Below are positions 1-64,000 of a stretch of DNA of 64,000 nt, one piece after another. Every line of letters begins with the position of its first letter. Within the stretch, counting starts at the first letter, position 1. This DNA is from Pseudomonas fluorescens. Lineage in GTDB: Bacteria; Pseudomonadota; Gammaproteobacteria; Pseudomonadales; Pseudomonadaceae. The stretch lies in NCBI RefSeq assembly GCF_902497855.1, contig NZ_CABVHU010000009.1, forward strand, positions 62,001-126,000. The letters run 5' to 3'. A program made the position numbers and the translations under genes. The notes under the pieces are model-generated. The model made no database searches and had not been told where the DNA came from. It saw only the letters and a program-made list of their open reading frames with translations.

Positions 1-1
1 C

Positions 2-838
2 CCGTCCATGGCCCGTGAAGCCCGGCACCGCTATGCCTGCCTGACGCCGTGGCATAACGACCCGGCGCTCTATGGACACTACGTCGAGCGCGTCGGCATG
101 GCCACTTGCGAGAACGAGGTACTCGAACAGCTGCAGCAGCTGTTGAACCAGCGCCTTGCGTTGATCGGACAGGATGGCGAAGCCTTGTTCAATGCCACGC
201 AGAACGCCCGGGTCATCCATGCCGCCGAGCAGTATTACCGAGCGATGTATCGCGGCAGCACCACGTCCTGGAACCTGCGCGACCGGCACATGTTCAACAC
301 CCTGCAAGTGGTGCGTTCACGCCTGGGTCGCAACGCCAAGGCGATTGTCTGGGCGCATAACTCGCACGTCGGTGATGCGCGGGCGACGCAGATGGGTGAC
401 CGCGGCCAATTGACCCTTGGCCAACTGTGTCGCGAAGCCTGGGGCGAAGACACCGTGCTGATGGGCATGGGCACCGATCAGGGCACCGTGGCGGCCGCCA
501 GCGACTGGGATGGCCCCCTGCAAATCAAGCAGGTTCGACCGGCCCTGCCCCATAGCTGGGAGCATGCGTTTGCCCGCGCCGGCCATCCGCGGGCCCTGTA
601 TGACTGGCGCTACCACCATCGTCTGACCTTGCGCCCGGCGATGGCGACACCCTTGCTCGAACGGGCCATCGGCGTGATTTATCGCCCGGAAACCGAGCGT
701 CAGAGCCACTATTTCGAAGCCTCCCTGAGTGATCAGTTTGACGCTTATCTATGGTTTGCCCATACCCGGGCGATCACGCCGCTGGCGACCGAACATTCAT
801 CGAGCCATGAACAGGACACGTTTCCCTTCGGCATTTGA
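2..838 (+). CDS. Erythromycin esterase family protein, C-terminal part (cut by window start)
   Basis: The frame is open from base 2, so the N-terminal part lies outside the window. About 278 residues are visible. The protein resembles the erythromycin-esterase / succinoglycan-biosynthesis-like hydrolase family, with a conserved segment WAHNSHVGDARAT near residue 119 that carries the family's His residues. Family members in resistant bacteria hydrolyse the macrolide lactone. Chromosomal homologues in Pseudomonas are usually of unknown substrate, so a resistance role should not be assumed. The methionine at base 8 is internal and is unlikely to be the true start. No downstream gene is tightly coupled; the next small gene starts 72 bases later. 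Confidence 0.8.
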   Translation, partial: PSMAREARHRYACLTPWHNDPALYGHYVERVGMATCENEVLEQLQQLLNQRLALIGQDGEALFNATQNARVIHAAEQYYRAMYRGSTTSWNLRDRHMFNTLQVVRSRLGRNAKAIVWAHNSHVGDARATQMGDRGQLTLGQLCREAWGEDTVLMGMGTDQGTVAAASDWDGPLQIKQVRPALPHSWEHAFARAGHPRALYDWRYHHRLTLRPAMATPLLERAIGVIYRPETERQSHYFEASLSDQFDAYLWFAHTRAITPLATEHSSSHEQDTFPFGI

Positions 839-910
839 TTTTGAATTTTCTGTAAAGCGCTCACTCATTAGCTAGAGAGTCGCCCCGGAATGGATGGAGG
901 TTAACCGATC

Positions 911-1147
911 ATGACGAGGAAAATCCTGACCGATACCGATCTGGATCGGGATGATGAGATGGCGCGCAATACCGAGCTTTTTTTCGAGGCGGATCGACTG
1001 GACGCCATCGCTTATAAAATACTGGATGAGGTGTGCGATAGACCCTTGGCCCTGGCGAAATTCACAGAGGCCAAGGCTCGCGCCGATACCAAACGAATCG
1101 AAGCGTATCAGGACTGGATGCGAATCCAGGGCCAAATGAAAAAATAG
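911..1147 (+). CDS. Small hypothetical protein, 78 aa
   Basis: The short protein is acidic at the start and basic and Gln-rich at the end, with no signal peptide or membrane segment. It looks largely helical. A strong GGAGG sits at 896-900, ten bases before the ATG, which supports real translation. I recognise no family. It stands alone between the esterase-like gene and the convergent glycosyltransferase. Confidence 0.6.
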   Translation: MTRKILTDTDLDRDDEMARNTELFFEADRLDAIAYKILDEVCDRPLALAKFTEAKARADTKRIEAYQDWMRIQGQMKK

Positions 1148-1180
1148 ACTGGCCCGGCACTCAGACACCTGTCCGGCCTC

Positions 1181-1843
1181 TTACAACGCAGACGTCACAG
1201 CGAGGGACAGCAGGTATTCACCGAAGCCGCCGCAACATTTGTAATCCCTGCGTGCACTGGTAACCACCGGGTTTGTTGCCGTCCATATAATGCGGGCATT
1301 GATCCTTTCAAGCTCGGCAACCAGGTGAACGTCTTCGTGAGCCACCAGATGCTGGAACCCGCCAGCGTCCCGATACGCTGTGGCACTCAGGCCGAGATTG
1401 GCGCCATGGATGTGACGATGGTTCTCTATGAACCGGTAGCGCTCCATATACCTGGCGCGAACCCACTCACCATGATCATCCCAACTGTCGACCTCGACGG
1501 TTCCGCAAACCGCATCGACCATGAATTCGAGTTGACGTGCGAGCCAATCGGGAGGCACCACCGTATCGGCATCGGTAAAGGCGAGCCACTGCGCCCCAGC
1601 GCTGAGCAGTTCTTCCGCACCGGTCGCTCTGGCTTTACCCACATTCTGGAAACAGACCATCAATGCGGTGACTTGCATGGCAGCGACCAACCTGCCTGTG
1701 GCGTCTGAGCAGTCGTCCAGAACCACCAGCACCGTTACCTGGCGGCCTGCGAGTCCCGGGTGTTTCGCGGCAAGCAACACGGATGAAAGACAGGTGCCAA
1801 TATGTTTTTCTTCATTATGGGCGGGTATCACGACACCAATCAT
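1181..1843 (-). CDS. Glycosyltransferase family 2 protein
   Basis: The 220-residue protein has a GT-A fold signature: an N-terminal VVIPAHNEEKHIG nucleotide-binding start, a D-x-D motif in AFTDADTVVPPDW near residue 93, and an acceptor-side segment HEDVHL. It should transfer a sugar from a nucleotide-sugar donor to an unknown acceptor. There is no membrane segment, so it is probably cytosolic or peripheral. It is a single gene, with a 393-base gap on its upstream side. Confidence 0.8.
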   Translation of the reverse strand: MIGVVIPAHNEEKHIGTCLSSVLLAAKHPGLAGRQVTVLVVLDDCSDATGRLVAAMQVTALMVCFQNVGKARATGAEELLSAGAQWLAFTDADTVVPPDWLARQLEFMVDAVCGTVEVDSWDDHGEWVRARYMERYRFIENHRHIHGANLGLSATAYRDAGGFQHLVAHEDVHLVAELERINARIIWTATNPVVTSARRDYKCCGGFGEYLLSLAVTSAL

Positions 1844-2236
1844 TGAGGGTCCCTCGATTCAGTGAAGCCGATGGTCTTCACCTATCGACCCTTCGCTCCA
1901 GCGGAAGGTTTAAAGAATGTCTGGCGCTGGTTCTGTAATGGATGAGCGCCAGTCGTCCCGAAACCGTCCTCGTCAAGATCGGCTCATCAACGAATGGACT
2001 ACGCTTAAAACACTGAGCGGTCCTGATCGGACAGGTGTAGCGCTGTTACCTCACCGCTTCAGTCCCCGACGAAACACCTTGAGTGCCCCTGCCAATCCGC
2101 CACCTTCACGCTCGGGTCGACTCATTGCGCAGAGATTGTGCGAGGCGGCGGCAACCGCCAGGGCTGACATTCACCAGGCACCCGCCCACTGAATATTTTC
2201 GCGGCGTCAGGACGTCGCCTTTACAGGCACACTTCC
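1844..2236. other. Intergenic region, no gene seen
   Basis: This 393-base stretch separates the divergent glycosyltransferase and the large hybrid kinase. It must carry both promoters. I see no convincing gene, strong palindrome or repeat. Short open frames here lack ribosome-binding sites and family resemblance. Confidence 0.5.
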
Positions 2237-5200
2237 ATGACAACCTCATCCGACAAGTCGAAAAATACGCTCCAGGCCAGGCAAACCCGCTCTCGCCGCC
2301 TGGACTTCGCCGTGGTGGGCATCGGTGCTTCAGCCGGTGGTTTGCAAGCCATCAAACTGTTCTTCGACAACATGCCTCAGGACAATGGACTGGCATTTGT
2401 CATCATTCTCCATCTGTCGCCCGATCACGAAAGCGTCGCGGACAAGATCATCCAGGAATCGACCAGGATGCCGGTGCTGCAGGTGACCGAAACGGTACCC
2501 ATAGAGAAAAACCGGGTGTATGTCATTTCACCGGCGCACCGGCTGACGATGAAAGACGGTTATCTTGAAGTCAGCCCTGGGGACGGCCGCCACGCCTCTA
2601 TCGATCTATTCTTCCGCGACCTCGCCCTGGCACACCGCGAGCGGGCCTTTTGCGTCGTGCTGTCGGGCACCGGCTCCGATGGTGCCGTGGGGTTATCGCG
2701 CATCAAGGAACAGGGGGGCGTCACCCTGGCCCAGGCACCGGAGGACGCCGAGTTCGATGGCATGCCGCGCGCGGCGATCAATACGCACATGGTGGACCTG
2801 GTGCTGCCGGTCGTGGAAATGCCGCAAAAACTGCTGGAACTGTGGCGTAACGCGAGGCAAATCACCCTGCCCAGCGCCAACGATGCGCAAGTGCAAACCA
2901 CCGCCTCGATGGCTGAGCGCGACGCGGTGGTGGCCGAACAGCTGCTGCAGGATATTCTGGTCCAGTTGCGCGCCAGCACCGGCCATGATTTCAAACATTA
3001 CAAACGCGCCACCGTATTGCGCCGGATCGAGCGCAGGATGCAGGTCACGGCTCAACCCGATCTGGGCGCCTACTACCGCTACCTGCTCGATAACTCCGAA
3101 GAAACCACAGCCCTGTTGGCTGACATGCTGATCGGCGTGACCAACTTCTTCCGCGACCGTGAAGCCTTCGAAGCACTGGAACGGGATGTGGTGCCGCAAC
3201 TGGTCAGCGCCGCCGTCTCGGCGCAAACCGAAAAAGAAGAGATCCGGGTCTGGTCCGCTGGCTGCGCCTCGGGCGAAGAAGCCTACAGCCTGGCGATGCT
3301 GCTGAACGATCAGCTGCAACTGGACGCAAGCCCGGCCTCATTCCAGCTATTTGCCACCGACATCGACGAGCGCGCCATCAGCGTCGGCCGGGCCGGGCTG
3401 TACCCGCAGGCGATCATTACCGATGTGCCGCCCACGCGGCTGCGGCACTACTTTGCCAAAGAAGGCAGGCAATACCGGATCCGCAAGGAAATCCGCGAAA
3501 AGGTGCTGTTTGCCAAGCACAATCTGTTATCCGACCCACCCTTCTCGCACATCGACCTGATCGTCTGTCGCAACCTGCTGATCTATCTGGATCGCGAAGT
3601 GCAGCGCGAAATCCTGCAGATGTTTCACTTTGCCCTGCGTCCGGGCGGCTTTCTGTTTCTCGGCTCCTCCGAGAGCGCGGATGTGTGTGATGAGCTGTTC
3701 GCCCCCATCGACAAACGCAACCGGATTTTCCGCGCCAAAACCGGTCACGCCAATAGCCGGCGCCCCCTCACCCTGCCACGCGGCGGCTACGTGCGCACCC
3801 GGATTCCCCAGCAGGCGCCGCAAACTGCCAGGTCGCGCAAATCGTCATTCGCCGACATTCACCAGCGTGCACTCAAGCAGTCGGCGCCGCCGAGCATCAT
3901 CATCGATGCCAGTGCCGACATCCTGCACATGAGCGAGAGTGCCGGACGCTTTCTGCGCCACGGGGGTGGGGAGCTGTCGCGTAACCTATTGACCCTTGTT
4001 CTGGCGGAACTGCGCCTGGAGCTGCGCACCACGCTGTTCGAAGTGCAGCAGCGCGGCCAGGTGGTGCAATCTCGCGAGGTACCGATCAAGCGCGAAGATA
4101 AAAGCTTTCTGGTCAATCTGCTGGCCCATCCCTTCAAGGACGAAGAATCGGACGACGAGTTCGTGCTGGTGATTTTCGATGAGGTCGAGGTCGACCCTGC
4201 CCAAGCGTCGGCGGACAGTGCGCTGCGCAGAGAAGATAAAGTGCTCTCCAGTCTTGAGCGCGACCTGCAAAGCACCAAGCTGCAATTGCAGGACACCATC
4301 GAACAATCGGAAGTCTCCAGCGAAGAGCTCAAGACGTCCAACGAGGAAATGCAGTCGATCAACGAAGAACTGCGCTCGGCCACCGAAGAGCTGGAAACCA
4401 GCAAGGAAGAACTGCAGTCGATCAACGAGGAATTGCTGACCGTCAATTTCGAGCTGAAAACCAAGGTCGAAGAGACCGACAAGATCAACGACTACCTGAC
4501 CAACCTGATCGCCTCCACCGACATCGCCACGGTGTTTGTCGACCGCAGCATGCGCATCAAGTGGTTCACCCCGCGCGCCACCGATATCTTCAATATGCTG
4601 CCGGTGGATACCGGGCGCTCGTTGCTCGACATCACCCACCGCTTGCATTACGACAACCTGGCCGCCGATGCGGCGCAGGTGTTCGAGTCGCTGAACATGA
4701 TCGAGCGTGAAGTCAGCAGCACCGACAACCGCTGGTACATCGCGCGCCTGTTGCCCTACCGCTCCAGCGAAGATCACATCGACGGCACCGTGCTGACCTT
4801 CATCGACATCAGCAAGCGTCGCGCGGCCGAAGAAGAGTTGCGCCAGGGCGAAGAACGCATGCGCCTGGTCGCCGAAAGTACCCGCGACTACGCGATCATC
4901 ACCCTCGATGAACAGGGCATCATCACCAGCTGGAACAAAGGCGCCGAGTTGATCTTCGGCTATAGCAAGGCCGAGGCCGAAGGGGCTTATTACGACTTCA
5001 TTTTCTCTGCGGAAGACCGCACCAACGGCCTGCCTGAAAGCGAACTGCAGGCAGCGCGTACCCACGGCCGCAGCCAGGATGAACGCTGGCACCTGCGCAA
5101 GGATGGCAGCCGCTTCTTTTGCAGCGGCGAAGTGACGCGGCTCCAGGGGGACAATCTCAAGGGCTACGTAAAAATTGCCCGGGACCTGACCGGTCACAAA

Positions 5201-6373
5201 CGCTTGCACGAAGAGCAAAACCAGCAGTTGGCCGAAACACAGATCAGCAGCCATCTCAAAGACGAGTTCTTCGCCGTCATGTCCCATGAGCTCAAGCACC
5301 CGCTCAATCTGATTCAGCTCAACGCGGAACTGTTGCGACGCCTGCCCTTCACCAAATCCGTGGCCCCGGCGGCCAAGGCGGTCGACACCATCTGTGACGC
5401 CGTCAACAGCCAGGCACGCATTATCAACGACCTGCTCGATGTGGCGCGTATTCGCACCGGCAAGCTCAAACTCAAGCGTGCGACCATGAACCTGTGCCAG
5501 GTGCTGCAAGACATCCATACCGTCGTCATCAATGACTCTGCAGGCATCAACGTCACCCTGCTCCTGCCCGACGCAGGGCAACCGCTGATGATCAATGCCG
5601 ATCCGACCCGAGTGGAACAGATCATCTGGAACCTGGTGAACAATGCGCTGAAATTCACCCCGGCGGGCGGCCGGATCCAGTTGATGGCCTGTCGTGATGG
5701 CGGCATGGCCAGGCTCGACGTCAAGGACAGTGGCCTGGGCTTGAGTGCGGAAAGCATCAGCGAAGTGTTCGAACTGTTTGGCCAGGCGGCCAACCAGCAC
5801 GCGACCCATCAACGGGAAGGGCTGGGGATCGGTCTGTCGTTGGTGAGGCAACTGGCCGAAGCCCATGGCGGCAGTGTGGAAGTTACTTCCGCAGGCCTTG
5901 GCCAGGGCTGTACCTTCACGGTCCTGCTGCCGCTGAGCCAATCTGCCGAAGACACGCCGCGAACCGCCCCCGCCGACGGACCGTCCGGACGCCTTGCCGG
6001 CGTCACGGTGCTGCTGGTGGACGACTCGGCGCAAGTGCTGGAAACCCTGAAAATGCTCCTGGAAATGGAGGATGCCCGCGTCATTGCCTTCTCTGAACCG
6101 GTGAAGGCGCTGAAAGCGGCGCAGACAGGCCGATACGACCTGGTGATCTCCGATGTCGGCATGCCGGTCATGAGCGGCCATGAACTGATGCGCGCTTTGC
6201 GCGAACTTCCACAGATCCAGCAAGTTCCGGCGATTGCATTGACCGGTTATGGCGCTGACAGCGATATCGAGGAGTCCCGCAAGTCGGGATTCGATCGTCA
6301 TCTGAGCAAGCCGGTCTCCTATGAGGCGCTGATCGAAACCATAGAAGAACTCAGACGCGCACTGCTACGTTGA
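2237..6373 (+). CDS. CheB-CheR-PAS-histidine kinase-receiver hybrid protein
   Basis: The 1378-residue signalling protein has these parts in order. A CheB methylesterase domain (about 22-205) has the nucleophile Ser32 in GASAGG and a GTGSDGA aspartate motif. A CheR methyltransferase domain (about 240-500) has a SAM site VWSAGCASGEEAYS. A degenerate sensor region (about 550-640) precedes an acidic coiled coil (about 660-750, repeated EEL/SINEEL heptads). Two PAS domains follow (about 750-865 and 873-988). The HisKA domain has His1017 in SHELKHPL. The HATPase spans about 1118-1232, with NLVNNALKF and GLGIGLS boxes. A C-terminal receiver has Asp1306, the TGYG Thr and KPV Lys. All catalytic residues checked are present. 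There are no transmembrane segments, so it is cytosolic. It stands apart from chemotaxis genes. The input signal is unknown. Confidence 0.92.
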   Translation: MTTSSDKSKNTLQARQTRSRRLDFAVVGIGASAGGLQAIKLFFDNMPQDNGLAFVIILHLSPDHESVADKIIQESTRMPVLQVTETVPIEKNRVYVISPAHRLTMKDGYLEVSPGDGRHASIDLFFRDLALAHRERAFCVVLSGTGSDGAVGLSRIKEQGGVTLAQAPEDAEFDGMPRAAINTHMVDLVLPVVEMPQKLLELWRNARQITLPSANDAQVQTTASMAERDAVVAEQLLQDILVQLRASTGHDFKHYKRATVLRRIERRMQVTAQPDLGAYYRYLLDNSEETTALLADMLIGVTNFFRDREAFEALERDVVPQLVSAAVSAQTEKEEIRVWSAGCASGEEAYSLAMLLNDQLQLDASPASFQLFATDIDERAISVGRAGLYPQAIITDVPPTRLRHYFAKEGRQYRIRKEIREKVLFAKHNLLSDPPFSHIDLIVCRNLLIYLDREVQREILQMFHFALRPGGFLFLGSSESADVCDELFAPIDKRNRIFRAKTGHANSRRPLTLPRGGYVRTRIPQQAPQTARSRKSSFADIHQRALKQSAPPSIIIDASADILHMSESAGRFLRHGGGELSRNLLTLVLAELRLELRTTLFEVQQRGQVVQSREVPIKREDKSFLVNLLAHPFKDEESDDEFVLVIFDEVEVDPAQASADSALRREDKVLSSLERDLQSTKLQLQDTIEQSEVSSEELKTSNEEMQSINEELRSATEELETSKEELQSINEELLTVNFELKTKVEETDKINDYLTNLIASTDIATVFVDRSMRIKWFTPRATDIFNMLPVDTGRSLLDITHRLHYDNLAADAAQVFESLNMIEREVSSTDNRWYIARLLPYRSSEDHIDGTVLTFIDISKRRAAEEELRQGEERMRLVAESTRDYAIITLDEQGIITSWNKGAELIFGYSKAEAEGAYYDFIFSAEDRTNGLPESELQAARTHGRSQDERWHLRKDGSRFFCSGEVTRLQGDNLKGYVKIARDLTGHKRLHEEQNQQLAETQISSHLKDEFFAVMSHELKHPLNLIQLNAELLRRLPFTKSVAPAAKAVDTICDAVNSQARIINDLLDVARIRTGKLKLKRATMNLCQVLQDIHTVVINDSAGINVTLLLPDAGQPLMINADPTRVEQIIWNLVNNALKFTPAGGRIQLMACRDGGMARLDVKDSGLGLSAESISEVFELFGQAANQHATHQREGLGIGLSLVRQLAEAHGGSVEVTSAGLGQGCTFTVLLPLSQSAEDTPRTAPADGPSGRLAGVTVLLVDDSAQVLETLKMLLEMEDARVIAFSEPVKALKAAQTGRYDLVISDVGMPVMSGHELMRALRELPQIQQVPAIALTGYGADSDIEESRKSGFDRHLSKPVSYEALIETIEELRRALLR

Positions 6374-6380
6374 AAGTGCC

Positions 6381-6402
6381 GCGCGAGCAGGCTCGCTCCC
6401 AC
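6381..6402. repeat. REP-like half element
   Basis: The sequence gcgcgagcaggctcgctccc begins here, a Pseudomonas REP-type palindrome core, 8 bases after the hybrid kinase stop. A second copy in the same orientation lies at 6504-6526. It may act as a 3' mRNA stabiliser. Confidence 0.6.
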
Positions 6403-6503
6403 AGGGGGTTGGCGCCGCCATTGATGCCGTCCCCCGATTTTGAGCCAGAAGGGGTCAACGATAACGCGACCAGCCTGACGCCCCGCAGCGTCCTCGGGTT
6501 TTT

Positions 6504-6526
6504 CGCGAGCAAGCTCGCTCCTGCAG
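6504..6526. repeat. REP-like half element
   Basis: The sequence cgcgagcaagctcgctcctg begins here, just downstream of the minus-strand SDR gene stop. It has the same orientation as the copy at 6381, so the two do not form an inverted REPIN. Confidence 0.6.
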
Positions 6527-6528
6527 TT

Positions 6529-7302
6529 TCAGCTCATCCAGTTACCACCATCGACGTTGTAGGTCTGCGCCACCACATACTCGCTCTCGGACGATGCCAG
6601 GAAAATCGCCATCCCCGTCAAGTCTTCAGCCGTACCCATTCGGCCAAAAGGCACCTCCTGCCCCACGAGCCTTTTCTTTTCACCCAATGGCCGGTTCTCG
6701 AATTCGGCGAACATGGCATCGACGCCATCCCAGTGCTCGCCGTCCACCACGCCGGGTGCGATGGCGTTGACATTGATCCCGTGCTTGATCAGCCCCAGGC
6801 CGGCTGACTGCGTCAGGCTGATGACCGCGGCCTTGGTTGCGCAATAAACCCCTACCAGCGCCTCTCCCCTGCGTCCCGCCTGACTGGCCATGTTGATGAT
6901 CTTGCCGCCGTGCCCCTGGCGGATCATCTGGCGCGCCGCGGCCTGCAAGGTGAACAGGGTTCCGGCGACGTTGATCGAAAACAACCGCTCGAAGCTGTCG
7001 CGGGTGATGTCGACAATGGGTGCCAGGTCGAACAACGCGGCGTTGTTGATCAGGATATCCAGCTTGCCTGTCTGTTCGATGACGGCGGCGATGGCCTTAT
7101 CGATGGACGGCTGGTCGGTCACGTCCATTTCCACGGCGTAGGCGTTTGGCCCCAATTCGTCGGCCGTGGCCTGAGCTCGCTCCAGATTGATGTCGGCAAT
7201 GGCGACCGTTGCCCCTTCGTTGATATAGGCCTGGGCGAAGGAACGTCCTATGCCGCGGGCCGATCCGGTCACCAGTGCACTTTTACCTTGCAGTCGTTTC
7301 AT
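6529..7302 (-). CDS. SDR-family polyol (sorbitol/galactitol-type) dehydrogenase
   Basis: The 257-residue classical short-chain dehydrogenase has the cofactor motif GSARGIG near residue 12, a structural NNAA, a Ser in NMASQAG, the catalytic YxxxK as YCATK, and a C-terminal YNVDGGNWMS. The GVVDGEHWDGVDAMFA segment and overall resemblance place it with the NAD-dependent sorbitol/L-iditol/galactitol 2-dehydrogenases (SmoS/PolS type), which oxidise hexitols to ketoses. It diverges from an MtlR-like regulator and a fructokinase, which fits a hexitol to fructose to fructose-6-phosphate route. The exact polyol is inferred, not shown. Confidence 0.8.
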   Translation of the reverse strand: MKRLQGKSALVTGSARGIGRSFAQAYINEGATVAIADINLERAQATADELGPNAYAVEMDVTDQPSIDKAIAAVIEQTGKLDILINNAALFDLAPIVDITRDSFERLFSINVAGTLFTLQAAARQMIRQGHGGKIINMASQAGRRGEALVGVYCATKAAVISLTQSAGLGLIKHGINVNAIAPGVVDGEHWDGVDAMFAEFENRPLGEKKRLVGQEVPFGRMGTAEDLTGMAIFLASSESEYVVAQTYNVDGGNWMS

Positions 7303-7377
7303 TGTTGTTTATCCGTTTGTTTGACGATTCGATTACAGCAGCTTGAAAAGCCCCGGACAAACGCATGGCGGATGCTC

Positions 7378-7435
7378 GACCGATACTTTTTTAACCGGAG
7401 GCGGGAGAGGCCCCGGAATCAAAAAAGTATCAGTC
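7378..7435. promoter_or_regulatory. Inverted pair of AAAAAAGTATC(A/G)GTC elements between polyol genes
   Basis: The element AAAAAAGTATCGGTC reads on the minus strand at 7392-7378, facing the SDR dehydrogenase. AAAAAAGTATCAGTC reads on the plus strand at 7421-7435, facing mtlR. Arms 7382-7392 and 7421-7431 are perfect inverted repeats. Each copy lies about 75-90 bases upstream of its gene. The same 15-mer recurs upstream of the CsbX/DalT-like transporter at 38.1 kb. This is a likely operator, perhaps for the adjacent MtlR-like protein. Binding by MtlR is inference. Confidence 0.5.
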
Positions 7436-7523
7436 GTGGGCAATAACGGCGCTAGCAGGCATCCGCCGAGAGGGGGTATGTTGGTCGCACACGAAGATCG
7501 AATAACAAGAAAAGGGGCATGCC

Positions 7524-8474
7524 ATGCCTGATAGCCGAACCGCTCTGTTCGAGCAGCGACCCGCCGAGCTGGAAGTCATCCTGCCTGAGCCCGATCATTG
7601 CTTTCGCTGGTACGAACATGACTACCCCTACGCCCTGGCTCGCTGGAATCATCATCCTGAATTCGAGATTCATCTGATCCGCCAAGGCAGCGGCAAGCTG
7701 GTCGCCGGCGACTACATAGGTGCGTTTGGCGCAGGTCATGTCGCGCTGATCGGCCCCGACCTGCCCCACGACTGGATCGGCGACCTGGCGCCCGGTGAAT
7801 ACCTGGCCGGACGCGATGTGGTGCTGCAGTTCGACGGTGCAGCCCTCCTGGCCTTGCGCGGCACCCTGCCAGAGCTGGGTGAGCTGCAGCACCTGTTTGC
7901 ACGCGCCCGTCGCGGCCTGGAGTTCACCGGGGCAACGGCCGTCCAGGCCGCTCGACTGCTCGAAGCCATAGGGCCCGCGCAAGGGCTCGAGCGCCTGATC
8001 CTCTTCCTGCAGCTGATCAACACGTTGCTCAAAGCGCCCACGCAGGATGCGCACTTGCTGGCCAGTGCCTGCTACGCGCCGACCCTGGATGAGCGCAGTT
8101 CCGAACGAATCAACAAGGCCTTCGACTATCTGCTGACCGAGCTGACAGGCGATCTACGACTGTCGGTCATCGCCCAACGCCTGCAGATGAGCGAGCCGGG
8201 GTTTTCGCGCTTCTTCAAAAGGATTACCGGCCACGGCTTCATCGATCTCATGCGCAAGCTCAGGGTGCAACGCGCCTGCAGGCTGTTGTTGCAGACCGAG
8301 ATGACGGTGGCGGACATCTGTTTTGAGGTGGGCTACGCCAACCTCTCCAACTTCAACCGGCATTTCCGGATCGAAATGGACCAGACTCCGAGCGAATATC
8401 GTCGCGCAATGGCCATGACGCTGTTCAATCGCAACGCGGTTCATCCCGCCCTTCCCTTCACCACAGCCCATTGA
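7524..8474 (+). CDS. mtlR: MtlR-like AraC-family activator of polyol metabolism
   Basis: The 316-residue protein has an N-terminal cupin-like sensor domain (about 25-175, with the WHHHPEFEIHLI segment) and a C-terminal pair of AraC helix-turn-helix motifs (about 200-300, ending in CFEVGYANLSNFNRHFR). It closely resembles the mannitol/sorbitol regulator MtlR of P. fluorescens. AAAAGGGG at 7509-7516 supports the ATG at 7524. In characterised strains mtlR sits beside an mtlEFGK transporter operon. Here those genes are absent and only a dehydrogenase and a kinase flank it. It probably responds to a hexitol. Confidence 0.8.
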   Translation: MPDSRTALFEQRPAELEVILPEPDHCFRWYEHDYPYALARWNHHPEFEIHLIRQGSGKLVAGDYIGAFGAGHVALIGPDLPHDWIGDLAPGEYLAGRDVVLQFDGAALLALRGTLPELGELQHLFARARRGLEFTGATAVQAARLLEAIGPAQGLERLILFLQLINTLLKAPTQDAHLLASACYAPTLDERSSERINKAFDYLLTELTGDLRLSVIAQRLQMSEPGFSRFFKRITGHGFIDLMRKLRVQRACRLLLQTEMTVADICFEVGYANLSNFNRHFRIEMDQTPSEYRRAMAMTLFNRNAVHPALPFTTAH

Positions 8475-8545
8475 TCGAGTGATGCCAGGCGATCGCCTCT
8501 GATCAGCCAACAGCCATCACACAGGAAAAAATTGAGGAAATGACC

Positions 8546-9457
8546 ATGGTATTGCCTCGCGCAGTCGTATTTGGCGAAGCCCTGACCGACCTTGTCCAGG
8601 GTACGCCCGGACAGTGGCAAGGCTATCCCGGCGGAGCGCCCTGGAACGTGGCACGCGCACTGAGTCGCCTGGGCGTCGACAGCGCCTTCGCCGGATCCGT
8701 CAGCACCGACTCCCTGGGTGACGAGATCGCCCGACAGTCGCAAGCGGCAGGCCTGGATATGCGTTTTTTGCAACGGGTGAACCGCGATCCCCTGGTTGCC
8801 GTCGTCCCGTCGAGCCGCCCTCCCCGCTATTTTTTTGCCGGGGAGGCCGATCTGTTTTTTGATCCGGACCTGCTGCCGCCAGGATGGATCGAGCAGGCGC
8901 AAGTGTGTCATTTCAGTTGCATCAGCCTGGCTCGCCAGCCCCTGGGAGACCGCCTGGTAAAACTCGCCGAGCAAGCCAAGGGCGCCGGCAAACGAATCAG
9001 CTTTGACCCGAACTGGCGCAACTTGATGGACAGCCATTACCGGGAGCAGACCTTCCCGACCATGACCGCCCTGGCCGACATGATCAAGCTGTCCGACGAA
9101 GACCTTGGGCACATTTATCCGGGCTTGAGCGAACACCAGGCACTGGATGAGCTGCGCGCGCTGAATCCCATGGCCGAAATCCTGTTCACCCGGGGTGAAC
9201 ATGGAATGCTGCTTCACACCCCCGACAGCCAGTACGAGCAACCGGCGATCCCGGTGACCGTGGCCGATACGGTCGGTGCAGGCGACGCGTGCATGGCCGG
9301 CTGGCTCGCATCGGACTTGCTCGGCATTAGCGAGGTGCGCGAACGCCTGCGATTTTCTGCAGCCTGCGCCGCCCTGTCGTGCCGCCATGCCGGCGCCCAC
9401 GCACCGACCCTGGTCGATGTGAACGACCTGCTGGAGACATCCGCGTTACAGTCGTAA
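8546..9457 (+). CDS. mtlZ: PfkB-family fructokinase (MtlZ-like)
   Basis: The roughly 303-residue ribokinase-fold sugar kinase phosphorylates fructose (inferred) to fructose-6-phosphate with ATP. It has the N-terminal GGAPWNVARAL sugar-binding signature and the C-terminal PfkB signature DTVGAGDACMAGW with the catalytic Asp. Two ATGs exist, at 8540 and 8546. The GAGGA at 8534-8538 is too close to the first and well spaced for the second, so 8546 is chosen. It follows mtlR on the same strand by about 70 bases and is probably co-regulated. The product of a hexitol 2-dehydrogenase would be its substrate. Confidence 0.82.
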   Translation: MVLPRAVVFGEALTDLVQGTPGQWQGYPGGAPWNVARALSRLGVDSAFAGSVSTDSLGDEIARQSQAAGLDMRFLQRVNRDPLVAVVPSSRPPRYFFAGEADLFFDPDLLPPGWIEQAQVCHFSCISLARQPLGDRLVKLAEQAKGAGKRISFDPNWRNLMDSHYREQTFPTMTALADMIKLSDEDLGHIYPGLSEHQALDELRALNPMAEILFTRGEHGMLLHTPDSQYEQPAIPVTVADTVGAGDACMAGWLASDLLGISEVRERLRFSAACAALSCRHAGAHAPTLVDVNDLLETSALQS

Positions 9458-9606
9458 CACCGCTGAAACACTCGACTTTTTGCTTCGCCAATACCCGACG
9501 GTCAACCGGGGGGCGGCCGGTTCCGATGCTACGCTTTCATCTCCTCGAGTCGAGTTGAAGCGATGCAAAAAGAACCCTCACTCCCCAGCCGCTCGCCGGT
9601 GCAACG

Positions 9607-10047
9607 ATGAAGCGAATCCTGATGGGTGGCATCGCCGTCGCGGTGATCGGAGCGATGACCTATGGACTCATCCAGTGGAACACCGTCGAACACCGCAAAC
9701 AGGACGCGCAGTGCAGCGAAGCCAAGCAGGCGCTCAAAAGCGTGGAAATCCGCGCACGGGCGTTGGCCGCCGGATTGTCGGTAGAAGAGTACGCCAAGGA
9801 CGAAGAAGCGAAAGTGGCGGCCTTGATAGAGGCCCTCGACAGGGCGACCAATGAAGCCGAGGTCAACCGTGTGATAGAAGCTCACGCGGCCTCCATCGAA
9901 GCCCAGGCAGCGGCTATCGACGCGGAAATCAATGCTCGAGGCGAGCAGATATTCCTCGACCAGCGCCCCATGAAACGGCGGATACCGGCCGACGTCCGAC
10001 AGGAACTGAAACGCGCCGCGAAAGCGGTCAGCGTGGCGTGCAGTTAG
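9607..10047 (+). CDS. Hypothetical membrane-anchored helical protein, 146 aa
   Basis: An N-terminal hydrophobic segment (about residues 4-22) could be a signal anchor. The rest is Ala/Glu/Arg-rich and predicted helical, with one Cys near residue 36 and another at the penultimate position. I recognise no family. A 15-codon reading frame starting at 9563 ends with a TGA that overlaps this ATG (ATGA), so translation may be coupled to a short leader. No strong ribosome-binding site precedes the ATG itself, which fits coupling. Confidence 0.6.
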   Translation: MKRILMGGIAVAVIGAMTYGLIQWNTVEHRKQDAQCSEAKQALKSVEIRARALAAGLSVEEYAKDEEAKVAALIEALDRATNEAEVNRVIEAHAASIEAQAAAIDAEINARGEQIFLDQRPMKRRIPADVRQELKRAAKAVSVACS

Positions 10048-10199
10048 CGTTGCGATCGCGCTGACACTTTATGTCAAACAATATTCAGAGCCGTCACCCG
10101 CTCAAAACCGTCTCCACCCATTGATACCCGGGCCAGTTTTGTCGCCAGTTGATACCATCCAGCACACTGGTATGAAGCTTTAATATCTGGAAGAACTTT

Positions 10200-12410
10200 G
10201 TGAACATCATTCGTCAGTGGTTGCGACAACCCTACGCACGCCTCATCGCCCTCATCGGACTGGTTCTGGTCACGCCCCTGTGCCTGCGTGCAGCGCTGGG
10301 CTGGTCGAATCCACATGGCTACCTGTCGGACCTGTGCATGGCGAGCCTGCTCATCGTGCTCCTGCACCGTCGTCCCTGGTGGCTGGCCCTGCCGATATTG
10401 CTGGCCTGGGGCCTCGTGACCGTGGCGACCGCCGAACTGGTCAGCGCGGTCGGCCGGCTGCCCAACCTCTCGGACTTGCATTACCTGATCGATCCGCAGT
10501 TTCTGGAAAACTCCACCGGCGGCGGATTCGCCCAACCCTGGTTGGCCGCCGCCTTGCTGCTGGGAACGATGGCGTGGCTGTGCACCCACTGGCTGAGCGC
10601 GGCGACACCTGCACCGCGCCTGCCGCGTCATGCCTGGTCCGTGCCGCTGTTGCTGTTGATCGCTCACTGGGGTGCGCAACACCTGCAACCTACCGATGCC
10701 GACCAGTGGCACGTGTTCAACCTGCCGCACCAGGTGCTGGCCGCCGGCGTGGGCGAGGTTCAAGCGCGCGCAGAAGACTGGCTGGAACGTGACGAGATCG
10801 ATGTCGCCCCGCAGATGGCAGGACTCACCGAGCTCGACCTGACCGGCCAACGCCTGCTGGCAGCCCCGGGACGTGCACGCAACGTATTGATCATTGCCCT
10901 GGAAGGCATTCCCGGGGCCTATGTCGGGGTCAACCGCCAGGCCCTGCACAGCAGTTATCAGGAAAACCTGATGCCCCATCTCAGCCAATGGGCCGAACGG
11001 GGCATGAACACGCCGGACTACGTGCTGCACAGCCACCAGACCATTCGCGGCCTGTACGCGATGCTCTGCGGCGATTACGACAAGCTCGACAATGGAACGC
11101 CAAAAGGCGTCGAGATGCTGACCCAGAGCGAACGCAATCAGGCCTGCCTGCCGGCACAAATGCGCAAGAACGGCTTCTCCACCCACTACCTTCAGGGCGC
11201 CGGGCTGCGCTTCATGGCCAAAGACAAGATCATGCCGCACATCGGTTTCGACGCGACCCATGGCCTCGAATGGTTCACCAATGCGTCCTACCTCGACTTC
11301 CCGTGGGGCAAGGATGACAAGGCCTTTTTCGAAGGCGCGCTGGACTACGTCGGCCAGCTGGAGAACAACAAAAAACCGTGGATGCTGACGCTGCTGACCG
11401 TCGGCACGCACCAGCCCTACTCGGCCCCGGACGACTATTTGCAGCGTTACGACACCGCCAAGCAAGCCGCCGTGGGTTACCTGGACGATGCCCTTGGGCA
11501 ATTCCTCGGCGGCCTGGAACGCCAGGGCATCCTCAAGGACACCCTGGTGGTGATCACGTCCGACGAATCCCACGGCATCGACGGCGTGCGCCTCGCGTCC
11601 TCCTGGGGCTTCAACCTGACGCTGGCACCCGAGCAAGCGCAGCTGCCGCAGATCAAGACCGGAGTCTACGGCCATGTCGACCTGAGCACCTCGATCCTCG
11701 ATTATTTCGCCTTGCCAATCCCTGCGACCCTGAGCGGTCGCTCGCTGTTTCGCCAGTACGACACCGGCCGCGAGATCATGTCGTTCACCAACGGCAAGCT
11801 GCGCTACCACGATGGCCAGGGCACCTTCACCGAATGCGACTTTCAACAGCGCTGCCGGTATTACGCCAGCGAAGGCTTTATCGCCGAACGTGCGACCTTG
11901 GGCGGTCAATATGGGGGCAAGCGCGCGCGCCAGATCGCGGCACGGGCCGCCGCCCTGGATCAAACATTGCTGCAGACACCGCTGAACCAGCACTACCAGT
12001 TTGGTAGCCCGGCCATCATTCCACTCCAGGCACAAATCAAGAATGACTGGACCGACAACCTGATCGGCGCGCAATACCTTGAAATGCCCAAAGGCTCCTA
12101 CACTCGCGTACGTCTGACCGTGCGCTCGGTGGAACCACACCAGAATGCCTACATCCAGCTCAAGACCAAGGAGTTCGAAAAGGATGTGCAATTGGGCCTG
12201 CCTGGCGAAATGCTCGTCACGGCCGACCAGCCACTGGAGATGGATTTCAGCTTCCCCAATCCGCAGTCGCGCAAGGCCTTCTCTTTCCATCTGCTGGGGT
12301 ATGGTTCGGGCGCGGTCGAAGTCAGTGACTTCAGTGTGATCACCGAACTGCCCGGGCAAGAGGAATCGCCGGCCGAGACCCTCGACGATGACATCGCCGA
12401 GTCGAGCTGA
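10200..12410 (+). CDS. LTA synthase-like inner-membrane sulfatase-fold transferase
   Basis: The 736-residue protein starts at GTG, with GGAAGA ten bases upstream. The N-terminus has several hydrophobic segments (about 13-30, 40-85, 118-138, 148-165). A periplasmic alkaline-phosphatase/sulfatase domain follows (about 225-560). It shows the metal and nucleophile features of the LtaS/OpgB class: LIIALEGIPG, Thr281 in HSHQTIRGLYAMLCG, and ITSDESHG. A C-terminal beta-rich extension of about 130 residues follows. Gram-negative homologues add phosphoglycerol or phosphoethanolamine groups to periplasmic glucans or lipids. The substrate here is unknown. It is a monocistronic gene. Confidence 0.82.
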   Translation: MNIIRQWLRQPYARLIALIGLVLVTPLCLRAALGWSNPHGYLSDLCMASLLIVLLHRRPWWLALPILLAWGLVTVATAELVSAVGRLPNLSDLHYLIDPQFLENSTGGGFAQPWLAAALLLGTMAWLCTHWLSAATPAPRLPRHAWSVPLLLLIAHWGAQHLQPTDADQWHVFNLPHQVLAAGVGEVQARAEDWLERDEIDVAPQMAGLTELDLTGQRLLAAPGRARNVLIIALEGIPGAYVGVNRQALHSSYQENLMPHLSQWAERGMNTPDYVLHSHQTIRGLYAMLCGDYDKLDNGTPKGVEMLTQSERNQACLPAQMRKNGFSTHYLQGAGLRFMAKDKIMPHIGFDATHGLEWFTNASYLDFPWGKDDKAFFEGALDYVGQLENNKKPWMLTLLTVGTHQPYSAPDDYLQRYDTAKQAAVGYLDDALGQFLGGLERQGILKDTLVVITSDESHGIDGVRLASSWGFNLTLAPEQAQLPQIKTGVYGHVDLSTSILDYFALPIPATLSGRSLFRQYDTGREIMSFTNGKLRYHDGQGTFTECDFQQRCRYYASEGFIAERATLGGQYGGKRARQIAARAAALDQTLLQTPLNQHYQFGSPAIIPLQAQIKNDWTDNLIGAQYLEMPKGSYTRVRLTVRSVEPHQNAYIQLKTKEFEKDVQLGLPGEMLVTADQPLEMDFSFPNPQSRKAFSFHLLGYGSGAVEVSDFSVITELPGQEESPAETLDDDIAESS

Positions 12411-12542
12411 CCGACCCAGGACGCCTGACCTAGAGACTTCGCAGCAGGGCAAGACAATTATTTGGCGCCTGAAATAAGTTGGATCCCATTGTTTATTTAG
12501 CTGCTACCATTCGGGAAGGGATGGCCTCGAAAGGTACTTGGG

Positions 12543-12710
12543 ATGAGCAGCTCGGCTAAGCACGGTTGGAAATGGGCCTACGAAAAACTTCGTGGATTAC
12601 ACTGCTCCCGGACAACGGCGCTTTACCGGGCGACCCTCTATTGGGTGCGCGGCGACACCGGAGCATGCACCAGCCAGGACAATTGGCAGAAAATTCGTCT
12701 GCGGCGCTGA
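12543..12710 (+). CDS. Possible small protein, 55 aa
   Basis: The open frame runs from ATG to TGA and encodes a basic, Trp- and Tyr-containing peptide (MSSSAKHGWKWAYEKLRG start). The ribosome-binding site is weak (AAAGG about 11 bases upstream). I recognise no family. It could be a species-restricted small gene or a chance frame. Confidence 0.25.
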   Translation: MSSSAKHGWKWAYEKLRGLHCSRTTALYRATLYWVRGDTGACTSQDNWQKIRLRR

Positions 12711-12821
12711 TTACGCCATTTAACAAGCTACTTCAGCTCACTCCTGCTCCCGCATCTGAACCGACATGGTTTCATTGCGGCGCAGTCTCCCCCGAACGCG
12801 AGATCCGGGCGCACCACTGTC

Positions 12822-12919
12822 CAATTGTGGGAGCGGGCTTGCTCGCGAAGGGGCCATCAAATTCAACATCAATGGCGACTGATCGACCGCTTTCGCGAGC
12901 AAGCCCGCTCCCACAATTG
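12822..12919. repeat. REPIN (inverted REP doublet)
   Basis: CAATTGTGGGAGCGGGCTTG opens the left arm, and its reverse complement closes the right arm at 12919, with about 46 bases between. This is typical of Pseudomonas REP doublets in 3' intergenic regions. It lies just past the 3' end of the acyl-CoA ligase. Confidence 0.8.
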
Positions 12920-12945
12920 AGTCTGCGGTGACTGGCGCAGGTTTT

Positions 12946-14589
12946 TCAGCTTGATTCGCTTTCCCGGATCAGCTTCTTGTTGATCTTGCCGACACTGGTT
13001 TTAGGGATCTCGGCGACGAACTTGAATTGCTTGGGGATCGCCCATTTGTTGATGCGGCCACGCTCGACAAATCCTTGCAGGTGCGCCTCCAGGATCCTGC
13101 GGTCGAGGTACTGCCCAGGCTCGCACACCACCAGGGCCATGGGCCGTTCGCCCCATTGTTCATCGGCAATGCCCACCACCGCGACCGACATCACCGCCGC
13201 GTGTTCGCTGATCAGGCTCTCCAGCTCCAGGGAGCTGATCCACTCCCCGCCCGTCTTGATCACATCCTTGATGCGGTCCTTGATTTCCACGCCGCCCAAG
13301 GGGTCGATGGAGGCCATGTCGCCGGTGTGCAGCCAACCGTTGTGCCACAGCTCTGCGCCCTTTTCGGGCTCCTTCAAATAGCCTTGGGTCAGCCAGGGCG
13401 CACGCACCACGACCTCGCCCAGCGACTCGCCGTCATGGGCAACGTCATTGCCATTGGCATCGATGATTTTCAGGTCGACCATCGGTACCGGCGTGCCGGT
13501 CTTGATGCGGGTCGCCAGTTGGGCTTGGGTGGATTGATCGAGGTCGGCGTCACGCAGGTAAGTCAGGCACAGCAACGGGCAGGTTTCCGACATGCCATAG
13601 CCGCTGTGCACCTGAATGCCTTTGGCACTCGCTTCGCTGGCGATGCCCAAGGTCAGCGCGCTGCCGCCCAGGAGCATTTTCCAGCCCTCGAAACGGGTCC
13701 GCTGCGCTTCCTCGCAGTTCAGGACCATTTGCAGAATCGTCGGCACACAGTGGGAGAAGGTGACCTTTTCTTCACGGAACAGCCGAACCAGGCTGTTGGG
13801 TTCGTAGCGGCCGGGGTACACCTGCTTGATCCCCATCAGGGTCGCGACATAGGGCACGCCCCAGGCATGCACGTGAAACATCGGCGTGATCGGCATGTAC
13901 ACATCATCGGAGCGCAGCAGCGGCAGGCCTTGATAGACGCCCAGCGTGCCCACGGCATTCAAGGTGTGCAGCACCAACTGGCGATGGGTGAAATACACGC
14001 CTTTCGGGGCGCCGGTGGTGCCCGTGGTGTAGAACAGGGTCGCCACCGAGTTTTCATCGAAATCGGGGAAGTCGTACTGGTCTGCCGCAGCGGACAGCAA
14101 CTGCTCGTATTCCCCCAGTACGGGTAAAGACGTATCGGTTGCGCTGTCGTCCGTGAGCTGCAGATAGCCTTTGACAGTCTTGAGCTGTCCGTGAATCTGC
14201 TCCACCAGAGGCACAAAATCATCATGCACCAGCACCAGGTCGTCCTCGGCGTGGTTCATGGTGTAGAGCACCTGATCCGGCGAAAGACGGATGTTCACCG
14301 TATGCAGCACCGCGCCGATCATCGGTACGGCAAAGAAGCATTCCAGGTAGCGATGGCTGTCCCAGTCGAGCAGGGCCACGGTATCCCCGGCCTTGACGCC
14401 GGCCGCGGTCAAGGCGTTGGCCAGTCGGCGGATGCGCTGGTTGAGGGTCTGGTAGCTGTAGCGCAGTTTGTCGGCGTAGACGATTTCCCGCCCCGGCTCG
14501 TAACGCACGCCGGACAGCAATAATTGCTTGATCAGCAAGGGATAGGCGTAGGCGCCGTCGGCGGGCGGAATTATTTTTGTCGCCATCAT
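12946..14589 (-). CDS. AlkK-like medium-chain acyl-CoA ligase
   Basis: The 547-residue AMP-forming ligase activates a fatty acid to its CoA ester with ATP. Motifs are the P-loop YTTGTTGAPKGV, GYGMSE, GWLHTGD and a C-terminal Lys in KTSVGKINKK. Length and sequence resemble Pseudomonas AlkK, the medium-chain ligase of alkane metabolism. It is the last gene of the minus-strand operon that begins at 23558. AAGGA lies eight bases before the first of two consecutive ATGs. Exact chain-length preference is not visible. Confidence 0.87.
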   Translation of the reverse strand: MMATKIIPPADGAYAYPLLIKQLLLSGVRYEPGREIVYADKLRYSYQTLNQRIRRLANALTAAGVKAGDTVALLDWDSHRYLECFFAVPMIGAVLHTVNIRLSPDQVLYTMNHAEDDLVLVHDDFVPLVEQIHGQLKTVKGYLQLTDDSATDTSLPVLGEYEQLLSAAADQYDFPDFDENSVATLFYTTGTTGAPKGVYFTHRQLVLHTLNAVGTLGVYQGLPLLRSDDVYMPITPMFHVHAWGVPYVATLMGIKQVYPGRYEPNSLVRLFREEKVTFSHCVPTILQMVLNCEEAQRTRFEGWKMLLGGSALTLGIASEASAKGIQVHSGYGMSETCPLLCLTYLRDADLDQSTQAQLATRIKTGTPVPMVDLKIIDANGNDVAHDGESLGEVVVRAPWLTQGYLKEPEKGAELWHNGWLHTGDMASIDPLGGVEIKDRIKDVIKTGGEWISSLELESLISEHAAVMSVAVVGIADEQWGERPMALVVCEPGQYLDRRILEAHLQGFVERGRINKWAIPKQFKFVAEIPKTSVGKINKKLIRESESS

Positions 14590-14612
14590 GGTTGAGGTCC
14601 TTGTTCTTTCGA

Positions 14613-16391
14613 TCAGAAGTGCGCTGCGTCCAGCTCGTAGAGGGATTCACTGCCGGCCTTGGCCGACGCGCTCAACGAGTGGATGCGCGGCAGCAGGCGG
14701 GCGAAGTAGAAACGGGCGGTGCCCAGCTTGCTGATGTAGAAGTCATCCTCGGCCTGTTTGCCCATGGCCACGCTGGCCATCCGTGCCCACATGTAGGCAT
14801 AGGCGGTGTAGCCGAATACCTGCAGGTAATCGACCGAGGCGGCGCCGATTTCGTTGGGGCTGCCCTGGGCTCGATCCAGCAGCCAGGCGGTCAGTTCGTC
14901 GAGGGTGTCCACCGCAACGTTCAACGGCTGGGTGAACTCGCCAAGTTCAGCACCGGCGTTGGCGGTGAAGTGGCGAATTTCGTCGGCGAACAACCGGTAG
15001 AGCGCCCCGCCGCTGCCGACGATCTTGCGCCCGGCCAGGTCCAGGGACTGGATGCCGTTGGTGCCTTCGTAAATTTGCGTGATGCGCACATCGCGCACCA
15101 ATTGCTCCTGGCCCCATTCGCGGATGTAACCGTGGCCGCCGAAGATCTGCTGGCCATGCACCGTGGTTTCCAGCCCCATGTCGGTCATGAACGCCTTGGC
15201 CACCGGGGTCAGCAGCGACACCAGTTGCTCGGCGCGGCTGCGGGTTGGCGCGTCATCGCTGTACTTGGCGGTGTCCAGTTGCAGGGCCACGTAGCTGGAG
15301 AAGGCTCGCCCGCCTTCGTTCAAGGCCTTCATGGTCAGCAGCATGCGCCGCACGTCCGGGTGCACGATGATCGGGTCGGCAGTCTTGTCCGGGTGCTGCG
15401 CACCGGTTGGCGCGCGGCTTTGCAGGCGATCCCGGGCATATTCGACGGCGTTCTGGTACGAGCGCTCACCCAACGCCAGGCCCTGGATACCCACGCCCAG
15501 ACGTTCGTAGTTCATCATGGTGAACATCGCCGCCAGGCCCTTGTTCGGCGCATCGACGATCCAGCCGCTGGCCTGGTCGAAGTTCATCACGCAGGTGGCG
15601 GACGCCTTGATGCCCATCTTGTGTTCGATGGAACCGCAGGACAGCGCGTTGTGCTCGCCCAGCGAGCCGTCGTCATTGACCAGCACCTTGGGCACCAGAA
15701 ACAGCGAGATGCCTTTGGGACCGGCGGGCGCATCCGGCAAGCGGGCCAGTACCAGGTGGATAATGTTTTCGGTCAGGTCGTGCTCGCCACCGGTGATGAA
15801 GATCTTGCTGCCGCTGATCTTGAAACTGCCGTCGGCCTGAGGTTCGGCCCGGGTGCGGATCAGGCCCAGGTCGGTACCGGCATGGGCCTCGGTCAGGCAC
15901 ATGGAGCCGGTCCAGACCCCGGTATACATGCTCGGCAGATACTTCTGTTTCAGCGCTTCGCTGGCGTGGGCATTGATCGACAGGCAGGCACCGGCGGTCA
16001 GCATCGGGTACAGGCCGAACGACAGGCTGGCCGAGTTGACCATCTCCTCGACCTGCGCCGAAATGGCCTTGGGCATGCCCATGCCACCGAACTGCGGATC
16101 GCCGCCAACACCCACCCAACCGCCTTCGGCGAATGCCTGGTAGGCGCCGACAAACCCGTCCGGCGCCTGGACCGCGCCGTTGCTCCAGGTGCAGCCCTGC
16201 TCGTCGCTGCTGCGGTTCAGCGGCGCGACGACAGCGGCGCTGATCTTGCCGGCCTCTTCAAGGATCGCGGCGGCCGTCTCTTCATCGATCACCTCGGCCA
16301 GGCCGGGCAATCCGGCCCAGAGCCGGGACACTTCGAAGACCTCGTTGAGGACGAAGCGCATGTCGCGCAAGGGAGCTTTGTAATCAGACAT
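14613..16391 (-). CDS. Acyl-CoA dehydrogenase with C-terminal extension
   Basis: The 592-residue flavoprotein belongs to the long ACAD branch that includes DmdC-type 3-methylthiopropionyl-CoA dehydrogenases. It has the ACAD segments TEAHAGTDLG and IFITGGEHD, a catalytic-region QIYEGTNGIQ, and an extra C-terminal domain of about 130 residues. It should introduce an alpha-beta double bond into an acyl-CoA, passing electrons to ETF. It lies 7 bases after the MMPL transporter and 23 bases before the ligase gene. The ligase and dehydrogenase together form the first two steps of beta-oxidation. Confidence 0.87.
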   Translation of the reverse strand: MSDYKAPLRDMRFVLNEVFEVSRLWAGLPGLAEVIDEETAAAILEEAGKISAAVVAPLNRSSDEQGCTWSNGAVQAPDGFVGAYQAFAEGGWVGVGGDPQFGGMGMPKAISAQVEEMVNSASLSFGLYPMLTAGACLSINAHASEALKQKYLPSMYTGVWTGSMCLTEAHAGTDLGLIRTRAEPQADGSFKISGSKIFITGGEHDLTENIIHLVLARLPDAPAGPKGISLFLVPKVLVNDDGSLGEHNALSCGSIEHKMGIKASATCVMNFDQASGWIVDAPNKGLAAMFTMMNYERLGVGIQGLALGERSYQNAVEYARDRLQSRAPTGAQHPDKTADPIIVHPDVRRMLLTMKALNEGGRAFSSYVALQLDTAKYSDDAPTRSRAEQLVSLLTPVAKAFMTDMGLETTVHGQQIFGGHGYIREWGQEQLVRDVRITQIYEGTNGIQSLDLAGRKIVGSGGALYRLFADEIRHFTANAGAELGEFTQPLNVAVDTLDELTAWLLDRAQGSPNEIGAASVDYLQVFGYTAYAYMWARMASVAMGKQAEDDFYISKLGTARFYFARLLPRIHSLSASAKAGSESLYELDAAHF

Positions 16392-16398
16392 CGTTGGC

Positions 16399-18915
16399 TT
16401 ACTCGGAAGTGGTCAGGGCATGAGGCATGTCCTGACGTTGGGATGTACCGGTTTTATCCGTTTGCGCCACGGGGGCTTGTGCAACGGGATGACGCAGCAG
16501 GAAGTACGACAGGGCTGGAATCAGGATCAGCGCCCCAAGCATGTTCCACAGGAACATGAAGGTCAGCAGGATGCCCATGTCGGCCTGGAACTTGATCGGC
16601 GACCAGACCCAGCACACCACGCCGGCCGCCAGGGTGATGCCCACCAGGCCGACCACCCGGCCGGTGAACGACACGGCGTTGCGATAGGCCTGGGACAACG
16701 GCAGGCCCTGGCGCTGGTACTGCAACTGCACGCTGAGCAGGTACAGCGCATAGTCGACGCCGATGCCGACGCCCAGGGCGATCACCGGCAGCGTTGCCAC
16801 CTTCACACCGATGCCCATGACCACCATCAACGCCTCGCAAAGGATCGAGGTCAGCACCAGCGGCAGCAAGGCCACCAGCGTGGCGCGCCAGCTGCGGAAG
16901 GTGATCAGGCAGAACAACGTCACCGCCGCGTAGACATACAACAGCATGGTGCGGTTGGCTTCGCGCACCACGATGTTGGTCGCCGCCTCGATGCCGGCAC
17001 TGCCGGCGGCCAGCAGGAACTGACGGTCCGGGGTGCTGTTGTCCTTGGCGAACTTCTCGGCAATGGCCACCACCGCGTCCAGGGTCTCGGCCTTGTGATC
17101 CTTGAGGAAGGCAATCACCGGCATCAGCGAGCAGTCGTTGTTGAACAACTCCGGGGAGTTGACCGAGGCTTGCTGCGCGGCGTAGTTCAGCACGTCCTGG
17201 TTGCGCTGGATGCTGTTGAGTTTGGGGTTGCCTTCGTAAGTACCGGCGGTGATCTGCCGTACCGCGTTGACCAGCGACGACGTCGCCTGCACCCCGGGGG
17301 ACTGCTGCAGCTCCCAGGCCAGACGGTCGGCGAGGACCAGCGTCTGGTAGCTCAGGCAACCTTCCGGCGCGGTCTTGATCATCACTGCGAACAGGTCGCT
17401 GGACAGTGCGTAGTGGCTGGTGATGTAGGCGTTGTCACGGTTATAACGCGAGTCGGCACGCAACTCCGGAGCGCCACTGTCGAGGTCGCCGATTTTCAGC
17501 TGCAGGCTGACCATGAAACCGCCAATGCCCATCAACGTCGCCACCAGTACCGCACCCGTCGCCCACTTGCGGGTGGTGAAGCGGTCGAGCATGTCCCACA
17601 GTTTGCCGAAGCCTTTGTGTCCGTCCGCCCGGGTATCGATTTTCAGCGCCCGCTCGGCCGCCTTCGCGCCGACACCGATGTAGGACAGCGCCACTGGCAT
17701 CAGCAGCAGCGAGGTGAAAATCAGCACCGCCACGCCAATGCTGGCGGTGATCGCCAGGTCCTGGATCACCGGAATATCGATCAGCATCAGCACCGCGAAG
17801 CCCACCGCATCGGCCAGCAACGCAGTGACCCCGGCGATGAACAGGCGGCGGAAGGTATAGCGCGCGGCAATCAGCTTGTGGGTGCCACGGGCGATGTCCT
17901 GCATGATGCCGTTCATTTTCTGCGCCGCGTGGGACACGCCGATGGCAAAGATCAGGAAGGGTACCAGCACCGAATACGGGTCGATGGCATAACCCAGCCA
18001 GGCGACGATGCCCAATTGCCAGACCACGGCGATCAGCGAGCAGCCGACCACCAGCAAGGTGCTGCGCACACAGCGGGTGTAGCAATAGATGATGATCAGC
18101 GAAGTGACTACGGCCAGGCCGAAGAACATCATCACCTGGATCAAGCCATCGATCAGGTCACCCATCAATTTGGCGAAACCGATCACTCGGATCTTATAAT
18201 GGCCCTTGCCCTCCTCCCCGGCCTTGTGGGTCGCGCTGTCGCCGGCGAATTCGATCTTGTCGCGCAACTGCGTCTCGAGCATCTGCGAAAAGGCGTGGTA
18301 GTCGAGGCGCTGACCGGTGGCCGAGGCCTTGTCCAGCAACGGCACGATCAACATGGTGGACTTGAAGTCGCTGGCCACCAGGCTGCCGACGATACCGGCA
18401 CGGGAAATGTTCTGCCGCAGCTGTTCGATGTCCGAAGGCGAGCCTTTATAACTGTCCGGCATCACCGGGCCGCCCTGGAAACCTTGCACTGTGACTTCGG
18501 TCCAGCGCACCCCTGGACTCCACAGCGACTTCATCCAGGCGCGGTCGACGCCTTCGGTGAGGAACAGCTGGTCATTGACCTGCTTGAGTACCTCAAGGTA
18601 CTCCGGGTCGAAAATATCACCCTGGGTGTTTTCCACCACCACCCGCACCGAGTTGCCCAGGCCGCGCAACGACTGGCGGTTCTCCAGGAAATTCTGAATG
18701 TACGGCTGGCTCTGCGGAATCATTTTCTCGAAGCTGGGGCGCAGCTCCAGACGCGTCACCGCCATATAGCCCAGCACCACCGTGGCCAGCGCCATGAGCA
18801 GCATGAACAGCGGGCGGTAGTTGAATACCAGCCGCTCCAACCGGTTGCCGGAGGACTGATTGAAGTCCCGCAGCTCGCGGATCACCGGCATGGTGTCTTG
18901 TTTGATATTGCCCAT
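16399..18915 (-). CDS. MMPL/RND-family transporter
   Basis: The 838-residue inner-membrane protein has the duplicated RND architecture: one N-terminal helix (about 28-48), a large periplasmic loop, a cluster of helices (about 235-420), a second loop, and a final helix cluster (about 640-800). The start MGNIKQDTMPV at 18915 is chosen because it lies 16 bases after the preceding stop. The frame stays open upstream but reads antisense to the propeller gene. Homologues beside DUF1302/DUF1329 genes are proposed to move hydrophobic molecules across the envelope. No periplasmic adaptor gene is adjacent. Confidence 0.87.
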   Translation of the reverse strand: MGNIKQDTMPVIRELRDFNQSSGNRLERLVFNYRPLFMLLMALATVVLGYMAVTRLELRPSFEKMIPQSQPYIQNFLENRQSLRGLGNSVRVVVENTQGDIFDPEYLEVLKQVNDQLFLTEGVDRAWMKSLWSPGVRWTEVTVQGFQGGPVMPDSYKGSPSDIEQLRQNISRAGIVGSLVASDFKSTMLIVPLLDKASATGQRLDYHAFSQMLETQLRDKIEFAGDSATHKAGEEGKGHYKIRVIGFAKLMGDLIDGLIQVMMFFGLAVVTSLIIIYCYTRCVRSTLLVVGCSLIAVVWQLGIVAWLGYAIDPYSVLVPFLIFAIGVSHAAQKMNGIMQDIARGTHKLIAARYTFRRLFIAGVTALLADAVGFAVLMLIDIPVIQDLAITASIGVAVLIFTSLLLMPVALSYIGVGAKAAERALKIDTRADGHKGFGKLWDMLDRFTTRKWATGAVLVATLMGIGGFMVSLQLKIGDLDSGAPELRADSRYNRDNAYITSHYALSSDLFAVMIKTAPEGCLSYQTLVLADRLAWELQQSPGVQATSSLVNAVRQITAGTYEGNPKLNSIQRNQDVLNYAAQQASVNSPELFNNDCSLMPVIAFLKDHKAETLDAVVAIAEKFAKDNSTPDRQFLLAAGSAGIEAATNIVVREANRTMLLYVYAAVTLFCLITFRSWRATLVALLPLVLTSILCEALMVVMGIGVKVATLPVIALGVGIGVDYALYLLSVQLQYQRQGLPLSQAYRNAVSFTGRVVGLVGITLAAGVVCWVWSPIKFQADMGILLTFMFLWNMLGALILIPALSYFLLRHPVAQAPVAQTDKTGTSQRQDMPHALTTSE

Positions 18916-18931
18916 GTCTGGGTTCTCGCTC

Positions 18932-20023
18932 TTAGGGTTCGAGGGCTGGATTGACGGCGAGCGTCTGGGCGCCACGGCTGCCCGCCACCACCAATGCGCC
19001 ATCGGCGGACTGGGTGGCACCGGCAACCGGTGTGCTCGCAGGTCGCTGCACCAGACGCAATTGCGCGCCAGTCCCTTGGCTGACCAGCATCCGCCCACCC
19101 TGGGTGAACAAGCGGTAATCGCCATGGGCATCGACGAGGCCGGCGGTGATGCTGACGTGCAGGCCAGTGTCCAGCGGGGTCCAGCTGAGACCGCCATCGG
19201 TGCTGCGCAACACGTTGCCGCGCAGGCCGTAGACCAGTACTTCACCGGGCTTGCCGACCACGCCGAAGTAGCTGCCCTGATAAGGCGTCGGCAAGGCAGC
19301 GAAGCGCTGCTGCGCGTCATCCCATTTCAGCAGCAGGCCCTGTTCGCCAACGATGTACAGCGCGTCACCGGTCGAGGCGATGGCGTTGAGGTGAAAGCCT
19401 TGCGGGTTGTCGGTGCGATCCTGGAACGGCGTCCAGCTCTGGCCACCGTCTTCGGTCCGCAGGATCAGGTTGAACACACCGACCACATAGCCCAGCTTGT
19501 CGTTGGCGAACCACACATCGAGCAACGGCTTGTCTGCCCCCTGTTCGACCAGCCGCTCACCTTCGGCGACCAGCAGTGGCCATTGCTCGTTGGCCGGCTC
19601 GGCACTGGCCAGCGCCGCATAATGCTTGACCAGCAGATCGCCAATCTGGCGACCATCGAGTTGCTTGTACCAGGTGGCGCCAGCATCGCTGCTGTGCAGT
19701 ACCACGCCGTCATTGCCCACCGCCCAGCCCTGGCTGTCGGTCGGAAAACTCACCGCCGTCAGATCACTGCTGAGCGGCACGGCGGCCTGCTGCCAGTGCT
19801 GGCCGACGTCGTCGGAAAACAGAATGTGGCCACGCTGGCCGACGGCAATCACGCGCTCGCCGGCGCGGGCCATGCCGGACAAAGGACTGTTGATCGCCAA
19901 GGCGCTGATCCGGGCGGGCAGGTCCAGCACATCGACGTACCCGGCCGCCTGGGTGACGCCTTGCAACAGGCCGAGCACAACGCCAAACGCCAGCTGCACA
20001 ATATTATTTTTATACGAACACAT
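18932..20023 (-). CDS. Exported YCF48/BNR-repeat beta-propeller protein
   Basis: The 363-residue protein has an N-terminal signal peptide (cleavage expected after VTQA near residue 26). Repeated blades with Asp-box-like signatures follow, such as SDDVGQHW, SSDAGATW, TEDGGQSW and STDGGLSW. This is the YCF48/photosystem-stability-factor-like propeller fold. It probably works in the periplasm with the RND transporter encoded next. A GAGGA motif precedes the ATG. No enzymatic residue is evident. Confidence 0.87.
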   Translation of the reverse strand: MCSYKNNIVQLAFGVVLGLLQGVTQAAGYVDVLDLPARISALAINSPLSGMARAGERVIAVGQRGHILFSDDVGQHWQQAAVPLSSDLTAVSFPTDSQGWAVGNDGVVLHSSDAGATWYKQLDGRQIGDLLVKHYAALASAEPANEQWPLLVAEGERLVEQGADKPLLDVWFANDKLGYVVGVFNLILRTEDGGQSWTPFQDRTDNPQGFHLNAIASTGDALYIVGEQGLLLKWDDAQQRFAALPTPYQGSYFGVVGKPGEVLVYGLRGNVLRSTDGGLSWTPLDTGLHVSITAGLVDAHGDYRLFTQGGRMLVSQGTGAQLRLVQRPASTPVAGATQSADGALVVAGSRGAQTLAVNPALEP

Positions 20024-20101
20024 ACCGCGTCCTCTTCGGAAAACCCGCGCCAGGCCTCACAACCGTGCAGCCCGACGTTCAAACCTGCGCCCACCGTCAT
20101 C

Positions 20102-20130
20102 CGCGGCACGGCCTTGAAGGTCGTGCCGCG
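20102..20130. promoter_or_regulatory. Intercistronic hairpin between DUF1329 and YCF48 genes
   Basis: CGCGGCACG at 20102-20110 pairs with CGTGCCGCG at 20122-20130 around an 11-base loop. No T-tract follows on the minus strand, so it looks more like an mRNA-processing or stability element than a full terminator. Confidence 0.4.
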
Positions 20131-20154
20131 AACGGACGCTTGACGGCGGTAGAC

Positions 20155-21513
20155 TCAGCGAATGCCGCTGCCCGCCAGGGATTCCGCCGACCATTGCGTC
20201 TTGGAAAGCGGATCGATGTACTTGATGCCGCCGTAAGGCCCGACCACGCCGTTGATGTTGTAGGACCCCACCACCATGTCGTAGATCATGAAGGGCGTGG
20301 AATCGGGGATCTGCTTGTCGTAGCTCTGGCTGAGGAAGGCGAAGGAGCCACGGTACAGCTTGCCGCTCGAGTCATACTGGTCGGAGGCCAGAGCGGTCCA
20401 GCTGTCTTCATCGAGATAGAAGCGGCGCTTCTGATAGATGTGTCGGGCGCCGGACTTGAGCGTGCCCTCCACCACCCAGACCCGGTGTTTTTCCCAACGC
20501 ACATAATCAGGAGCCAGGTGATTGGCGGTGGTCAGCGCCTTGGGGTCCTGGGCGTAGGTAAGCTTGTAGGTGTTGTAGGGCACGATCATTTCCTGCTTGC
20601 CCACAAGCTTCCAGTCGTAGCGGTCCAGGGCACCGTTGAACACGAACACATCGTCGTAGGTGCCCGCGCCGGCGGTGCCCGGGTTAGGCGTGTCATAGGC
20701 CAGGTTCGGGGCCAGCTTGACCCGACGCTGACCCGGCAGGTACTGCCAGGCACGACGGGGTTGCTGCAGCGGGTTGGCGGCGTCCTTGAGCATCACCGCT
20801 TCACCGGCCCGGCGTGCAGGGCCGGTGTAGGACAGCTTCATCTGGTAGTACACGTCGGCGCTGCTGATCGGCTGCGCCAGGTTTTCGTAGATCGGGTAGG
20901 AGATGAACGCCTGCCCGGTGGTCGCCAGGCTCGGCACGCCGGCGGAGTCGACGTTCCACGAGTCGTACTTGGAATTGATGCTGACCCCCTGATAACGCAA
21001 CAGGAAGTTCCACATCGCTTCGTTGCCCGACTGTGGAATCGGAAACGGCACGCCGGGCAGTACGTTATCGATGGCCAACCCGCCCTCAAGGGACTTGGCG
21101 CCAGTGGCATTTTTCAGGCCATTATCCAGCACGGCCTTTGGCAACGAGACGGTGCGGTGGGTCGGGTAGACATTGACGTGGAAGCTGGGGAAACGCTTGG
21201 CCAGTTCCACGGTAGTCGCCGTGAGCGCGCCCTTGTACTGATCGACGTTCTTGCCGTCGATGACCAGCAGCGGTTTTTCACTGGCAAAGGGATCCGGGCG
21301 CATGCTGTCACCGGACTTGAAGCTGGCGGGCGGCGTGGTCAGGCCACCGGCGTAAGCGGGAATCGAACCATCGGCATTCCCGGCTTTTTCAGCCCCGACC
21401 AGGGTCAGGCTGGTGCCCAGCCTGGCGGCTTCCTGAGTCGATACGGCGGCCTGTGCCTGGGCGGCAAGGACCATGGCCAGCGACGCGGCCAACACGGTTT
21501 TTGCGAATTTCAT
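20155..21513 (-). CDS. DUF1329 domain protein, exported
   Basis: The 452-residue protein has a clear signal peptide (MKFAKTVLAASLAMVLAAQA, cut near residue 22). The mature part begins AVSTQEAARLGTSLTLVGAE and continues with the GADKAGN-like and IPAYAGGLTTPP segments typical of DUF1329. The family is consistently found beside DUF1302 genes and is proposed to take part in outer-envelope handling of hydrophobic substrates. The biochemical role is not settled. AGGAG sits eight bases before the start. It is the second gene of the operon. Confidence 0.9.
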   Translation of the reverse strand: MKFAKTVLAASLAMVLAAQAQAAVSTQEAARLGTSLTLVGAEKAGNADGSIPAYAGGLTTPPASFKSGDSMRPDPFASEKPLLVIDGKNVDQYKGALTATTVELAKRFPSFHVNVYPTHRTVSLPKAVLDNGLKNATGAKSLEGGLAIDNVLPGVPFPIPQSGNEAMWNFLLRYQGVSINSKYDSWNVDSAGVPSLATTGQAFISYPIYENLAQPISSADVYYQMKLSYTGPARRAGEAVMLKDAANPLQQPRRAWQYLPGQRRVKLAPNLAYDTPNPGTAGAGTYDDVFVFNGALDRYDWKLVGKQEMIVPYNTYKLTYAQDPKALTTANHLAPDYVRWEKHRVWVVEGTLKSGARHIYQKRRFYLDEDSWTALASDQYDSSGKLYRGSFAFLSQSYDKQIPDSTPFMIYDMVVGSYNINGVVGPYGGIKYIDPLSKTQWSAESLAGSGIR

Positions 21514-21554
21514 CTTGTTATTCTCCTGCTTGCATTGAGCAAATCAGTGGTAAA

Positions 21555-23558
21555 TCAAAAAGTTGTTTTCATCGTCAGGTACACGGCGCCACGGTCCTCA
21601 GTCGTCGCGCCGCCACCGGAGAAGGCCGAGTAGCCACCGGCGTAACAGGCGTAGTTTTCATTGCCGCTAAAGGCATTGGGTGTGGAGCCGTCGCCACCGG
21701 TCGCACCGGTGCTCACTCCGCTGGTGTCGCACTTGTCGGTCTTGCCGAAGGCGTCCACGTACTTCAGGTCGACGAAGTATTTGTTGTACACAGCGGCACC
21801 CACACCCACGGCATAGTTACCGGTGTCTTTGGCACCGCCACCGGACACCGGTGACACGCCGTCGAGCCCGACGTTGATCGACATCGGTGCGCTGAGATCG
21901 ACCCCCGGGAACACCTGGTACCAGGTCGGTGTGAAGTTGACCGCGATCCCCCAGTTGTCCCGGGTCGGTGCGTCGATGCCGCGGTAGGTGTCCTTGCCCT
22001 TGTAGAGCGCTTCGTTCTTGCTATCGAGCTTGAGCAGGTTGCTGTAATACAACTCGGCAAGCAGGCTGGCCGAATCGAACACCGGGGTCTTCGGGAAGGT
22101 CATCAGGCCATTGAGCGTCCAGTGCAAGGTGTCGCCGGTGGCGGCCATGCTGTCGCCCTTCTGCGGGGTGTCATACACCACACCGGTGGCGGCCGTGCGG
22201 GCCGGCAACAGGCCAAGCCCCTGGCCCAGGCCCAGCGGACTGCTGGTGCTGACAATCGCCGGAATACTGGCCAGCGGCATGTTGTGACGAACGTTCAGGT
22301 CCGAACCGACGCTCACCCCGCCAACGTCCTTGGACAGGCTCAGGCCAACGATCTTGATGTTGTCGGCATAGGCCATCTGATAGGTGGCGGTGCTCAACGA
22401 GTTGAGCGTATTGACCACCGCAGGCACTTGCCCTGCCGGCGGGGTGCCGTTGGGGTTGGCCGAACTCAGGCCCCTGGCGTCCAGCCAGGCTTGCGGCAGG
22501 ATTTCCGAGGTCTCGCGGTAGTAAACGCCGAGGGTGCCATCCAACCAGGCCGGCGACCACTTGGCCATGATCCCCCAGTCGCCGCGCTTGTCCGGCGTCA
22601 GGTCGTGGCCGCGACGCACATTGGTCAGCCCGTTGCAGGGCGCCAGGCCACAACCCAGCGGGCTGCCCGGCACCACGCCATTGGTGTTGCCCAGCAGGAA
22701 CGACTGCGCACCGAAGCCGACCAGATCGGAACCGCCGTAATAGGTGCCCGCTTCCGGCAGACGTGCTTCGTTCCAATCGAGGAAGTACTGGGCACCCACG
22801 GTCAGCTCGGGATTGAGGGTGAACGACATCGACAACTGATTGCGCGGAACGAACAGTTCCTTGGCTTCGGTCCCTGGCGAGGCTGCAAGCTTGGCCAGGT
22901 CGAGGCCGGACTGGCCGTAGCTGACCGCATGCACCGGGTTGAGCGTGGTCTCGCCCCAGAACACGTTGTGCTGACCGGCCTTGACGTTCAGCAGCGATTC
23001 CTCGCCCACTTCGGTGCTGTAGAACACGAAGGCGTCGAGGATTTCCCCGGACGGACCGGTGTAGTAGCGCCGGGCATAGTTGCTCAGGTGCGGGCTGCCG
23101 AAGCCGACGTTGTCATTGGTGACGCCGGCCAGGCGCGGGTCATTGGCGACCAGGCCCGAGGTCGAACCGTTGCCGTTGACGAACGGATTGGAATTGGAAC
23201 CGGTGTTCTCGTAGGCCTTGTCGTACCAGCTGGCGGCGCTGACACGAAAGCCCATGTGGTTCTGGTAAACCACGTCCATCTCGGTCAACAGGTCGACACG
23301 GTTGGTGATGTTGGTCCCCGACTTGCGGAAGTTGTAGTCGCCATCGTTGTTGTTCGGCGTTCCCAACATGCGCGTGTCGGCGCTTTCGGTGCGTACGCCG
23401 TAGTTGTACTTCACGGTGTTATCAAGACGCACGGCCCAGTCCGGGCTCCCTGTGTCGATCTCGACCGCCTGCGCGACCGGTACGACTGCGGCCAGAATGG
23501 CCGAGGCCATCAAGGTGTAACGCGAGGGTGCGAACCCGTGGCGCTTAGTGTTGTGCAT
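21555..23558 (-). CDS. DUF1302 outer-membrane beta-barrel-like protein
   Basis: The 667-residue exported protein has a signal peptide of about 31 residues (cut after PVAQA). Gly/Asn/Tyr-rich alternating segments follow, and a C-terminal YLTMKTTF ending in Phe is a typical outer-membrane barrel end. DUF1302 proteins are candidate channels for hydrophobic compounds. It is the first gene of the six-gene operon (23558 to 12946). GGAG lies eight bases before the ATG, and a 381-base control region separates it from the divergent AraC gene. Confidence 0.9.
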   Translation of the reverse strand: MHNTKRHGFAPSRYTLMASAILAAVVPVAQAVEIDTGSPDWAVRLDNTVKYNYGVRTESADTRMLGTPNNNDGDYNFRKSGTNITNRVDLLTEMDVVYQNHMGFRVSAASWYDKAYENTGSNSNPFVNGNGSTSGLVANDPRLAGVTNDNVGFGSPHLSNYARRYYTGPSGEILDAFVFYSTEVGEESLLNVKAGQHNVFWGETTLNPVHAVSYGQSGLDLAKLAASPGTEAKELFVPRNQLSMSFTLNPELTVGAQYFLDWNEARLPEAGTYYGGSDLVGFGAQSFLLGNTNGVVPGSPLGCGLAPCNGLTNVRRGHDLTPDKRGDWGIMAKWSPAWLDGTLGVYYRETSEILPQAWLDARGLSSANPNGTPPAGQVPAVVNTLNSLSTATYQMAYADNIKIVGLSLSKDVGGVSVGSDLNVRHNMPLASIPAIVSTSSPLGLGQGLGLLPARTAATGVVYDTPQKGDSMAATGDTLHWTLNGLMTFPKTPVFDSASLLAELYYSNLLKLDSKNEALYKGKDTYRGIDAPTRDNWGIAVNFTPTWYQVFPGVDLSAPMSINVGLDGVSPVSGGGAKDTGNYAVGVGAAVYNKYFVDLKYVDAFGKTDKCDTSGVSTGATGGDGSTPNAFSGNENYACYAGGYSAFSGGGATTEDRGAVYLTMKTTF

Positions 23559-23939
23559 TGCGTGTCTCCGCCTTTCTTTTTGTTTTAAGCGCAGCTGCCC
23601 TCTCGATGACTCGACTGGCGTTATGCGCCAGGGGCTTTTTGTAGGACCGACATTAGAGAGAGCCCGCCCGGGGCGCTTTTCATTGGACGTCAGGCACTTT
23701 TCTTTTCATGACACATTGCCAGGCGTTGGTGCGCAGCGAGCCTGGGTCGAAATCCCTGCCACTTCTCGAAGGCTCACCGTAATCACTGGGTGAGCCTCGA
23801 TTGGTGCATGACAACGGTGGTGATGGAGGACAGAATCGGACGAGCGCCCGGGGCAATGTCACAACTGTTCAATTGCCGATGCGCTGGATATAGTCGCCAC
23901 GCTAATTCGAACCGCAACCGGCCCAGGAAAGACCTTCGC
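23559..23939. promoter_or_regulatory. Divergent control region of the DUF1302 operon and its AraC regulator
   Basis: The 381-base gene-free region holds an inverted repeat, GGCTCACC at 23771-23778 and GGTGAGCC at 23789-23796, that could be an operator or a hairpin. It must contain promoters in both directions. No small gene or repeat element was seen. Confidence 0.5.
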
Positions 23940-24998
23940 ATGCACAAGCTTGTTCGCGCCGCTGTCTTGACCAACTACCTGGAGGTCACCCAGTACCTGG
24001 GGTTCAACCCGCGCGATGTACTTGCCGGCGTCGGCTTGAGCAAAGCCAAGCTGCTGGCGCCTGAACACCGCATCCCCATCGATGCCGCCGTGCGCCTACT
24101 GGAGGATTCGGCCGCCGCCAGCGGCTGCCAGAGCTTCGGCCTGAGCATGGCCGAGTCGCGCCAGCTCTCGCACTTCGGGGTGGTCAGCCTGCTGCTCAGC
24201 CACCAGCGAACGCTGCGTGATGCGTTGCAAGTGATGGTGCATTACCGTCATCTGATGAACGACTCGCTGGCCCTGTTCATTGAAGAGGCCGGCAAGATGG
24301 TGATCATTCGCGAAGAGGTGGTCGCCGACTCGCCCATGTCCTGCCGACAAGCCAATGAACTGGCGATCGGGGTGATGTTTCGCCTGTGCGCCGCCCTCCT
24401 CGGCACACACTGGCAACCCTACAGTGTCAACTTCACGCACCAACCGCCCGACAACCTGCAACTGCATCGCCGTCTGTTCGGCTGCAAACTGGAGTTCGGC
24501 AGCGAGTTCAACGGCATCGTCTGTCCCAATACCAGCCTCGACATGACCAACCCCCATGCCGACCCGGCCATGGCGCGTTATGCCCAGAGTTACCTCGACT
24601 CGCTGCTGGGTCACGAAGGCACTTCGATGCTGTTCGAGGTGCGCAAGGCCATCTACCTGTTGTTGCCGATGGGACGCGCCACCATCGAGCAGATCGCCCA
24701 GACCCAGGGCATGAACGTGCGCACGCTGCAGCGCCGTCTCAAGGACGACGGCTGCGCTTTCAATGACTTGATCAATGACGTGCGCCGCGACCTGGTGCTG
24801 CGCTACCTGGACAACCCGAATTACTCGTTGGGCCGGATCGCCGACATGCTCGGCTACTCCATGGCGAGTTCCTTCACACGCTGGTTCATCGCCCAGTTCG
24901 GCATGCCGCCGGCGGCGTGGCGCAGTGCGCAAAAACAACCCAAGGCACCTGGCGAGCCGAGCCCCCTGCCCCGCCCTGCGGAGCCTTCGGACGACTGA
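23940..24998 (+). CDS. AraC-family regulator with N-terminal arabinose-binding-like domain
   Basis: The 352-residue protein has an N-terminal ligand domain of the PF12625 type (about 20-205) and a C-terminal AraC DNA-binding domain (about 235-335, with QTQGMNVRTLQRRLKDDG and GRIADMLGYSMASSFTRWF). The start at 23940 has AGGAAAG about ten bases upstream. An in-frame extension to 23790 lacks support. It diverges from the DUF1302/DUF1329/RND/acyl-CoA operon, so it is the likely activator, perhaps sensing a fatty-acid-like ligand. Confidence 0.85.
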   Translation: MHKLVRAAVLTNYLEVTQYLGFNPRDVLAGVGLSKAKLLAPEHRIPIDAAVRLLEDSAAASGCQSFGLSMAESRQLSHFGVVSLLLSHQRTLRDALQVMVHYRHLMNDSLALFIEEAGKMVIIREEVVADSPMSCRQANELAIGVMFRLCAALLGTHWQPYSVNFTHQPPDNLQLHRRLFGCKLEFGSEFNGIVCPNTSLDMTNPHADPAMARYAQSYLDSLLGHEGTSMLFEVRKAIYLLLPMGRATIEQIAQTQGMNVRTLQRRLKDDGCAFNDLINDVRRDLVLRYLDNPNYSLGRIADMLGYSMASSFTRWFIAQFGMPPAAWRSAQKQPKAPGEPSPLPRPAEPSDD

Positions 24999-25008
24999 AA
25001 GAGACTGC

Positions 25009-25043
25009 AAAAAAAAAGCGGCGACTGCTGGTACAGTCGCCGC
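25009..25043 (-). terminator. Rho-independent terminator-like hairpin
   Basis: GCGGCGACTG (25018-25027) pairs perfectly with CAGTCGCCGC (25034-25043) around a 6-base loop. On the minus strand a run of nine Ts follows (25017-25009). It fits termination of the minus-strand yeiH operon, just past the AraC stop. Confidence 0.75.
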
Positions 25044-25083
25044 AAACGAGCCGGTGTTTATGACACCGCGCCATGGTGGTTTC

Positions 25084-25149
25084 GTAGGAGCCAGGCTTGC
25101 CGGCGAAGGCGCTTTCAGGGACGCCTTCGCCGGCAAGCCTGGCTCCTAC
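25084..25149. repeat. Perfect 28-bp inverted REP pair
   Basis: The arm 25084-25111 is the exact reverse complement of 25122-25149, with a 10-base loop. The sequence is REP-like (gtaggagccaggcttgccgg). It lies between the AraC gene and the yeiH 3' end. A further REP-like half follows around 25205-25229. Confidence 0.85.
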
Positions 25150-25244
25150 AGGTCCGATTTGCCCTTGAGAAAAAACGCGGTCGTCTTTGTGGGGGCGCTT
25201 CGCACCCCAGCGGGAGCAAGCTCCCTCGCCACTGTGTTGTGTGC

Positions 25245-26255
25245 CTACATTCCCCAGCGCAGCAACAACAGCACCAGCACCACGAGGAACACCGTCTCCC
25301 CCACCATCAGCAGGATGGGTTTGATGCCCACCGCCGCCAGCTCCTTGAGTTGGGTTTTCATGCCCAGGGCACTGATGGACACCACCAGGCACCAGCGCGA
25401 TAGCTCGTTGACCGAACCCTGCACCACCGGGGCTATCCAGCCAGTGCTGTTGATACAGGCCAACAACAGAAATCCGACGGCGAACCAAGGCAGCAGCGGT
25501 GGGCGTTTGCCGGTCGGATCAGCACCCTGCATACGCGTGACCATCGCCGCACAAACGATCACCGGCACCAGCATGGCAACCCGCATCAGCTTGACCACCG
25601 TGGCCGTATCGCCGGTCTCGGTCGACATGCTGTAGCCGGCGCCGACGACCTGGGCGACATCGTGGATGGTCGCCCCGAGGAACACCCCCGCCACTTGCGG
25701 CGACAACGACAGCCAATTGGCGATCATCGGGTACACAATCATCGCCAGGGTCGACAGCGCCGACACCCCGATCACCGTGAACAACGTCGCGCGCTCTTTC
25801 TGCGGGTGGTTGGGCAATGCCGCCGCCAGCGCCAACGCGGCCGAGGCACCACAAATCGCGGTGGCCCCACCGGTGAGCATGCCGAACAACCGCTGAAAGC
25901 CCAGGGCCTTGGCGGCGATCACCGAAACGCCGATGGTCACCACCACCACAATCACCACCAGCGCCACAGGTTTCCAGCCCAGCGCCGCCATCTGTTCGAG
26001 GGTGATACGCATGCCCAGCAGCGCCACGCCGATGCGCAACACGGTACGAGCGGTGAACTCGATGCCGGCCTTGCAGGCACCGTCGCCGGCCAGGAAGTTC
26101 AGCGCCATGCCCAGCAACAAGGCGAACAACATCACCGGCGCGCCGTAGTGTTCGGACAGAAAGGACGCCGCGGCGGCCACGATCAGGCTGACGATAAAAC
26201 CGGGCGCCAATTCACGCGTTCGGCTGTGGATACGGGTGAGAGCAATGGCGCTCAT
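25245..26255 (-). CDS. YeiH-like putative sulfate/sulfite exporter family membrane protein
   Basis: The 336-residue integral membrane protein has about ten hydrophobic segments. It belongs to the conserved YeiH family, often named putative sulfate exporter. The motif GGATAICGASAALALAAAL is characteristic. The ATG at 26255 overlaps the Rieske stop by four bases (ATGA), which sets the start. It is the last gene of the seven-gene operon. If the family name reflects function, it could export sulfite or sulfate released by the TauD-like enzyme. That link is inferred. Confidence 0.82.
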   Translation of the reverse strand: MSAIALTRIHSRTRELAPGFIVSLIVAAAASFLSEHYGAPVMLFALLLGMALNFLAGDGACKAGIEFTARTVLRIGVALLGMRITLEQMAALGWKPVALVVIVVVVTIGVSVIAAKALGFQRLFGMLTGGATAICGASAALALAAALPNHPQKERATLFTVIGVSALSTLAMIVYPMIANWLSLSPQVAGVFLGATIHDVAQVVGAGYSMSTETGDTATVVKLMRVAMLVPVIVCAAMVTRMQGADPTGKRPPLLPWFAVGFLLLACINSTGWIAPVVQGSVNELSRWCLVVSISALGMKTQLKELAAVGIKPILLMVGETVFLVVLVLLLLRWGM

Positions 26256-26578
26256 GGCGCGGACTCCTCGCAAGAGATGACAATAAATGCCTGGCCGTCG
26301 ATGATCTCGACCGGGTAGCTGGCGACTTTGACAGCCGTGGAATTGAGCAAGTAACCGCTGCGCAGATCGAAGCGCAGGCCATGGGCGCAGCACTGAATCA
26401 CCCGCCCCTGAAGGCGCCCGCCACACAGCGAGGCGCCCTGGTGCGGGCAACTGTCATCGATGGCGTACAGGTCCCCTTCGACGTTGAACAACGCCAGGCT
26501 TGTGTCATCGAATTCGAACAGTGCACGCCCACCCACTGGCGGGTATTTGCCGACAGGCACGGGGATGCGCCGGTTCAT
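26252..26578 (-). CDS. Rieske-type [2Fe-2S] ferredoxin-like protein
   Basis: The 108-residue soluble protein has Rieske ligands C-x-H in SCPHQGASL (about residue 44) and C-x2-H in CCAHGLRF (about residue 63). The spacing suits a ferredoxin of oxygenase systems or a nitrite-reductase small-subunit-like protein. Its start overlaps the DsbA-like stop, and its stop overlaps the yeiH start, both ATGA. No dedicated oxygenase alpha subunit is in this operon, so its electron partner is unclear. Confidence 0.85.
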   Translation of the reverse strand: MNRRIPVPVGKYPPVGGRALFEFDDTSLALFNVEGDLYAIDDSCPHQGASLCGGRLQGRVIQCCAHGLRFDLRSGYLLNSTAVKVASYPVEIIDGQAFIVISCEESAP

Positions 26579-27237
26579 GCAGAGTGGCGCTCTTGATCAC
26601 TTTCTTTCAGTGCCTGGCTCATGGCCCCGAGCAACGCCACTGCCGGTTGTGCGCCCACCACCGTCATGCGGCGGTCGAGTTGAAAACTCGGCACGCCACC
26701 GCTCGCCCCGGGTGATCCGGCAAATGGCGTGGCGTCGCCCAGCAGGCAGTCGGCCACGGCTTGTGCATCAATGCCGCAGGAGCGGGCAATCGCGAGCAAG
26801 GTTTCCCGGCAACCCAGGTCTTCGCCCTTCTGGAAGTAAGCGGCGAACAGGCGCTCGAGCAAGATGTCCCGTTGGGCCACATTGCCCAGCTCGCTTGCGC
26901 GCTCGAACAAACGATGGGCGTCTGCGGTATTGGGCATTGTCGCGATGCGGCACAGGTCAATGGCCAAGCCGACCTCCGCCGCAGCCTGCTGTACCTGGGT
27001 CTGACGCATGGCCACAGCCTCGGCATTGCCCAGACGCTTGCGATAGAAGTCGGCGAAGGGCTCACCTTGTGCCGGCAATTGAGGCAGCAACTGCACGCCA
27101 TGCCACTGCGTGGTGATCTGCACACCCGGGTGGCGACTGCGAAACTGTACCTGCGCATGCTCCAGTTGGCGCTTGCCGATCAGGCACCAGGGACAGATGA
27201 AATCAAAGAACACATCAATACGTAGACGACCACTCAC
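26575..27237 (-). CDS. DsbA-family (FrnE-like) thiol oxidoreductase
   Basis: The 220-residue protein starts at GTG, which overlaps the upstream MFS stop (GTGA). It has a thioredoxin-fold start DVFFDFICPWCLIGKRQLE with a CPWC active site at about residues 15-18 and a cis-Pro region GVPSFQLDRR. It lacks a signal peptide, so it is cytosolic like FrnE and 2-hydroxychromene-2-carboxylate isomerase relatives. It may be a thiol-disulfide enzyme or a glutathione-type isomerase. The longer open frame upstream is antisense-free but out of frame with the MFS gene and is not real. Confidence 0.83.
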   Translation of the reverse strand: MSGRLRIDVFFDFICPWCLIGKRQLEHAQVQFRSRHPGVQITTQWHGVQLLPQLPAQGEPFADFYRKRLGNAEAVAMRQTQVQQAAAEVGLAIDLCRIATMPNTADAHRLFERASELGNVAQRDILLERLFAAYFQKGEDLGCRETLLAIARSCGIDAQAVADCLLGDATPFAGSPGASGGVPSFQLDRRMTVVGAQPAVALLGAMSQALKESDQERHSA

Positions 27238-28562
27238 ACCTTCACCTCTAACACCGCTTTGTTCATCGAATCGTGGACTTGCCCGCCTTTGAGCCGGGCA
27301 ATGTCCTTGTGGTAATGACACTTGGCATAAAAGAACACGGCCCCTGCCGCGAGGCTGACCAGTGGCACCAGCTGGAAAGCCGCCTGCAAGCCGATAAGGT
27401 CGGACACCCTGCCGGTGATGAACGGCCCGGGGGCCAGCCCCAGCATGTTGTTGGCCAGGGTCAGCGTGGCGAAGGCCGTGCCGTGGACCGAGTAATGGGT
27501 CAGGTTGGCAACCATTGCGCCACAGGGCCCGGTCGTGCCGGCGGCAATCAACATGCCCAGGCAGATCAGCGCCAGCTGCACAGGGCCTGGCGGCAGGGCG
27601 AACGCCGCCGACAACAGCAGGCAACTGCCCAGGCAATAGGCGATGGCCAGGGCCACTTTGCGCTCCGGGCAATGGCGACTCAGTCGATCGCTGAGCATGC
27701 CGCACAGGATCATCCCCGCACCGCTGCACAGCACGATGATCGCCGCGACGCCGCCCGCCTTGTCCGTGGGCATGTCGTAATACCGATTGAGGTAACTGGG
27801 CATCCACACGATCACCGTGCCGCCGACAAACAACTGCAAGCCACTGCCGATGTAGGCCGCGATCACCGAACGGCTGGAAAACAGCGTACGCAACGGCCGC
27901 TTGACCGCGGCAGCCGCCTTGTTCGCCGCCAGGGCGGCGCGTTGCGGTGCAATGCGTGCTTCCTTGACGATGATCGGGTAAAGCACGGCCAGCAGCAGGC
28001 CGAACAGCGCCATGCCGGCAAACGACCAGCGCCAGCCCAGCTTGGCGGCGATTGCACCGCCCAGCGCCATGCCCAATACCGAACCGAACATGCCGCCCGC
28101 CATGAAGGCACTGGCCAGGGTGGCACGCAGGTGTTTGGGAAATACCGAAATCACCACCGCGATGCCGACGCTGCCATACGCCGCTTCGCCGACGCCGACC
28201 ATGAAGCGGGCAATGAACATCTGTTGATAGTCCTGAGCCACGGCGCAGCCCAGGGTCGCCAGACTCCAGAGCAAGGCCATCAGCGCCAGGCTCTTGACCC
28301 GGCCGAAGCGGTCCGCCAGCAATGACAGGGGAAATGTCAGCAGGCCCACCATCAGCGCGACAATGCCACTGAGCAGGCCGAGCTGGCCGTCGCTCAGGGC
28401 CCATTCGCCCTTGAGCATCGGGAACACCGCGTTCAGCACCTGGCGCGACATGTAATCGGAAATCAACAGCCCGAACGTCAGTGCGAAGACGATCCAGGCA
28501 TACGGGCGCGAAACGCCGACAGCACAGTCGTCATCGTCTGCGGCGATTGGGTGAAAGGCCAT
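27234..28562 (-). CDS. MFS transporter
   Basis: The 442-residue protein has twelve predicted helices and the MFS loop motif LADRFGRVKSLA. It is an inner-membrane permease, probably for the operon's substrate. The family looks like the anion/organic-acid cation symporter group, but this is not certain. GAGGAGG precedes the ATG. Its stop overlaps the DsbA-like GTG start. The BKACE gene lies 92 bases upstream. Confidence 0.85.
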   Translation of the reverse strand: MAFHPIAADDDDCAVGVSRPYAWIVFALTFGLLISDYMSRQVLNAVFPMLKGEWALSDGQLGLLSGIVALMVGLLTFPLSLLADRFGRVKSLALMALLWSLATLGCAVAQDYQQMFIARFMVGVGEAAYGSVGIAVVISVFPKHLRATLASAFMAGGMFGSVLGMALGGAIAAKLGWRWSFAGMALFGLLLAVLYPIIVKEARIAPQRAALAANKAAAAVKRPLRTLFSSRSVIAAYIGSGLQLFVGGTVIVWMPSYLNRYYDMPTDKAGGVAAIIVLCSGAGMILCGMLSDRLSRHCPERKVALAIAYCLGSCLLLSAAFALPPGPVQLALICLGMLIAAGTTGPCGAMVANLTHYSVHGTAFATLTLANNMLGLAPGPFITGRVSDLIGLQAAFQLVPLVSLAAGAVFFYAKCHYHKDIARLKGGQVHDSMNKAVLEVKV

Positions 28563-28654
28563 GCAGCCTCCTCAAAGCTTTGTTTTATTGTTGTTATCAA
28601 GCGTGTTGCAGGGCAGCGAGCGGAAAGCCGTCACGCTCCCGCTGCGCCTGCCGA

Positions 28655-29707
28655 TCAGCCGCGTTGCGGCACGCCTTTGTGCCCAGCCTTGCGGTTGGGG
28701 GCCATGCCGTTGGCCAGCAGCGTCTCTTCGATGCTCTGGTACTGCACGCCGATGCGGTAGATCTCACGGGCTTCTTTGCCGGTGGCGATCTCGCGACCCA
28801 GCTCATGGGCGATGCGCACGGTTTGCCTGATCTGCGCAACCGAGCCGAAACGATCGCCCTTGTGATCAATGATAGTGTCTTCATTGCCCACGCGCGGGTG
28901 CATGCCCATGGCCATCGACATGGTGTTGAACGGCATGACGTTCTTGAGCAGCGACTCGGAGGTCAGGGTGCAACCGTCTGGCGCACGGTGGATGAAGTTG
29001 AAGAAGTTGAACGGATTGGGGCCGTCGAAACCGCCACCGATACCGATCCAGGTCAGGTTCAACGGACCTTTGTAGACGCCCCTGCGCACCAGACGCTCAA
29101 GGGTTTCCAGGGCATGCATGCCGGTCAGCTGGAAGTGGGGCTGGATGCCGTTGGCCATCAGGCGCTTGAGGTGCTCGGCGACCCAGGCCGGGCCTGCCGG
29201 TACGGTCATCTCGCTGTAGGCCGCCTGATACAGCGGGTTGGCCAGGGACGTGCCTTCCAGGTACTCCGGATACAGCAATTCCATGATGTTCATCTGGGTG
29301 GTGTTGATGGCCACCGTGACCTGATCCGGTTTGGGTGTCAGCTCGGCCAGCATGTGCCGGGTATCGTCCGACAGCCACAGGGCGGCTTCGCCATCGCTTT
29401 CCGGCGCGAAGGAAATCGAACCACCGACCTGGATGATCATGTCCGGCACGGCTTCACGCACACCGGCGATCAACTCGTTGAACTTGGACAGGCGCTTGGA
29501 ACCCTTGCCGTCCAGCTCGCGCACATGCAAGTGCAGGACGGTGGCACCGGCCTCATAACATTCGACCGCTTTTTGTACCTGTTCGTCCATGGTCAGCGGG
29601 ATGTCTTCGGGGAAGTCTTCCGGCATCCATTCCGGGCCGTACGGGGCCACGGTGATGACCACCTTTTCCATGTTTTCCGGGTGCAGGGAATCGTCGAAGA
29701 ATTGCAT
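28655..29707 (-). CDS. BKACE / DUF849 beta-keto acid cleavage enzyme family protein
   Basis: The 350-residue TIM-barrel protein of the BKACE family has a Zn-binding H-x-H in VLHLHVRELDG near residue 60 and a PFNTMSMAMGMHPRVGNED segment near the active site. Family members use acetyl-CoA to cleave a beta-keto acid into acetoacetate and a CoA ester. Known examples act on 3-keto-5-aminohexanoate and dehydrocarnitine. At 350 residues it is longer than many members (about 270-310). The substrate is unknown. GGAG lies eight bases before the start. It follows the TauD-like gene by 87 bases. Confidence 0.85.
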   Translation of the reverse strand: MQFFDDSLHPENMEKVVITVAPYGPEWMPEDFPEDIPLTMDEQVQKAVECYEAGATVLHLHVRELDGKGSKRLSKFNELIAGVREAVPDMIIQVGGSISFAPESDGEAALWLSDDTRHMLAELTPKPDQVTVAINTTQMNIMELLYPEYLEGTSLANPLYQAAYSEMTVPAGPAWVAEHLKRLMANGIQPHFQLTGMHALETLERLVRRGVYKGPLNLTWIGIGGGFDGPNPFNFFNFIHRAPDGCTLTSESLLKNVMPFNTMSMAMGMHPRVGNEDTIIDHKGDRFGSVAQIRQTVRIAHELGREIATGKEAREIYRIGVQYQSIEETLLANGMAPNRKAGHKGVPQRG

Positions 29708-29794
29708 GGTTTACTCCAGTTCTTATGATTGTCGCGCCCACCCGGGATCGTGCCGGGCAGACGTGTTTACGAGTGCGAATGCAGAGGGGGTCGA

Positions 29795-30643
29795 TCAGTA
29801 AGGCTTGTCGCCGATGATCCCGGCACGCTCCATCTTGCGATGGCACGGCGGGTAATCCATGACGGCGTAGTGCTGGGTGCTGCGGTTGTCCCAGATGGCG
29901 ACGCTGTTGGGTTTCCAGCGCCAGCGCACCTGAAACTCGGGGATGTAGGCCTGGCTGATCAAGTAACGCAACAGCTCGCTCGCGCCCGGGTTGGCGTCCT
30001 GGCCGAAACGCACCCGCTCGGGGGTGTGGTAGTTGCTCAAGTGCGTGGTGAAGGCGTTGACGAACAGCACCTTCTCCCCTGTTTCCGGGTGGGTGCGCAC
30101 CACCGGGTGCTCGGCATCCGGGTACATCGCCTTGAGCGCCAGACGCTTTTCGATCGGCATGGCAGCGCCAAAGCTGGCTTCGATGCTGTGGCGGGCACGC
30201 AGGTCGGCAATCTTCAGCTTCACGTCTTCCGGCAAGCGCGCGTAAGCCTCGACCATGTTGGCCCACATGGTATCGCCGCCCACCGGCGGGCACTCTACGC
30301 AACGCAGTACGCTGCCCAGCGGCGGCGCCTCGCGCCAGGTGGCGTCGGTGTGCCAGGAGTTCTCGTAACGGTCGACCGGACTGTCCGGATTCTTGTAGAC
30401 CTGGACCAGACCCGGGTGATCCGGGTGGCTGCCGACGACCGGGTGATCCTCCAGCTCGCCGAACCGGCGGGCAAAGGCCACATGCTCGGCGCGAGTGATG
30501 TCCTGGTCGCGCAGGAACAGCACCCGATGCTTGAGCAACTGGGCGCGAATCTCGGCGAAAAGACCGTCGTCATATACCGCATCGGCGAGGTTGACGCCGA
30601 TCAGTTCGGCGCCAATGCTGCAGGTCAATTGTTCGACTTTCAT
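29795..30643 (-). CDS. TauD/TfdA-family Fe(II)/2-oxoglutarate dioxygenase
   Basis: The 282-residue protein has the metal triad H-x-D in SWHTDATW (about residue 97) and a distal His in NRSTQHYAVMDY, followed by the 2-oxoglutarate-binding Arg region. It should hydroxylate a substrate using O2 and 2-oxoglutarate. Relatives act on taurine, 2,4-D and other sulfonates or carboxylates. The start at 30643 has AAGGAG and is 13 bases after the quinone-reductase stop. The neighbouring exporter and ferredoxin suggest an organosulfur or unusual acid substrate, which is inference. Confidence 0.87.
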   Translation of the reverse strand: MKVEQLTCSIGAELIGVNLADAVYDDGLFAEIRAQLLKHRVLFLRDQDITRAEHVAFARRFGELEDHPVVGSHPDHPGLVQVYKNPDSPVDRYENSWHTDATWREAPPLGSVLRCVECPPVGGDTMWANMVEAYARLPEDVKLKIADLRARHSIEASFGAAMPIEKRLALKAMYPDAEHPVVRTHPETGEKVLFVNAFTTHLSNYHTPERVRFGQDANPGASELLRYLISQAYIPEFQVRWRWKPNSVAIWDNRSTQHYAVMDYPPCHRKMERAGIIGDKPY

Positions 30644-30656
30644 GGCTGGCGACTCC

Positions 30657-31637
30657 TTAAATGACGAAAATCGACGAGCCTGTGGTCTTGCGTGATTCCA
30701 GGTCGCGATGGGCCTGGACGGCATCCTGCAGGGCATAGTGCTGGTTGATCTCGATCTTGATCCGACCGCTGCCGACGTGGTCGAACAGTTCACCGGCCAG
30801 GGCGGTTTTTTCTGCCGGATCGGCGATGTAATCCGCCAGCGCCGGGCGGGTCATGTACAGCGAGCCTTTCATCGCCAGCAGCGCCGGATTGAAATCAGGA
30901 ATCGGGCCGGAGGCGGTACCGACGCAGACCATCAGGCCACGCCGCTTGAGCGAATCCAGCGAGCCCATGAAGGTGTTCTTGCCGACGCTGTCGAACACCA
31001 CGTTGACCCCCACCCCGTCCGTCAACTCGCGCACGCGCTGGGCGACATCTTCGTGGCTGTAATTGATCACATGGTCGCAGCCATGGGCCAGGGCAATGTC
31101 ACCCTTGATCTCGGTGGACACGGTGCCGATCACGTTCAGGCCAAGCAGCCTGGCCCACTGCGAAACGATCAGGCCGACACCCCCGGCAGCCGCGTGCAGC
31201 AGAATGCTGTCGCCCGGCTTGAAGTCGTAGATGCGGCGCATCAGGTAGGCCGAGGTCAGGCCGCGCATGGTCATGGCGGCGGCCGTCTCGAAACTGATGG
31301 TTTCCGGCAGCTTGATCAGCGGCGCGGCCGGGATCAGGCGTTCGGTACTGTAGGCACCCAGGGTATTGATAAACCCGGTGTAGGTGACGCGATCGCCAAC
31401 CGCAACGTTAGTCACCCCTTCGCCGATGGCCTGGACCACGCCGGACGCTTCAACCCCCATGCCATTGGGCATCGGGATCGGATAGGTGCCATTGCGAAAG
31501 TAGGTGTCGGCATAGTTCAGGCCGACCGCCACATGACGAAGACGGACCTGGCCTGGACCGGGTTCGCCGACGTCGACCTCTTCATAGCGTAGGACGTCGG
31601 GACCACCGGTTTCGTAAAAGCGTACGGCGTTGGCCAT
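30657..31637 (-). CDS. Quinone oxidoreductase-like zinc-free MDR protein
   Basis: The 326-residue medium-chain reductase resembles NADPH:quinone reductase (QorA). It has a GroES-like N-terminal half and a Rossmann half with the AAAGGVG nucleotide motif near residue 150. No structural-zinc Cys cluster is visible. It is the first gene of the seven-gene operon, facing the MocR regulator. GGAGA lies nine bases before the ATG. It may reduce an enone intermediate or a quinone. Confidence 0.87.
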   Translation of the reverse strand: MANAVRFYETGGPDVLRYEEVDVGEPGPGQVRLRHVAVGLNYADTYFRNGTYPIPMPNGMGVEASGVVQAIGEGVTNVAVGDRVTYTGFINTLGAYSTERLIPAAPLIKLPETISFETAAAMTMRGLTSAYLMRRIYDFKPGDSILLHAAAGGVGLIVSQWARLLGLNVIGTVSTEIKGDIALAHGCDHVINYSHEDVAQRVRELTDGVGVNVVFDSVGKNTFMGSLDSLKRRGLMVCVGTASGPIPDFNPALLAMKGSLYMTRPALADYIADPAEKTALAGELFDHVGSGRIKIEINQHYALQDAVQAHRDLESRKTTGSSIFVI

Positions 31638-31866
31638 TTTTTCTTATTCTCCAGTCTGTACAGCGTCGATTTGCGCTGACTGGACTGTAGGACGCAACCT
31701 GGCGAACCGCTTTGCATCAGACGACAATGGCTTTTCATTTGATGACAGTTGGCCGTCGCCGCAATGCCTGCGGTGGATGACATATCCAAAGCCTCTCGAT
31801 ACCCTGCGCACCTCGGTACCTGAAGGTGTTCCAGGTCAAGCCACCCTTTCTCCAGGCGAGCATGTG
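31638..31866. promoter_or_regulatory. Divergent promoter region between qor-like operon and mocR-like gene
   Basis: The 229-base gene-free region must hold both promoters and the regulator's operators. The local A/T-rich patch TTGCATCAGACGACAATGGC (31711-31730) is a plausible core. I see no perfect palindrome. Confidence 0.4.
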
Positions 31867-33375
31867 ATGAAATCCCCTGCAGGTTTGCTGCTGTCGGCTA
31901 TCGAGCTGGACCGTGCCAGCGCCATTCCCTTGTACCGTCAACTCTATTTGCAGATCCGCAAACAGATCCTCAGCGGAAAAATGCAAGGGGGCGTGCGCCT
32001 GCCGTCGACGCGAACCCTGAGCAAAGAACTGGCGCTGTCACGCATCACCATTCTCAATGCATTCGATCAGCTGATCGCCGAAGGTTTCCTGGCCTCGCGC
32101 ACCGGGGCGGGCACCTATGTCGGCGATGAGTGGGAGCGTCGCGCGATTGCCGACGACGAGCAGCAGCGCCAGCCACCGCGCCTGTCCGACTTGAGCCAGT
32201 CCATGCTGTCGTTGCGCAGCAGTCACTTTCGCGGCGTTTCCTACACCGATTGGGACCCCGCGACCCCCACCTCATTCCTGCCCAGCCACAGCACCTATGA
32301 CGCGTTCCCGCTGGCGGTGTGGCGGCGCTTGATGAACCGGCACCTGCTCAAGCCGACCAAGGCCCTGCTCGGCTACGGCGAACTGCAAGGGCTGCAGGCC
32401 TTGCGCGCGGCGATTGCCGAGTACGTCTTCGATGCCCGTGGCATCGACTGCAGTGCCGAACAGGTGGTGATCGTGTCAGGGGCCCAGCAAGCCTTCAACC
32501 TGCTCGGCATGCTGTTGCTCAACCCGCAGGACAGCGTGTGGATGGAGGACCCGGGGCATATCGCGGCGAGAATTGCCCTGCAAGCCCAGGGGGCCAACGT
32601 GGTGCCGTTACGTATCGATGAACAGGGGATCGATATCCACCAGGGCCTGGCCGAGTGCCCAGACGCGCGCCTGGTGTTTACCACGCCTTCTCGCCAGCAC
32701 CCTTTGGGCGTCACCCTGAGTTATGCGCGACGCCAGGCGCTCATCGACTGGGCGGCGCACCACCAGAGCTGGATCATCGAGGACGATTGCGACAGTGAAT
32801 TTCGCTACAGCGGCCGCCTCCTCCCCGCGCTCTACGCCATGGACCGGATGGCGCGAGTGATCTACGTCGGCACGTTCAGCAAAGTCCTCTTCCCTTCGCT
32901 GCGACTGGGCTATGTGATCCTGCCGCAAGCCCTGGTCGAACCCTTCTGCACCCTGCGCGCGGTGATGGATCGCAGCCCGCCCACGCTGCTGCAGGCGACG
33001 ACGGCGGACTTCATGCGCGAAGGCCACTTCCTCGGCCATATTCGCCGCATGCGTGCGCTGTACCAGGCGCGCCAGCAAGCACTGGTCGAGCAGCTCCGGC
33101 AACAACTGGGCGGCTTCTTCACCATCACCCCGGTGGAAGCCGGCATGCACCTGATCGCCTGGTTGCCACCCACCCTCGATGACGACGCCATCGCCAGGGA
33201 ACTGGCCCGGCACAACATCCACACCTATGCCCTGAGCGACTACTGCCTCGAACATGTGCTGCCACCGGCCCTGCTCATCGGTTTCGCCGGTACGCCTGAG
33301 GGCCAGGCCCAGGAGCGAGTCGCGGCACTGGCCCGGGCCTTGGACACGATGGGCTACCTGCAGCCGGCCACGTGA
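31867..33375 (+). CDS. MocR-type GntR/aminotransferase fusion regulator
   Basis: The roughly 502-residue protein has an N-terminal GntR winged helix (about 18-85, LPSTRTLSKELALSRITILNAF) joined by a linker to a fold-type-I aminotransferase domain (about 115-495). The PLP Lys is in YVGTFSKVLFPSLRLGY. MocR proteins bind PLP or an amine ligand to control a neighbouring operon. Candidate starts are GTG 31864 and ATG 31867; AGGCGAG lies upstream. The long in-frame extension to 31630 overlaps the divergent promoter and is not believed. It faces the qor-tauD-BKACE operon and is its likely regulator. Confidence 0.87.
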   Translation: MKSPAGLLLSAIELDRASAIPLYRQLYLQIRKQILSGKMQGGVRLPSTRTLSKELALSRITILNAFDQLIAEGFLASRTGAGTYVGDEWERRAIADDEQQRQPPRLSDLSQSMLSLRSSHFRGVSYTDWDPATPTSFLPSHSTYDAFPLAVWRRLMNRHLLKPTKALLGYGELQGLQALRAAIAEYVFDARGIDCSAEQVVIVSGAQQAFNLLGMLLLNPQDSVWMEDPGHIAARIALQAQGANVVPLRIDEQGIDIHQGLAECPDARLVFTTPSRQHPLGVTLSYARRQALIDWAAHHQSWIIEDDCDSEFRYSGRLLPALYAMDRMARVIYVGTFSKVLFPSLRLGYVILPQALVEPFCTLRAVMDRSPPTLLQATTADFMREGHFLGHIRRMRALYQARQQALVEQLRQQLGGFFTITPVEAGMHLIAWLPPTLDDDAIARELARHNIHTYALSDYCLEHVLPPALLIGFAGTPEGQAQERVAALARALDTMGYLQPAT

Positions 33376-33483
33376 AGGCAAGTGGTCTTATGATTTAACT
33401 GATAATGGATCTATCGAGAGTTCCTGACTGGCGCGATAAAGACTGCGCCGGTAGACCCGGCGTCTGAACCAGGAATGACTCGA

Positions 33484-34554
33484 ATGAACAATAAGATCCA
33501 AGAGCGATTCAATGCCTTGCTCAGCCACAAGGCTGCCCAGGCCGGAACACCTCCCCTGCTGACTGAAGCACTGGCCCGCCAACTGCTCGACCGCCTTGGG
33601 CAGCTGCGCCTGTTTGCTCATGCCTATCCCTTGCTGACCAACCTCACCCATGGCCGTGTCACGCCGGCCGACCTGCTGGACTTCGCCTATCGCCACGAGC
33701 TGCAGGGCCTGAGCCTGCATTTGCTGGACGGCGAGGAAAACAGCCTGAGCCAGATGACACCCGCACAGCTGCAGGCGTTTGCCGACAAGGCCAATGCGCT
33801 CGGACTGGCGGTGCACCTGGAAATCAGCAGCACGCTGAAAAAAGATGTCGATCAGGTCATCGCCATCGCCAAGGCCCTGGGCACCCGCAACATCCGCGTT
33901 TACTCACGCTACGAAGGCACGCTGTCCCGGGTCATGGACGTGATCGAGTCAGACCTGCATTACCTCGCGCAGCAGGCCGACGAGCACGACCTGTTCTTCG
34001 ACTTCGAGCAGCATGAGGAACTCAAGAGCGCCGAGATCGCGCAACTGCTGACCCGGCTGAACCACCCGCGGCTGCATGCCTTGTTCGACTTCGGCAACAT
34101 GATCAATGCCTGCGAACAGCCCCTGCAGGCGCTGCGGACCCTGGCACCGCACATACGCCAGACCCACCTCAAGGGTGTGCGCATCGTCCCCGAGCACAAC
34201 GGCTTCGGCCATTACGGCGTGCTGCAGGGCAGCGACGAAGACGATCTGCCCAACGCACGCATGCTGTTCGAACTGCTGATGCTCGGCGACTCGACCCCGC
34301 AAGTGATCGCATTCATTCTCGAGCAGGAAAATCACTACGTCGCCCCGGCATTCCGCCAGACCCTCGAGGCGGCCGATCCCTTCATTGCGTACCGGGAAAT
34401 GAGTGAAACCGCATTGCCAGACGGCTATTCGCTGGAGCGAATGCTGGCCGATGAACACCGCTGGGCGAACAACCAGGTCGCTTATGTGCGAGGGCTGCTG
34501 GCCGAGTTCCGCACCCTGGCCGAACTGACGCTGGACCACTGCGAAAACGCCTGA
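33484..34554 (+). CDS. Sugar phosphate isomerase/epimerase-like TIM-barrel protein
   Basis: The roughly 356-residue protein belongs to the xylose-isomerase-like TIM barrel family. It has metal-ligand-type residues in FDFEQHEEL, HALFDFGNM, RQTHLKGVR and the late Glu in LEQENHY. ATGs lie at 33475 and 33484. AGGA directly touches the first and is spaced nine bases from the second, which is preferred. It should isomerise or epimerise a sugar or polyol derivative. An MFS gene follows 20 bases later, so the pair is an uptake-plus-isomerase operon. Confidence 0.78.
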   Translation: MNNKIQERFNALLSHKAAQAGTPPLLTEALARQLLDRLGQLRLFAHAYPLLTNLTHGRVTPADLLDFAYRHELQGLSLHLLDGEENSLSQMTPAQLQAFADKANALGLAVHLEISSTLKKDVDQVIAIAKALGTRNIRVYSRYEGTLSRVMDVIESDLHYLAQQADEHDLFFDFEQHEELKSAEIAQLLTRLNHPRLHALFDFGNMINACEQPLQALRTLAPHIRQTHLKGVRIVPEHNGFGHYGVLQGSDEDDLPNARMLFELLMLGDSTPQVIAFILEQENHYVAPAFRQTLEAADPFIAYREMSETALPDGYSLERMLADEHRWANNQVAYVRGLLAEFRTLAELTLDHCENA

Positions 34555-34574
34555 ACCTGACGTGGAGAACAATA

Positions 34575-35840
34575 ATGACAACTCGTGACAAGGCCAAATG
34601 GCTCAGATTCCTGATTCTCATCCTCGGTGGTGGCACCATCTACAAGCTGGCGAACCTCAAGGACGCCTTCTACATACCCATGCAAGAATTCATGGGCTTG
34701 AGCCACACTGAGATCGGCCTGCTGTTGAGCGCCAACGCCATCATCGCCACCGCGCTGTTTGTGGTCGGCGGTGTTCTGGCGGACCGCTACGACACGCGCA
34801 AACTGATCCCCATCGGTCTGATCGGTACCGGTGGCCTGGGCTTGTATCTGGCGACCTTTCCACCGTTCAGCAATCTGCTGATCGTGTTCAGCCTGCTGGC
34901 CGTCTGCGCCGATTGCATCTTCTGGCCTTCGCTGCTCAAGGCCATCCGCAATCTGGGCGACGATCAGGAACAGGGGCGGTTGTTCGGACTGCTGGAAGGT
35001 GGGCGTGGCGTCATCGACACGCTGGTGGCTTTTTCGGCGCTGGGCGTGTTCGTGGCCATGGGCTCCGGCGAGACCGGGCTGAAATCGGCAATCCTCTTCT
35101 ACTCGGTCATCGACATTCTGGCCGGCACCCTGACCTGGTTCCTGCTCAAGGGCGGCAGCGCGCAGTCGATCGCCAAGCCGAAGAACGGTATGGCGAATCT
35201 GTTCGAAGCCATCAAGGTGCCGGGTATCTGGCTGGTCAGCCTCAACGTGTTCATGGTCTACATCGTCTACTGCGGCCTGACCTATTTCATTCCCTACCTC
35301 AAGGAAATGTACGGGCTGCCCGTGGCACTGGTGGGCGCCTACGGCATCATCAACCAGTACTTCCTCAAGATCCTGGGCGGGCCCGCCGGCGGTTTCATTG
35401 CCGACAAGCAGTTCAAGAGCACCAGCCGCTATTTGAAGTGGGCATTCCTGGCCTTGCTGCCGCTGATGGGCGTGATCATGCTGATCCCGAAAAACCCGGG
35501 GTTCATCTATGCGGGCATGGCCGCCACGCTGTCCTTCGCGCTGATCGTGTTTTCCATGCGCGGCGTGTTCTGGGCGCCCATGGGTGAAGTCGGCATTCCT
35601 CAGCACATCACCGGTTCCGCGTTCGGTATCGGCTGCCTGATCGGCTACGCACCGGGCATGTTCGCTTACGTCGTCTACGGCGCCATCCTCGACCATTTCC
35701 CGGGTCAGCAAGGCTACAACTACGTTTTCAGCCTGATGAGCCTGTTGGCCATTATCGGATTCATGGTGTCCAGCCTGCTGTACAAGAGCGTGCGCAATAA
35801 ACCCACGGCAAGCGGTGCGGTCAGCGCGGCGCAGGCTTAA
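34575..35840 (+). CDS. MFS transporter, probably sugar or polyol
   Basis: The 421-residue inner-membrane permease has twelve helices and a loop motif LADRYDTRKLIPIG. GGAG precedes the ATG by about eight bases. It is co-transcribed with the sugar isomerase-like gene and probably imports that enzyme's substrate. The REPIN beginning 38 bases after the stop suggests the end of the operon. Confidence 0.83.
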   Translation: MTTRDKAKWLRFLILILGGGTIYKLANLKDAFYIPMQEFMGLSHTEIGLLLSANAIIATALFVVGGVLADRYDTRKLIPIGLIGTGGLGLYLATFPPFSNLLIVFSLLAVCADCIFWPSLLKAIRNLGDDQEQGRLFGLLEGGRGVIDTLVAFSALGVFVAMGSGETGLKSAILFYSVIDILAGTLTWFLLKGGSAQSIAKPKNGMANLFEAIKVPGIWLVSLNVFMVYIVYCGLTYFIPYLKEMYGLPVALVGAYGIINQYFLKILGGPAGGFIADKQFKSTSRYLKWAFLALLPLMGVIMLIPKNPGFIYAGMAATLSFALIVFSMRGVFWAPMGEVGIPQHITGSAFGIGCLIGYAPGMFAYVVYGAILDHFPGQQGYNYVFSLMSLLAIIGFMVSSLLYKSVRNKPTASGAVSAAQA

Positions 35841-35877
35841 GTCGTGTTGGCAACACAATAAAAGCGCCCATGGAAAT

Positions 35878-35978
35878 TGTAGGAGCGAGCTTGCTCGCGA
35901 TGGCCTTAAGTGCGCCGCGTTTAACCAGGTAAATACGCGTTATCGTTAACGACCATCGCGAGCAAGCTCGCTCCTACA
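35878..35978. repeat. REPIN (inverted REP doublet)
   Basis: The left arm tgtaggagcgagcttgctcg begins at 35878. The right arm is its reverse complement, ending at 35978. About 53 bases separate them. Confidence 0.82.
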
Positions 35979-36093
35979 GTGGGTCACATTCGCTTAACAG
36001 AGTGGCGTTTTATGGGACGCAAAATCAGACCCGGGCCCCGCTGAAACGAGAACCGGGCGCAGAACATGGCATCGCTACGATGCACCGCCAGCC

Positions 36094-36558
36094 TCAATCG
36101 AAAGCGCCATTGAGCACTTCATAAATGAGCCCGGTGGCCAGTGCGACCAGTATCAAATCAGTACCCACCTGCTGCCATTCGTAACCATCGTAGTGAGGCA
36201 GTCTTCCAACCAGCCGACCATCCAGCTTTTTGGCGATGCCCGGTGGAAGCGGTTTGCCTCGGGCCAGGTTCTTTTGAATGCCGGGTGGCAAGGCAGGCCC
36301 GGGGTTCCAGTAGTCGCGATGCTCGCCAACAATGCCGAGGATGTTCGAGCGATTGATGCCTGGACCATGATCGCCGCCTCCTGAATGTTGACCTGTATTG
36401 GCGTGTCCGCCCTGGTTGCCATGGTCCTGGCTGTTTTGCGGATTTCCCTTGCCGTTCCCTTGCCCCTTCCCGTTACCGGGGTCGGCCAATGCGGGCACCG
36501 AAGCGGACACCAGTGCAAGACAGGTGATGGCTGTAATCAACGAGCGAGATCTGAACAT
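36094..36558 (-). CDS. CigR/RcnB-like small exported protein
   Basis: The 154-residue protein has a signal peptide cut near ALA-DP (residue 25). A Gly/Asn/Gln/His-rich linker of about 50 residues follows, then the paired LPPGIQKNLARGKPLPPGIAKK-type motif (about 90-112), and a hydrophobic C-terminal segment (about 132-150) that may anchor it. This matches the CigR anti-virulence-regulator-like and RcnB families. It is probably periplasmic or membrane-bound. Function in Pseudomonas is unknown. Confidence 0.8.
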   Translation of the reverse strand: MFRSRSLITAITCLALVSASVPALADPGNGKGQGNGKGNPQNSQDHGNQGGHANTGQHSGGGDHGPGINRSNILGIVGEHRDYWNPGPALPPGIQKNLARGKPLPPGIAKKLDGRLVGRLPHYDGYEWQQVGTDLILVALATGLIYEVLNGAFD

Positions 36559-36682
36559 ATCCGTACTCTCAGAAAGGGGGTATCCCCTGGCATGTAGATG
36601 CTCCAGGGGATTTTAGTTCCCAAACCAGGTGTATCGGATGCTGCTGCGCAACCTGACCACCGCGTGTCTCGAATCCCTTTGT

Positions 36683-37990
36683 TCAGATGGCTTGTTCAGG
36701 ACTGGCCCGGGTCGGGAAATGCGCAACCGGCTCGGCCTCTGTCCCGAGTTTGGGTTGCTCGACCCGAATGAAACAGGTCAACACCGCGCCCAACAGGTAC
36801 AAGGACGCATAGACCCACACCACCCCTTGCACCCCCAGCCAGGAAATCGTCAGGGTCGCGATGGCCGGCCCCATGAAATTCGACAGCCCGGCGGCCAGGT
36901 TGTGGGCAGAAATGGCCGCTCCCTTGCGCTCGGGGGAAATAGCCAGAAAGACCGCGCCCATGGGCACGAACGCCGAGACGCAAATGCCCAGTGCCACCGC
37001 GGCGACAATCGCCAGTTCGAAGTGGGCGCCATACATCAGCGGCACGTAATAGAACGCCAGGGTCGCCAGCGCACCGCCGACACAACCGAACCAGCGCATC
37101 TGCCGCAGCCAGCCGATCCGGTCGCCGACCCAGCCCCAGATCACATTGGTGAAAATGGTGACGATGAACATCACGCCCCACAGATGCAACCATTGTTCCA
37201 TGGTGAAACCGATCTCGGCCGACGTCAGGTACAGCGGCATGATGACCGGGAAACCGAACAGTGTCAGGTTGCAGATAATGCGCACGATGGCCGTGATCAG
37301 AATGCTGCGTTGATCGAACAGGATCGTGACCCCTCGGCTCAACTCGCGCAAACGTTCGGCGAGGAGTTTAGGTGTGCCCGCCGGTGCCGCGCCTCGGTCC
37401 TTGACCATGAACACAATCAACAGCGCCGCCAGCGCGACCCAGAATGTCGCCATCCACAACGTGCCGATAAAACCGATCCGCGAGATGCTCAGGCTCGGCA
37501 GGTACGTCCCGAGAAAACCAATGCCAATGGAATACATGGTCCAGTACCAACCCATCGCCGAAGCAAGGCGAGCACCGGGCGTGACCTGCGCAATCCAGAC
37601 CAGGAACGCGTAGATGAACAAGGGGTAGGCCAGCCCGCGGATGCCGTAGAACAGCACCATCAACGGGTAGTTCTGTGCGCTCAGGCCGAACGTCAGAAAC
37701 AACCCATGAAAGACCAGCCAGGCCACGACACCGACCAACATGATCCGCCGCGGGCCGAAGGTCTCGGCCAGCACACCGGAACTCCAGCTGGACAAGGCGG
37801 CGAGCAGGCCATAAACCGTGAACAGCAAGGAAGCCTGGGTCGGCGTGAAACCGAGGTCGACGATGTAACGCGACAGGAAAGCCAGCTCAATGCCGTCCCC
37901 TGTCATGAACAGAGCAATGGCAACGTAACCCCATATCAGACAGACAGGCATGCCCAGCAACAACCCTCGAGACGATTCGCGAGTGACCAT
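36683..37990 (-). CDS. CsbX/DalT/RbtT-like MFS polyol transporter
   Basis: The roughly 435-residue permease has twelve helices. The N-terminal FMTGDGIELAFLSRYIVDLG and GLAYPLFIYAFLVWIAQ segments resemble the D-arabinitol/ribitol transporter family. The start at 37990 has AAGGAAAAACC before it; an extension to 38035 lacks support. An AAAAAAGTATCAGTC element lies about 125 bases upstream, identical to the one before mtlR, so it may belong to the same polyol regulon. Confidence 0.8.
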   Translation of the reverse strand: MVTRESSRGLLLGMPVCLIWGYVAIALFMTGDGIELAFLSRYIVDLGFTPTQASLLFTVYGLLAALSSWSSGVLAETFGPRRIMLVGVVAWLVFHGLFLTFGLSAQNYPLMVLFYGIRGLAYPLFIYAFLVWIAQVTPGARLASAMGWYWTMYSIGIGFLGTYLPSLSISRIGFIGTLWMATFWVALAALLIVFMVKDRGAAPAGTPKLLAERLRELSRGVTILFDQRSILITAIVRIICNLTLFGFPVIMPLYLTSAEIGFTMEQWLHLWGVMFIVTIFTNVIWGWVGDRIGWLRQMRWFGCVGGALATLAFYYVPLMYGAHFELAIVAAVALGICVSAFVPMGAVFLAISPERKGAAISAHNLAAGLSNFMGPAIATLTISWLGVQGVVWVYASLYLLGAVLTCFIRVEQPKLGTEAEPVAHFPTRASPEQAI

Positions 37991-38112
37991 GGTTTTTCCT
38001 TTTTTTGTATTTGTAGGTAAAGCCGCAGCCGACATGTGCGTAACAGGATCGGCGAGCGCCGAGGGAAGAATCCCATCGAAGGAGGGTCATGGCTAACGCG
38101 TGAGGTAATGCT

Positions 38113-38127
38113 GACTGATACTTTTTT
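38113..38127 (-). promoter_or_regulatory. Third copy of the AAAAAAGTATCAGTC element
   Basis: On the minus strand this is identical to 7421-7435 and points to the CsbX/DalT-like transporter. It is a probable operator of the MtlR-type polyol regulon. Confidence 0.45.
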
Positions 38128-38159
38128 TCAGGACGGCGAAAGCACGCCAATCCCTGTAG

Positions 38160-38426
38160 GAGCCGCCCCGCGACATCAAAGCCACGCCTCGCACACCCAG
38201 TACACTATTTGCTGTGGACCCGAAGATCGATACCGAAACCCTGGTGGTTTATTTGGTTGAGACGCTAGCCTCTGTCGATGTGATGGTGCATCAGTTGGTG
38301 GATCATCTGGACGGTGGATCCCGTAATGCCCTGCTGGGAATTTCCAACAGTGTGATGCTGGCCGAAATCACGGCTAACCGAGTGCTGGATCAGATCGATC
38401 CCGCTCAAACAGGTGCAGTTGGCTGA
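38160..38426 (+). pseudogene. 5'-truncated DUF6124 family gene
   Basis: The frame, read from just after a TAG at 38157, contains TPSTLFAVDPKIDTETL, then VETLASVDVM and GISNSVMLAEITANRVLDQ. These match the C-terminal two thirds of Pseudomonas DUF6124 proteins (about 110 residues). The family's N-terminal part is missing. In its place lies REP-like sequence (ctgtaggagccgcc). A GTG at 38214 could start a 70-residue product, but this begins inside the conserved core. It is probably a remnant truncated by a REP-associated rearrangement. Confidence 0.6.
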
Positions 38427-38440
38427 GGCCGGCAGCCATA

Positions 38441-38475
38441 AAAAATCCGATGCCAGAGGTGTGGCGTCGGATTTT
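38441..38475 (+). terminator. Rho-independent terminator after DUF6124 remnant
   Basis: AAAAATCCGATGCCA (38441-38455) pairs with TGGCGTCGGATTTT (38462-38475) around gaggtg, with one G-T pair. The A/T ends make it a bidirectional terminator. Confidence 0.75.
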
Positions 38476-38479
38476 CGAG

Positions 38480-38654
38480 CAGCCAAAAAGTGACAGCAGC
38501 CAAAAAGTGACTGATCTATTTCATGACAAAAAACGATAAATAGATCCGTCACCTTTTCAGCCAAAAAGTGACCAGCCAAAAAGTGACTGATCTATTTCAT
38601 GACAAAAAACGATAAATAGATCCGTCACCTTTTCGCGTCGTCACCTTTTCGCGT
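38480..38654. repeat. Nested palindromic repeat block
   Basis: A roughly 62-base imperfect palindrome occurs at 38497-38558 and again at 38573-38634. Its arms are aaaaagtgactgatctattt and the complement aaatagatccgtcacctttt, around catgacaaaaaacgat. Extra inverted arms (agccaaaaagtgac on the left, gtcaccttttcgcg on the right) flank the pair. The whole block can fold as nested hairpins. It is AT-rich compared with its surroundings. Confidence 0.8.
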
Positions 38655-39262
38655 CTTGAGTCTTGCACCGACCATGATGACGCCTTCGCCAGCAAGCCGG
38701 CTCCTACAGGGGTTTGTGTTTGGCCCAGGATTTGTGTCGCGACACACATCATTGTGGGAGCTGGCTTGCCAGCGAAGGCGGCCTTGAGTCTTGCACCGAC
38801 CATAATGACGCCTTCGCCAGCAAGCCGGCTCCTACAGGGGTTTGTGTTTGGCCCAGGATTTGTGTCGCGACACACATCATTGTGGGAGCTGGCTTGCCAG
38901 CGAAGGCGGCCTTGAGTCTTGCACCGACCATAATGACGCCTTCGCCAGCAAGCCGGCTCCTACAGGGGTTTGTGTTTGGCCCAGGATTTGTGTCGCGACA
39001 CAAATCATTGTGGGAGCTGGCTTGCCAGCGAAGGCGGCCTTGAGTCTTGCACCGACCATGATGACGCCTTCGCCAGCAAGCCGGCTCCTACAGGGGTTTG
39101 TGTTTGGCCCAGGATTTGTGTCGCGACACACATCATTGTGGGAGCTGGCTTGCCAGCGAAGGCGGCCTTGAGTCTTGCACCGACCATAATGACGCCTTCG
39201 CCAGCAAGCCGGCTCCTACAGGGGTTTCTGTTTGGCTCAGGATTTGTGTCGCGATACAAATT
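38655..39262. repeat. Tandem array of 128-bp REPIN units, about 4.75 copies
   Basis: Units start at 38655, 38783, 38911, 39039 and 39167. Each begins cttgagtcttgcaccgacca and contains two oppositely oriented REP cores (cgccttcgccagcaagccgg and the complement-like ctggcttgccagcgaaggcg). Copies differ by only a few bases, such as catgatg or cataatg and cacacat or cacaaat. The last copy is partial. The array is non-coding; frames repeated inside it are not genes. Confidence 0.92.
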
Positions 39263-39347
39263 TGTCGGCACTTCGCAGCCCGTTCCTCAACGCGTTCCCC
39301 GACCAAATACTTTGACAATCCACCCGGCTTCTGCAACGATCATTTCG

Positions 39348-39359
39348 TCAGTGTACTGA
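39348..39359. promoter_or_regulatory. Operator-like near-palindrome TCAGTGTACTGA
   Basis: The 12-mer is symmetric except for its two centre bases. Copies are at 39460, 60472 and 60628. Confidence 0.5.
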
Positions 39360-39459
39360 TCTAATTTGGCGCATTGGCACTTGATTGACAGCACACGCTG
39401 CAGGTGCGGCACGCTTCGTCTCCAGGTTCATGCGGGATGAGTCTGGCCAATACTTATAC

Positions 39460-39471
39460 TCAGTACACTGA
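39460..39471. promoter_or_regulatory. Operator-like near-palindrome TCAGTACACTGA
   Basis: This is the second site upstream of the AAHS transporter, 112 bases from the first. It is identical to the site at 60628-60639 before the dioxygenase genes. Confidence 0.55.
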
Positions 39472-39540
39472 TGATATCTATGGATCATCGCGCATGGAAC
39501 GACACAGCCGTGAGTTCTGAACCTTCCGAGGGGCCCTAGG

Positions 39541-39627
39541 ATGAAAACCACACAAATGCGCAAGAAAACCGTCCCGGAGCAGGCAGGCGCCCTGCTCTTC
39601 CTGACGACGAATCACATCTTTGCCTGA
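39541..39627 (+). CDS. Possible 28-aa leader peptide
   Basis: The frame from ATG to TGA has GAGGGG seven bases upstream. It lies between the operator at 39460 and the transporter ATG. There is no family resemblance. It could be a leader ORF or chance. Confidence 0.25.
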   Translation: MKTTQMRKKTVPEQAGALLFLTTNHIFA

Positions 39628-39706
39628 TAGGCATGAGCCACCCGGCCAGTCACCAGACGCCGGGACAGGATCAGGTCTCTAAAAACAACAACAAGAGTCA
39701 GATGCC

Positions 39707-41047
39707 ATGCGAAAAATCGATATCAACAAATTGATAGACGAGGCACGTTTCAATCCCTTCCACCTGCGTGTGCTGTTCTGGGCCACGCTGATCCTTATCT
39801 TCGACGGCTACGATCTGGTGATCTACGGCGTGGTGCTGCCAACGCTGATGCAGGAATGGGGCTTGACCCCGGTACAAGCAGGCACGCTAGGCAGTTGTGC
39901 GCTGTTCGGCATGATGTTTGGTGCGCTGATCCTCGGCCCGCTGGCGGATAAGGTCGGTCGTAAACCGGTGATCGTCGGCGGCATCGCGCTGTTCAGCCTA
40001 TTCACCGTGCTGACCGGGTTTTGCACCGACCCGACCCAATTCGGCATCTGTCGTTTTATCGCCGGATTTGGCATCGGCGGTGTCATGCCCAATGCGGTAG
40101 CGCTCATGAGCGAATACGCCCCGAAGAAACTTCGCAGCACGCTGGTGGCAATCATGTTCAGCGGTTACTCGGTGGGCGGGATGATCTCTGCAGGGCTGGG
40201 GGTTGTGCTGTTGCCGAGCTTCGGTTGGCAGTCGCTGTTCTACGTCGCCGCCATTCCGATACTGCTGCTGCCGATGATTTATCGATCGTTGCCCGAGTCC
40301 GTGGGATTCATGGTGCGTCAAGGCCGCGCAGTCGAGGCGAGCCATGTCATGCAAAGCATCGAACCCGGCTATGTTCCACGGGCCAATGACGACTACAGCA
40401 CCCCGACGCTCAAAACCGCCGGAGCGCCATTGATGCAGCTGTTTCGCGAGGGCCGCGCGATCAGCACGCTGTTGCTCTGGACTTCGTGTTTCTGCTGTTT
40501 GTTGATGATTTACGCCCTGGGCTCCTGGTTGCCGAAACTGATGGTGAATGCCGGTTATGGACTGGGATCGAGCATCATGTTTCTGCTGGTGCTCAATTTC
40601 GGTGCGATCGTTGGCGCCATCGGTGGCGGCTGGCTTGGCGACCGCTTCAAACTGCGAAATGTGGTCGTGGTGTTCTTTGTCATTGCCGCGATATCGATCA
40701 GTTCACTCGGCTTCAACCCGCCTACGGTCATCCTCTATGCACTGGTGGCGATAGCGGGTGCGAGCACCATTGGTACGCAGATTCTGGCGTGGGCCTTTGT
40801 GGCCCAGTTCTACCCGATGACCATACGCTCCACCGGCCTCGGCTGGGCGTCGGGGATCGGACGCACCGGGGCAATGGTGGGACCGATTCTGGGGGGCGTG
40901 CTGGTGGGCATTCAATTGCCACTGCACTTTAACTTCATGGTCTTCGCCCTCCCGGGAGCCGTAGCTGCATTGGCGATGTGCTTCGTTTACCAGCGCCAGT
41001 CCAAAACGCAACCGCAGGCGTCGGCCAGCGCTGTGCTGCAGGACTGA
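39707..41047 (+). CDS. AAHS-family aromatic acid:H+ symporter (MFS)
   Basis: The 446-residue inner-membrane permease has twelve helices. It carries the AAHS signature DGYDLVIYGVVLP in helix 1 and the loop motif GPLADKVGRKPVIVGG. It resembles BenK/PcaK-type transporters of aromatic carboxylates. It stands before the nicotinate cluster, but its promoter region carries the TCAGTACACTGA sites found at the Mo-hydroxylase/dioxygenase locus. It may therefore import that system's substrate rather than nicotinate, which has its own NicT. Confidence 0.87.
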   Translation: MRKIDINKLIDEARFNPFHLRVLFWATLILIFDGYDLVIYGVVLPTLMQEWGLTPVQAGTLGSCALFGMMFGALILGPLADKVGRKPVIVGGIALFSLFTVLTGFCTDPTQFGICRFIAGFGIGGVMPNAVALMSEYAPKKLRSTLVAIMFSGYSVGGMISAGLGVVLLPSFGWQSLFYVAAIPILLLPMIYRSLPESVGFMVRQGRAVEASHVMQSIEPGYVPRANDDYSTPTLKTAGAPLMQLFREGRAISTLLLWTSCFCCLLMIYALGSWLPKLMVNAGYGLGSSIMFLLVLNFGAIVGAIGGGWLGDRFKLRNVVVVFFVIAAISISSLGFNPPTVILYALVAIAGASTIGTQILAWAFVAQFYPMTIRSTGLGWASGIGRTGAMVGPILGGVLVGIQLPLHFNFMVFALPGAVAALAMCFVYQRQSKTQPQASASAVLQD

Positions 41048-41091
41048 GCCCCGGCCTGGATCTGCTGCAAAAGATTCTGCCGTAAAAAAGC

Positions 41092-41134
41092 CGCCAGGCG
41101 GTGATCGATTCTCTGGATCGATCACCGCCTGGCG
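41092..41134. terminator. Perfect 18-bp stem-loop between AAHS transporter and nicS
   Basis: The stem 41092-41109 pairs exactly with 41117-41134 around a 7-base loop (tctctgg). A-rich sequence (aaaaaa) precedes it, so the T-tract is on the minus strand. It may end transporter transcripts by structure alone, or act on antisense transcripts. Confidence 0.6.
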
Positions 41135-41221
41135 AGCTTCTAGTATCAGGTGTTGTCAGGAACGGGAGTACTATTCATCCCCTTGCATTCAGCGCTACGC
41201 ATCATCCTCAAGGACAAAGGC

Positions 41222-41887
41222 GTGAACAAAAAAACAGGTATCAGAGCCCAGCAGGCCGACCAGACCAAGGCTCGGATTCTCAAGGCCGCCGTCAAGGTCT
41301 TCACCCGCGATGGTTATGCGGGCGGGCGGATCGAACAGATTTCCAGCGAGGCCGAATCCAACGACCGGATGATCTATTACTATTTCGGCAGCAAGGAAAA
41401 CCTCTTTGTCCGGGTGCTTGAACACACTTATGAAGCCTTCAACCAAGCCGAAAGCATGCTGCGCCCGGACCTTTCGAACCCCGTGCAGGCCCTGCGTGAT
41501 CGGGTAGCATTCGTCTGGCATTACTACGTAAAGCATCCGGAATTCGTCGCTATCCTTAATATCGAAAACCTGCACGAGGGCACGCACGCCAGGCAGTCCA
41601 GTGAGCTACGTCGCTTGTCCGGCACCACGCTGGGGGTGATCACACCGATCATCGAAGCGGGTCAGCGCCAGGGGGTGTTTCGCCAGGACATCGACATCAA
41701 TCACGTTTACCTGATGATCGCCTCACTCTGCTACTTCTATAACTCCAACCGGCACACCCTCACCTCATTCCTGGGTCAGGACCTGGCGGATCAAGGCCAG
41801 CAGCAGGGCTGGCTGGCGTTCATCAGCGATCTGGTGGTGCGCGGTGTGCTGACACTGCCTGCGCCTCAGTTACCCTCTGATCAATGA
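41222..41887 (+). CDS. nicS: TetR-family regulator NicS
   Basis: The 221-residue protein has an N-terminal TetR helix-turn-helix (about 15-62, KVFTRDGYAGGRIEQISSEA and MIYYYFGSKENLF) and a helical ligand-binding domain. The position beside nicB matches NicS, the TetR repressor of nicAB in P. putida, which responds to nicotinate and 6-hydroxynicotinate. The GTG at 41222 has AAGGA well spaced upstream; an extension to 41150 is less likely. Its 3' end overlaps the convergent nicB 3' end by seven bases. Confidence 0.82.
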   Translation: MNKKTGIRAQQADQTKARILKAAVKVFTRDGYAGGRIEQISSEAESNDRMIYYYFGSKENLFVRVLEHTYEAFNQAESMLRPDLSNPVQALRDRVAFVWHYYVKHPEFVAILNIENLHEGTHARQSSELRRLSGTTLGVITPIIEAGQRQGVFRQDIDINHVYLMIASLCYFYNSNRHTLTSFLGQDLADQGQQQGWLAFISDLVVRGVLTLPAPQLPSDQ

Positions 41888-44800
41888 GTGCCGGGGTTGG
41901 CTCGCAAGTGCGCGACCTTCTGCTCCAGCCCTTGCCACGCAGGTTCAGCCGAGGCGAAGCGATTGCGCAGGTAGGCCGTCAGTTCGGCGATCTGCCTGTT
42001 GGACAGGCTGTCCTTGAAACCTGGCATATAACCCAGGTCCGGTGTCGCCGGGTTGGAGATGCCTTGCAAAATGACCTTCAGCAGGTTGTCTGGCAGTGTG
42101 CTGTGAAGGTTGGTATTGGTTGCCAGCGACGGGCTGACACCAAAGAGTTTCGGCCCAAGACCATCGGCGTGACAGCCCTGGCAGGAACCTTCGAACACCC
42201 GCCGACCATTGCTCAACGACACGGCTGTGACACTGGGTTGCGCTACGGTTTGGGTGCTTGAGCGAGTCTGTGCTTGCGCTGTGCCATCGAGCGACGCGAG
42301 GTACACCGCCATCGCCCGGATGTCTGCCTTGGGCAACTTCGCCAATTCACTCACCACTGGTCCCATGGGTCCCGCCGCGACACCGTGGGCATCGGAATAA
42401 CCGCTGCTCAGGTAGGTGAACAGTTGATCTTCAGTCCACGGCGTAGGCGACTTGGATAAGCCGTTGAGCGCAGGGGCTTCCCAGCCATCGACCATGCCGC
42501 CCGCGAGGAAATTTTTGCCGCCCTTCTCCGCCCCCATCAGGTTGCGCGGCGAATGACAGGCCGCGCAGTGCCCCAGCCCATTGACCAGGTAGGCGCCGCG
42601 ATTCCACTGCTCGCTGCGTTGCGGCTGCACCTGGATTTCACCCTTGCGCAGGAACAACGCGTTCCAACCCGCCATCAACGGCCGCATGTTGAACGGGAAC
42701 TGCATGTCGTTGACCTTGGCCGGCTGGCTCACCGGGGCCTGGGACATCAGGTACGCGTACAGTGCCTGCATGTCGGCGTCATTGATGTTTCTGAAGGCCG
42801 TGTAAGGAAATGCCGGATACAGATTCTTCCCATCGCGACTGATGCCATCGCGCATCGCCCGCTCGAACGCGGGGTAGGACCAATTGCCAATCCCGGTTGT
42901 CGGGTCAGGTGTGATGTTGCTGCTGTACAGCGTTCCGAAAGGCGTCTGCATGGCCAACCCGCCCGCATTGGTCGCGCCGCCTGGCGCCGTATGGCACACC
43001 GCGCAATCGCCGACTGCCGCCAGCAAGCGCCCTCGCTCCAGCGTCGCCGCAGACCAGGTGCCGGCGCCGGGTGGCGTGATCGGGGCGATTTCCGCACGCC
43101 AGGGCAAAGCGGTGGCAGCCACGCCCAGTATCGCGCCGAAGGCTGCGAACAATGAGCCGAACAACCATTTCGAGCGTTTGGCCTTTGGCGAGTTGGGGGG
43201 ATTGGCATTCGCTTCGTCCGCCGAGCCTTTGAGCGCGGCCAGCACACGCTCGGCAGTGATCGGCAGTTCACGAAAACGAATGCCGGTGGCGTCGTAGATC
43301 GCATTGGCGATCGCTGCCGCGCTCGGCACTGCCGCCGACTCACCCGCGCCCATGGGTGCTTCGTTCTGGCGCGGCATCATCAGCACGTCGATTTCCGGCA
43401 CCTGGGGGAATGTCAGGATCGGGTAACCGCCCCATTCCTTGCTGGCAACGGCGGACTCTTCAAAGGTCACGCGCTCCTTGAGCACGCGACTGGTGGACTG
43501 AATCACATTGCCGTGAATCTGATGCTGCACGCCGGCGGGGTTGATCATCATCCCGGCGTCATGCCCGATCACGACCCGGGTGACGGACACTTCGCCGCTG
43601 CGCTTGTCCACCGCCACGTCCGCGACCCACGCTGCCCACGCAGCGCCGAAACCTGGAAATTTGCTGTGAATGTAACGGGCATAGGCAAACCCACGGCCAC
43701 GCAGGATGTTGTCTTGTTCCGGGATTTGCATCGGCTGCGTACGCGGTGCCCATTCGGCGCGGGCAGCCGTGGCCTTGACCAGATCCGAGGCGCGTTCATC
43801 ATTCAGATAGCGCAGGCGGTATTCGACAGGATCGACGCCCGCGGCAAAGGCCAACTCATCGATATACGACTCATGGGCGAAGGTATTGGGCAGCGCCGAC
43901 ACGCCCCGCATCCACGACGCCCGAACGATGGGCGCCATGTCGTTTACGCTCACGCGCATGTGTTCAAAATCATAGGGAGGGATCGAAGTGCGGTCGCCCA
44001 TTTCGAACATCGCCGCTACCGGTTCGACCCGTCCCGTCAGCAGCAACGCCAAGGTCGGCGCACCGTTGGACGGGTAGCTGGTCTGGAAATCGTAACCGGC
44101 CACACCACCATCGGCATTGATGCCGCCATCGACTTCCATCAGTTGCGCCGTGCCCTTGGGCTCCCAGACATGCTCCTGCTCGCGGGTCAATTGCACCCGT
44201 ACCGGCAGGCCGACGGCCCGGGACAGCAACACCGCATCGGCACACACGTCGTCGGCACAGTTGCGCCCGTAACAACCGGCCGCTTCCATGCGGATGATCT
44301 CGATCCGCTCTTCCGGGTACTCCAGCAGCCACGCCAGGTCAGCGCGCAGCAAATGGGGGTTTTGCGTGCCGGACCAGACGCGAATGCCGTCCTCGTGATA
44401 GTCCGCCAGCCCGCAGGACGGACCGATGGAGGCGTGAAGCTGGTATGGCCACAGGTAGGTGCGGGCCATGCGTTCGCTGGCCTGCTCCAGCGCTTGATCA
44501 ACATTGCCCTTGTCCAGCACGACGCGCTGCACCCGGGGGTTGTCGCGAATGGCCTGCGCGATGTCACCCATGTCCGGCAGTTTGTGGTTCCAGGCTTTCC
44601 AGGTGACTTTCAGCGCCTGGGCGGCCTTGGCGGCCTGCTCTTCACGCAGGGCGACTACGCCGACAAAATCGCGAATCACCACCACCCGCACGATGCCGGG
44701 AATGTGCGCGATGGAGGACTCGTCCACCTCCAGCAGGCTGTTGCCGACGAAATCACCGCTGTCGAGCCCGGCATAAGGCGGGCGAATCACTCGGCCATGC

Positions 44801-45450
44801 AGCATGTCCGGCAGCCGCATGTCATGCACGTAGGTCAGCTCACCGGTGGCTTTGCCGGGAATGTCCACCCGTGCTGCGCCCTTGCCCACCAGCCGATAAT
44901 CTTCCAGACGCTTGAGTGGCGCGTCGCCAGAAATCGTCAACTGGTCACGCTCGCCCTGCACCAGTTCGGCAAACGTGAACTGGCGACCGTCTTGGCTGCT
45001 GACGACCCCGCTGTTTATACGCAAGGTGTCAACCGCAACGGCTAAACGCCGGGCCGCCCGTGCCAGCAAAAATCGCCGGGCTTCAGCTGCCGCGTTACGC
45101 AAGGGGATGGCCGAAATCTGGATGGTCGCACTGGCGATGGTTGCGCCCTGGTTCGGCGCGCTATCGGTATCGCCAAGGACCATACAGACTTGATCCAGCG
45201 CCAGGTCCAGCTCTTCAGCGACGATTTGTGCCAGCGAAGTACGAATCCCCGTGCCCAGATCCACATGACCGTTGAACCCATAGACCTTGCCGTCGTCGTT
45301 GACCGCAATGAACAACGCCAGCTCCTGGGGTTTGATCACGGGTACGCCACCTTTGGCCACGGGGCCGGACGGTGGCTGGATCTGATCGACGATCAACAAG
45401 ACGCCGGACTTGGTCAGCAGCTGAGCACGGGTGAGCGTTGCATGGGTCAT
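41881..45450 (-). CDS. nicB: Nicotinate dehydrogenase large subunit with tri-heme cytochrome domain
   Basis: The roughly 1189-residue subunit joins two modules. Residues about 10-740 are a xanthine-oxidase-type molybdopterin domain, with the catalytic Glu in PMGAGESAAVPSAAAI. A hydrophobic linker (about 755-780) follows, then a cytochrome c module with three CxxCH sites at about 816, 962 and 1090. This matches NicB, which takes electrons from nicotinate hydroxylation at C6 to the respiratory chain through hemes rather than a FAD subunit. Starts at 45456 and 45450 are possible; ACGGA favours the second. It is co-transcribed after nicA. The frame open to 45636 is antisense or overlapping noise. 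Confidence 0.92.
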   Translation of the reverse strand: MTHATLTRAQLLTKSGVLLIVDQIQPPSGPVAKGGVPVIKPQELALFIAVNDDGKVYGFNGHVDLGTGIRTSLAQIVAEELDLALDQVCMVLGDTDSAPNQGATIASATIQISAIPLRNAAAEARRFLLARAARRLAVAVDTLRINSGVVSSQDGRQFTFAELVQGERDQLTISGDAPLKRLEDYRLVGKGAARVDIPGKATGELTYVHDMRLPDMLHGRVIRPPYAGLDSGDFVGNSLLEVDESSIAHIPGIVRVVVIRDFVGVVALREEQAAKAAQALKVTWKAWNHKLPDMGDIAQAIRDNPRVQRVVLDKGNVDQALEQASERMARTYLWPYQLHASIGPSCGLADYHEDGIRVWSGTQNPHLLRADLAWLLEYPEERIEIIRMEAAGCYGRNCADDVCADAVLLSRAVGLPVRVQLTREQEHVWEPKGTAQLMEVDGGINADGGVAGYDFQTSYPSNGAPTLALLLTGRVEPVAAMFEMGDRTSIPPYDFEHMRVSVNDMAPIVRASWMRGVSALPNTFAHESYIDELAFAAGVDPVEYRLRYLNDERASDLVKATAARAEWAPRTQPMQIPEQDNILRGRGFAYARYIHSKFPGFGAAWAAWVADVAVDKRSGEVSVTRVVIGHDAGMMINPAGVQHQIHGNVIQSTSRVLKERVTFEESAVASKEWGGYPILTFPQVPEIDVLMMPRQNEAPMGAGESAAVPSAAAIANAIYDATGIRFRELPITAERVLAALKGSADEANANPPNSPKAKRSKWLFGSLFAAFGAILGVAATALPWRAEIAPITPPGAGTWSAATLERGRLLAAVGDCAVCHTAPGGATNAGGLAMQTPFGTLYSSNITPDPTTGIGNWSYPAFERAMRDGISRDGKNLYPAFPYTAFRNINDADMQALYAYLMSQAPVSQPAKVNDMQFPFNMRPLMAGWNALFLRKGEIQVQPQRSEQWNRGAYLVNGLGHCAACHSPRNLMGAEKGGKNFLAGGMVDGWEAPALNGLSKSPTPWTEDQLFTYLSSGYSDAHGVAAGPMGPVVSELAKLPKADIRAMAVYLASLDGTAQAQTRSSTQTVAQPSVTAVSLSNGRRVFEGSCQGCHADGLGPKLFGVSPSLATNTNLHSTLPDNLLKVILQGISNPATPDLGYMPGFKDSLSNRQIAELTAYLRNRFASAEPAWQGLEQKVAHLRANPGTH

Positions 45451-45464
45451 GGTCATCGATCCGT

Positions 45465-45953
45465 TCAAGACTTTTGACGGGCGGCACGCAGTACCGCACG
45501 AAGAATTTCGATATGAGTGCCGCAGCGGCAGAGATTGGCCGACAATTCGTTGCGAATCTGCGCCTCGCTGGGGTGCGGATTGCGGTCGAGCAAGGCCTTG
45601 GCCGTCATGATCATGCCGTTCATGCAGTAGCCGCACTGCGCCGCCTGCTCATCAATGAAGGCCTGCTGCACCGGGTGCGGGTGCTCGCGGGTGCCGATGC
45701 CTTCGAGGGTGGTGATTTCCCGGCCTTCGGCGCCGGACAACGGGAACACACACGCCCGCGCCGCAACTCCATCGATGATTACCGTGCAGGCGCCGCACTC
45801 GCCCAGGCCACAACCGTATTTCGGGCCGTTGAGCTGTAAATCGTTACGCAGTACCAGCAACAGCGGCGTGTCGGCCATGGCACAGACCGTAGTGGTCTGG
45901 CCATTGACTCGCAGCGTCACGGTCTTTTCCGGCACTCGTGCTTGCTCACTCAT
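45465..45953 (-). CDS. nicA: Nicotinate dehydrogenase small [2Fe-2S] subunit
   Basis: The 162-residue protein binds two [2Fe-2S] clusters. The plant-type N-terminal cluster is in CGLGECGACTVIIDG, and the C-terminal helical cluster is in QCGYCMNGM and LCRCGTH. It transfers electrons from the Mo centre of NicB to its hemes. AGGGAG lies six bases before the ATG. Two copies of a near-palindromic operator precede it. The stop is 14 bases before the nicB ATG at 45450. Confidence 0.93.
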   Translation of the reverse strand: MSEQARVPEKTVTLRVNGQTTTVCAMADTPLLLVLRNDLQLNGPKYGCGLGECGACTVIIDGVAARACVFPLSGAEGREITTLEGIGTREHPHPVQQAFIDEQAAQCGYCMNGMIMTAKALLDRNPHPSEAQIRNELSANLCRCGTHIEILRAVLRAARQKS

Positions 45954-46001
45954 GTCGCACTCCCTGGGTGTTACCGTCCGCCCTCTTGAGGTGCGGTTTT
46001 T

Positions 46002-46025
46002 TTTATTAAGTAACCACTACATGAA
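46002..46025. promoter_or_regulatory. Imperfect copy of the nicA operator palindrome
   Basis: Matches 20 of 24 bases of the site at 46146-46169, aligned on ACCACT. It lies 49-72 bases upstream of the nicA start. It is a likely NicS site by position; binding is inferred. Confidence 0.55.
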
Positions 46026-46145
46026 AAAGGCGTGACCGGGGCCGCGTGTGCGTACTGCGCAGATCGAGCGCAGTGCCATTGCGGGTTCCAGCGCTTGAAG
46101 AGGGGATGGCTACCCGACTCTTCACGTTACCCCTGACTACATTTT

Positions 46146-46169
46146 TTCATGAAGTGACCACTTCATGAA
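46146..46169. promoter_or_regulatory. 24-bp near-perfect palindrome upstream of nicA
   Basis: The arms TTCATGAAGTG and CACTTCATGAA are perfect inverted repeats around AC. It lies between the nicR stop and nicA. It is a candidate operator of the TetR regulator NicS. Confidence 0.65.
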
Positions 46170-46208
46170 TCAGAGGCAAGAAGAATGCCAGGGGCGGCTT
46201 GTCACTGG

Positions 46209-46673
46209 TTAATCGTCGGTGTCATCGATCATTTTGCGCAGCAAATACAGCATCGCGACGCGCTCGCCCGGGTTGAGGTTACCCATGGTCAGCTCGCTGA
46301 CGCGGGCGGCATGAGGCTCGGTGTCACGCACCAATTGATGGCCACTGTCGGACAGGCCAACGATGACTTTACGCCGATCTTGAGGGTCTGGTTCCAGGGT
46401 GATCAGGTCGCGTGCCTTGAGCCGCTCGACGATGCCTCGAATGGTCGCCTGATCCACCGCAGTGGCCTTGACCAGCTCGGTCAATGAGCTCGGCCCGCTG
46501 TCACGCACGGCGCACAGCGTGATGAACTGCACGGCGGTCAGCTGCGAATCGTCGATGTTCTGCTGGAAGATCGCCATATTGCGCTGGTAAGCCTTGCGCA
46601 GCAAATGACCGACCTGCTCGGAAAAGGCGTAGGGTGCGGTTGTCTGTGGGGTGTTGTCTGTCGTATCCGGCAC
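46209..46673 (-). CDS. nicR: MarR-family repressor NicR
   Basis: The roughly 154-residue MarR winged-helix protein has a recognition region around TELVKATAVDQATIRGIVERLKARDL (about 60-85) and a wing DPQDRRKVIVGLS. By position after nicX and by resemblance it is NicR, which represses nicX-nicR and nicCDEF operons until 6-hydroxynicotinate binds. An upstream TTG start (46688) lacks a ribosome-binding site. The GTG at 46673 has an AGAG in place and is preferred. It lies about 105 bases after the nicX stop. Confidence 0.87.
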   Translation of the reverse strand: MPDTTDNTPQTTAPYAFSEQVGHLLRKAYQRNMAIFQQNIDDSQLTAVQFITLCAVRDSGPSSLTELVKATAVDQATIRGIVERLKARDLITLEPDPQDRRKVIVGLSDSGHQLVRDTEPHAARVSELTMGNLNPGERVAMLYLLRKMIDDTDD

Positions 46674-46778
46674 GGCGGGCTCTATCAAAAAAAAGTAAGT
46701 GGCGTTTACATTAACCTGCGAGGGGGATCAAGGTAACTCAATCGTGGTGGGTCACTGTCCCGGCCCCCCTCTTTTATA

Positions 46779-47831
46779 TCACCGCGCGATAGAGGCCTGC
46801 GGCGCGACCACATCACCGCCCAGGACCACTGCCTGATCATCGAGGTAGATATCGCAATGGCGCAGCGGGATGTCCAGGTGACACGGGGTTTTCCGGGTAC
46901 CGCCCACCTCGGTATTGGGCCCGGTGGAGAACAGGAAGTTGCCGTAGAACGCCCGGGCATCCATGCACATGCCGTCGTTTTTGTCATGCAAGCCCATGGC
47001 GGTCCACTGCGCACGCGGTTGCAAACCCCAGCCGATATGAGAAATGCCGTACACCTCGGGGTCGTTGAAGTACTTCATGTAATCGCGCAGGTATTCGGCC
47101 TCGAAGCCACCATGGATCGAGGTGATGAAGCCCTTTTCGATTTCCAGGGTGATCTTCTCTCGCGAGTAATTCTTGAACGGCAACAGGATATCGCCGACGT
47201 CGATCACCAGTACGCCCTCGGCGGTTTCCTCGTTTGGCCAGGAGAATAGAAACCCGCTGGGCCAGTGATCCCAACGCCCCGGCTCATCGGCAAAACCGTA
47301 CTCGGCAACCGCAGGGTATTGCCCGAGCAACGCCTTGAAATCGCTGCCGGCCCTGGACTTCACGTGGATCGAGCGCGCCTGCTTCAGCAGCTTCTCGGCC
47401 GCCATCACCCGTTCTTTGTCCGCCAGCGTAGGCAGCATCCGCGCCAGCACTTCCGGTGGTTCGACCGCCAACAGTATGCGCGTCCCGGTCTTGAGGATCT
47501 GCTCCTGCTCCGGCGAGTGCAGCAACATCATGGTGTCGACCACCAGGTCCGCCGCTTCCAGCGCCCGTTGTGCGGCGATATTGCCGGTCAGCGCGGTGTC
47601 GCCGCAGTAAGCGGTCATGTCATTGCCCATGGCCATAGGGTGGTTGAACGACGGCAACTCGACCGCATAGACCTTGGCCCCAAGACGCTGCGCGGCGTCC
47701 ATGGCCGCCCGCACGGTACGCGAGTCGGAGTAGTGGCTTTTCAGCACTGCAACGCTTTGGGTCGAGTCCACTTTGGACAGTTTCAACACGTGTTCAAACA
47801 TCTGGGTCAGTTCGCAATCGCTTACCGGCAT
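46779..47831 (-). CDS. nicX: 2,5-dihydroxypyridine 5,6-dioxygenase
   Basis: The 350-residue non-heme Fe(II) ring-cleaving dioxygenase converts 2,5-dihydroxypyridine and O2 to N-formylmaleamate. Glu177, His318 and Asp320 (in CHLDIPL) are at the positions described for the iron ligands of P. putida NicX, and the length is the same. The start MPVSDCELTQ has AGAGGAAG upstream; an in-frame extension to 47894 lacks support. It is transcribed away from nicC, and nicR follows on the same strand. Confidence 0.93.
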   Translation of the reverse strand: MPVSDCELTQMFEHVLKLSKVDSTQSVAVLKSHYSDSRTVRAAMDAAQRLGAKVYAVELPSFNHPMAMGNDMTAYCGDTALTGNIAAQRALEAADLVVDTMMLLHSPEQEQILKTGTRILLAVEPPEVLARMLPTLADKERVMAAEKLLKQARSIHVKSRAGSDFKALLGQYPAVAEYGFADEPGRWDHWPSGFLFSWPNEETAEGVLVIDVGDILLPFKNYSREKITLEIEKGFITSIHGGFEAEYLRDYMKYFNDPEVYGISHIGWGLQPRAQWTAMGLHDKNDGMCMDARAFYGNFLFSTGPNTEVGGTRKTPCHLDIPLRHCDIYLDDQAVVLGGDVVAPQASIAR

Positions 47832-50140
<2,309 letters not shown>

Positions 50141-50170
50141 ATTCAACGCACGTTGCAAAGGAGACAGCTT

Positions 50171-50926
50171 GTGATCAAGCCATATCGTATCGGCCAAATT
50201 GTGCCAAGTTCCAACACCACCATGGAAACCGAGATCCCGGCGATGCTGGCAGCACGCCAATTGATCCGCCCCGAACGTTTCACCTTTCACTCCAGTCGCA
50301 TGCGCATGAAGCAGGTGCGCAAGGAAGAGCTGGCGGCAATGGATGGCGAATCCGATCGCTGCGCGGTCGAGCTGTCTGACGCCAAGGTCGACGTGCTGGG
50401 GTATGCCTGCCTGGTGGCGATCATGGCCATGGGCCTGGGTTATCACCGCCAGTCCGAGCAGCGACTGCGCAAGGCCACCGCCGACAACGACGCCAATGCG
50501 CCGGTCATCACCAGCGCCGGCGCCTTGATCGAAGGCTTGAAAGTCATGGGCGCCAAACGCATTGCCATTGTCGCGCCGTACATGAAGCCGCTGACCGAGC
50601 TGGTGGTGGATTACATTCGCGAAGAAGGTTTCGAGGTGGTGGACTGGCGCGCCCTGGAAATTCCCGACAACCTGGCCGTCGCCCGCCATGACCCGGCCAA
50701 CCTGCCCGCCATTGTGCGCGACATGAACCTTGAAGGCGTGGATGTGATCGTCCTGTCGGCCTGCGTGCAGATGCAATCGCTGGGCGTGGTCTCACAAGTC
50801 GAGGCCGAAACCGGCAAGCCGGTACTCACCGCCGCCATCGCCACCACCTACGCCATGCTCAAGGCATTGGACCTGGAGCCCATCGTTCCGGGTGCGGGCG
50901 CACTGCTGTCTGGCGCTTATAAATAG
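50171..50926 (+). CDS. nicE: Maleate cis-trans isomerase
   Basis: The 251-residue Asp/Glu-racemase-like isomerase converts maleate to fumarate. The two catalytic cysteines are Cys80 in GYACLVAIM and Cys198 in SACVQMQS. It starts at GTG 50171, with AAGGAG seven bases upstream; a slightly longer ATG-started frame at 50153 has no such site. It lies 30 bases after nicD and 9 bases before nicF. It delivers fumarate to the TCA cycle. Confidence 0.93.
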   Translation: MIKPYRIGQIVPSSNTTMETEIPAMLAARQLIRPERFTFHSSRMRMKQVRKEELAAMDGESDRCAVELSDAKVDVLGYACLVAIMAMGLGYHRQSEQRLRKATADNDANAPVITSAGALIEGLKVMGAKRIAIVAPYMKPLTELVVDYIREEGFEVVDWRALEIPDNLAVARHDPANLPAIVRDMNLEGVDVIVLSACVQMQSLGVVSQVEAETGKPVLTAAIATTYAMLKALDLEPIVPGAGALLSGAYK

Positions 50927-50935
50927 GAGCGTATC

Positions 50936-51568
50936 ATGAGCCAAGAACAAAGCGCCGACGCCAACTATCAGGGCGTGTGGGGCCAGCGCATCGGCTTTGG
51001 CAACAAGCCTGCGCTGCTGATGATCGATTTCATGCAGGGCTATACCCAAGAAGGCGCACCGCTGTACGCGCCAGGCGTGGTCAGCGCTGTCGCCGAGAGC
51101 GTCGAACTGTTGGCCTGCGCCCGCCAACATGAAATCCTGGTAGTGCATACCAACATTCGCTACCACCCAGGGCACTTTGCCGACGGCGGTATATGGGTCA
51201 AAAAAGCCCCCGTGATGAAAGACATGATCGAGGGCAACCCACTGGCAGCCTTCTGCGAGCCGGTGCTGCCCAACCCCGATGAAGTGGTGATCAGCAAGCA
51301 ATACGCCAGTTCGTTTTTCGGCACCAGCCTGGCGTCGATGTTGCACGCCCAAGGCATCGACACCGTGGTACTGGCGGGCTGCTCAACCAGTGGCTGTATT
51401 CGCGCGACGGCGGTGGATGCCGTGCAGCATGGATTCCGGACCATCGTTGTTCGCGAATGTGTCGGCGATCGACACCCCGCGCCACACGAAGCCAACCTGT
51501 TCGACATTGATAGCAAGTATGGCGATGTGGTGAGTAAACAGGAGGCCATGCAGCAGTTCAGGAAATGA
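50936..51568 (+). CDS. nicF: Maleamate amidohydrolase
   Basis: The 210-residue isochorismatase-like hydrolase deamidates maleamate to maleate and ammonia. The triad is Asp31 in LMIDFMQG, Lys121 in SKQYASSFFG and Cys154 in TSGCIRAT. It follows nicE by nine bases. Together with NicD and NicE it completes the lower nicotinate pathway. Confidence 0.93.
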   Translation: MSQEQSADANYQGVWGQRIGFGNKPALLMIDFMQGYTQEGAPLYAPGVVSAVAESVELLACARQHEILVVHTNIRYHPGHFADGGIWVKKAPVMKDMIEGNPLAAFCEPVLPNPDEVVISKQYASSFFGTSLASMLHAQGIDTVVLAGCSTSGCIRATAVDAVQHGFRTIVVRECVGDRHPAPHEANLFDIDSKYGDVVSKQEAMQQFRK

Positions 51569-51838
51569 GAGGGCCATTGGTTTTTCCGGGCTGGCACAGC
51601 GCCCTCCCGGGCAAGCCTGCAACCTCCACGGATTCACGCTTTTACCGAATACCGGCAGAAATGGATATCTGCCGTCGAACCAGGCCGTAGAGCACTGGTC
51701 GCCAAATACTGGGAAAGGGTCGACATCAAACCCTGCCCAGTCTTCTGACACTGCCTTTGGAAGCCGCCGACCGGTGCTGCCAAAGCATTGATCCGCGGCT
51801 AAACAACAATCACAAAGTCACCGCCAGGAGACACCCCG

Positions 51839-53155
51839 ATGCCCTCTGCAAATGTAAGTACACCCACTGCGGCCACCGTCGCAGACCCAGTCCAGGCGCT
51901 TTACCGCAAGATCACCTGGAAGCTTATTCCCTTCCTCTGCTTCTGCTATCTGGCCTCCTATCTGGACCGGATCAACGTCGGCTTCGCCAAACTGCAAATG
52001 CTCGAGCATCTGCAGTTCAGCGAAACCGCTTTCGGCCTGGGCGCCGGTCTGTTTTTCGTCGGCTATATCATTTTCGAGGTTCCGAGCAATCTGGTCCTGG
52101 AAAAAGTCGGGGCGAAGATCTGGATCGCCCGCATCATGATCACCTGGGGCCTGCTCTCGGCCTGCACCATGCTCGTCACTTCCACCACGCAGTTCTACAT
52201 CCTGCGCTTCCTGCTCGGCGCCGCCGAAGCGGGCTTTCTGCCGGGGGTGCTGTATTACCTGACCACCTGGTTCCCGACCTATCGCCGCGGCCGCATCATC
52301 GCCTTGTTCATGATCGGCCTGCCGTTGTCCAGCGTGCTCGGCGGCCCGCTGTCCGGCTGGATCATGGGGCATTTCGATAACGCTGGCGGCCTGCGCGGCT
52401 GGCAATGGCTGTTCCTCCTCGAAGCGATACCCAGCGTGTTGCTCGGTGTGCTGACCTTCTGGGCCTTGCCGAACAACTACCGCCAGGCCAAATGGCTCAA
52501 CGATGACGAGAAAAACCTGCTGGAACAGGAACTGCGCGCCGACGATGCCGACTCCACCGGCAGCAAGCACAGCTTTCGCGACGGTTTCTTCAACCTGAAG
52601 GTGTGGATGCTCGGCGGCATCGACTTCTCGATCCTGCTCAGCGCCTATGCCATGGGGTTCTGGATGCCGACCTTCATCCGCAACGCCGGCGTGGTCGATA
52701 CCTTCCACATCGGCGTGCTCACCGCGCTGCCGAGCATCGCCGCGTTGCTGGGCATGCTGTTGATCGGCGCCAGCTCCGACAAACACCGCGAACGCCGCTG
52801 GCACATCATCGTGCCCTTCCTGGTGGGCGCGGCAGCCATGGCCAGTGCGCCCTTCTTTGTCGACAACGTGGTGGCGACCGTGGCGCTGTTCGCTATTGCG
52901 TCGGCGGCGATCATCGGCGCGGTGCCGGTGTTCTTCAGCCTGCCGGCAACCTTTCTCAAAGGCACCGCGGCGGCCACCGGCTTCGCCCTCGCCTGCTCGG
53001 TGGCGAACATCGCCGGGCTGGTCAGCAACTCGCTGATGGGCGTGGCCATCGACGTCACCGGCAGCAGCGCCGGCGCGTTGTGGTTCTTCGCCGGCTGCCT
53101 GATTCTCAGCAGCTTCCTGGTGATCGCCCTGCCGGCCAAGCTGGTCAATCGCTGA
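51839..53155 (+). CDS. nicT: MFS transporter NicT
   Basis: The 438-residue ACS-family (anion:cation symporter) permease has twelve helices, with the start SYLDRINVGFAKLQM typical of that family. In P. putida NicT sits in the nicCDEFTP operon and is assigned to uptake of nicotinate or 6-hydroxynicotinate. Here it is 270 bases after nicF. CAGGAGAC precedes the ATG. No strong terminator is seen in that gap. Confidence 0.87.
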   Translation: MPSANVSTPTAATVADPVQALYRKITWKLIPFLCFCYLASYLDRINVGFAKLQMLEHLQFSETAFGLGAGLFFVGYIIFEVPSNLVLEKVGAKIWIARIMITWGLLSACTMLVTSTTQFYILRFLLGAAEAGFLPGVLYYLTTWFPTYRRGRIIALFMIGLPLSSVLGGPLSGWIMGHFDNAGGLRGWQWLFLLEAIPSVLLGVLTFWALPNNYRQAKWLNDDEKNLLEQELRADDADSTGSKHSFRDGFFNLKVWMLGGIDFSILLSAYAMGFWMPTFIRNAGVVDTFHIGVLTALPSIAALLGMLLIGASSDKHRERRWHIIVPFLVGAAAMASAPFFVDNVVATVALFAIASAAIIGAVPVFFSLPATFLKGTAAATGFALACSVANIAGLVSNSLMGVAIDVTGSSAGALWFFAGCLILSSFLVIALPAKLVNR

Positions 53156-53193
53156 GACACGTCAGCCAGGCGACTGCCTGTCCTGGTGTGAGT

Positions 53194-53224
53194 CGCAAGG
53201 GGATCTCATACAGCCCCCCTTGCG
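53194..53224. terminator. Weak hairpin between nicT and nicP
   Basis: CGCAAGGGG pairs with CCCCTTGCG around a 13-base loop. No T-tract follows, so it may attenuate rather than end transcription. Confidence 0.3.
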
Positions 53225-53362
53225 GCTGATGCCACCGACGCGGAGCAGCTCAAGCCAGGCCCGCGAGCCAACAGCCACCCCCATGTTCAAGCCCCCTCCT
53301 GCGGACAGGCCTCGACCTCGTCTGACGGGGGGCGCTTTGTCCTCATTCCAGAGATCACCAGC

Positions 53363-54655
53363 ATGCACACTCCTGCACTGCGCAAAGCCCATGCAATCAG
53401 CGGCACCCTCGGCGGCTGCCTGACGCTGGGCCTGGCCTCGCCACTGCTAGCCGAAGAAACCGGCTTCATCGAAGGCGCGACGGCCAACCTGCAACTGCGC
53501 AACTACTATTTTAGCCGCGACTTCTCCGACATCGTCGGCCCCAACAAGCAATCCAAGGCCGAGGAATGGGCCCAGGGCTTTATCCTCGATGTCCGTTCCG
53601 GCTACACCCAGGGCAGTATCGGTGTCGGCGTGGACGTGCTCGGCCTCTACGGCGTCAAGCTCGACAGCAGCCCGAGCCGGGCCAGGAGCGGACTGCTGCC
53701 GACACACGACGACGGCAAATCCGCCGATGAATACGGCCGCCTGGGTGCCGCAGTCAAGTTCAAGGCCTCCAGCACCGAGCTGAAGATTGGCGAATTGCGG
53801 CCCAACCTGCCGGTACTGGTGCACAGCGACCTGCGCCTGCTGCCGCCGACCTACCAGGGCGCCTCGCTGGTATCCAAAGAGTGGGCAGGCCTGACCATCA
53901 ACGCCGGCCAGTTGCACTCCACCAGCCTGCGCGACTCGACCAACACCCAGGACATGTATGCGCTGATCAACGACCCGATCAACCCGGCGCGTATCGCCAA
54001 GTTCACCAGTGACCGCTTCAACTACCTGGGCGCCGACTACAGCTTCAACTCGAACCGCACCAGCGTCGGCCTCTGGCAGGCGCAACTGGAGGACATCTAC
54101 CAGCAGCGCTACTACAGCTTCAAGCACGCCGAACCTGTGGGAGACTGGACACTCGGTGTCAGTCTCGGCTACTTCGACGCCAGCGACGACGGCCAGAGCA
54201 TCGCGGGCAAACTCGACAACCACGCACTGTCCAACCTGCTGTCCGCGAAACACGGCGGCCATACCTTCTACCTGGGCTACCAGCAGATCGGGGGCGACGA
54301 CGGCTTCATCCAGATCGGCGCCAACACCAATCCGCTTGGCAACACCCTGCCCACCTACGAGTTCGCCGCACCGGACGAACGCTCCTGGCAGGTGCGTCAC
54401 GACTACGACTTCGCCGCCCTCGGCATTCCCGGCCTGACCACCACCCTGCGCTACGTCACTGGGGATAACGTCAGCACTGGACAGGGTTTCGAAGGCAAGG
54501 ACTGGGAGCGCGACCTGGATATTGGCTACGTTGTCCAGAGTGGATCGCTGCGCGGAGTGGGCATCCGCATCCGCAACGTGACTGCACGCTCCAACTACCG
54601 TAGCGACATTGACGAGAACCGGCTGATCCTCAGCTATAACATCAGCCTTTTCTGA
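53363..54655 (+). CDS. nicP: OprD-family outer-membrane porin NicP
   Basis: The 430-residue protein has a signal sequence (cut near LLA-EE, residue 30). It has OprD-family features: [21 protein letters not shown] at the mature start, [22 protein letters not shown], and a C-terminal [10 protein letters not shown] ending in Phe. It should let nicotinate or a related acid cross the outer membrane. It lies at the end of the nic operon, convergent with the xdhC-like gene. Confidence 0.88.
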
Positions 54656-54676
54656 TAGCCGTAACCGCCGCAACGT

Positions 54677-55858
54677 TCAGGCCGAGGGCACCGTCAGCGA
54701 CGGTGCCCAGGAGCCAGAGTGAGTCGCCTCAGTGGCTTCGTGGATGGTGGTTTTGCGGTGTTTCAGCATCCCGCCACTGCGTTTATTGAGGTAGGCCGTG
54801 ATCTCGCCAACAATGGCCAAGGCCACGCTCGCCGGGGTGTCGCCCCCCAAGTCCAGACCTGCTGGATAGTGAAGTCCAGGTAAAACCCCGGGCGCACCAA
54901 TCTCCTCAAGCAGTCGTTCGGTTCGCTCTCGCGGACCCAGCTGCCCGACATAGGCGGGTGAACAGTGCAAAACGTTTTCCAGCCAATGCCGATCCTGTCG
55001 AAAGCTATGGGTCATGACCACCACCGCGGCACCGTCGACCACACTGGACAAGTTAAACGGCTCGTTGATTGGCGCAACAATGACCTGGTGTGCCCCGGGG
55101 AACCGCTCCGGGCGTGCAAAATGCGCCCGCCCGTCCACCACCGTCACCTGCCAGTTCAGATCCCTGGCGAACCGCACCAATGGCTGTGCGTCATGACCTG
55201 CGCCAAAGATCACCAGTCGGCGCTGTGGCGCGAGGTATTCGAGAAAGACCTCGACTTCATCGGCGCCGCTTCCGTAAATCATCAACCGAGACTTCTTGCG
55301 CTCAAGCGTACTGTGCAAATCGCTGCGCAGGGTATGTTGAAGCGCTTGGCAGTGGATGCCCTCACAGGCGTTCATGAACGCGTTCAGGCCCATCCGGGCG
55401 CCGATTCGCACCCGGGATTTTCGGCCCGCCGCGATGACCGTCGCCAGGGCTGCCGGCTGACCGCTGGCTTTTACCCGTTGCAGCATGTCGAGCAACAGAC
55501 TCTGCTTGCCGGCTGCATGGCGCTCCAGCAGTACATGCACGGTACCGTTGCAGCCGAGGCCAAAGGTCAGCGCCGCGTCCTCGTCATCGGCCTCCTCATC
55601 TTCCTGGGCCGCCGTGCTGTAACGACGCACCACCGCCTCGCCGGACTCGGTCAACCACCAGGCCTTCCTGGCCAACTCCTGCTCCAGGCAACCGCCACTG
55701 ATGGTCCCGACCGTCCGACCATAGAGGGGTATCAGCATCCTGGCCCCGGGGCGCCGATAGGCCGAGCCATCGACCTTGACGACCGTGGCCAGGACCGTAT
55801 CGGTTTTTGCGCTGTTGGCGTGATCCAATGCATCGAGCAAGGCGTACAAATCAGACAT
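54677..55858 (-). CDS. XdhC/CoxI-family molybdenum enzyme maturation protein
   Basis: The 393-residue protein has an N-terminal XdhC_CoxI domain (about 15-80, with GSAYRRPGARMLI and GTISGGCLEQEL) and a C-terminal Rossmann-like XdhC domain (about 215-355, VIFGAGHDAQPLVRFA). Such proteins sulfurate or insert the Mo cofactor of xanthine-dehydrogenase-type enzymes. It is the last gene of the Mo-hydroxylase operon and most likely serves CoxL here. A GGGCACCGTC/GACGGTGCCC hairpin (54686-54708) lies inside its last codons. Confidence 0.87.
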   Translation of the reverse strand: MSDLYALLDALDHANSAKTDTVLATVVKVDGSAYRRPGARMLIPLYGRTVGTISGGCLEQELARKAWWLTESGEAVVRRYSTAAQEDEEADDEDAALTFGLGCNGTVHVLLERHAAGKQSLLLDMLQRVKASGQPAALATVIAAGRKSRVRIGARMGLNAFMNACEGIHCQALQHTLRSDLHSTLERKKSRLMIYGSGADEVEVFLEYLAPQRRLVIFGAGHDAQPLVRFARDLNWQVTVVDGRAHFARPERFPGAHQVIVAPINEPFNLSSVVDGAAVVVMTHSFRQDRHWLENVLHCSPAYVGQLGPRERTERLLEEIGAPGVLPGLHYPAGLDLGGDTPASVALAIVGEITAYLNKRSGGMLKHRKTTIHEATEATHSGSWAPSLTVPSA

Positions 55859-55888
55859 GGCCGCAAACCCTTGCAGGGGTCACATTGT

Positions 55889-57085
55889 TCATCGACCGAA
55901 CCACCCTTTGATGCGATTCCAGATGATGCTCATCCCCAAGGCAAAGACGTTCAACCTGGCCGGTTCGGTCGACGGTTTCGCATCAGGATCCATACGCCGT
56001 TCCACGTTGCGACCGAAGTCGAGAATCATCCGGGCCACGAAGTCCTTCACCAGGCCAGAGCGCGAGAATTGCGCCAAAGGCCCTTGCAGCGAGTAGAGCA
56101 TTTCCACTTCAACCAGCGTGGCCCCGGCGTTATCGGACAACACCCGGTAGGTGATCTCGCCATTGGCACGGGATTGACTGATGGTGTCTTGACCGCCCCC
56201 CTTGAGCATGCCCGAACGCTGTTCTTCGTTACGCGTCAAACGTGCCGCACCCGCGAAGTTGGCCGCCATCGGGCCAAACTTGATCGCAATGAAACCCTTG
56301 ACTCGCTCGCCGTCGTTTTCTTCCAGGTTGGCACCCGGAAGGCAGCCGGCAACGGCTTCCAGATCGGCCATGAACGCCCAGACCTGTTCTGGCGGATACG
56401 CCACGCTGAAGCGTCCATCCATCCGGGTCCCGCCCTTGATGCCGGCGGGTGCACGCTCGCTCGAGGCTTCTGCCGCAGGGCCGGCGGAAGGCTCGACTGC
56501 AGCGGCCTGCGCACTGTGCTCCACGGCAAAGGAAGCCAATGGCCCGCTATTGGCTGGCATCGCCACGCCATGGCCCGCCAGGGCCTGTGCACGTGCAGCC
56601 TCGATCACTGGATCCGGCTGTTTACGCAGCTGCTCAAGGACGCTGCGAATGGCCGCGACTATGCCCATGTAGCCGGTACAGCGACAGATGTTGCCTGACA
56701 GCTCGACACGAATTTGATGCTCATCGGCATTGGGCAGGCGCAGCACAATGTCGCGGGCAGTGGTCAACATACCCGGCGTGCAGTAACCACATTGCAAGGC
56801 ATGGTGCTCAGAGAACGCCTCACGCAGGAGTGCCATTACCGGGTCTTGCTCAAAGCCCTCGACAGTCGTCACCTGCCGGCCTTCACACGCCACCGCGAAC
56901 GTCGTGCACGAACGTACCGGCTGGCCGTCGAGCAATACGGTGCAGGCACCGCACACGCCATGTTCGCAGCCCAGGTGAGTGCCGGTAAAGCGGCCTTCCT
57001 CGCGAACGAAGTCGCCCAAGTGCATTCTCGGCGCGACTTCACGCTCGAGCAGATTGCCGTTGACGTTAATACGTACAGAAGTCAT
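55889..57085 (-). CDS. CoxS-CoxG fusion: [2Fe-2S] subunit with C-terminal SRPBCC domain
   Basis: The 398-residue protein is two modules. The first (about 1-160) is the iron-sulfur subunit of a Mo hydroxylase. Clusters lie in GCEHGVCGACTVLLDG and in QCGYCTPGM plus ICRCTGY. After a Pro/Ala-rich linker (about 165-215), the second (about 220-370) is a CoxG/PF06240 domain, beginning MDGRFSVAYPPEQVWAFMADL. A hydrophobic tail follows (about 380-395). CoxG is usually separate and is linked to membrane docking of CO dehydrogenase. The ATG overlaps the FAD-subunit stop (ATGA). Confidence 0.87.
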   Translation of the reverse strand: MTSVRINVNGNLLEREVAPRMHLGDFVREEGRFTGTHLGCEHGVCGACTVLLDGQPVRSCTTFAVACEGRQVTTVEGFEQDPVMALLREAFSEHHALQCGYCTPGMLTTARDIVLRLPNADEHQIRVELSGNICRCTGYMGIVAAIRSVLEQLRKQPDPVIEAARAQALAGHGVAMPANSGPLASFAVEHSAQAAAVEPSAGPAAEASSERAPAGIKGGTRMDGRFSVAYPPEQVWAFMADLEAVAGCLPGANLEENDGERVKGFIAIKFGPMAANFAGAARLTRNEEQRSGMLKGGGQDTISQSRANGEITYRVLSDNAGATLVEVEMLYSLQGPLAQFSRSGLVKDFVARMILDFGRNVERRMDPDAKPSTEPARLNVFALGMSIIWNRIKGWFGR

Positions 57086-57924
57086 ACCCGAGGTTCCTTG
57101 AAGATCGAATCGAGACACCGGCGCAGGGCGGTGAGGCTTTGTTGTCGGTCTACTGCGTCTTTACCGGGTGTCACGCTTGCCACGGCTTTTACCAGCGCGG
57201 CAGGTTCAAGTGCTGCCGCCCCCTGACGGGCGACCGCTACCGATAACTCCCCCAGCAATAAAGGCGGGCCATCGAGTGCACCGAGGACAATCCTGGCCAG
57301 GCCACGATCCGGATCGAACACCGCCGAGCAACTGGCTTCGGCGAACTCACCGGTTTTTCGGCAAAGCTTGTGATAACCCCAGGCCGCACGTGGCCCCAGG
57401 CGCGGAATGCGCAGCCCGGTAATCAGCTCGTCTTCAGCCAGCACAGTGGTATAGGCACCGAGCATGAACTCGGCCATGCTCAAGCGACGCTGTCCCCGAA
57501 CGCTGCGCAACTCCACTTCGGCGCCCAGGGTAAATGCCACCAATACCCAGTCAGCCGCCGGGTCCGCATGGGCCAGGCTGCCTGCGAGGGTTCCGCGATT
57601 GCGAATAGCCCGGTAGGCGATCTGTGGCGCGACTTCGGCGAGCAAGGTCCCACGCAGTGCGGCGAACACGCCATCTTCAATCTGCGAGTGGGTAATCGCG
57701 CCGCCGACCAGCAGCCACTCTCCGTCCTCGCTCACCTGTTGCATCTCGGTGAACCCGCTGACGTCCACCACCTGGTTCGGACGCGCCAGACGCAGGTTGA
57801 GCATGGGGCCCAGCGACTGGCTGCCGCCCATGACCTTGACGATACCCGCGGACTGATCGGCCAGTGCCTGTAGCCCGGCCGACAGGTTTTCGGGGCGTAG
57901 ATAGTCGAACGCAACGGCTTTCAT
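57082..57924 (-). CDS. FAD-binding (CoxM-like) subunit of Mo hydroxylase
   Basis: The 280-residue FAD subunit has VMGGSQSLGPMLNLRLA and the TLAGSLAHADPAADW FAD-contact segments. It oxidises the iron-sulfur subunit and passes electrons onward. Both ends overlap its neighbours by four bases, which indicates tight translational coupling and 1:1:1 assembly. Confidence 0.91.
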   Translation of the reverse strand: MKAVAFDYLRPENLSAGLQALADQSAGIVKVMGGSQSLGPMLNLRLARPNQVVDVSGFTEMQQVSEDGEWLLVGGAITHSQIEDGVFAALRGTLLAEVAPQIAYRAIRNRGTLAGSLAHADPAADWVLVAFTLGAEVELRSVRGQRRLSMAEFMLGAYTTVLAEDELITGLRIPRLGPRAAWGYHKLCRKTGEFAEASCSAVFDPDRGLARIVLGALDGPPLLLGELSVAVARQGAAALEPAALVKAVASVTPGKDAVDRQQSLTALRRCLDSIFKEPRV

Positions 57925-60305
57925 GCGGCCACCTCTTGCTTGTTGTTTTCTGCCCGGGCGTCGGCCAGCGCCTGTAGCAGCCGACGCGGAGTCAATGGGG
58001 TTTCGGCGACTTCAACGCCAAGCTCGGCGAGGGCATCGTTGACCGCATTGAAGATCGCGGCGGGCGGAGCGATGGCTCCGCCCTCCCCCATGCCTTTGGC
58101 GCCAAATTCGGTATGGGGCGACGGCGTCTCCATGTGGTGAATGCGCAAGGCGGGCACTTCGGTCGGGCCTGGCAAAATGTAGTCCGCCAGCGTCGAAGCC
58201 AATGGCTGGCCATTGACGTCATAGGGCGTTTCTTCGTACATGGCAGTGCCGATACCCTGAGCAATCCCGCCATAGGTCTGCCCTTCGACCAACATCGGGT
58301 TGATCATCGTGCCGCAGTCCTCGACCACCACGTAGTCAAGGATTTCGATCTCGCCACTCTCGGTGTCGACGGCAACCAGCACCGCATGGGTGGCGTAGGT
58401 AAAGGCACCGGTATCGACGGCGGGCTTGAAGCCCGTGGTGACTTCCAGCCCGCCAGGGTGGACGTCAGCCGGTAGCGTGTGGGGCCTGATGTACCAGGCC
58501 GCGCCCACGTCATCCAGCGACACCGAGGCTTGATCGCACACCACCCTGGCGCCTTGCAGCTTGACCTCTGAGTCGGGCACACCCAGCAAAAAGGCGCCGA
58601 TATGGGTCAGGCGCGGCAACAACTCGCGGCAAGCGCGGGCGATGGCTCCGCCCGCCATGACCATCGACCGCGACGCGTAGGTACCGGTAGAGAATGGTGT
58701 CTGACCCGTATCGCCATGCAGCACCTTGATCCGGGCAATATCGATCCCCAGGACCTCGTGGGCCACCTGGGCAAAAGACGTTTCCATGCCCTGACCGTGG
58801 GAATGCACCCCGACCCGTACTTCAAGACCGCCGTCCGGCGTCATACGCACAGTCGCCTGCTCGTGGCCGGGTATGACTGGCGTCCCCCAGGTCGCGAACA
58901 CCGAAGTGCCGTGGGCTGACTGCTCGGTGTAGGTCGCGTAGCCAAGACCGATACGGCGACCGTCCGCTTCACCCAGACGCTGGCGCTCACGAATCGCCGA
59001 CGCACCGATCAGCTCGGCCGCCTTGCGCAGGCTGGCCGGATAATCACCGCTGTCGAGATGCTTGTTGGCGACGTTGATGAAGGGCATTTGCTCAGGACGC
59101 ACCAGGTTCTCCAGGCGCACGTCCAGGGGATCGCGCCCGACGGCTCGGGCCACCGCATCCATGGTCAGCTCCATGGCGAAGCAGACACCGGTGCGAGCCA
59201 CCCCGCGGTAAGGGACGAAGCCTGGTTTGTTGGTTGCCACGCATTCGGTGACGCAGCGGTAACCCTGAAACGCATAGGGGCCTGGCAAATTGCCAACCGC
59301 CTGGCCCGGCTCCAGACCGATTGTGAACGGCCAGACCGAATACGCACCGCCATCGATGACGATTTTGGCATCGAGCGCCAACACCCGCCCCTGAGCATCC
59401 GCATGCGCGGTCATGACATATTCATGCTCGCGACTATTGGCCCCCGCCGTGAGGTGCTCCCGGCGATCTTCGATAAAACGGAACGGTTGCTTGTAAGTCA
59501 TGGCCAGCCAGGCGATGCAGAGCTCTTCCTGCTGCAACACGCATTTGTAGCCAAAGGCACCGCCGACATCCGGCGAGATAACCCGCACCTGCCCCTGATC
59601 CAGCTTCAGACACTGGGCCAGGATGGTACGAATCATATGCGGCACCTGGGTGGCCGTAATGACGATCAGCTGGTCCAGGCTGTGATCCCAGTAAGCCAGA
59701 ACCGCTTTGCCTTCCATCGGCACCATGCATTGCCGTGCCAGCTTCATTCGGCGCGTGACCGTCACGCTGGCGGCCGCCGCATGCTCACTGAATGCCTTGT
59801 CGGCATGCAGGGTGACGAAGCGGTTGTCGTGCCAATGGTCATGGATGAAGTCACCTGTAGCGGCGACGCTACTGGCAGCATCGGCATACACCGGCAAGTC
59901 TTCGTAATCGACCATCACCTGCTCGACCAGGTCTTCGGCCTCGGCACGGGTCGGCGCACAGGTCATGACCACCGGCTCACCGACGAAACGCACTTTGCCA
60001 CTGGCCAGCGGCGGCTGGACAGAAGGTTGGTACGTGGGGAGCGTCGAATCGGCCACGATGTCGCTGGCACTGTGCATGTCGGCACGCACGAATACCTGGC
60101 CCCGCAAGGCTGGCGGCACGTCGATCGAGGTGATCAGGGCATGGGCCAGAGGGCTGCGCAGAAAGGCCACTTCCCGAAGCCCTGGCATATGGTAGTCCGC
60201 CACAAACTTGCCCCGACCGTGCAGGTGCCGTTCATCTTCCTTGCGCCGGACTCGGGCACCCACGCCCTGACCCGATTTGCCAGGGTACTCATTCGCTTCG
60301 CTCAT
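57921..60305 (-). CDS. Molybdopterin-binding (CoxL-like) large subunit
   Basis: The 794-residue Mo subunit has VGGAFGYKC near residue 250, SREHEYVMTAHAD, and the catalytic Glu in GAKGMGEGGAIAPP near the C-terminus. It lacks the AYRCSFR loop of true form-I CO dehydrogenase, so it is probably an aldehyde or N-heteroaromatic hydroxylase. Substrate is unknown. Its ATG overlaps the stop of a 37-codon frame upstream. It is divergent from the Rieske dioxygenase genes. Confidence 0.91.
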   Translation of the reverse strand: MSEANEYPGKSGQGVGARVRRKEDERHLHGRGKFVADYHMPGLREVAFLRSPLAHALITSIDVPPALRGQVFVRADMHSASDIVADSTLPTYQPSVQPPLASGKVRFVGEPVVMTCAPTRAEAEDLVEQVMVDYEDLPVYADAASSVAATGDFIHDHWHDNRFVTLHADKAFSEHAAAASVTVTRRMKLARQCMVPMEGKAVLAYWDHSLDQLIVITATQVPHMIRTILAQCLKLDQGQVRVISPDVGGAFGYKCVLQQEELCIAWLAMTYKQPFRFIEDRREHLTAGANSREHEYVMTAHADAQGRVLALDAKIVIDGGAYSVWPFTIGLEPGQAVGNLPGPYAFQGYRCVTECVATNKPGFVPYRGVARTGVCFAMELTMDAVARAVGRDPLDVRLENLVRPEQMPFINVANKHLDSGDYPASLRKAAELIGASAIRERQRLGEADGRRIGLGYATYTEQSAHGTSVFATWGTPVIPGHEQATVRMTPDGGLEVRVGVHSHGQGMETSFAQVAHEVLGIDIARIKVLHGDTGQTPFSTGTYASRSMVMAGGAIARACRELLPRLTHIGAFLLGVPDSEVKLQGARVVCDQASVSLDDVGAAWYIRPHTLPADVHPGGLEVTTGFKPAVDTGAFTYATHAVLVAVDTESGEIEILDYVVVEDCGTMINPMLVEGQTYGGIAQGIGTAMYEETPYDVNGQPLASTLADYILPGPTEVPALRIHHMETPSPHTEFGAKGMGEGGAIAPPAAIFNAVNDALAELGVEVAETPLTPRRLLQALADARAENNKQEVAA

Positions 60306-60415
60306 ACCTTATGGACTCCTGAGTTTCCGATGTTCAATCGGGCGGCATGCGCCATTTGATGACAGAGGCCCTGACACTCGGCACCCATGGTTTTCAGGAA
60401 ACGGCGAAGCTGCAT
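60302..60415 (-). CDS. Possible 37-aa coupled leader peptide before coxL-like gene
   Basis: The frame starts at ATG 60415 with AAAGGA nine bases upstream. It ends in a TGA that overlaps the large-subunit ATG (ATGA). The product is basic, with two Cys (MQLRRFLKTMGAECQGLCHQ start). The context argues for real translation and coupling. No family is recognised. Confidence 0.45.
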   Translation of the reverse strand: MQLRRFLKTMGAECQGLCHQMAHAARLNIGNSGVHKV

Positions 60416-60471
60416 GATCAGTGTCCTTTAAGGCTGTTTTTTTATGTTCGTCAGCTAACGTATGAATTTAA

Positions 60472-60483
60472 TCAGTACACTTA
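60472..60483. promoter_or_regulatory. Operator-like site TCAGTACACTTA facing the Mo-hydroxylase operon
   Basis: One mismatch from the 60628 copy. It lies 57 bases upstream of the 37-codon leader. Confidence 0.45.
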
Positions 60484-60627
60484 CATAATAATCATCCCTT
60501 CAGCTACGTCAACGACTAGCCGCTAAAAATTCACAGGAACGGGTTTTCTTCCTTTCCACCCAACAGACACGAATGATTTTCACTTCTTGAAATACCAATC
60601 AAGCGCTCAAAATGTTTGACATATTCG

Positions 60628-60639
60628 TCAGTACACTGA
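60628..60639. promoter_or_regulatory. Operator-like site TCAGTACACTGA facing the dioxygenase operon
   Basis: Identical to 39460-39471. It lies 36 bases upstream of the ferredoxin ATG, a position suited to repression. Confidence 0.55.
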
Positions 60640-60675
60640 ATATTATTTGTGGGCATACTGACAAAGGCAAACCTA

Positions 60676-60984
60676 ATGAGCTGGATAAAAATAACAACGG
60701 TGGACGTCCTTCAGGACGACCAGGTAATGGCCTTCAAATTACCCGAAGCGCACCTGGCGCTGTATCGCTGCGATGGGGAGTTTTTTGCCACGGACAACAT
60801 CTGCACCCACCAGCATGCCTTGCTCTCGGAGGGCTATCTGGAGGACGGCTGCATCGAATGCCCGCTGCATCAGGCGACATTCGATGTACGCACCGGCGCG
60901 GCCCAATGCGCGCCCGCCACCGAACCCCTGAAAACCTACGCCGTAAAGGTCGAAGGTGACGCCGTACTCGTGAACCTGGGTTAA
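60676..60984 (+). CDS. Rieske ferredoxin component of aromatic dioxygenase
   Basis: The 102-residue Rieske ferredoxin has ligands C-T-H in [12 protein letters not shown] (about residue 42) and C-P-L-H in [11 protein letters not shown] (about residue 61). It shuttles electrons from the reductase to the oxygenase. It resembles AndAb-type ferredoxins. ATG 60676 has AAAGG nine bases upstream; a GTG at 60649 is possible. It is the first gene of the plus-strand operon, four bases before the reductase. Confidence 0.9.
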
Positions 60985-60988
60985 CGCC

Positions 60989-62281
60989 ATGACCATTGAA
61001 CGCATTCTTATCATCGGGGCCGGCCAATGCGGCGCCATGGCTGCCGCCTCATTACGCCAGCGTGGTTTCAGCGGACGGATCGTGCTGGTTGGCCGAGAGT
61101 CTCACCCGCCCTACGAGCGCCCCCCATTGTCCAAATCGGTGCTCACAGAGTGCTCGCAAACGGTCAGTGGCCTGCACAAGACAGACTTCTATCGCGAGCA
61201 TGAGATCGAACTGCGCCTGGGGACCGCCGTCCAGTCACTGGAGCCGATCAAACGTACGGCCTTGTTGGACGACGGTACCTTGATCGAGTGGGATCGTTGC
61301 CTGTTGGCGACCGGTGGACAGCCGCGCGTGCTGGAAAAATTCCCGCGGACAATGGCCGATGTCCATTATCTGAGAACGGCCGATGACGCCTTCAAACTGC
61401 GCCAGACCCTCCAGGCGTCTCAAGGTCGCCTGCTAATTGTCGGCGCCGGCTTCCTTGGCCTCGAGGTCGCATCAACCGCCCGCTCTCTGGGGGTCGAGGT
61501 GACTCAGCTGGAAGCCGGGGAGCATCTGCTCAAACGGGCACTGCCCAGCGATATCTCGATCTGGCTGGCCGGGCGCGTGCGTGACTATGGCGTGGACTTG
61601 CGCCTGGCAACCAGCATCGACCGGCAGCACCCTGGTGAGCCAGGCACCTACCGCTTGAGCGACGGTACCGACATTACGCCGGGCACTGTTCTGGTCGCCG
61701 CCGGCATGCAACCCGAGACCACGCTGGCCAAAGCCATTGGCCTGGCATTAGCCGCCGACGGCGGCATTGCCGTCGATCCCCAATGCGCTACCAGCATTCC
61801 CGGTATCTATGCCGCAGGTGACTGTGCCACCCAGCGGGTCGCTCACTGCGGTCAACCCATGCGCCTCGAGTCCTGGCAGTACGCCAACGAGCAGGCACGC
61901 ATCGCAGCGGCCGCCATGCTGGGCGTGGACGATAGCCCTACCCCGCTGCCCTGGTTCTGGAGCGATCAATTCGATTGCAACCTGCAGATGCTCGGGTTGC
62001 CCGAGCCTGGCCTGACCTATGTCCAACGCACCCTGAGCACATCTGCCGAGGCCCCGAAATGGGTGAGCCTTGGTCTGCGCAACGGCCAACTCAGGCATGT
62101 GGTGTGCGCCAACGCCGGCGGCGAATTACGTCCGCTCAAAAGCCTCATGGAGGCGGGTGTCCCGTGCTCGGCAGCAGCACTGGCAGACATCAACCAGCCG
62201 CTGCGGCAGCTGGAAAAACAATTCAGGGCTTCGATCCAGCCCACTTCTTCCGCCCCTTCTCAGGAGCCGCTCCATGTATAA
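60989..62281 (+). CDS. FAD-dependent ferredoxin reductase
   Basis: The 430-residue protein has the FAD motif IIGAGQCGAMAAASLR at the N-terminus, an NAD motif IVGAGFLGLEVAS near residue 150, and the YAAGDCA FAD segment. It has the build of AndAa/BphA4-type oxygenase reductases. It passes electrons from NAD(P)H to the Rieske ferredoxin. Its stop overlaps the alpha-subunit start by eight bases. Confidence 0.9.
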   Translation: MTIERILIIGAGQCGAMAAASLRQRGFSGRIVLVGRESHPPYERPPLSKSVLTECSQTVSGLHKTDFYREHEIELRLGTAVQSLEPIKRTALLDDGTLIEWDRCLLATGGQPRVLEKFPRTMADVHYLRTADDAFKLRQTLQASQGRLLIVGAGFLGLEVASTARSLGVEVTQLEAGEHLLKRALPSDISIWLAGRVRDYGVDLRLATSIDRQHPGEPGTYRLSDGTDITPGTVLVAAGMQPETTLAKAIGLALAADGGIAVDPQCATSIPGIYAAGDCATQRVAHCGQPMRLESWQYANEQARIAAAAMLGVDDSPTPLPWFWSDQFDCNLQMLGLPEPGLTYVQRTLSTSAEAPKWVSLGLRNGQLRHVVCANAGGELRPLKSLMEAGVPCSAAALADINQPLRQLEKQFRASIQPTSSAPSQEPLHV

Positions 62282-63563
62282 CTCGCAAGATGTCATTGCC
62301 CGCACCGGGGGCAACAAAGACCTGGCCCTGGCCGACTGCATATGGCCAAACGATGACCTTCACTACATCCCCGACTGGGTCTACACCAGTCATGCCGTCT
62401 ATGATCGTGAAGTTGAACGAATCTTCCACGGCCGCACCTGGAACTTCGTCGCACTGGAAGCCGAGATCCCCAACACCGGTGACTACAAACGCTCCTTTGT
62501 CGGCCCGACCCCGGTGGTGGTTGCACGGGCAGAAGACGGCTCGGTCAATGTCTTCGAGAACCGTTGCGCACACCGCGGCGCGGAGTTCTGCCGACACAGC
62601 CAGGGCAATGCCAAAGAGTTCGTCTGCCCGTACCATCAGTGGTCCTACGACCTCAAGGGCAACCTGCAGGGCGTGCCTTTCAAGCGCGGCGTGAATCGCC
62701 AGGGCGGCATGCCCAAGGATTTTCGCAACGAAGACCACGGCCTGAAAAAGCTCCACGTCACCACCTGGAACGGTGTCGTCTTCGCCTCCTACCACGCCGA
62801 TGTCGAACCGATCGAAGAGTACCTGACCCCGCAAATCATCGAAGACATGGGCAAGGTCTTCGATGGCCGCAAACTCAAAGTGCTCGGTTACTACCGCAAT
62901 GAGTTGCCCTGCAACTGGAAGATGTACCACGAAAACCTGAAGGACCCTTACCACGCCACCTTGCTGCATTCGTTCCTGGTGGTCTTCGGCCTGCTGGTGG
63001 CCGGCAACAAGTCCGCCATGATTGCCGACCCGGTGCACGGTCGTCACGGCACCATGGCCTCGGCCAAGAGTGAAGACAAGTACGCGCAAGTCAGCGACGC
63101 CAACAAGGCAGAAATGCGCTCCTACCATGAAGGCATGCGCCTGCTCGACGATCGCTTCCTCGACTACATCAAGGAAACCGACTCGCCATGGTCGGTGACC
63201 ATGCAGACCATCTGGCCGAACCTGATCGTGCAACGGGAAATGAACACCTTGGGCGTACGGCAGATCGTCCCCAACGGCCCGAACAGCATGATCATGCAAT
63301 GGACCATGTTCGGCTATGAAGGCGACACCGAGGAAATGACGCAACATCGCTTGCGCCAAGGCAACCTGATGGGCCCTGCCGGATTCCTCGGCCTGGAAGA
63401 CAATGAAGCGATGAAGTACGTCCAGGAAGGCCTGCGCCGCTCCAGCAGCGACTTCAACATCCTCAAGCTTGACCACGGCCAGGTGGGTACCACCAACTCC
63501 CTTATTTCAGAAGCCGCAATCCGCGCCCTTTACCGCCACTACCGCGAAATCATGGAGCTGTAA
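62274..63563 (+). CDS. Aromatic ring-hydroxylating dioxygenase alpha subunit (AndAc/NagG-like)
   Basis: The 429-residue oxygenase component has a Rieske centre C-A-H in NRCAHRGAEFC and C-P-Y-H in VCPYHQWSYDLKG (about 84-107). The mononuclear-iron site lies in ENLKDPYHATLLHSF. Sequence and length resemble anthranilate 1,2-dioxygenase and salicylate 5-hydroxylase large subunits, so the substrate is probably an aromatic carboxylate. The start MYNSQDV has CAGGAG eight bases upstream; a frame open from 62070 overlaps the reductase and is not used. Confidence 0.92.
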   Translation: MYNSQDVIARTGGNKDLALADCIWPNDDLHYIPDWVYTSHAVYDREVERIFHGRTWNFVALEAEIPNTGDYKRSFVGPTPVVVARAEDGSVNVFENRCAHRGAEFCRHSQGNAKEFVCPYHQWSYDLKGNLQGVPFKRGVNRQGGMPKDFRNEDHGLKKLHVTTWNGVVFASYHADVEPIEEYLTPQIIEDMGKVFDGRKLKVLGYYRNELPCNWKMYHENLKDPYHATLLHSFLVVFGLLVAGNKSAMIADPVHGRHGTMASAKSEDKYAQVSDANKAEMRSYHEGMRLLDDRFLDYIKETDSPWSVTMQTIWPNLIVQREMNTLGVRQIVPNGPNSMIMQWTMFGYEGDTEEMTQHRLRQGNLMGPAGFLGLEDNEAMKYVQEGLRRSSSDFNILKLDHGQVGTTNSLISEAAIRALYRHYREIMEL

Positions 63564-64000
63564 TGAACGCCTTTGCCAACGAACTGAACCGCCCCTACCC
63601 GCTCTACCAACCCTGCCGGCTCGACCGGGCCACGGCCCTGCGCCTGCGACTGGAGATCGAGACCTTCAATGCCGACTACTGTGCCGTGCTGGACGATGGC
63701 CTGATCGAGCAGTGGCCGGATTTCTTCACCCACGATGCCCTGTACCGTGTGACCTCAAGGGAAAACGCCGAGCTGAACATGCCCGTCGGCCTGATCTACG
63801 CCCAGGGCCGCAACATGATGCATGACCGCGCGGTGGCCATCTCTCGCACGCAAATGTTCGCCCCACGCTACAACCTGCACCTGATCGGCAATACCCGCGT
63901 GATCGATGAGTCGAGCGACGGAATTATTACCGCCCAAGCCAACTTCATGCTGCTGCAGACACTGGTGGAAGGCCCGACAACGACTCATATGGCCGGCACC
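63563..64000 (+). CDS. Aromatic ring-hydroxylating dioxygenase beta subunit (cut by window end)
   Basis: The first 146 residues are visible. The protein has the cystatin/SnoaL-like beta-subunit start, with LRLEIETFNADYCAVLDDGLIEQWPDFFTHDALYRV-type layout (about 26-62). The ATG overlaps the alpha-subunit TAA by one base (TAATG). It forms the alpha3-beta3 oxygenase with the preceding gene. The C-terminal end is outside the window. Confidence 0.9.
   Translation, partial: MNAFANELNRPYPLYQPCRLDRATALRLRLEIETFNADYCAVLDDGLIEQWPDFFTHDALYRVTSRENAELNMPVGLIYAQGRNMMHDRAVAISRTQMFAPRYNLHLIGNTRVIDESSDGIITAQANFMLLQTLVEGPTTTHMAGT

Follow-up and report, generated by a model that had tools for sequence, protein, structure and literature searches.

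Which substrate is served by a locus in which a molybdenum hydroxylase operon diverges from a Rieske oxygenase operon? A sequence-only reading of the window (the whole stretch of 64,000 nt analysed here) knew no characterised pathway with this pairing and left the substrate unknown. According to the accounts given in parts of PMC10142695 and PMC9060491, both operons are present in two characterised pic clusters with a known substrate, one from Alcaligenes faecalis JQ135 and the other from Bordetella bronchiseptica RB50. We are highly confident that the locus represents a pic cluster enabling growth on picolinic acid, and picolinate as its substrate in this host is a well-supported prediction. 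An apparently orphan pathway can now be assigned to picolinate, and the pic cluster is extended to a rare gammaproteobacterial lineage with the pic and nicotinate (nic) genes side by side.

Gene content and layout

The following genes were located in the window:

54677..55858, minus strand: XdhC-family molybdenum cofactor maturation protein, encoded at the end of the picA operon (Pfam XdhC_C, XdhC_CoxI)
55889..57085, minus strand: predicted fusion of the PicA [2Fe-2S] subunit with a CoxG domain, 398 aa (Fer2, Fer2_2, COXG)
57082..57924, minus strand: predicted PicA FAD subunit, CoxM-like (FAD_binding_5)
57921..60305, minus strand: predicted PicA molybdenum subunit, CoxL-like, large chain of picolinate 6-hydroxylase (MoCoBD_1/2, GMGEGG)
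60302..60415, minus strand: 37-aa ORF, candidate translational coupler, its stop overlapping the CoxL start as ATGA
60676..60984, plus strand: predicted PicB ferredoxin (Rieske domain)
60989..62281, plus strand: predicted PicB ferredoxin reductase (Pyr_redox_2, Reductase_C)
62274..63563, plus strand: predicted PicB oxygenase alpha subunit (Ring_hydroxyl_A, Rieske ligands)
63563..64000, plus strand: predicted PicB oxygenase beta subunit, truncated at the window edge, its full end expected at 64105 (Ring_hydroxyl_B)

All genes named by the earlier reading were found as intact open reading frames where it had placed them, and each was backed by Pfam. From the sequence, ATG at 57085 was preferred to GTG at 57118 as the CoxS-CoxG start, and ATG at 60676 was adopted for the ferredoxin. 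The window terminates within picB and the locus runs on along the host contig with a MarR gene (picR, between picB and picF), picF, picD, picE, picG and picC, in this order, the four lower pathway genes picD, picE, picF and picG all adjoining past the window end. PicC was assigned to PF04909 (amidohydrolase), and its best solved relatives are of the decarboxylase type, including gamma-resorcylate decarboxylase. Judged by this gene content, the locus is a further example of a known pathway, with the upper half of the pic cluster lying in the window.

The 37-aa ORF is preceded by a ribosome-site-like AAAGGA and is 81% identical in genome G330, and its sole Pfam match was below the cut-off (E 0.096). 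Nothing alike was seen by eye among up to three of the longest small ORFs in each of 28 other loci. The leader peptide that had been considered possible is present as an ORF; as a conserved leader it was rejected, being found in this genome and G330 only, and we regard the ORF as a candidate translational coupler for picA. The XdhC gene has an 88% orthologue in the same place in G330, while none at 40% identity or more was detected in 39 other pic loci.

Proposed pathway

Gene content, orthology, conserved catalytic residues and a common palindrome were established here, and the reactions were taken from papers on other strains. PicA, which matches picolinate dehydrogenase (CoxL, CoxM and CoxS-CoxG, matured by XdhC), would produce 6-hydroxypicolinate by hydroxylating picolinate adjacent to the ring nitrogen, its electrons perhaps passing to the membrane quinone pool via the fused CoxG domain; PicB, a salicylate-5-hydroxylase-type Rieske mono-oxygenase that corresponds to 6-hydroxypicolinate 3-monooxygenase, would add one hydroxyl group at C3, para to the first, to give 3,6-dihydroxypicolinate; PicC would decarboxylate this to 2,5-dihydroxypyridine; and PicD, PicE, PicF and PicG would convert the latter to fumarate. 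As far as sequence can tell, this agrees with the earlier proposal that the molybdenum and Rieske enzymes act in one pathway on an N-heteroaromatic acid, with molybdenum-dependent hydroxylation first. The ring dioxygenation proposed for the second step has to be replaced, since the reaction described in the available accounts of the pic pathway is a mono-hydroxylation of 6-hydroxypicolinate.

The best solved relative of CoxL is quinoline 2-oxidoreductase (1t3q). Aerobic CO dehydrogenase (form I CoxL) was considered and rejected, as the AYxCSFR pattern is missing and the NCBIfam scores are under the cut-off; CoxL carries PYRGVAR where this pattern would sit, together with GMGEGG, in line with the earlier observation that the large subunit lacks the CO-dehydrogenase loop. 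A separate CoxG is the proposed connection between CO dehydrogenase and quinones. We tentatively suggest, as a possibility that we lean against, that PicA is a membrane-tethered picolinate:quinone oxidoreductase with a built-in CoxG counterpart. COXG was present in 26 of 26 aligned PicA iron-sulfur subunits, all selected for covering the fused query to 60% or more, a choice by which an unfused form would drop out; the three clade loci with PicA_L but no CoxS-CoxG match (L026, L040 and L047) are all cut by a stretch end. An amphipathic C-terminal anchor on CoxS-CoxG was rejected, since the last 18 residues reach a hydrophobic moment of just 0.22, compared with 0.46 in the best stretch of CoxS-CoxG. 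We rated the quinone route slightly lower because of this weak anchor and the selection of the 26 proteins. If it holds, the first step of picolinate degradation would feed respiration directly, while the second uses up NADH and O2, and the fused CoxG domain offers a testable electron route for a picolinate dehydrogenase.

For the PicB alpha subunit, the best solved relative was NagG (413 bits), and residues R330, C99, H101, C119, H122, D225, H228, H233 and D377 were invariant in 43 of 43 aligned rows, D377 being the presumed iron-binding acid. Arg330 was matched to the carboxylate-binding Arg of NagG through alignment with 7c8z, and this Arg is reported as conserved in hydroxypicolinate 3-monooxygenase in the relevant part of PMC9060491.

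Orthology with other pic loci

We used A. faecalis AU14, a different strain of the same species as JQ135, as the PicA and PicB reference. The AU14 PicA subunits L, M and SG are 64, 49 and 55% identical to those of the host over 97-99% of each subunit, the PicB ferredoxin, reductase, alpha and beta components are 50, 44, 78 and 64% identical (reductase least conserved), and picA and picB share the divergent layout of the host locus. PicC is 63% identical, with a MarR protein beside it that is 51% identical to the host MarR over 88%, and a partial PicE match (67% over 80%) adjoins. The AU14 pic genes are dispersed, picA and picB lying near 4.1 Mb, PicC near 1.6 Mb, a PicD match near 4.19 Mb (covering residues 101-346 only) and a PicF match near 2.78 Mb; no PicD, PicF or PicG was found within 19 kb around AU14 PicC. 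The picF-D-E-G-C order of the host matches Bordetella sp. BOR01. Between Bordetella and Alcaligenes, the reductase is lowest at 45% identity and the other components are at 54-81%, which roughly agrees with the reported values (47% for PicB2 versus 60-80% similarity for the others). In those pic loci that hold them, the counterparts of PicD-G were mostly 52-82% identical, with PicF or PicD at 40-43% in a few.

Among 39 pic-clade loci (alpha identity 63-81%, in alpha-, beta- and gammaproteobacteria), PicA_L was present in the flanks of 24 and PicC likewise in 24; some of the 15 loci without PicA_L and of the 15 without PicC are cut by stretch ends, and some may serve other substrates. Neither PicA nor PicC-G was found beside more distant Rieske alphas (48% or less; 0/41 loci). 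In the tree, the host locus falls among betaproteobacterial pic loci, nearest to Achromobacter and Cupriavidus, and within the genus a pic locus is rare (2/398 genomes). Mirror-tree distances of PicA, PicB and PicC correlated with r of 0.78-0.94 (17 loci plus the window) and were left unused as evidence, because shared ancestry alone could give such values.

Shared palindrome and regulation

The promoters of picB, picC and, with one mismatch, picA contain the palindrome TCAGT-RY-ACTGA, which is also found ahead of an MFS gene:

39348..39359: operator-like palindrome, first of two ahead of the MFS gene
39460..39471: operator-like palindrome, second of two ahead of the MFS gene
39707..41047, plus strand: MFS transporter (MFS_1), with two exact operator-like copies upstream
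60472..60483: operator-like palindrome with 1 mismatch, just downstream of the promoter-like picA site
60628..60639: operator-like palindrome TCAGTACACTGA, located within the spacer of the promoter-like picB site, touching the -10-like hexamer

Rather than pointing to unrelated signals, the two divergent operons thus have the same palindrome in both promoters. Five of the six exact copies in the genome lie within this 30-kb stretch, and because of this concentration the pic operons are probably co-regulated; the sixth copy (contig C14), within an ABC-permease-like ORF, was taken to be a chance occurrence. Most likely PicR, as a MarR repressor, controls picA, picB, picC and the MFS gene via the palindrome, which is a directly testable candidate PicR operator. 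The MFS gene, a candidate picolinate permease of the pic regulon, has a 90% orthologue near picA in G330, likewise with two palindrome copies upstream. In G330, the palindromes lie between the MFS gene and a MobA-like gene that faces it; the host genome yielded no close copy of the MobA-like gene (best 32%). Across 42 pic loci, 29 lacked the exact palindrome, and in the 27 loci examined the 300 bp upstream of picA_L contained no site. Near-matches inside the picB ferredoxin gene, within its first 300 bp, in 4/35 loci count against the palindrome, and some of these may stem from mis-set gene starts.

Alternative explanations

For each of the four Rieske components, AndA models (AndAa-AndAd) rank among the top NCBIfam matches, as would be expected if an AndA-type anthranilate dioxygenase simply lay next to an unrelated molybdenum hydroxylase. 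However, all four scores are below the curated equivalog cut-offs (alpha 437.7/750, reductase 303.6/650, ferredoxin 119.5/150, beta 114.8/230 bits), the tree separates the pic clade from the 5 outgroup rows used with 100/100 support and the genomic partners are PicA, PicC and PicD-G, so that we consider this explanation almost certainly wrong. The molybdenum hydroxylase might also be an extra nicotinate hydroxylase, since its operon adjoins a nic cluster (nicP ends at 54655, against the XdhC edge at 54677):

41881..54655: complete nicotinate cluster, nicB, nicA, nicR, nicX, nicC, nicD, nicE, nicF, nicT and nicP (named by position and similarity; a separate module)

Yet this cluster already has a NicAB-type enzyme (41881-45953), PicA_L lies near picB in 24 of the 39 clade loci, and the palindrome ties picA to picB and picC, not to nic, where no exact copy and a single two-mismatch match (at 52443, inside the nicT ORF) were found. 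NicC, whose best solved relative is 5eow, had no counterpart above 31% identity in the regions flanking 42 loci, and G330 holds the pic cluster with no NicC orthologue (best 35%). A nicotinate role for the hydroxylase is accordingly given hardly any credence.

Somewhat less remote, and still improbable, is a related pathway that acts on a different pyridine or N-heteroaromatic carboxylate, such as a substituted picolinate, in which pic homologues with shifted specificity converge on 2,5-dihydroxypyridine. Identities to A. faecalis of 44-78% are short of near-identity, the clade is widely spread at 63-81% alpha identity, and substrate specificity cannot be revealed by sequence alone. Against this, the host has PicC and the entire 2,5-dihydroxypyridine set at the same locus, the locus groups with the betaproteobacterial pic loci closest to Achromobacter and Cupriavidus, and PicC of RB50, 75% similar to that of JQ135, was active on 3,6-dihydroxypicolinate in the assays described in PMC10142695. 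Picolinate degradation by a pic cluster is the reading that we prefer.

Comparison with known systems

The upper steps of nicotinate degradation are carried out by NicAB, with cytochrome domains, and the flavin mono-oxygenase NicC. The Pseudomonas nic cluster, a direct neighbour here, shares with pic the lower pathway from 2,5-dihydroxypyridine and differs in these upper enzymes; the two sets of copies are 56% (PicD/NicX), 61% (PicE/NicD), 82% (PicG/NicE) and 38% (PicF/NicF) identical. Salicylate 5-hydroxylase NagGH, TphA2, AndAc and AhdA1c have the conserved Arg in common with PicB, whereas substrate and operon partners differ; part of PMC9060491 places the PicB alpha subunit with them in one subgroup of aryl-carboxylate Rieske oxygenases.

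The closest described system comes from A. faecalis JQ135 (Qiu et al. 2019, J Bacteriol e00077-19, as summarised in parts of PMC10142695 and PMC9060491), whose pic cluster comprises three-subunit PicA, four-component PicB, PicC, the 2,5-dihydroxypyridine lower path and a MarR regulator, all of which have host orthologues (44-78% where compared in AU14). The host keeps picA, picB, picR and picF-D-E-G-C together, whereas picG of JQ135 is reported apart (PMC10142695, in part); the host picA operon begins with the 37-aa ORF and ends in XdhC, and the candidate MFS gene is set apart by the nic cluster. In the passages of PMC10142695 on B. bronchiseptica RB50, picG lies between picC and picE and picA1A2A3 is clustered with picB1B2B3B4, as in the host. 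RB50 is also described there as a nicotinate degrader that has another set of 2,5-dihydroxypyridine genes; its two picGEDF copies are reported as nearly identical, while the host pic and nic copies differ (38-82%). By these comparisons, the differences of the host locus from other pic loci appear modest: a complete nic cluster alongside, the XdhC gene, the 37-aa ORF and rarity in the genus.

Identification of the locus

We found that the locus, judged from its sequence, is a further example of the already described pic cluster for picolinate degradation, and that its pathway is not an orphan. The sequence-only reading had its open reading frames and domains confirmed by ORF calling and Pfam and had part of the pathway logic right; it erred in calling the pathway unassigned, since the cluster is of the known pic type. 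Three starts were reset from the sequence. The window (contig positions 62001-126000) ends inside the pic locus, and the contig beyond, of which 17 kb were examined from position 125000 onward, completes the beta subunit.

Genes of the pic locus (window genes from ORFs and domains, the 37-aa frame as an ORF; genes past the window from position and similarity)
Window, minus strand: XdhC
Window, minus strand: CoxS-CoxG fusion, start 57085
Window, minus strand: CoxM
Window, minus strand: CoxL (PicA_L)
Window, minus strand: 37-aa ORF, its stop overlapping the CoxL start
Window, plus strand: Rieske ferredoxin, start 60676
Window, plus strand: ferredoxin reductase
Window, plus strand: oxygenase alpha subunit, start 62274
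Window, plus strand: oxygenase beta subunit, 5' part only
Past window, minus strand: MarR regulator, picR
Past window, minus strand: isochorismatase-type amidase, picF
Past window, minus strand: NicX-like protein, picD
Past window, minus strand: alpha/beta hydrolase, picE
Past window, minus strand: arylmalonate-decarboxylase/racemase-fold protein, picG
Past window, minus strand: amidohydrolase, picC

According to passages of PMC10142695, PicA converts picolinate to 6-hydroxypicolinate, PicB converts this to 3,6-dihydroxypicolinate and PicC forms 2,5-dihydroxypyridine, followed by PicD-G, and picA1A2A3 are grouped with picB1B2B3B4. The Rieske nature of PicB, absent from these passages, is supplied by excerpts of PMC9060491, in which the hydroxypicolinate 3-monooxygenase alpha subunit (cited to the paper on strain JQ135) belongs to the NagG/TphA2 Rieske subgroup and keeps its carboxylate-binding Arg. 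Alignment with NagG (7c8z) placed this Arg on R330 of our alpha subunit, invariant in 43 of 43 rows.

The closest solved relative of the CoxL-like chain was quinoline 2-oxidoreductase. This enzyme hydroxylates the position adjoining the ring nitrogen, and PicA would act likewise at C6 of picolinate. The closest solved relative of the alpha subunit was salicylate 5-hydroxylase, whose product, gentisate, carries the new hydroxyl para to the first (excerpts of PMC9060491); C3 of 6-hydroxypicolinate is para to the hydroxyl, and therefore the chemistry fits this type. The CoxS-CoxG fusion was present in all 26 aligned proteins, which were chosen by cover of the fused query, and its CoxG part resembled CoxG chain 8uds_D (E 4e-15). 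CoxG has been proposed to hand electrons to quinones (passages of PMC13240472) or, in a proposal also made for 3-hydroxypyridine dehydrogenase, to serve as a membrane anchor that takes no part in electron transfer (passages of PMC11962113). We infer that PicA may be linked to the membrane or to quinones; calculation found no strongly amphipathic C-terminal tail on the CoxS-CoxG protein.

Gene neighbourhoods and origin

Among the best 80 of at least 593 confirmed alpha relatives, identity was 63-81% in 39 genome loci (the pic clade) and at most 48% in the remaining 41. Within flanks of up to 10 kb (at least 60% cover, set identity thresholds), the 39 loci held PicA_L in 24, PicC in 24, PicE in 20, PicF in 17, PicD in 16, PicG in 15 and MarR in 26, all lower bounds because several loci are cut. 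None of the 41 distant loci had any of the three PicA subunits, PicC, PicD, PicE, PicF, PicG or the reductase (E 1e-5); single matches to MarR (30%) and XdhC (27%) were found. A Variovorax plasmid locus carried both operons next to an amidohydrolase gene and a gene annotated as 2,5-dihydroxypyridine 5,6-dioxygenase. In L053-L092 (alpha at most 48% identical), the ferredoxin gene often lies downstream, not upstream, of the oxygenase genes.

Of 398 genomes of the genus, 7 matched alpha at 1e-100 or better; among these, the host and a second Pseudomonas genome, G330 (98%), alone fell in the pic clade, and the other five were 40-43% identical. A 46-row tree, built from the 39 clade loci, the window, G330 and 5 of the 41 outgroup loci, placed the window and G330 inside a 20-row set that was otherwise betaproteobacterial (support 97/93), which suggests that the host and G330 lineage acquired pic horizontally. 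The G330 pic cluster was the same as that of the host, including XdhC and the 37-aa ORF; none of the 39 other pic loci had XdhC at 40% identity or more.

A nicotinate (nic) cluster lies left of the pic genes, its NicC matching 6-hydroxynicotinate 3-monooxygenase 5eow best (708 bits). No NicC orthologue was found in G330 (best match 35%), so pic can stand alone and nic is an independent neighbour. Searching the flanks of 42 other loci (E 1e-30, cover >50%) revealed no nic cluster. The matches were NicA-like proteins (42-46%) in L023, L029, L040 and L049, a NicC-like protein (31%) in L038 and, near the edge of a Bradyrhizobium locus (L037, 504-1148), a NicA-like (59%) and NicB-like (36% over 60%) pair, possibly a second Mo-hydroxylase beside pic. 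The host has two complete, diverged sets of 2,5-dihydroxypyridine genes about 13 kb apart, in nic (window 46779-51568) and in pic (L012:1950-5214, past the window), whose counterparts are 38-82% identical; PicD, without a Pfam match, is 56% identical to NicX. A TetR-family regulator gene (window 41150-41887) lies between an MFS gene and nic.

A shared palindrome

With up to two mismatches allowed, the window held 8 occurrences of TCAGTACACTGA where 2.1 were expected, and none of 100 shuffles reached 8. Scoring a palindrome on both strands inflates this count, and one of the eight, with two mismatches, falls within the nicT ORF. In the 17-kb piece with picC, 2 of 200 shuffles reached the observed count. 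Across the whole 7.4-Mb genome, TCAGTRYACTGA was found at 6 places, 5 of them in the 30-kb stretch studied here (reversed control pattern, 1).

Palindrome sites
picA promoter, one mismatch
picB promoter
Upstream of the MFS gene, two sites
Upstream of picC, two sites

At picA the palindrome directly follows a promoter-like site, and at picB it occupies the spacer of another (3 such sites found, 0.7 expected), as expected of a repressor site. The same set of sites recurs in G330, in front of picA (one mismatch), picB, picC and the MFS gene. The 42 pic loci (866 kb) contained 21 exact copies of TCAGTNNACTGA, with at least one copy in 13 loci, and the 41 outgroup loci (798 kb) contained none. With one mismatch allowed, a site stood in the 300 bp ahead of the ferredoxin gene of picB in 13 of 35 loci, of picC in 12 of 28, of the gene for MarR in 11 of 30 and of picA_L in 0 of 27; in other loci another gene often ends right before picA. 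The regulator acting through the palindrome is presumably the MarR protein, since the paper on PicR of JQ135 calls that protein a MarR repressor in its title.

Directly left of the two MFS-gene palindromes, a 128-bp unit is repeated 4.7 times at 98% matches (window 38655-39258), which resembles an array of Pseudomonas-type REP repeats. In G330 two palindrome copies separate the MFS gene from a MobA-like NTP-transferase gene facing it (L103:12995-13654), possibly a Mo-cofactor gene of the palindrome regulon; the host genome showed no close copy of this MobA-like gene.

Comparison with other pic systems

Alcaligenes faecalis AU14 has PicA and PicB in the divergent layout of the host, near 4.1 Mb, and a PicC 63% identical to that of the host near 1.6 Mb, with MarR and a partial PicE match. 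The rest is dispersed, with a PicD match near 4.19 Mb that lacks the first 100 residues and a PicF match near 2.78 Mb; AU14 therefore supports the pairing of PicA with PicB well but does not support a single compact cluster. Its lower-pathway matches are scattered and some partial (L104; G398:C1:2777269, 4186057, 4195092), and those to PicD cover residues 101-346 in one place and 1-123 about 9 kb away.

Strains RB50 and JQ135 were reported to share 60-80% similarity per Pic protein, except PicB2 at 47% (passages of PMC10142695). Between two Bordetella loci and AU14, the reductase was lowest (45% identity) and the rest were 54-81%, a fit that is rough because the ferredoxin and FAD subunit (54-57%) fall under the reported range; PicB2 is probably the reductase. 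In the same passages, picG of RB50 lies between picC and picE (PMC10142695), and the host has the same order.
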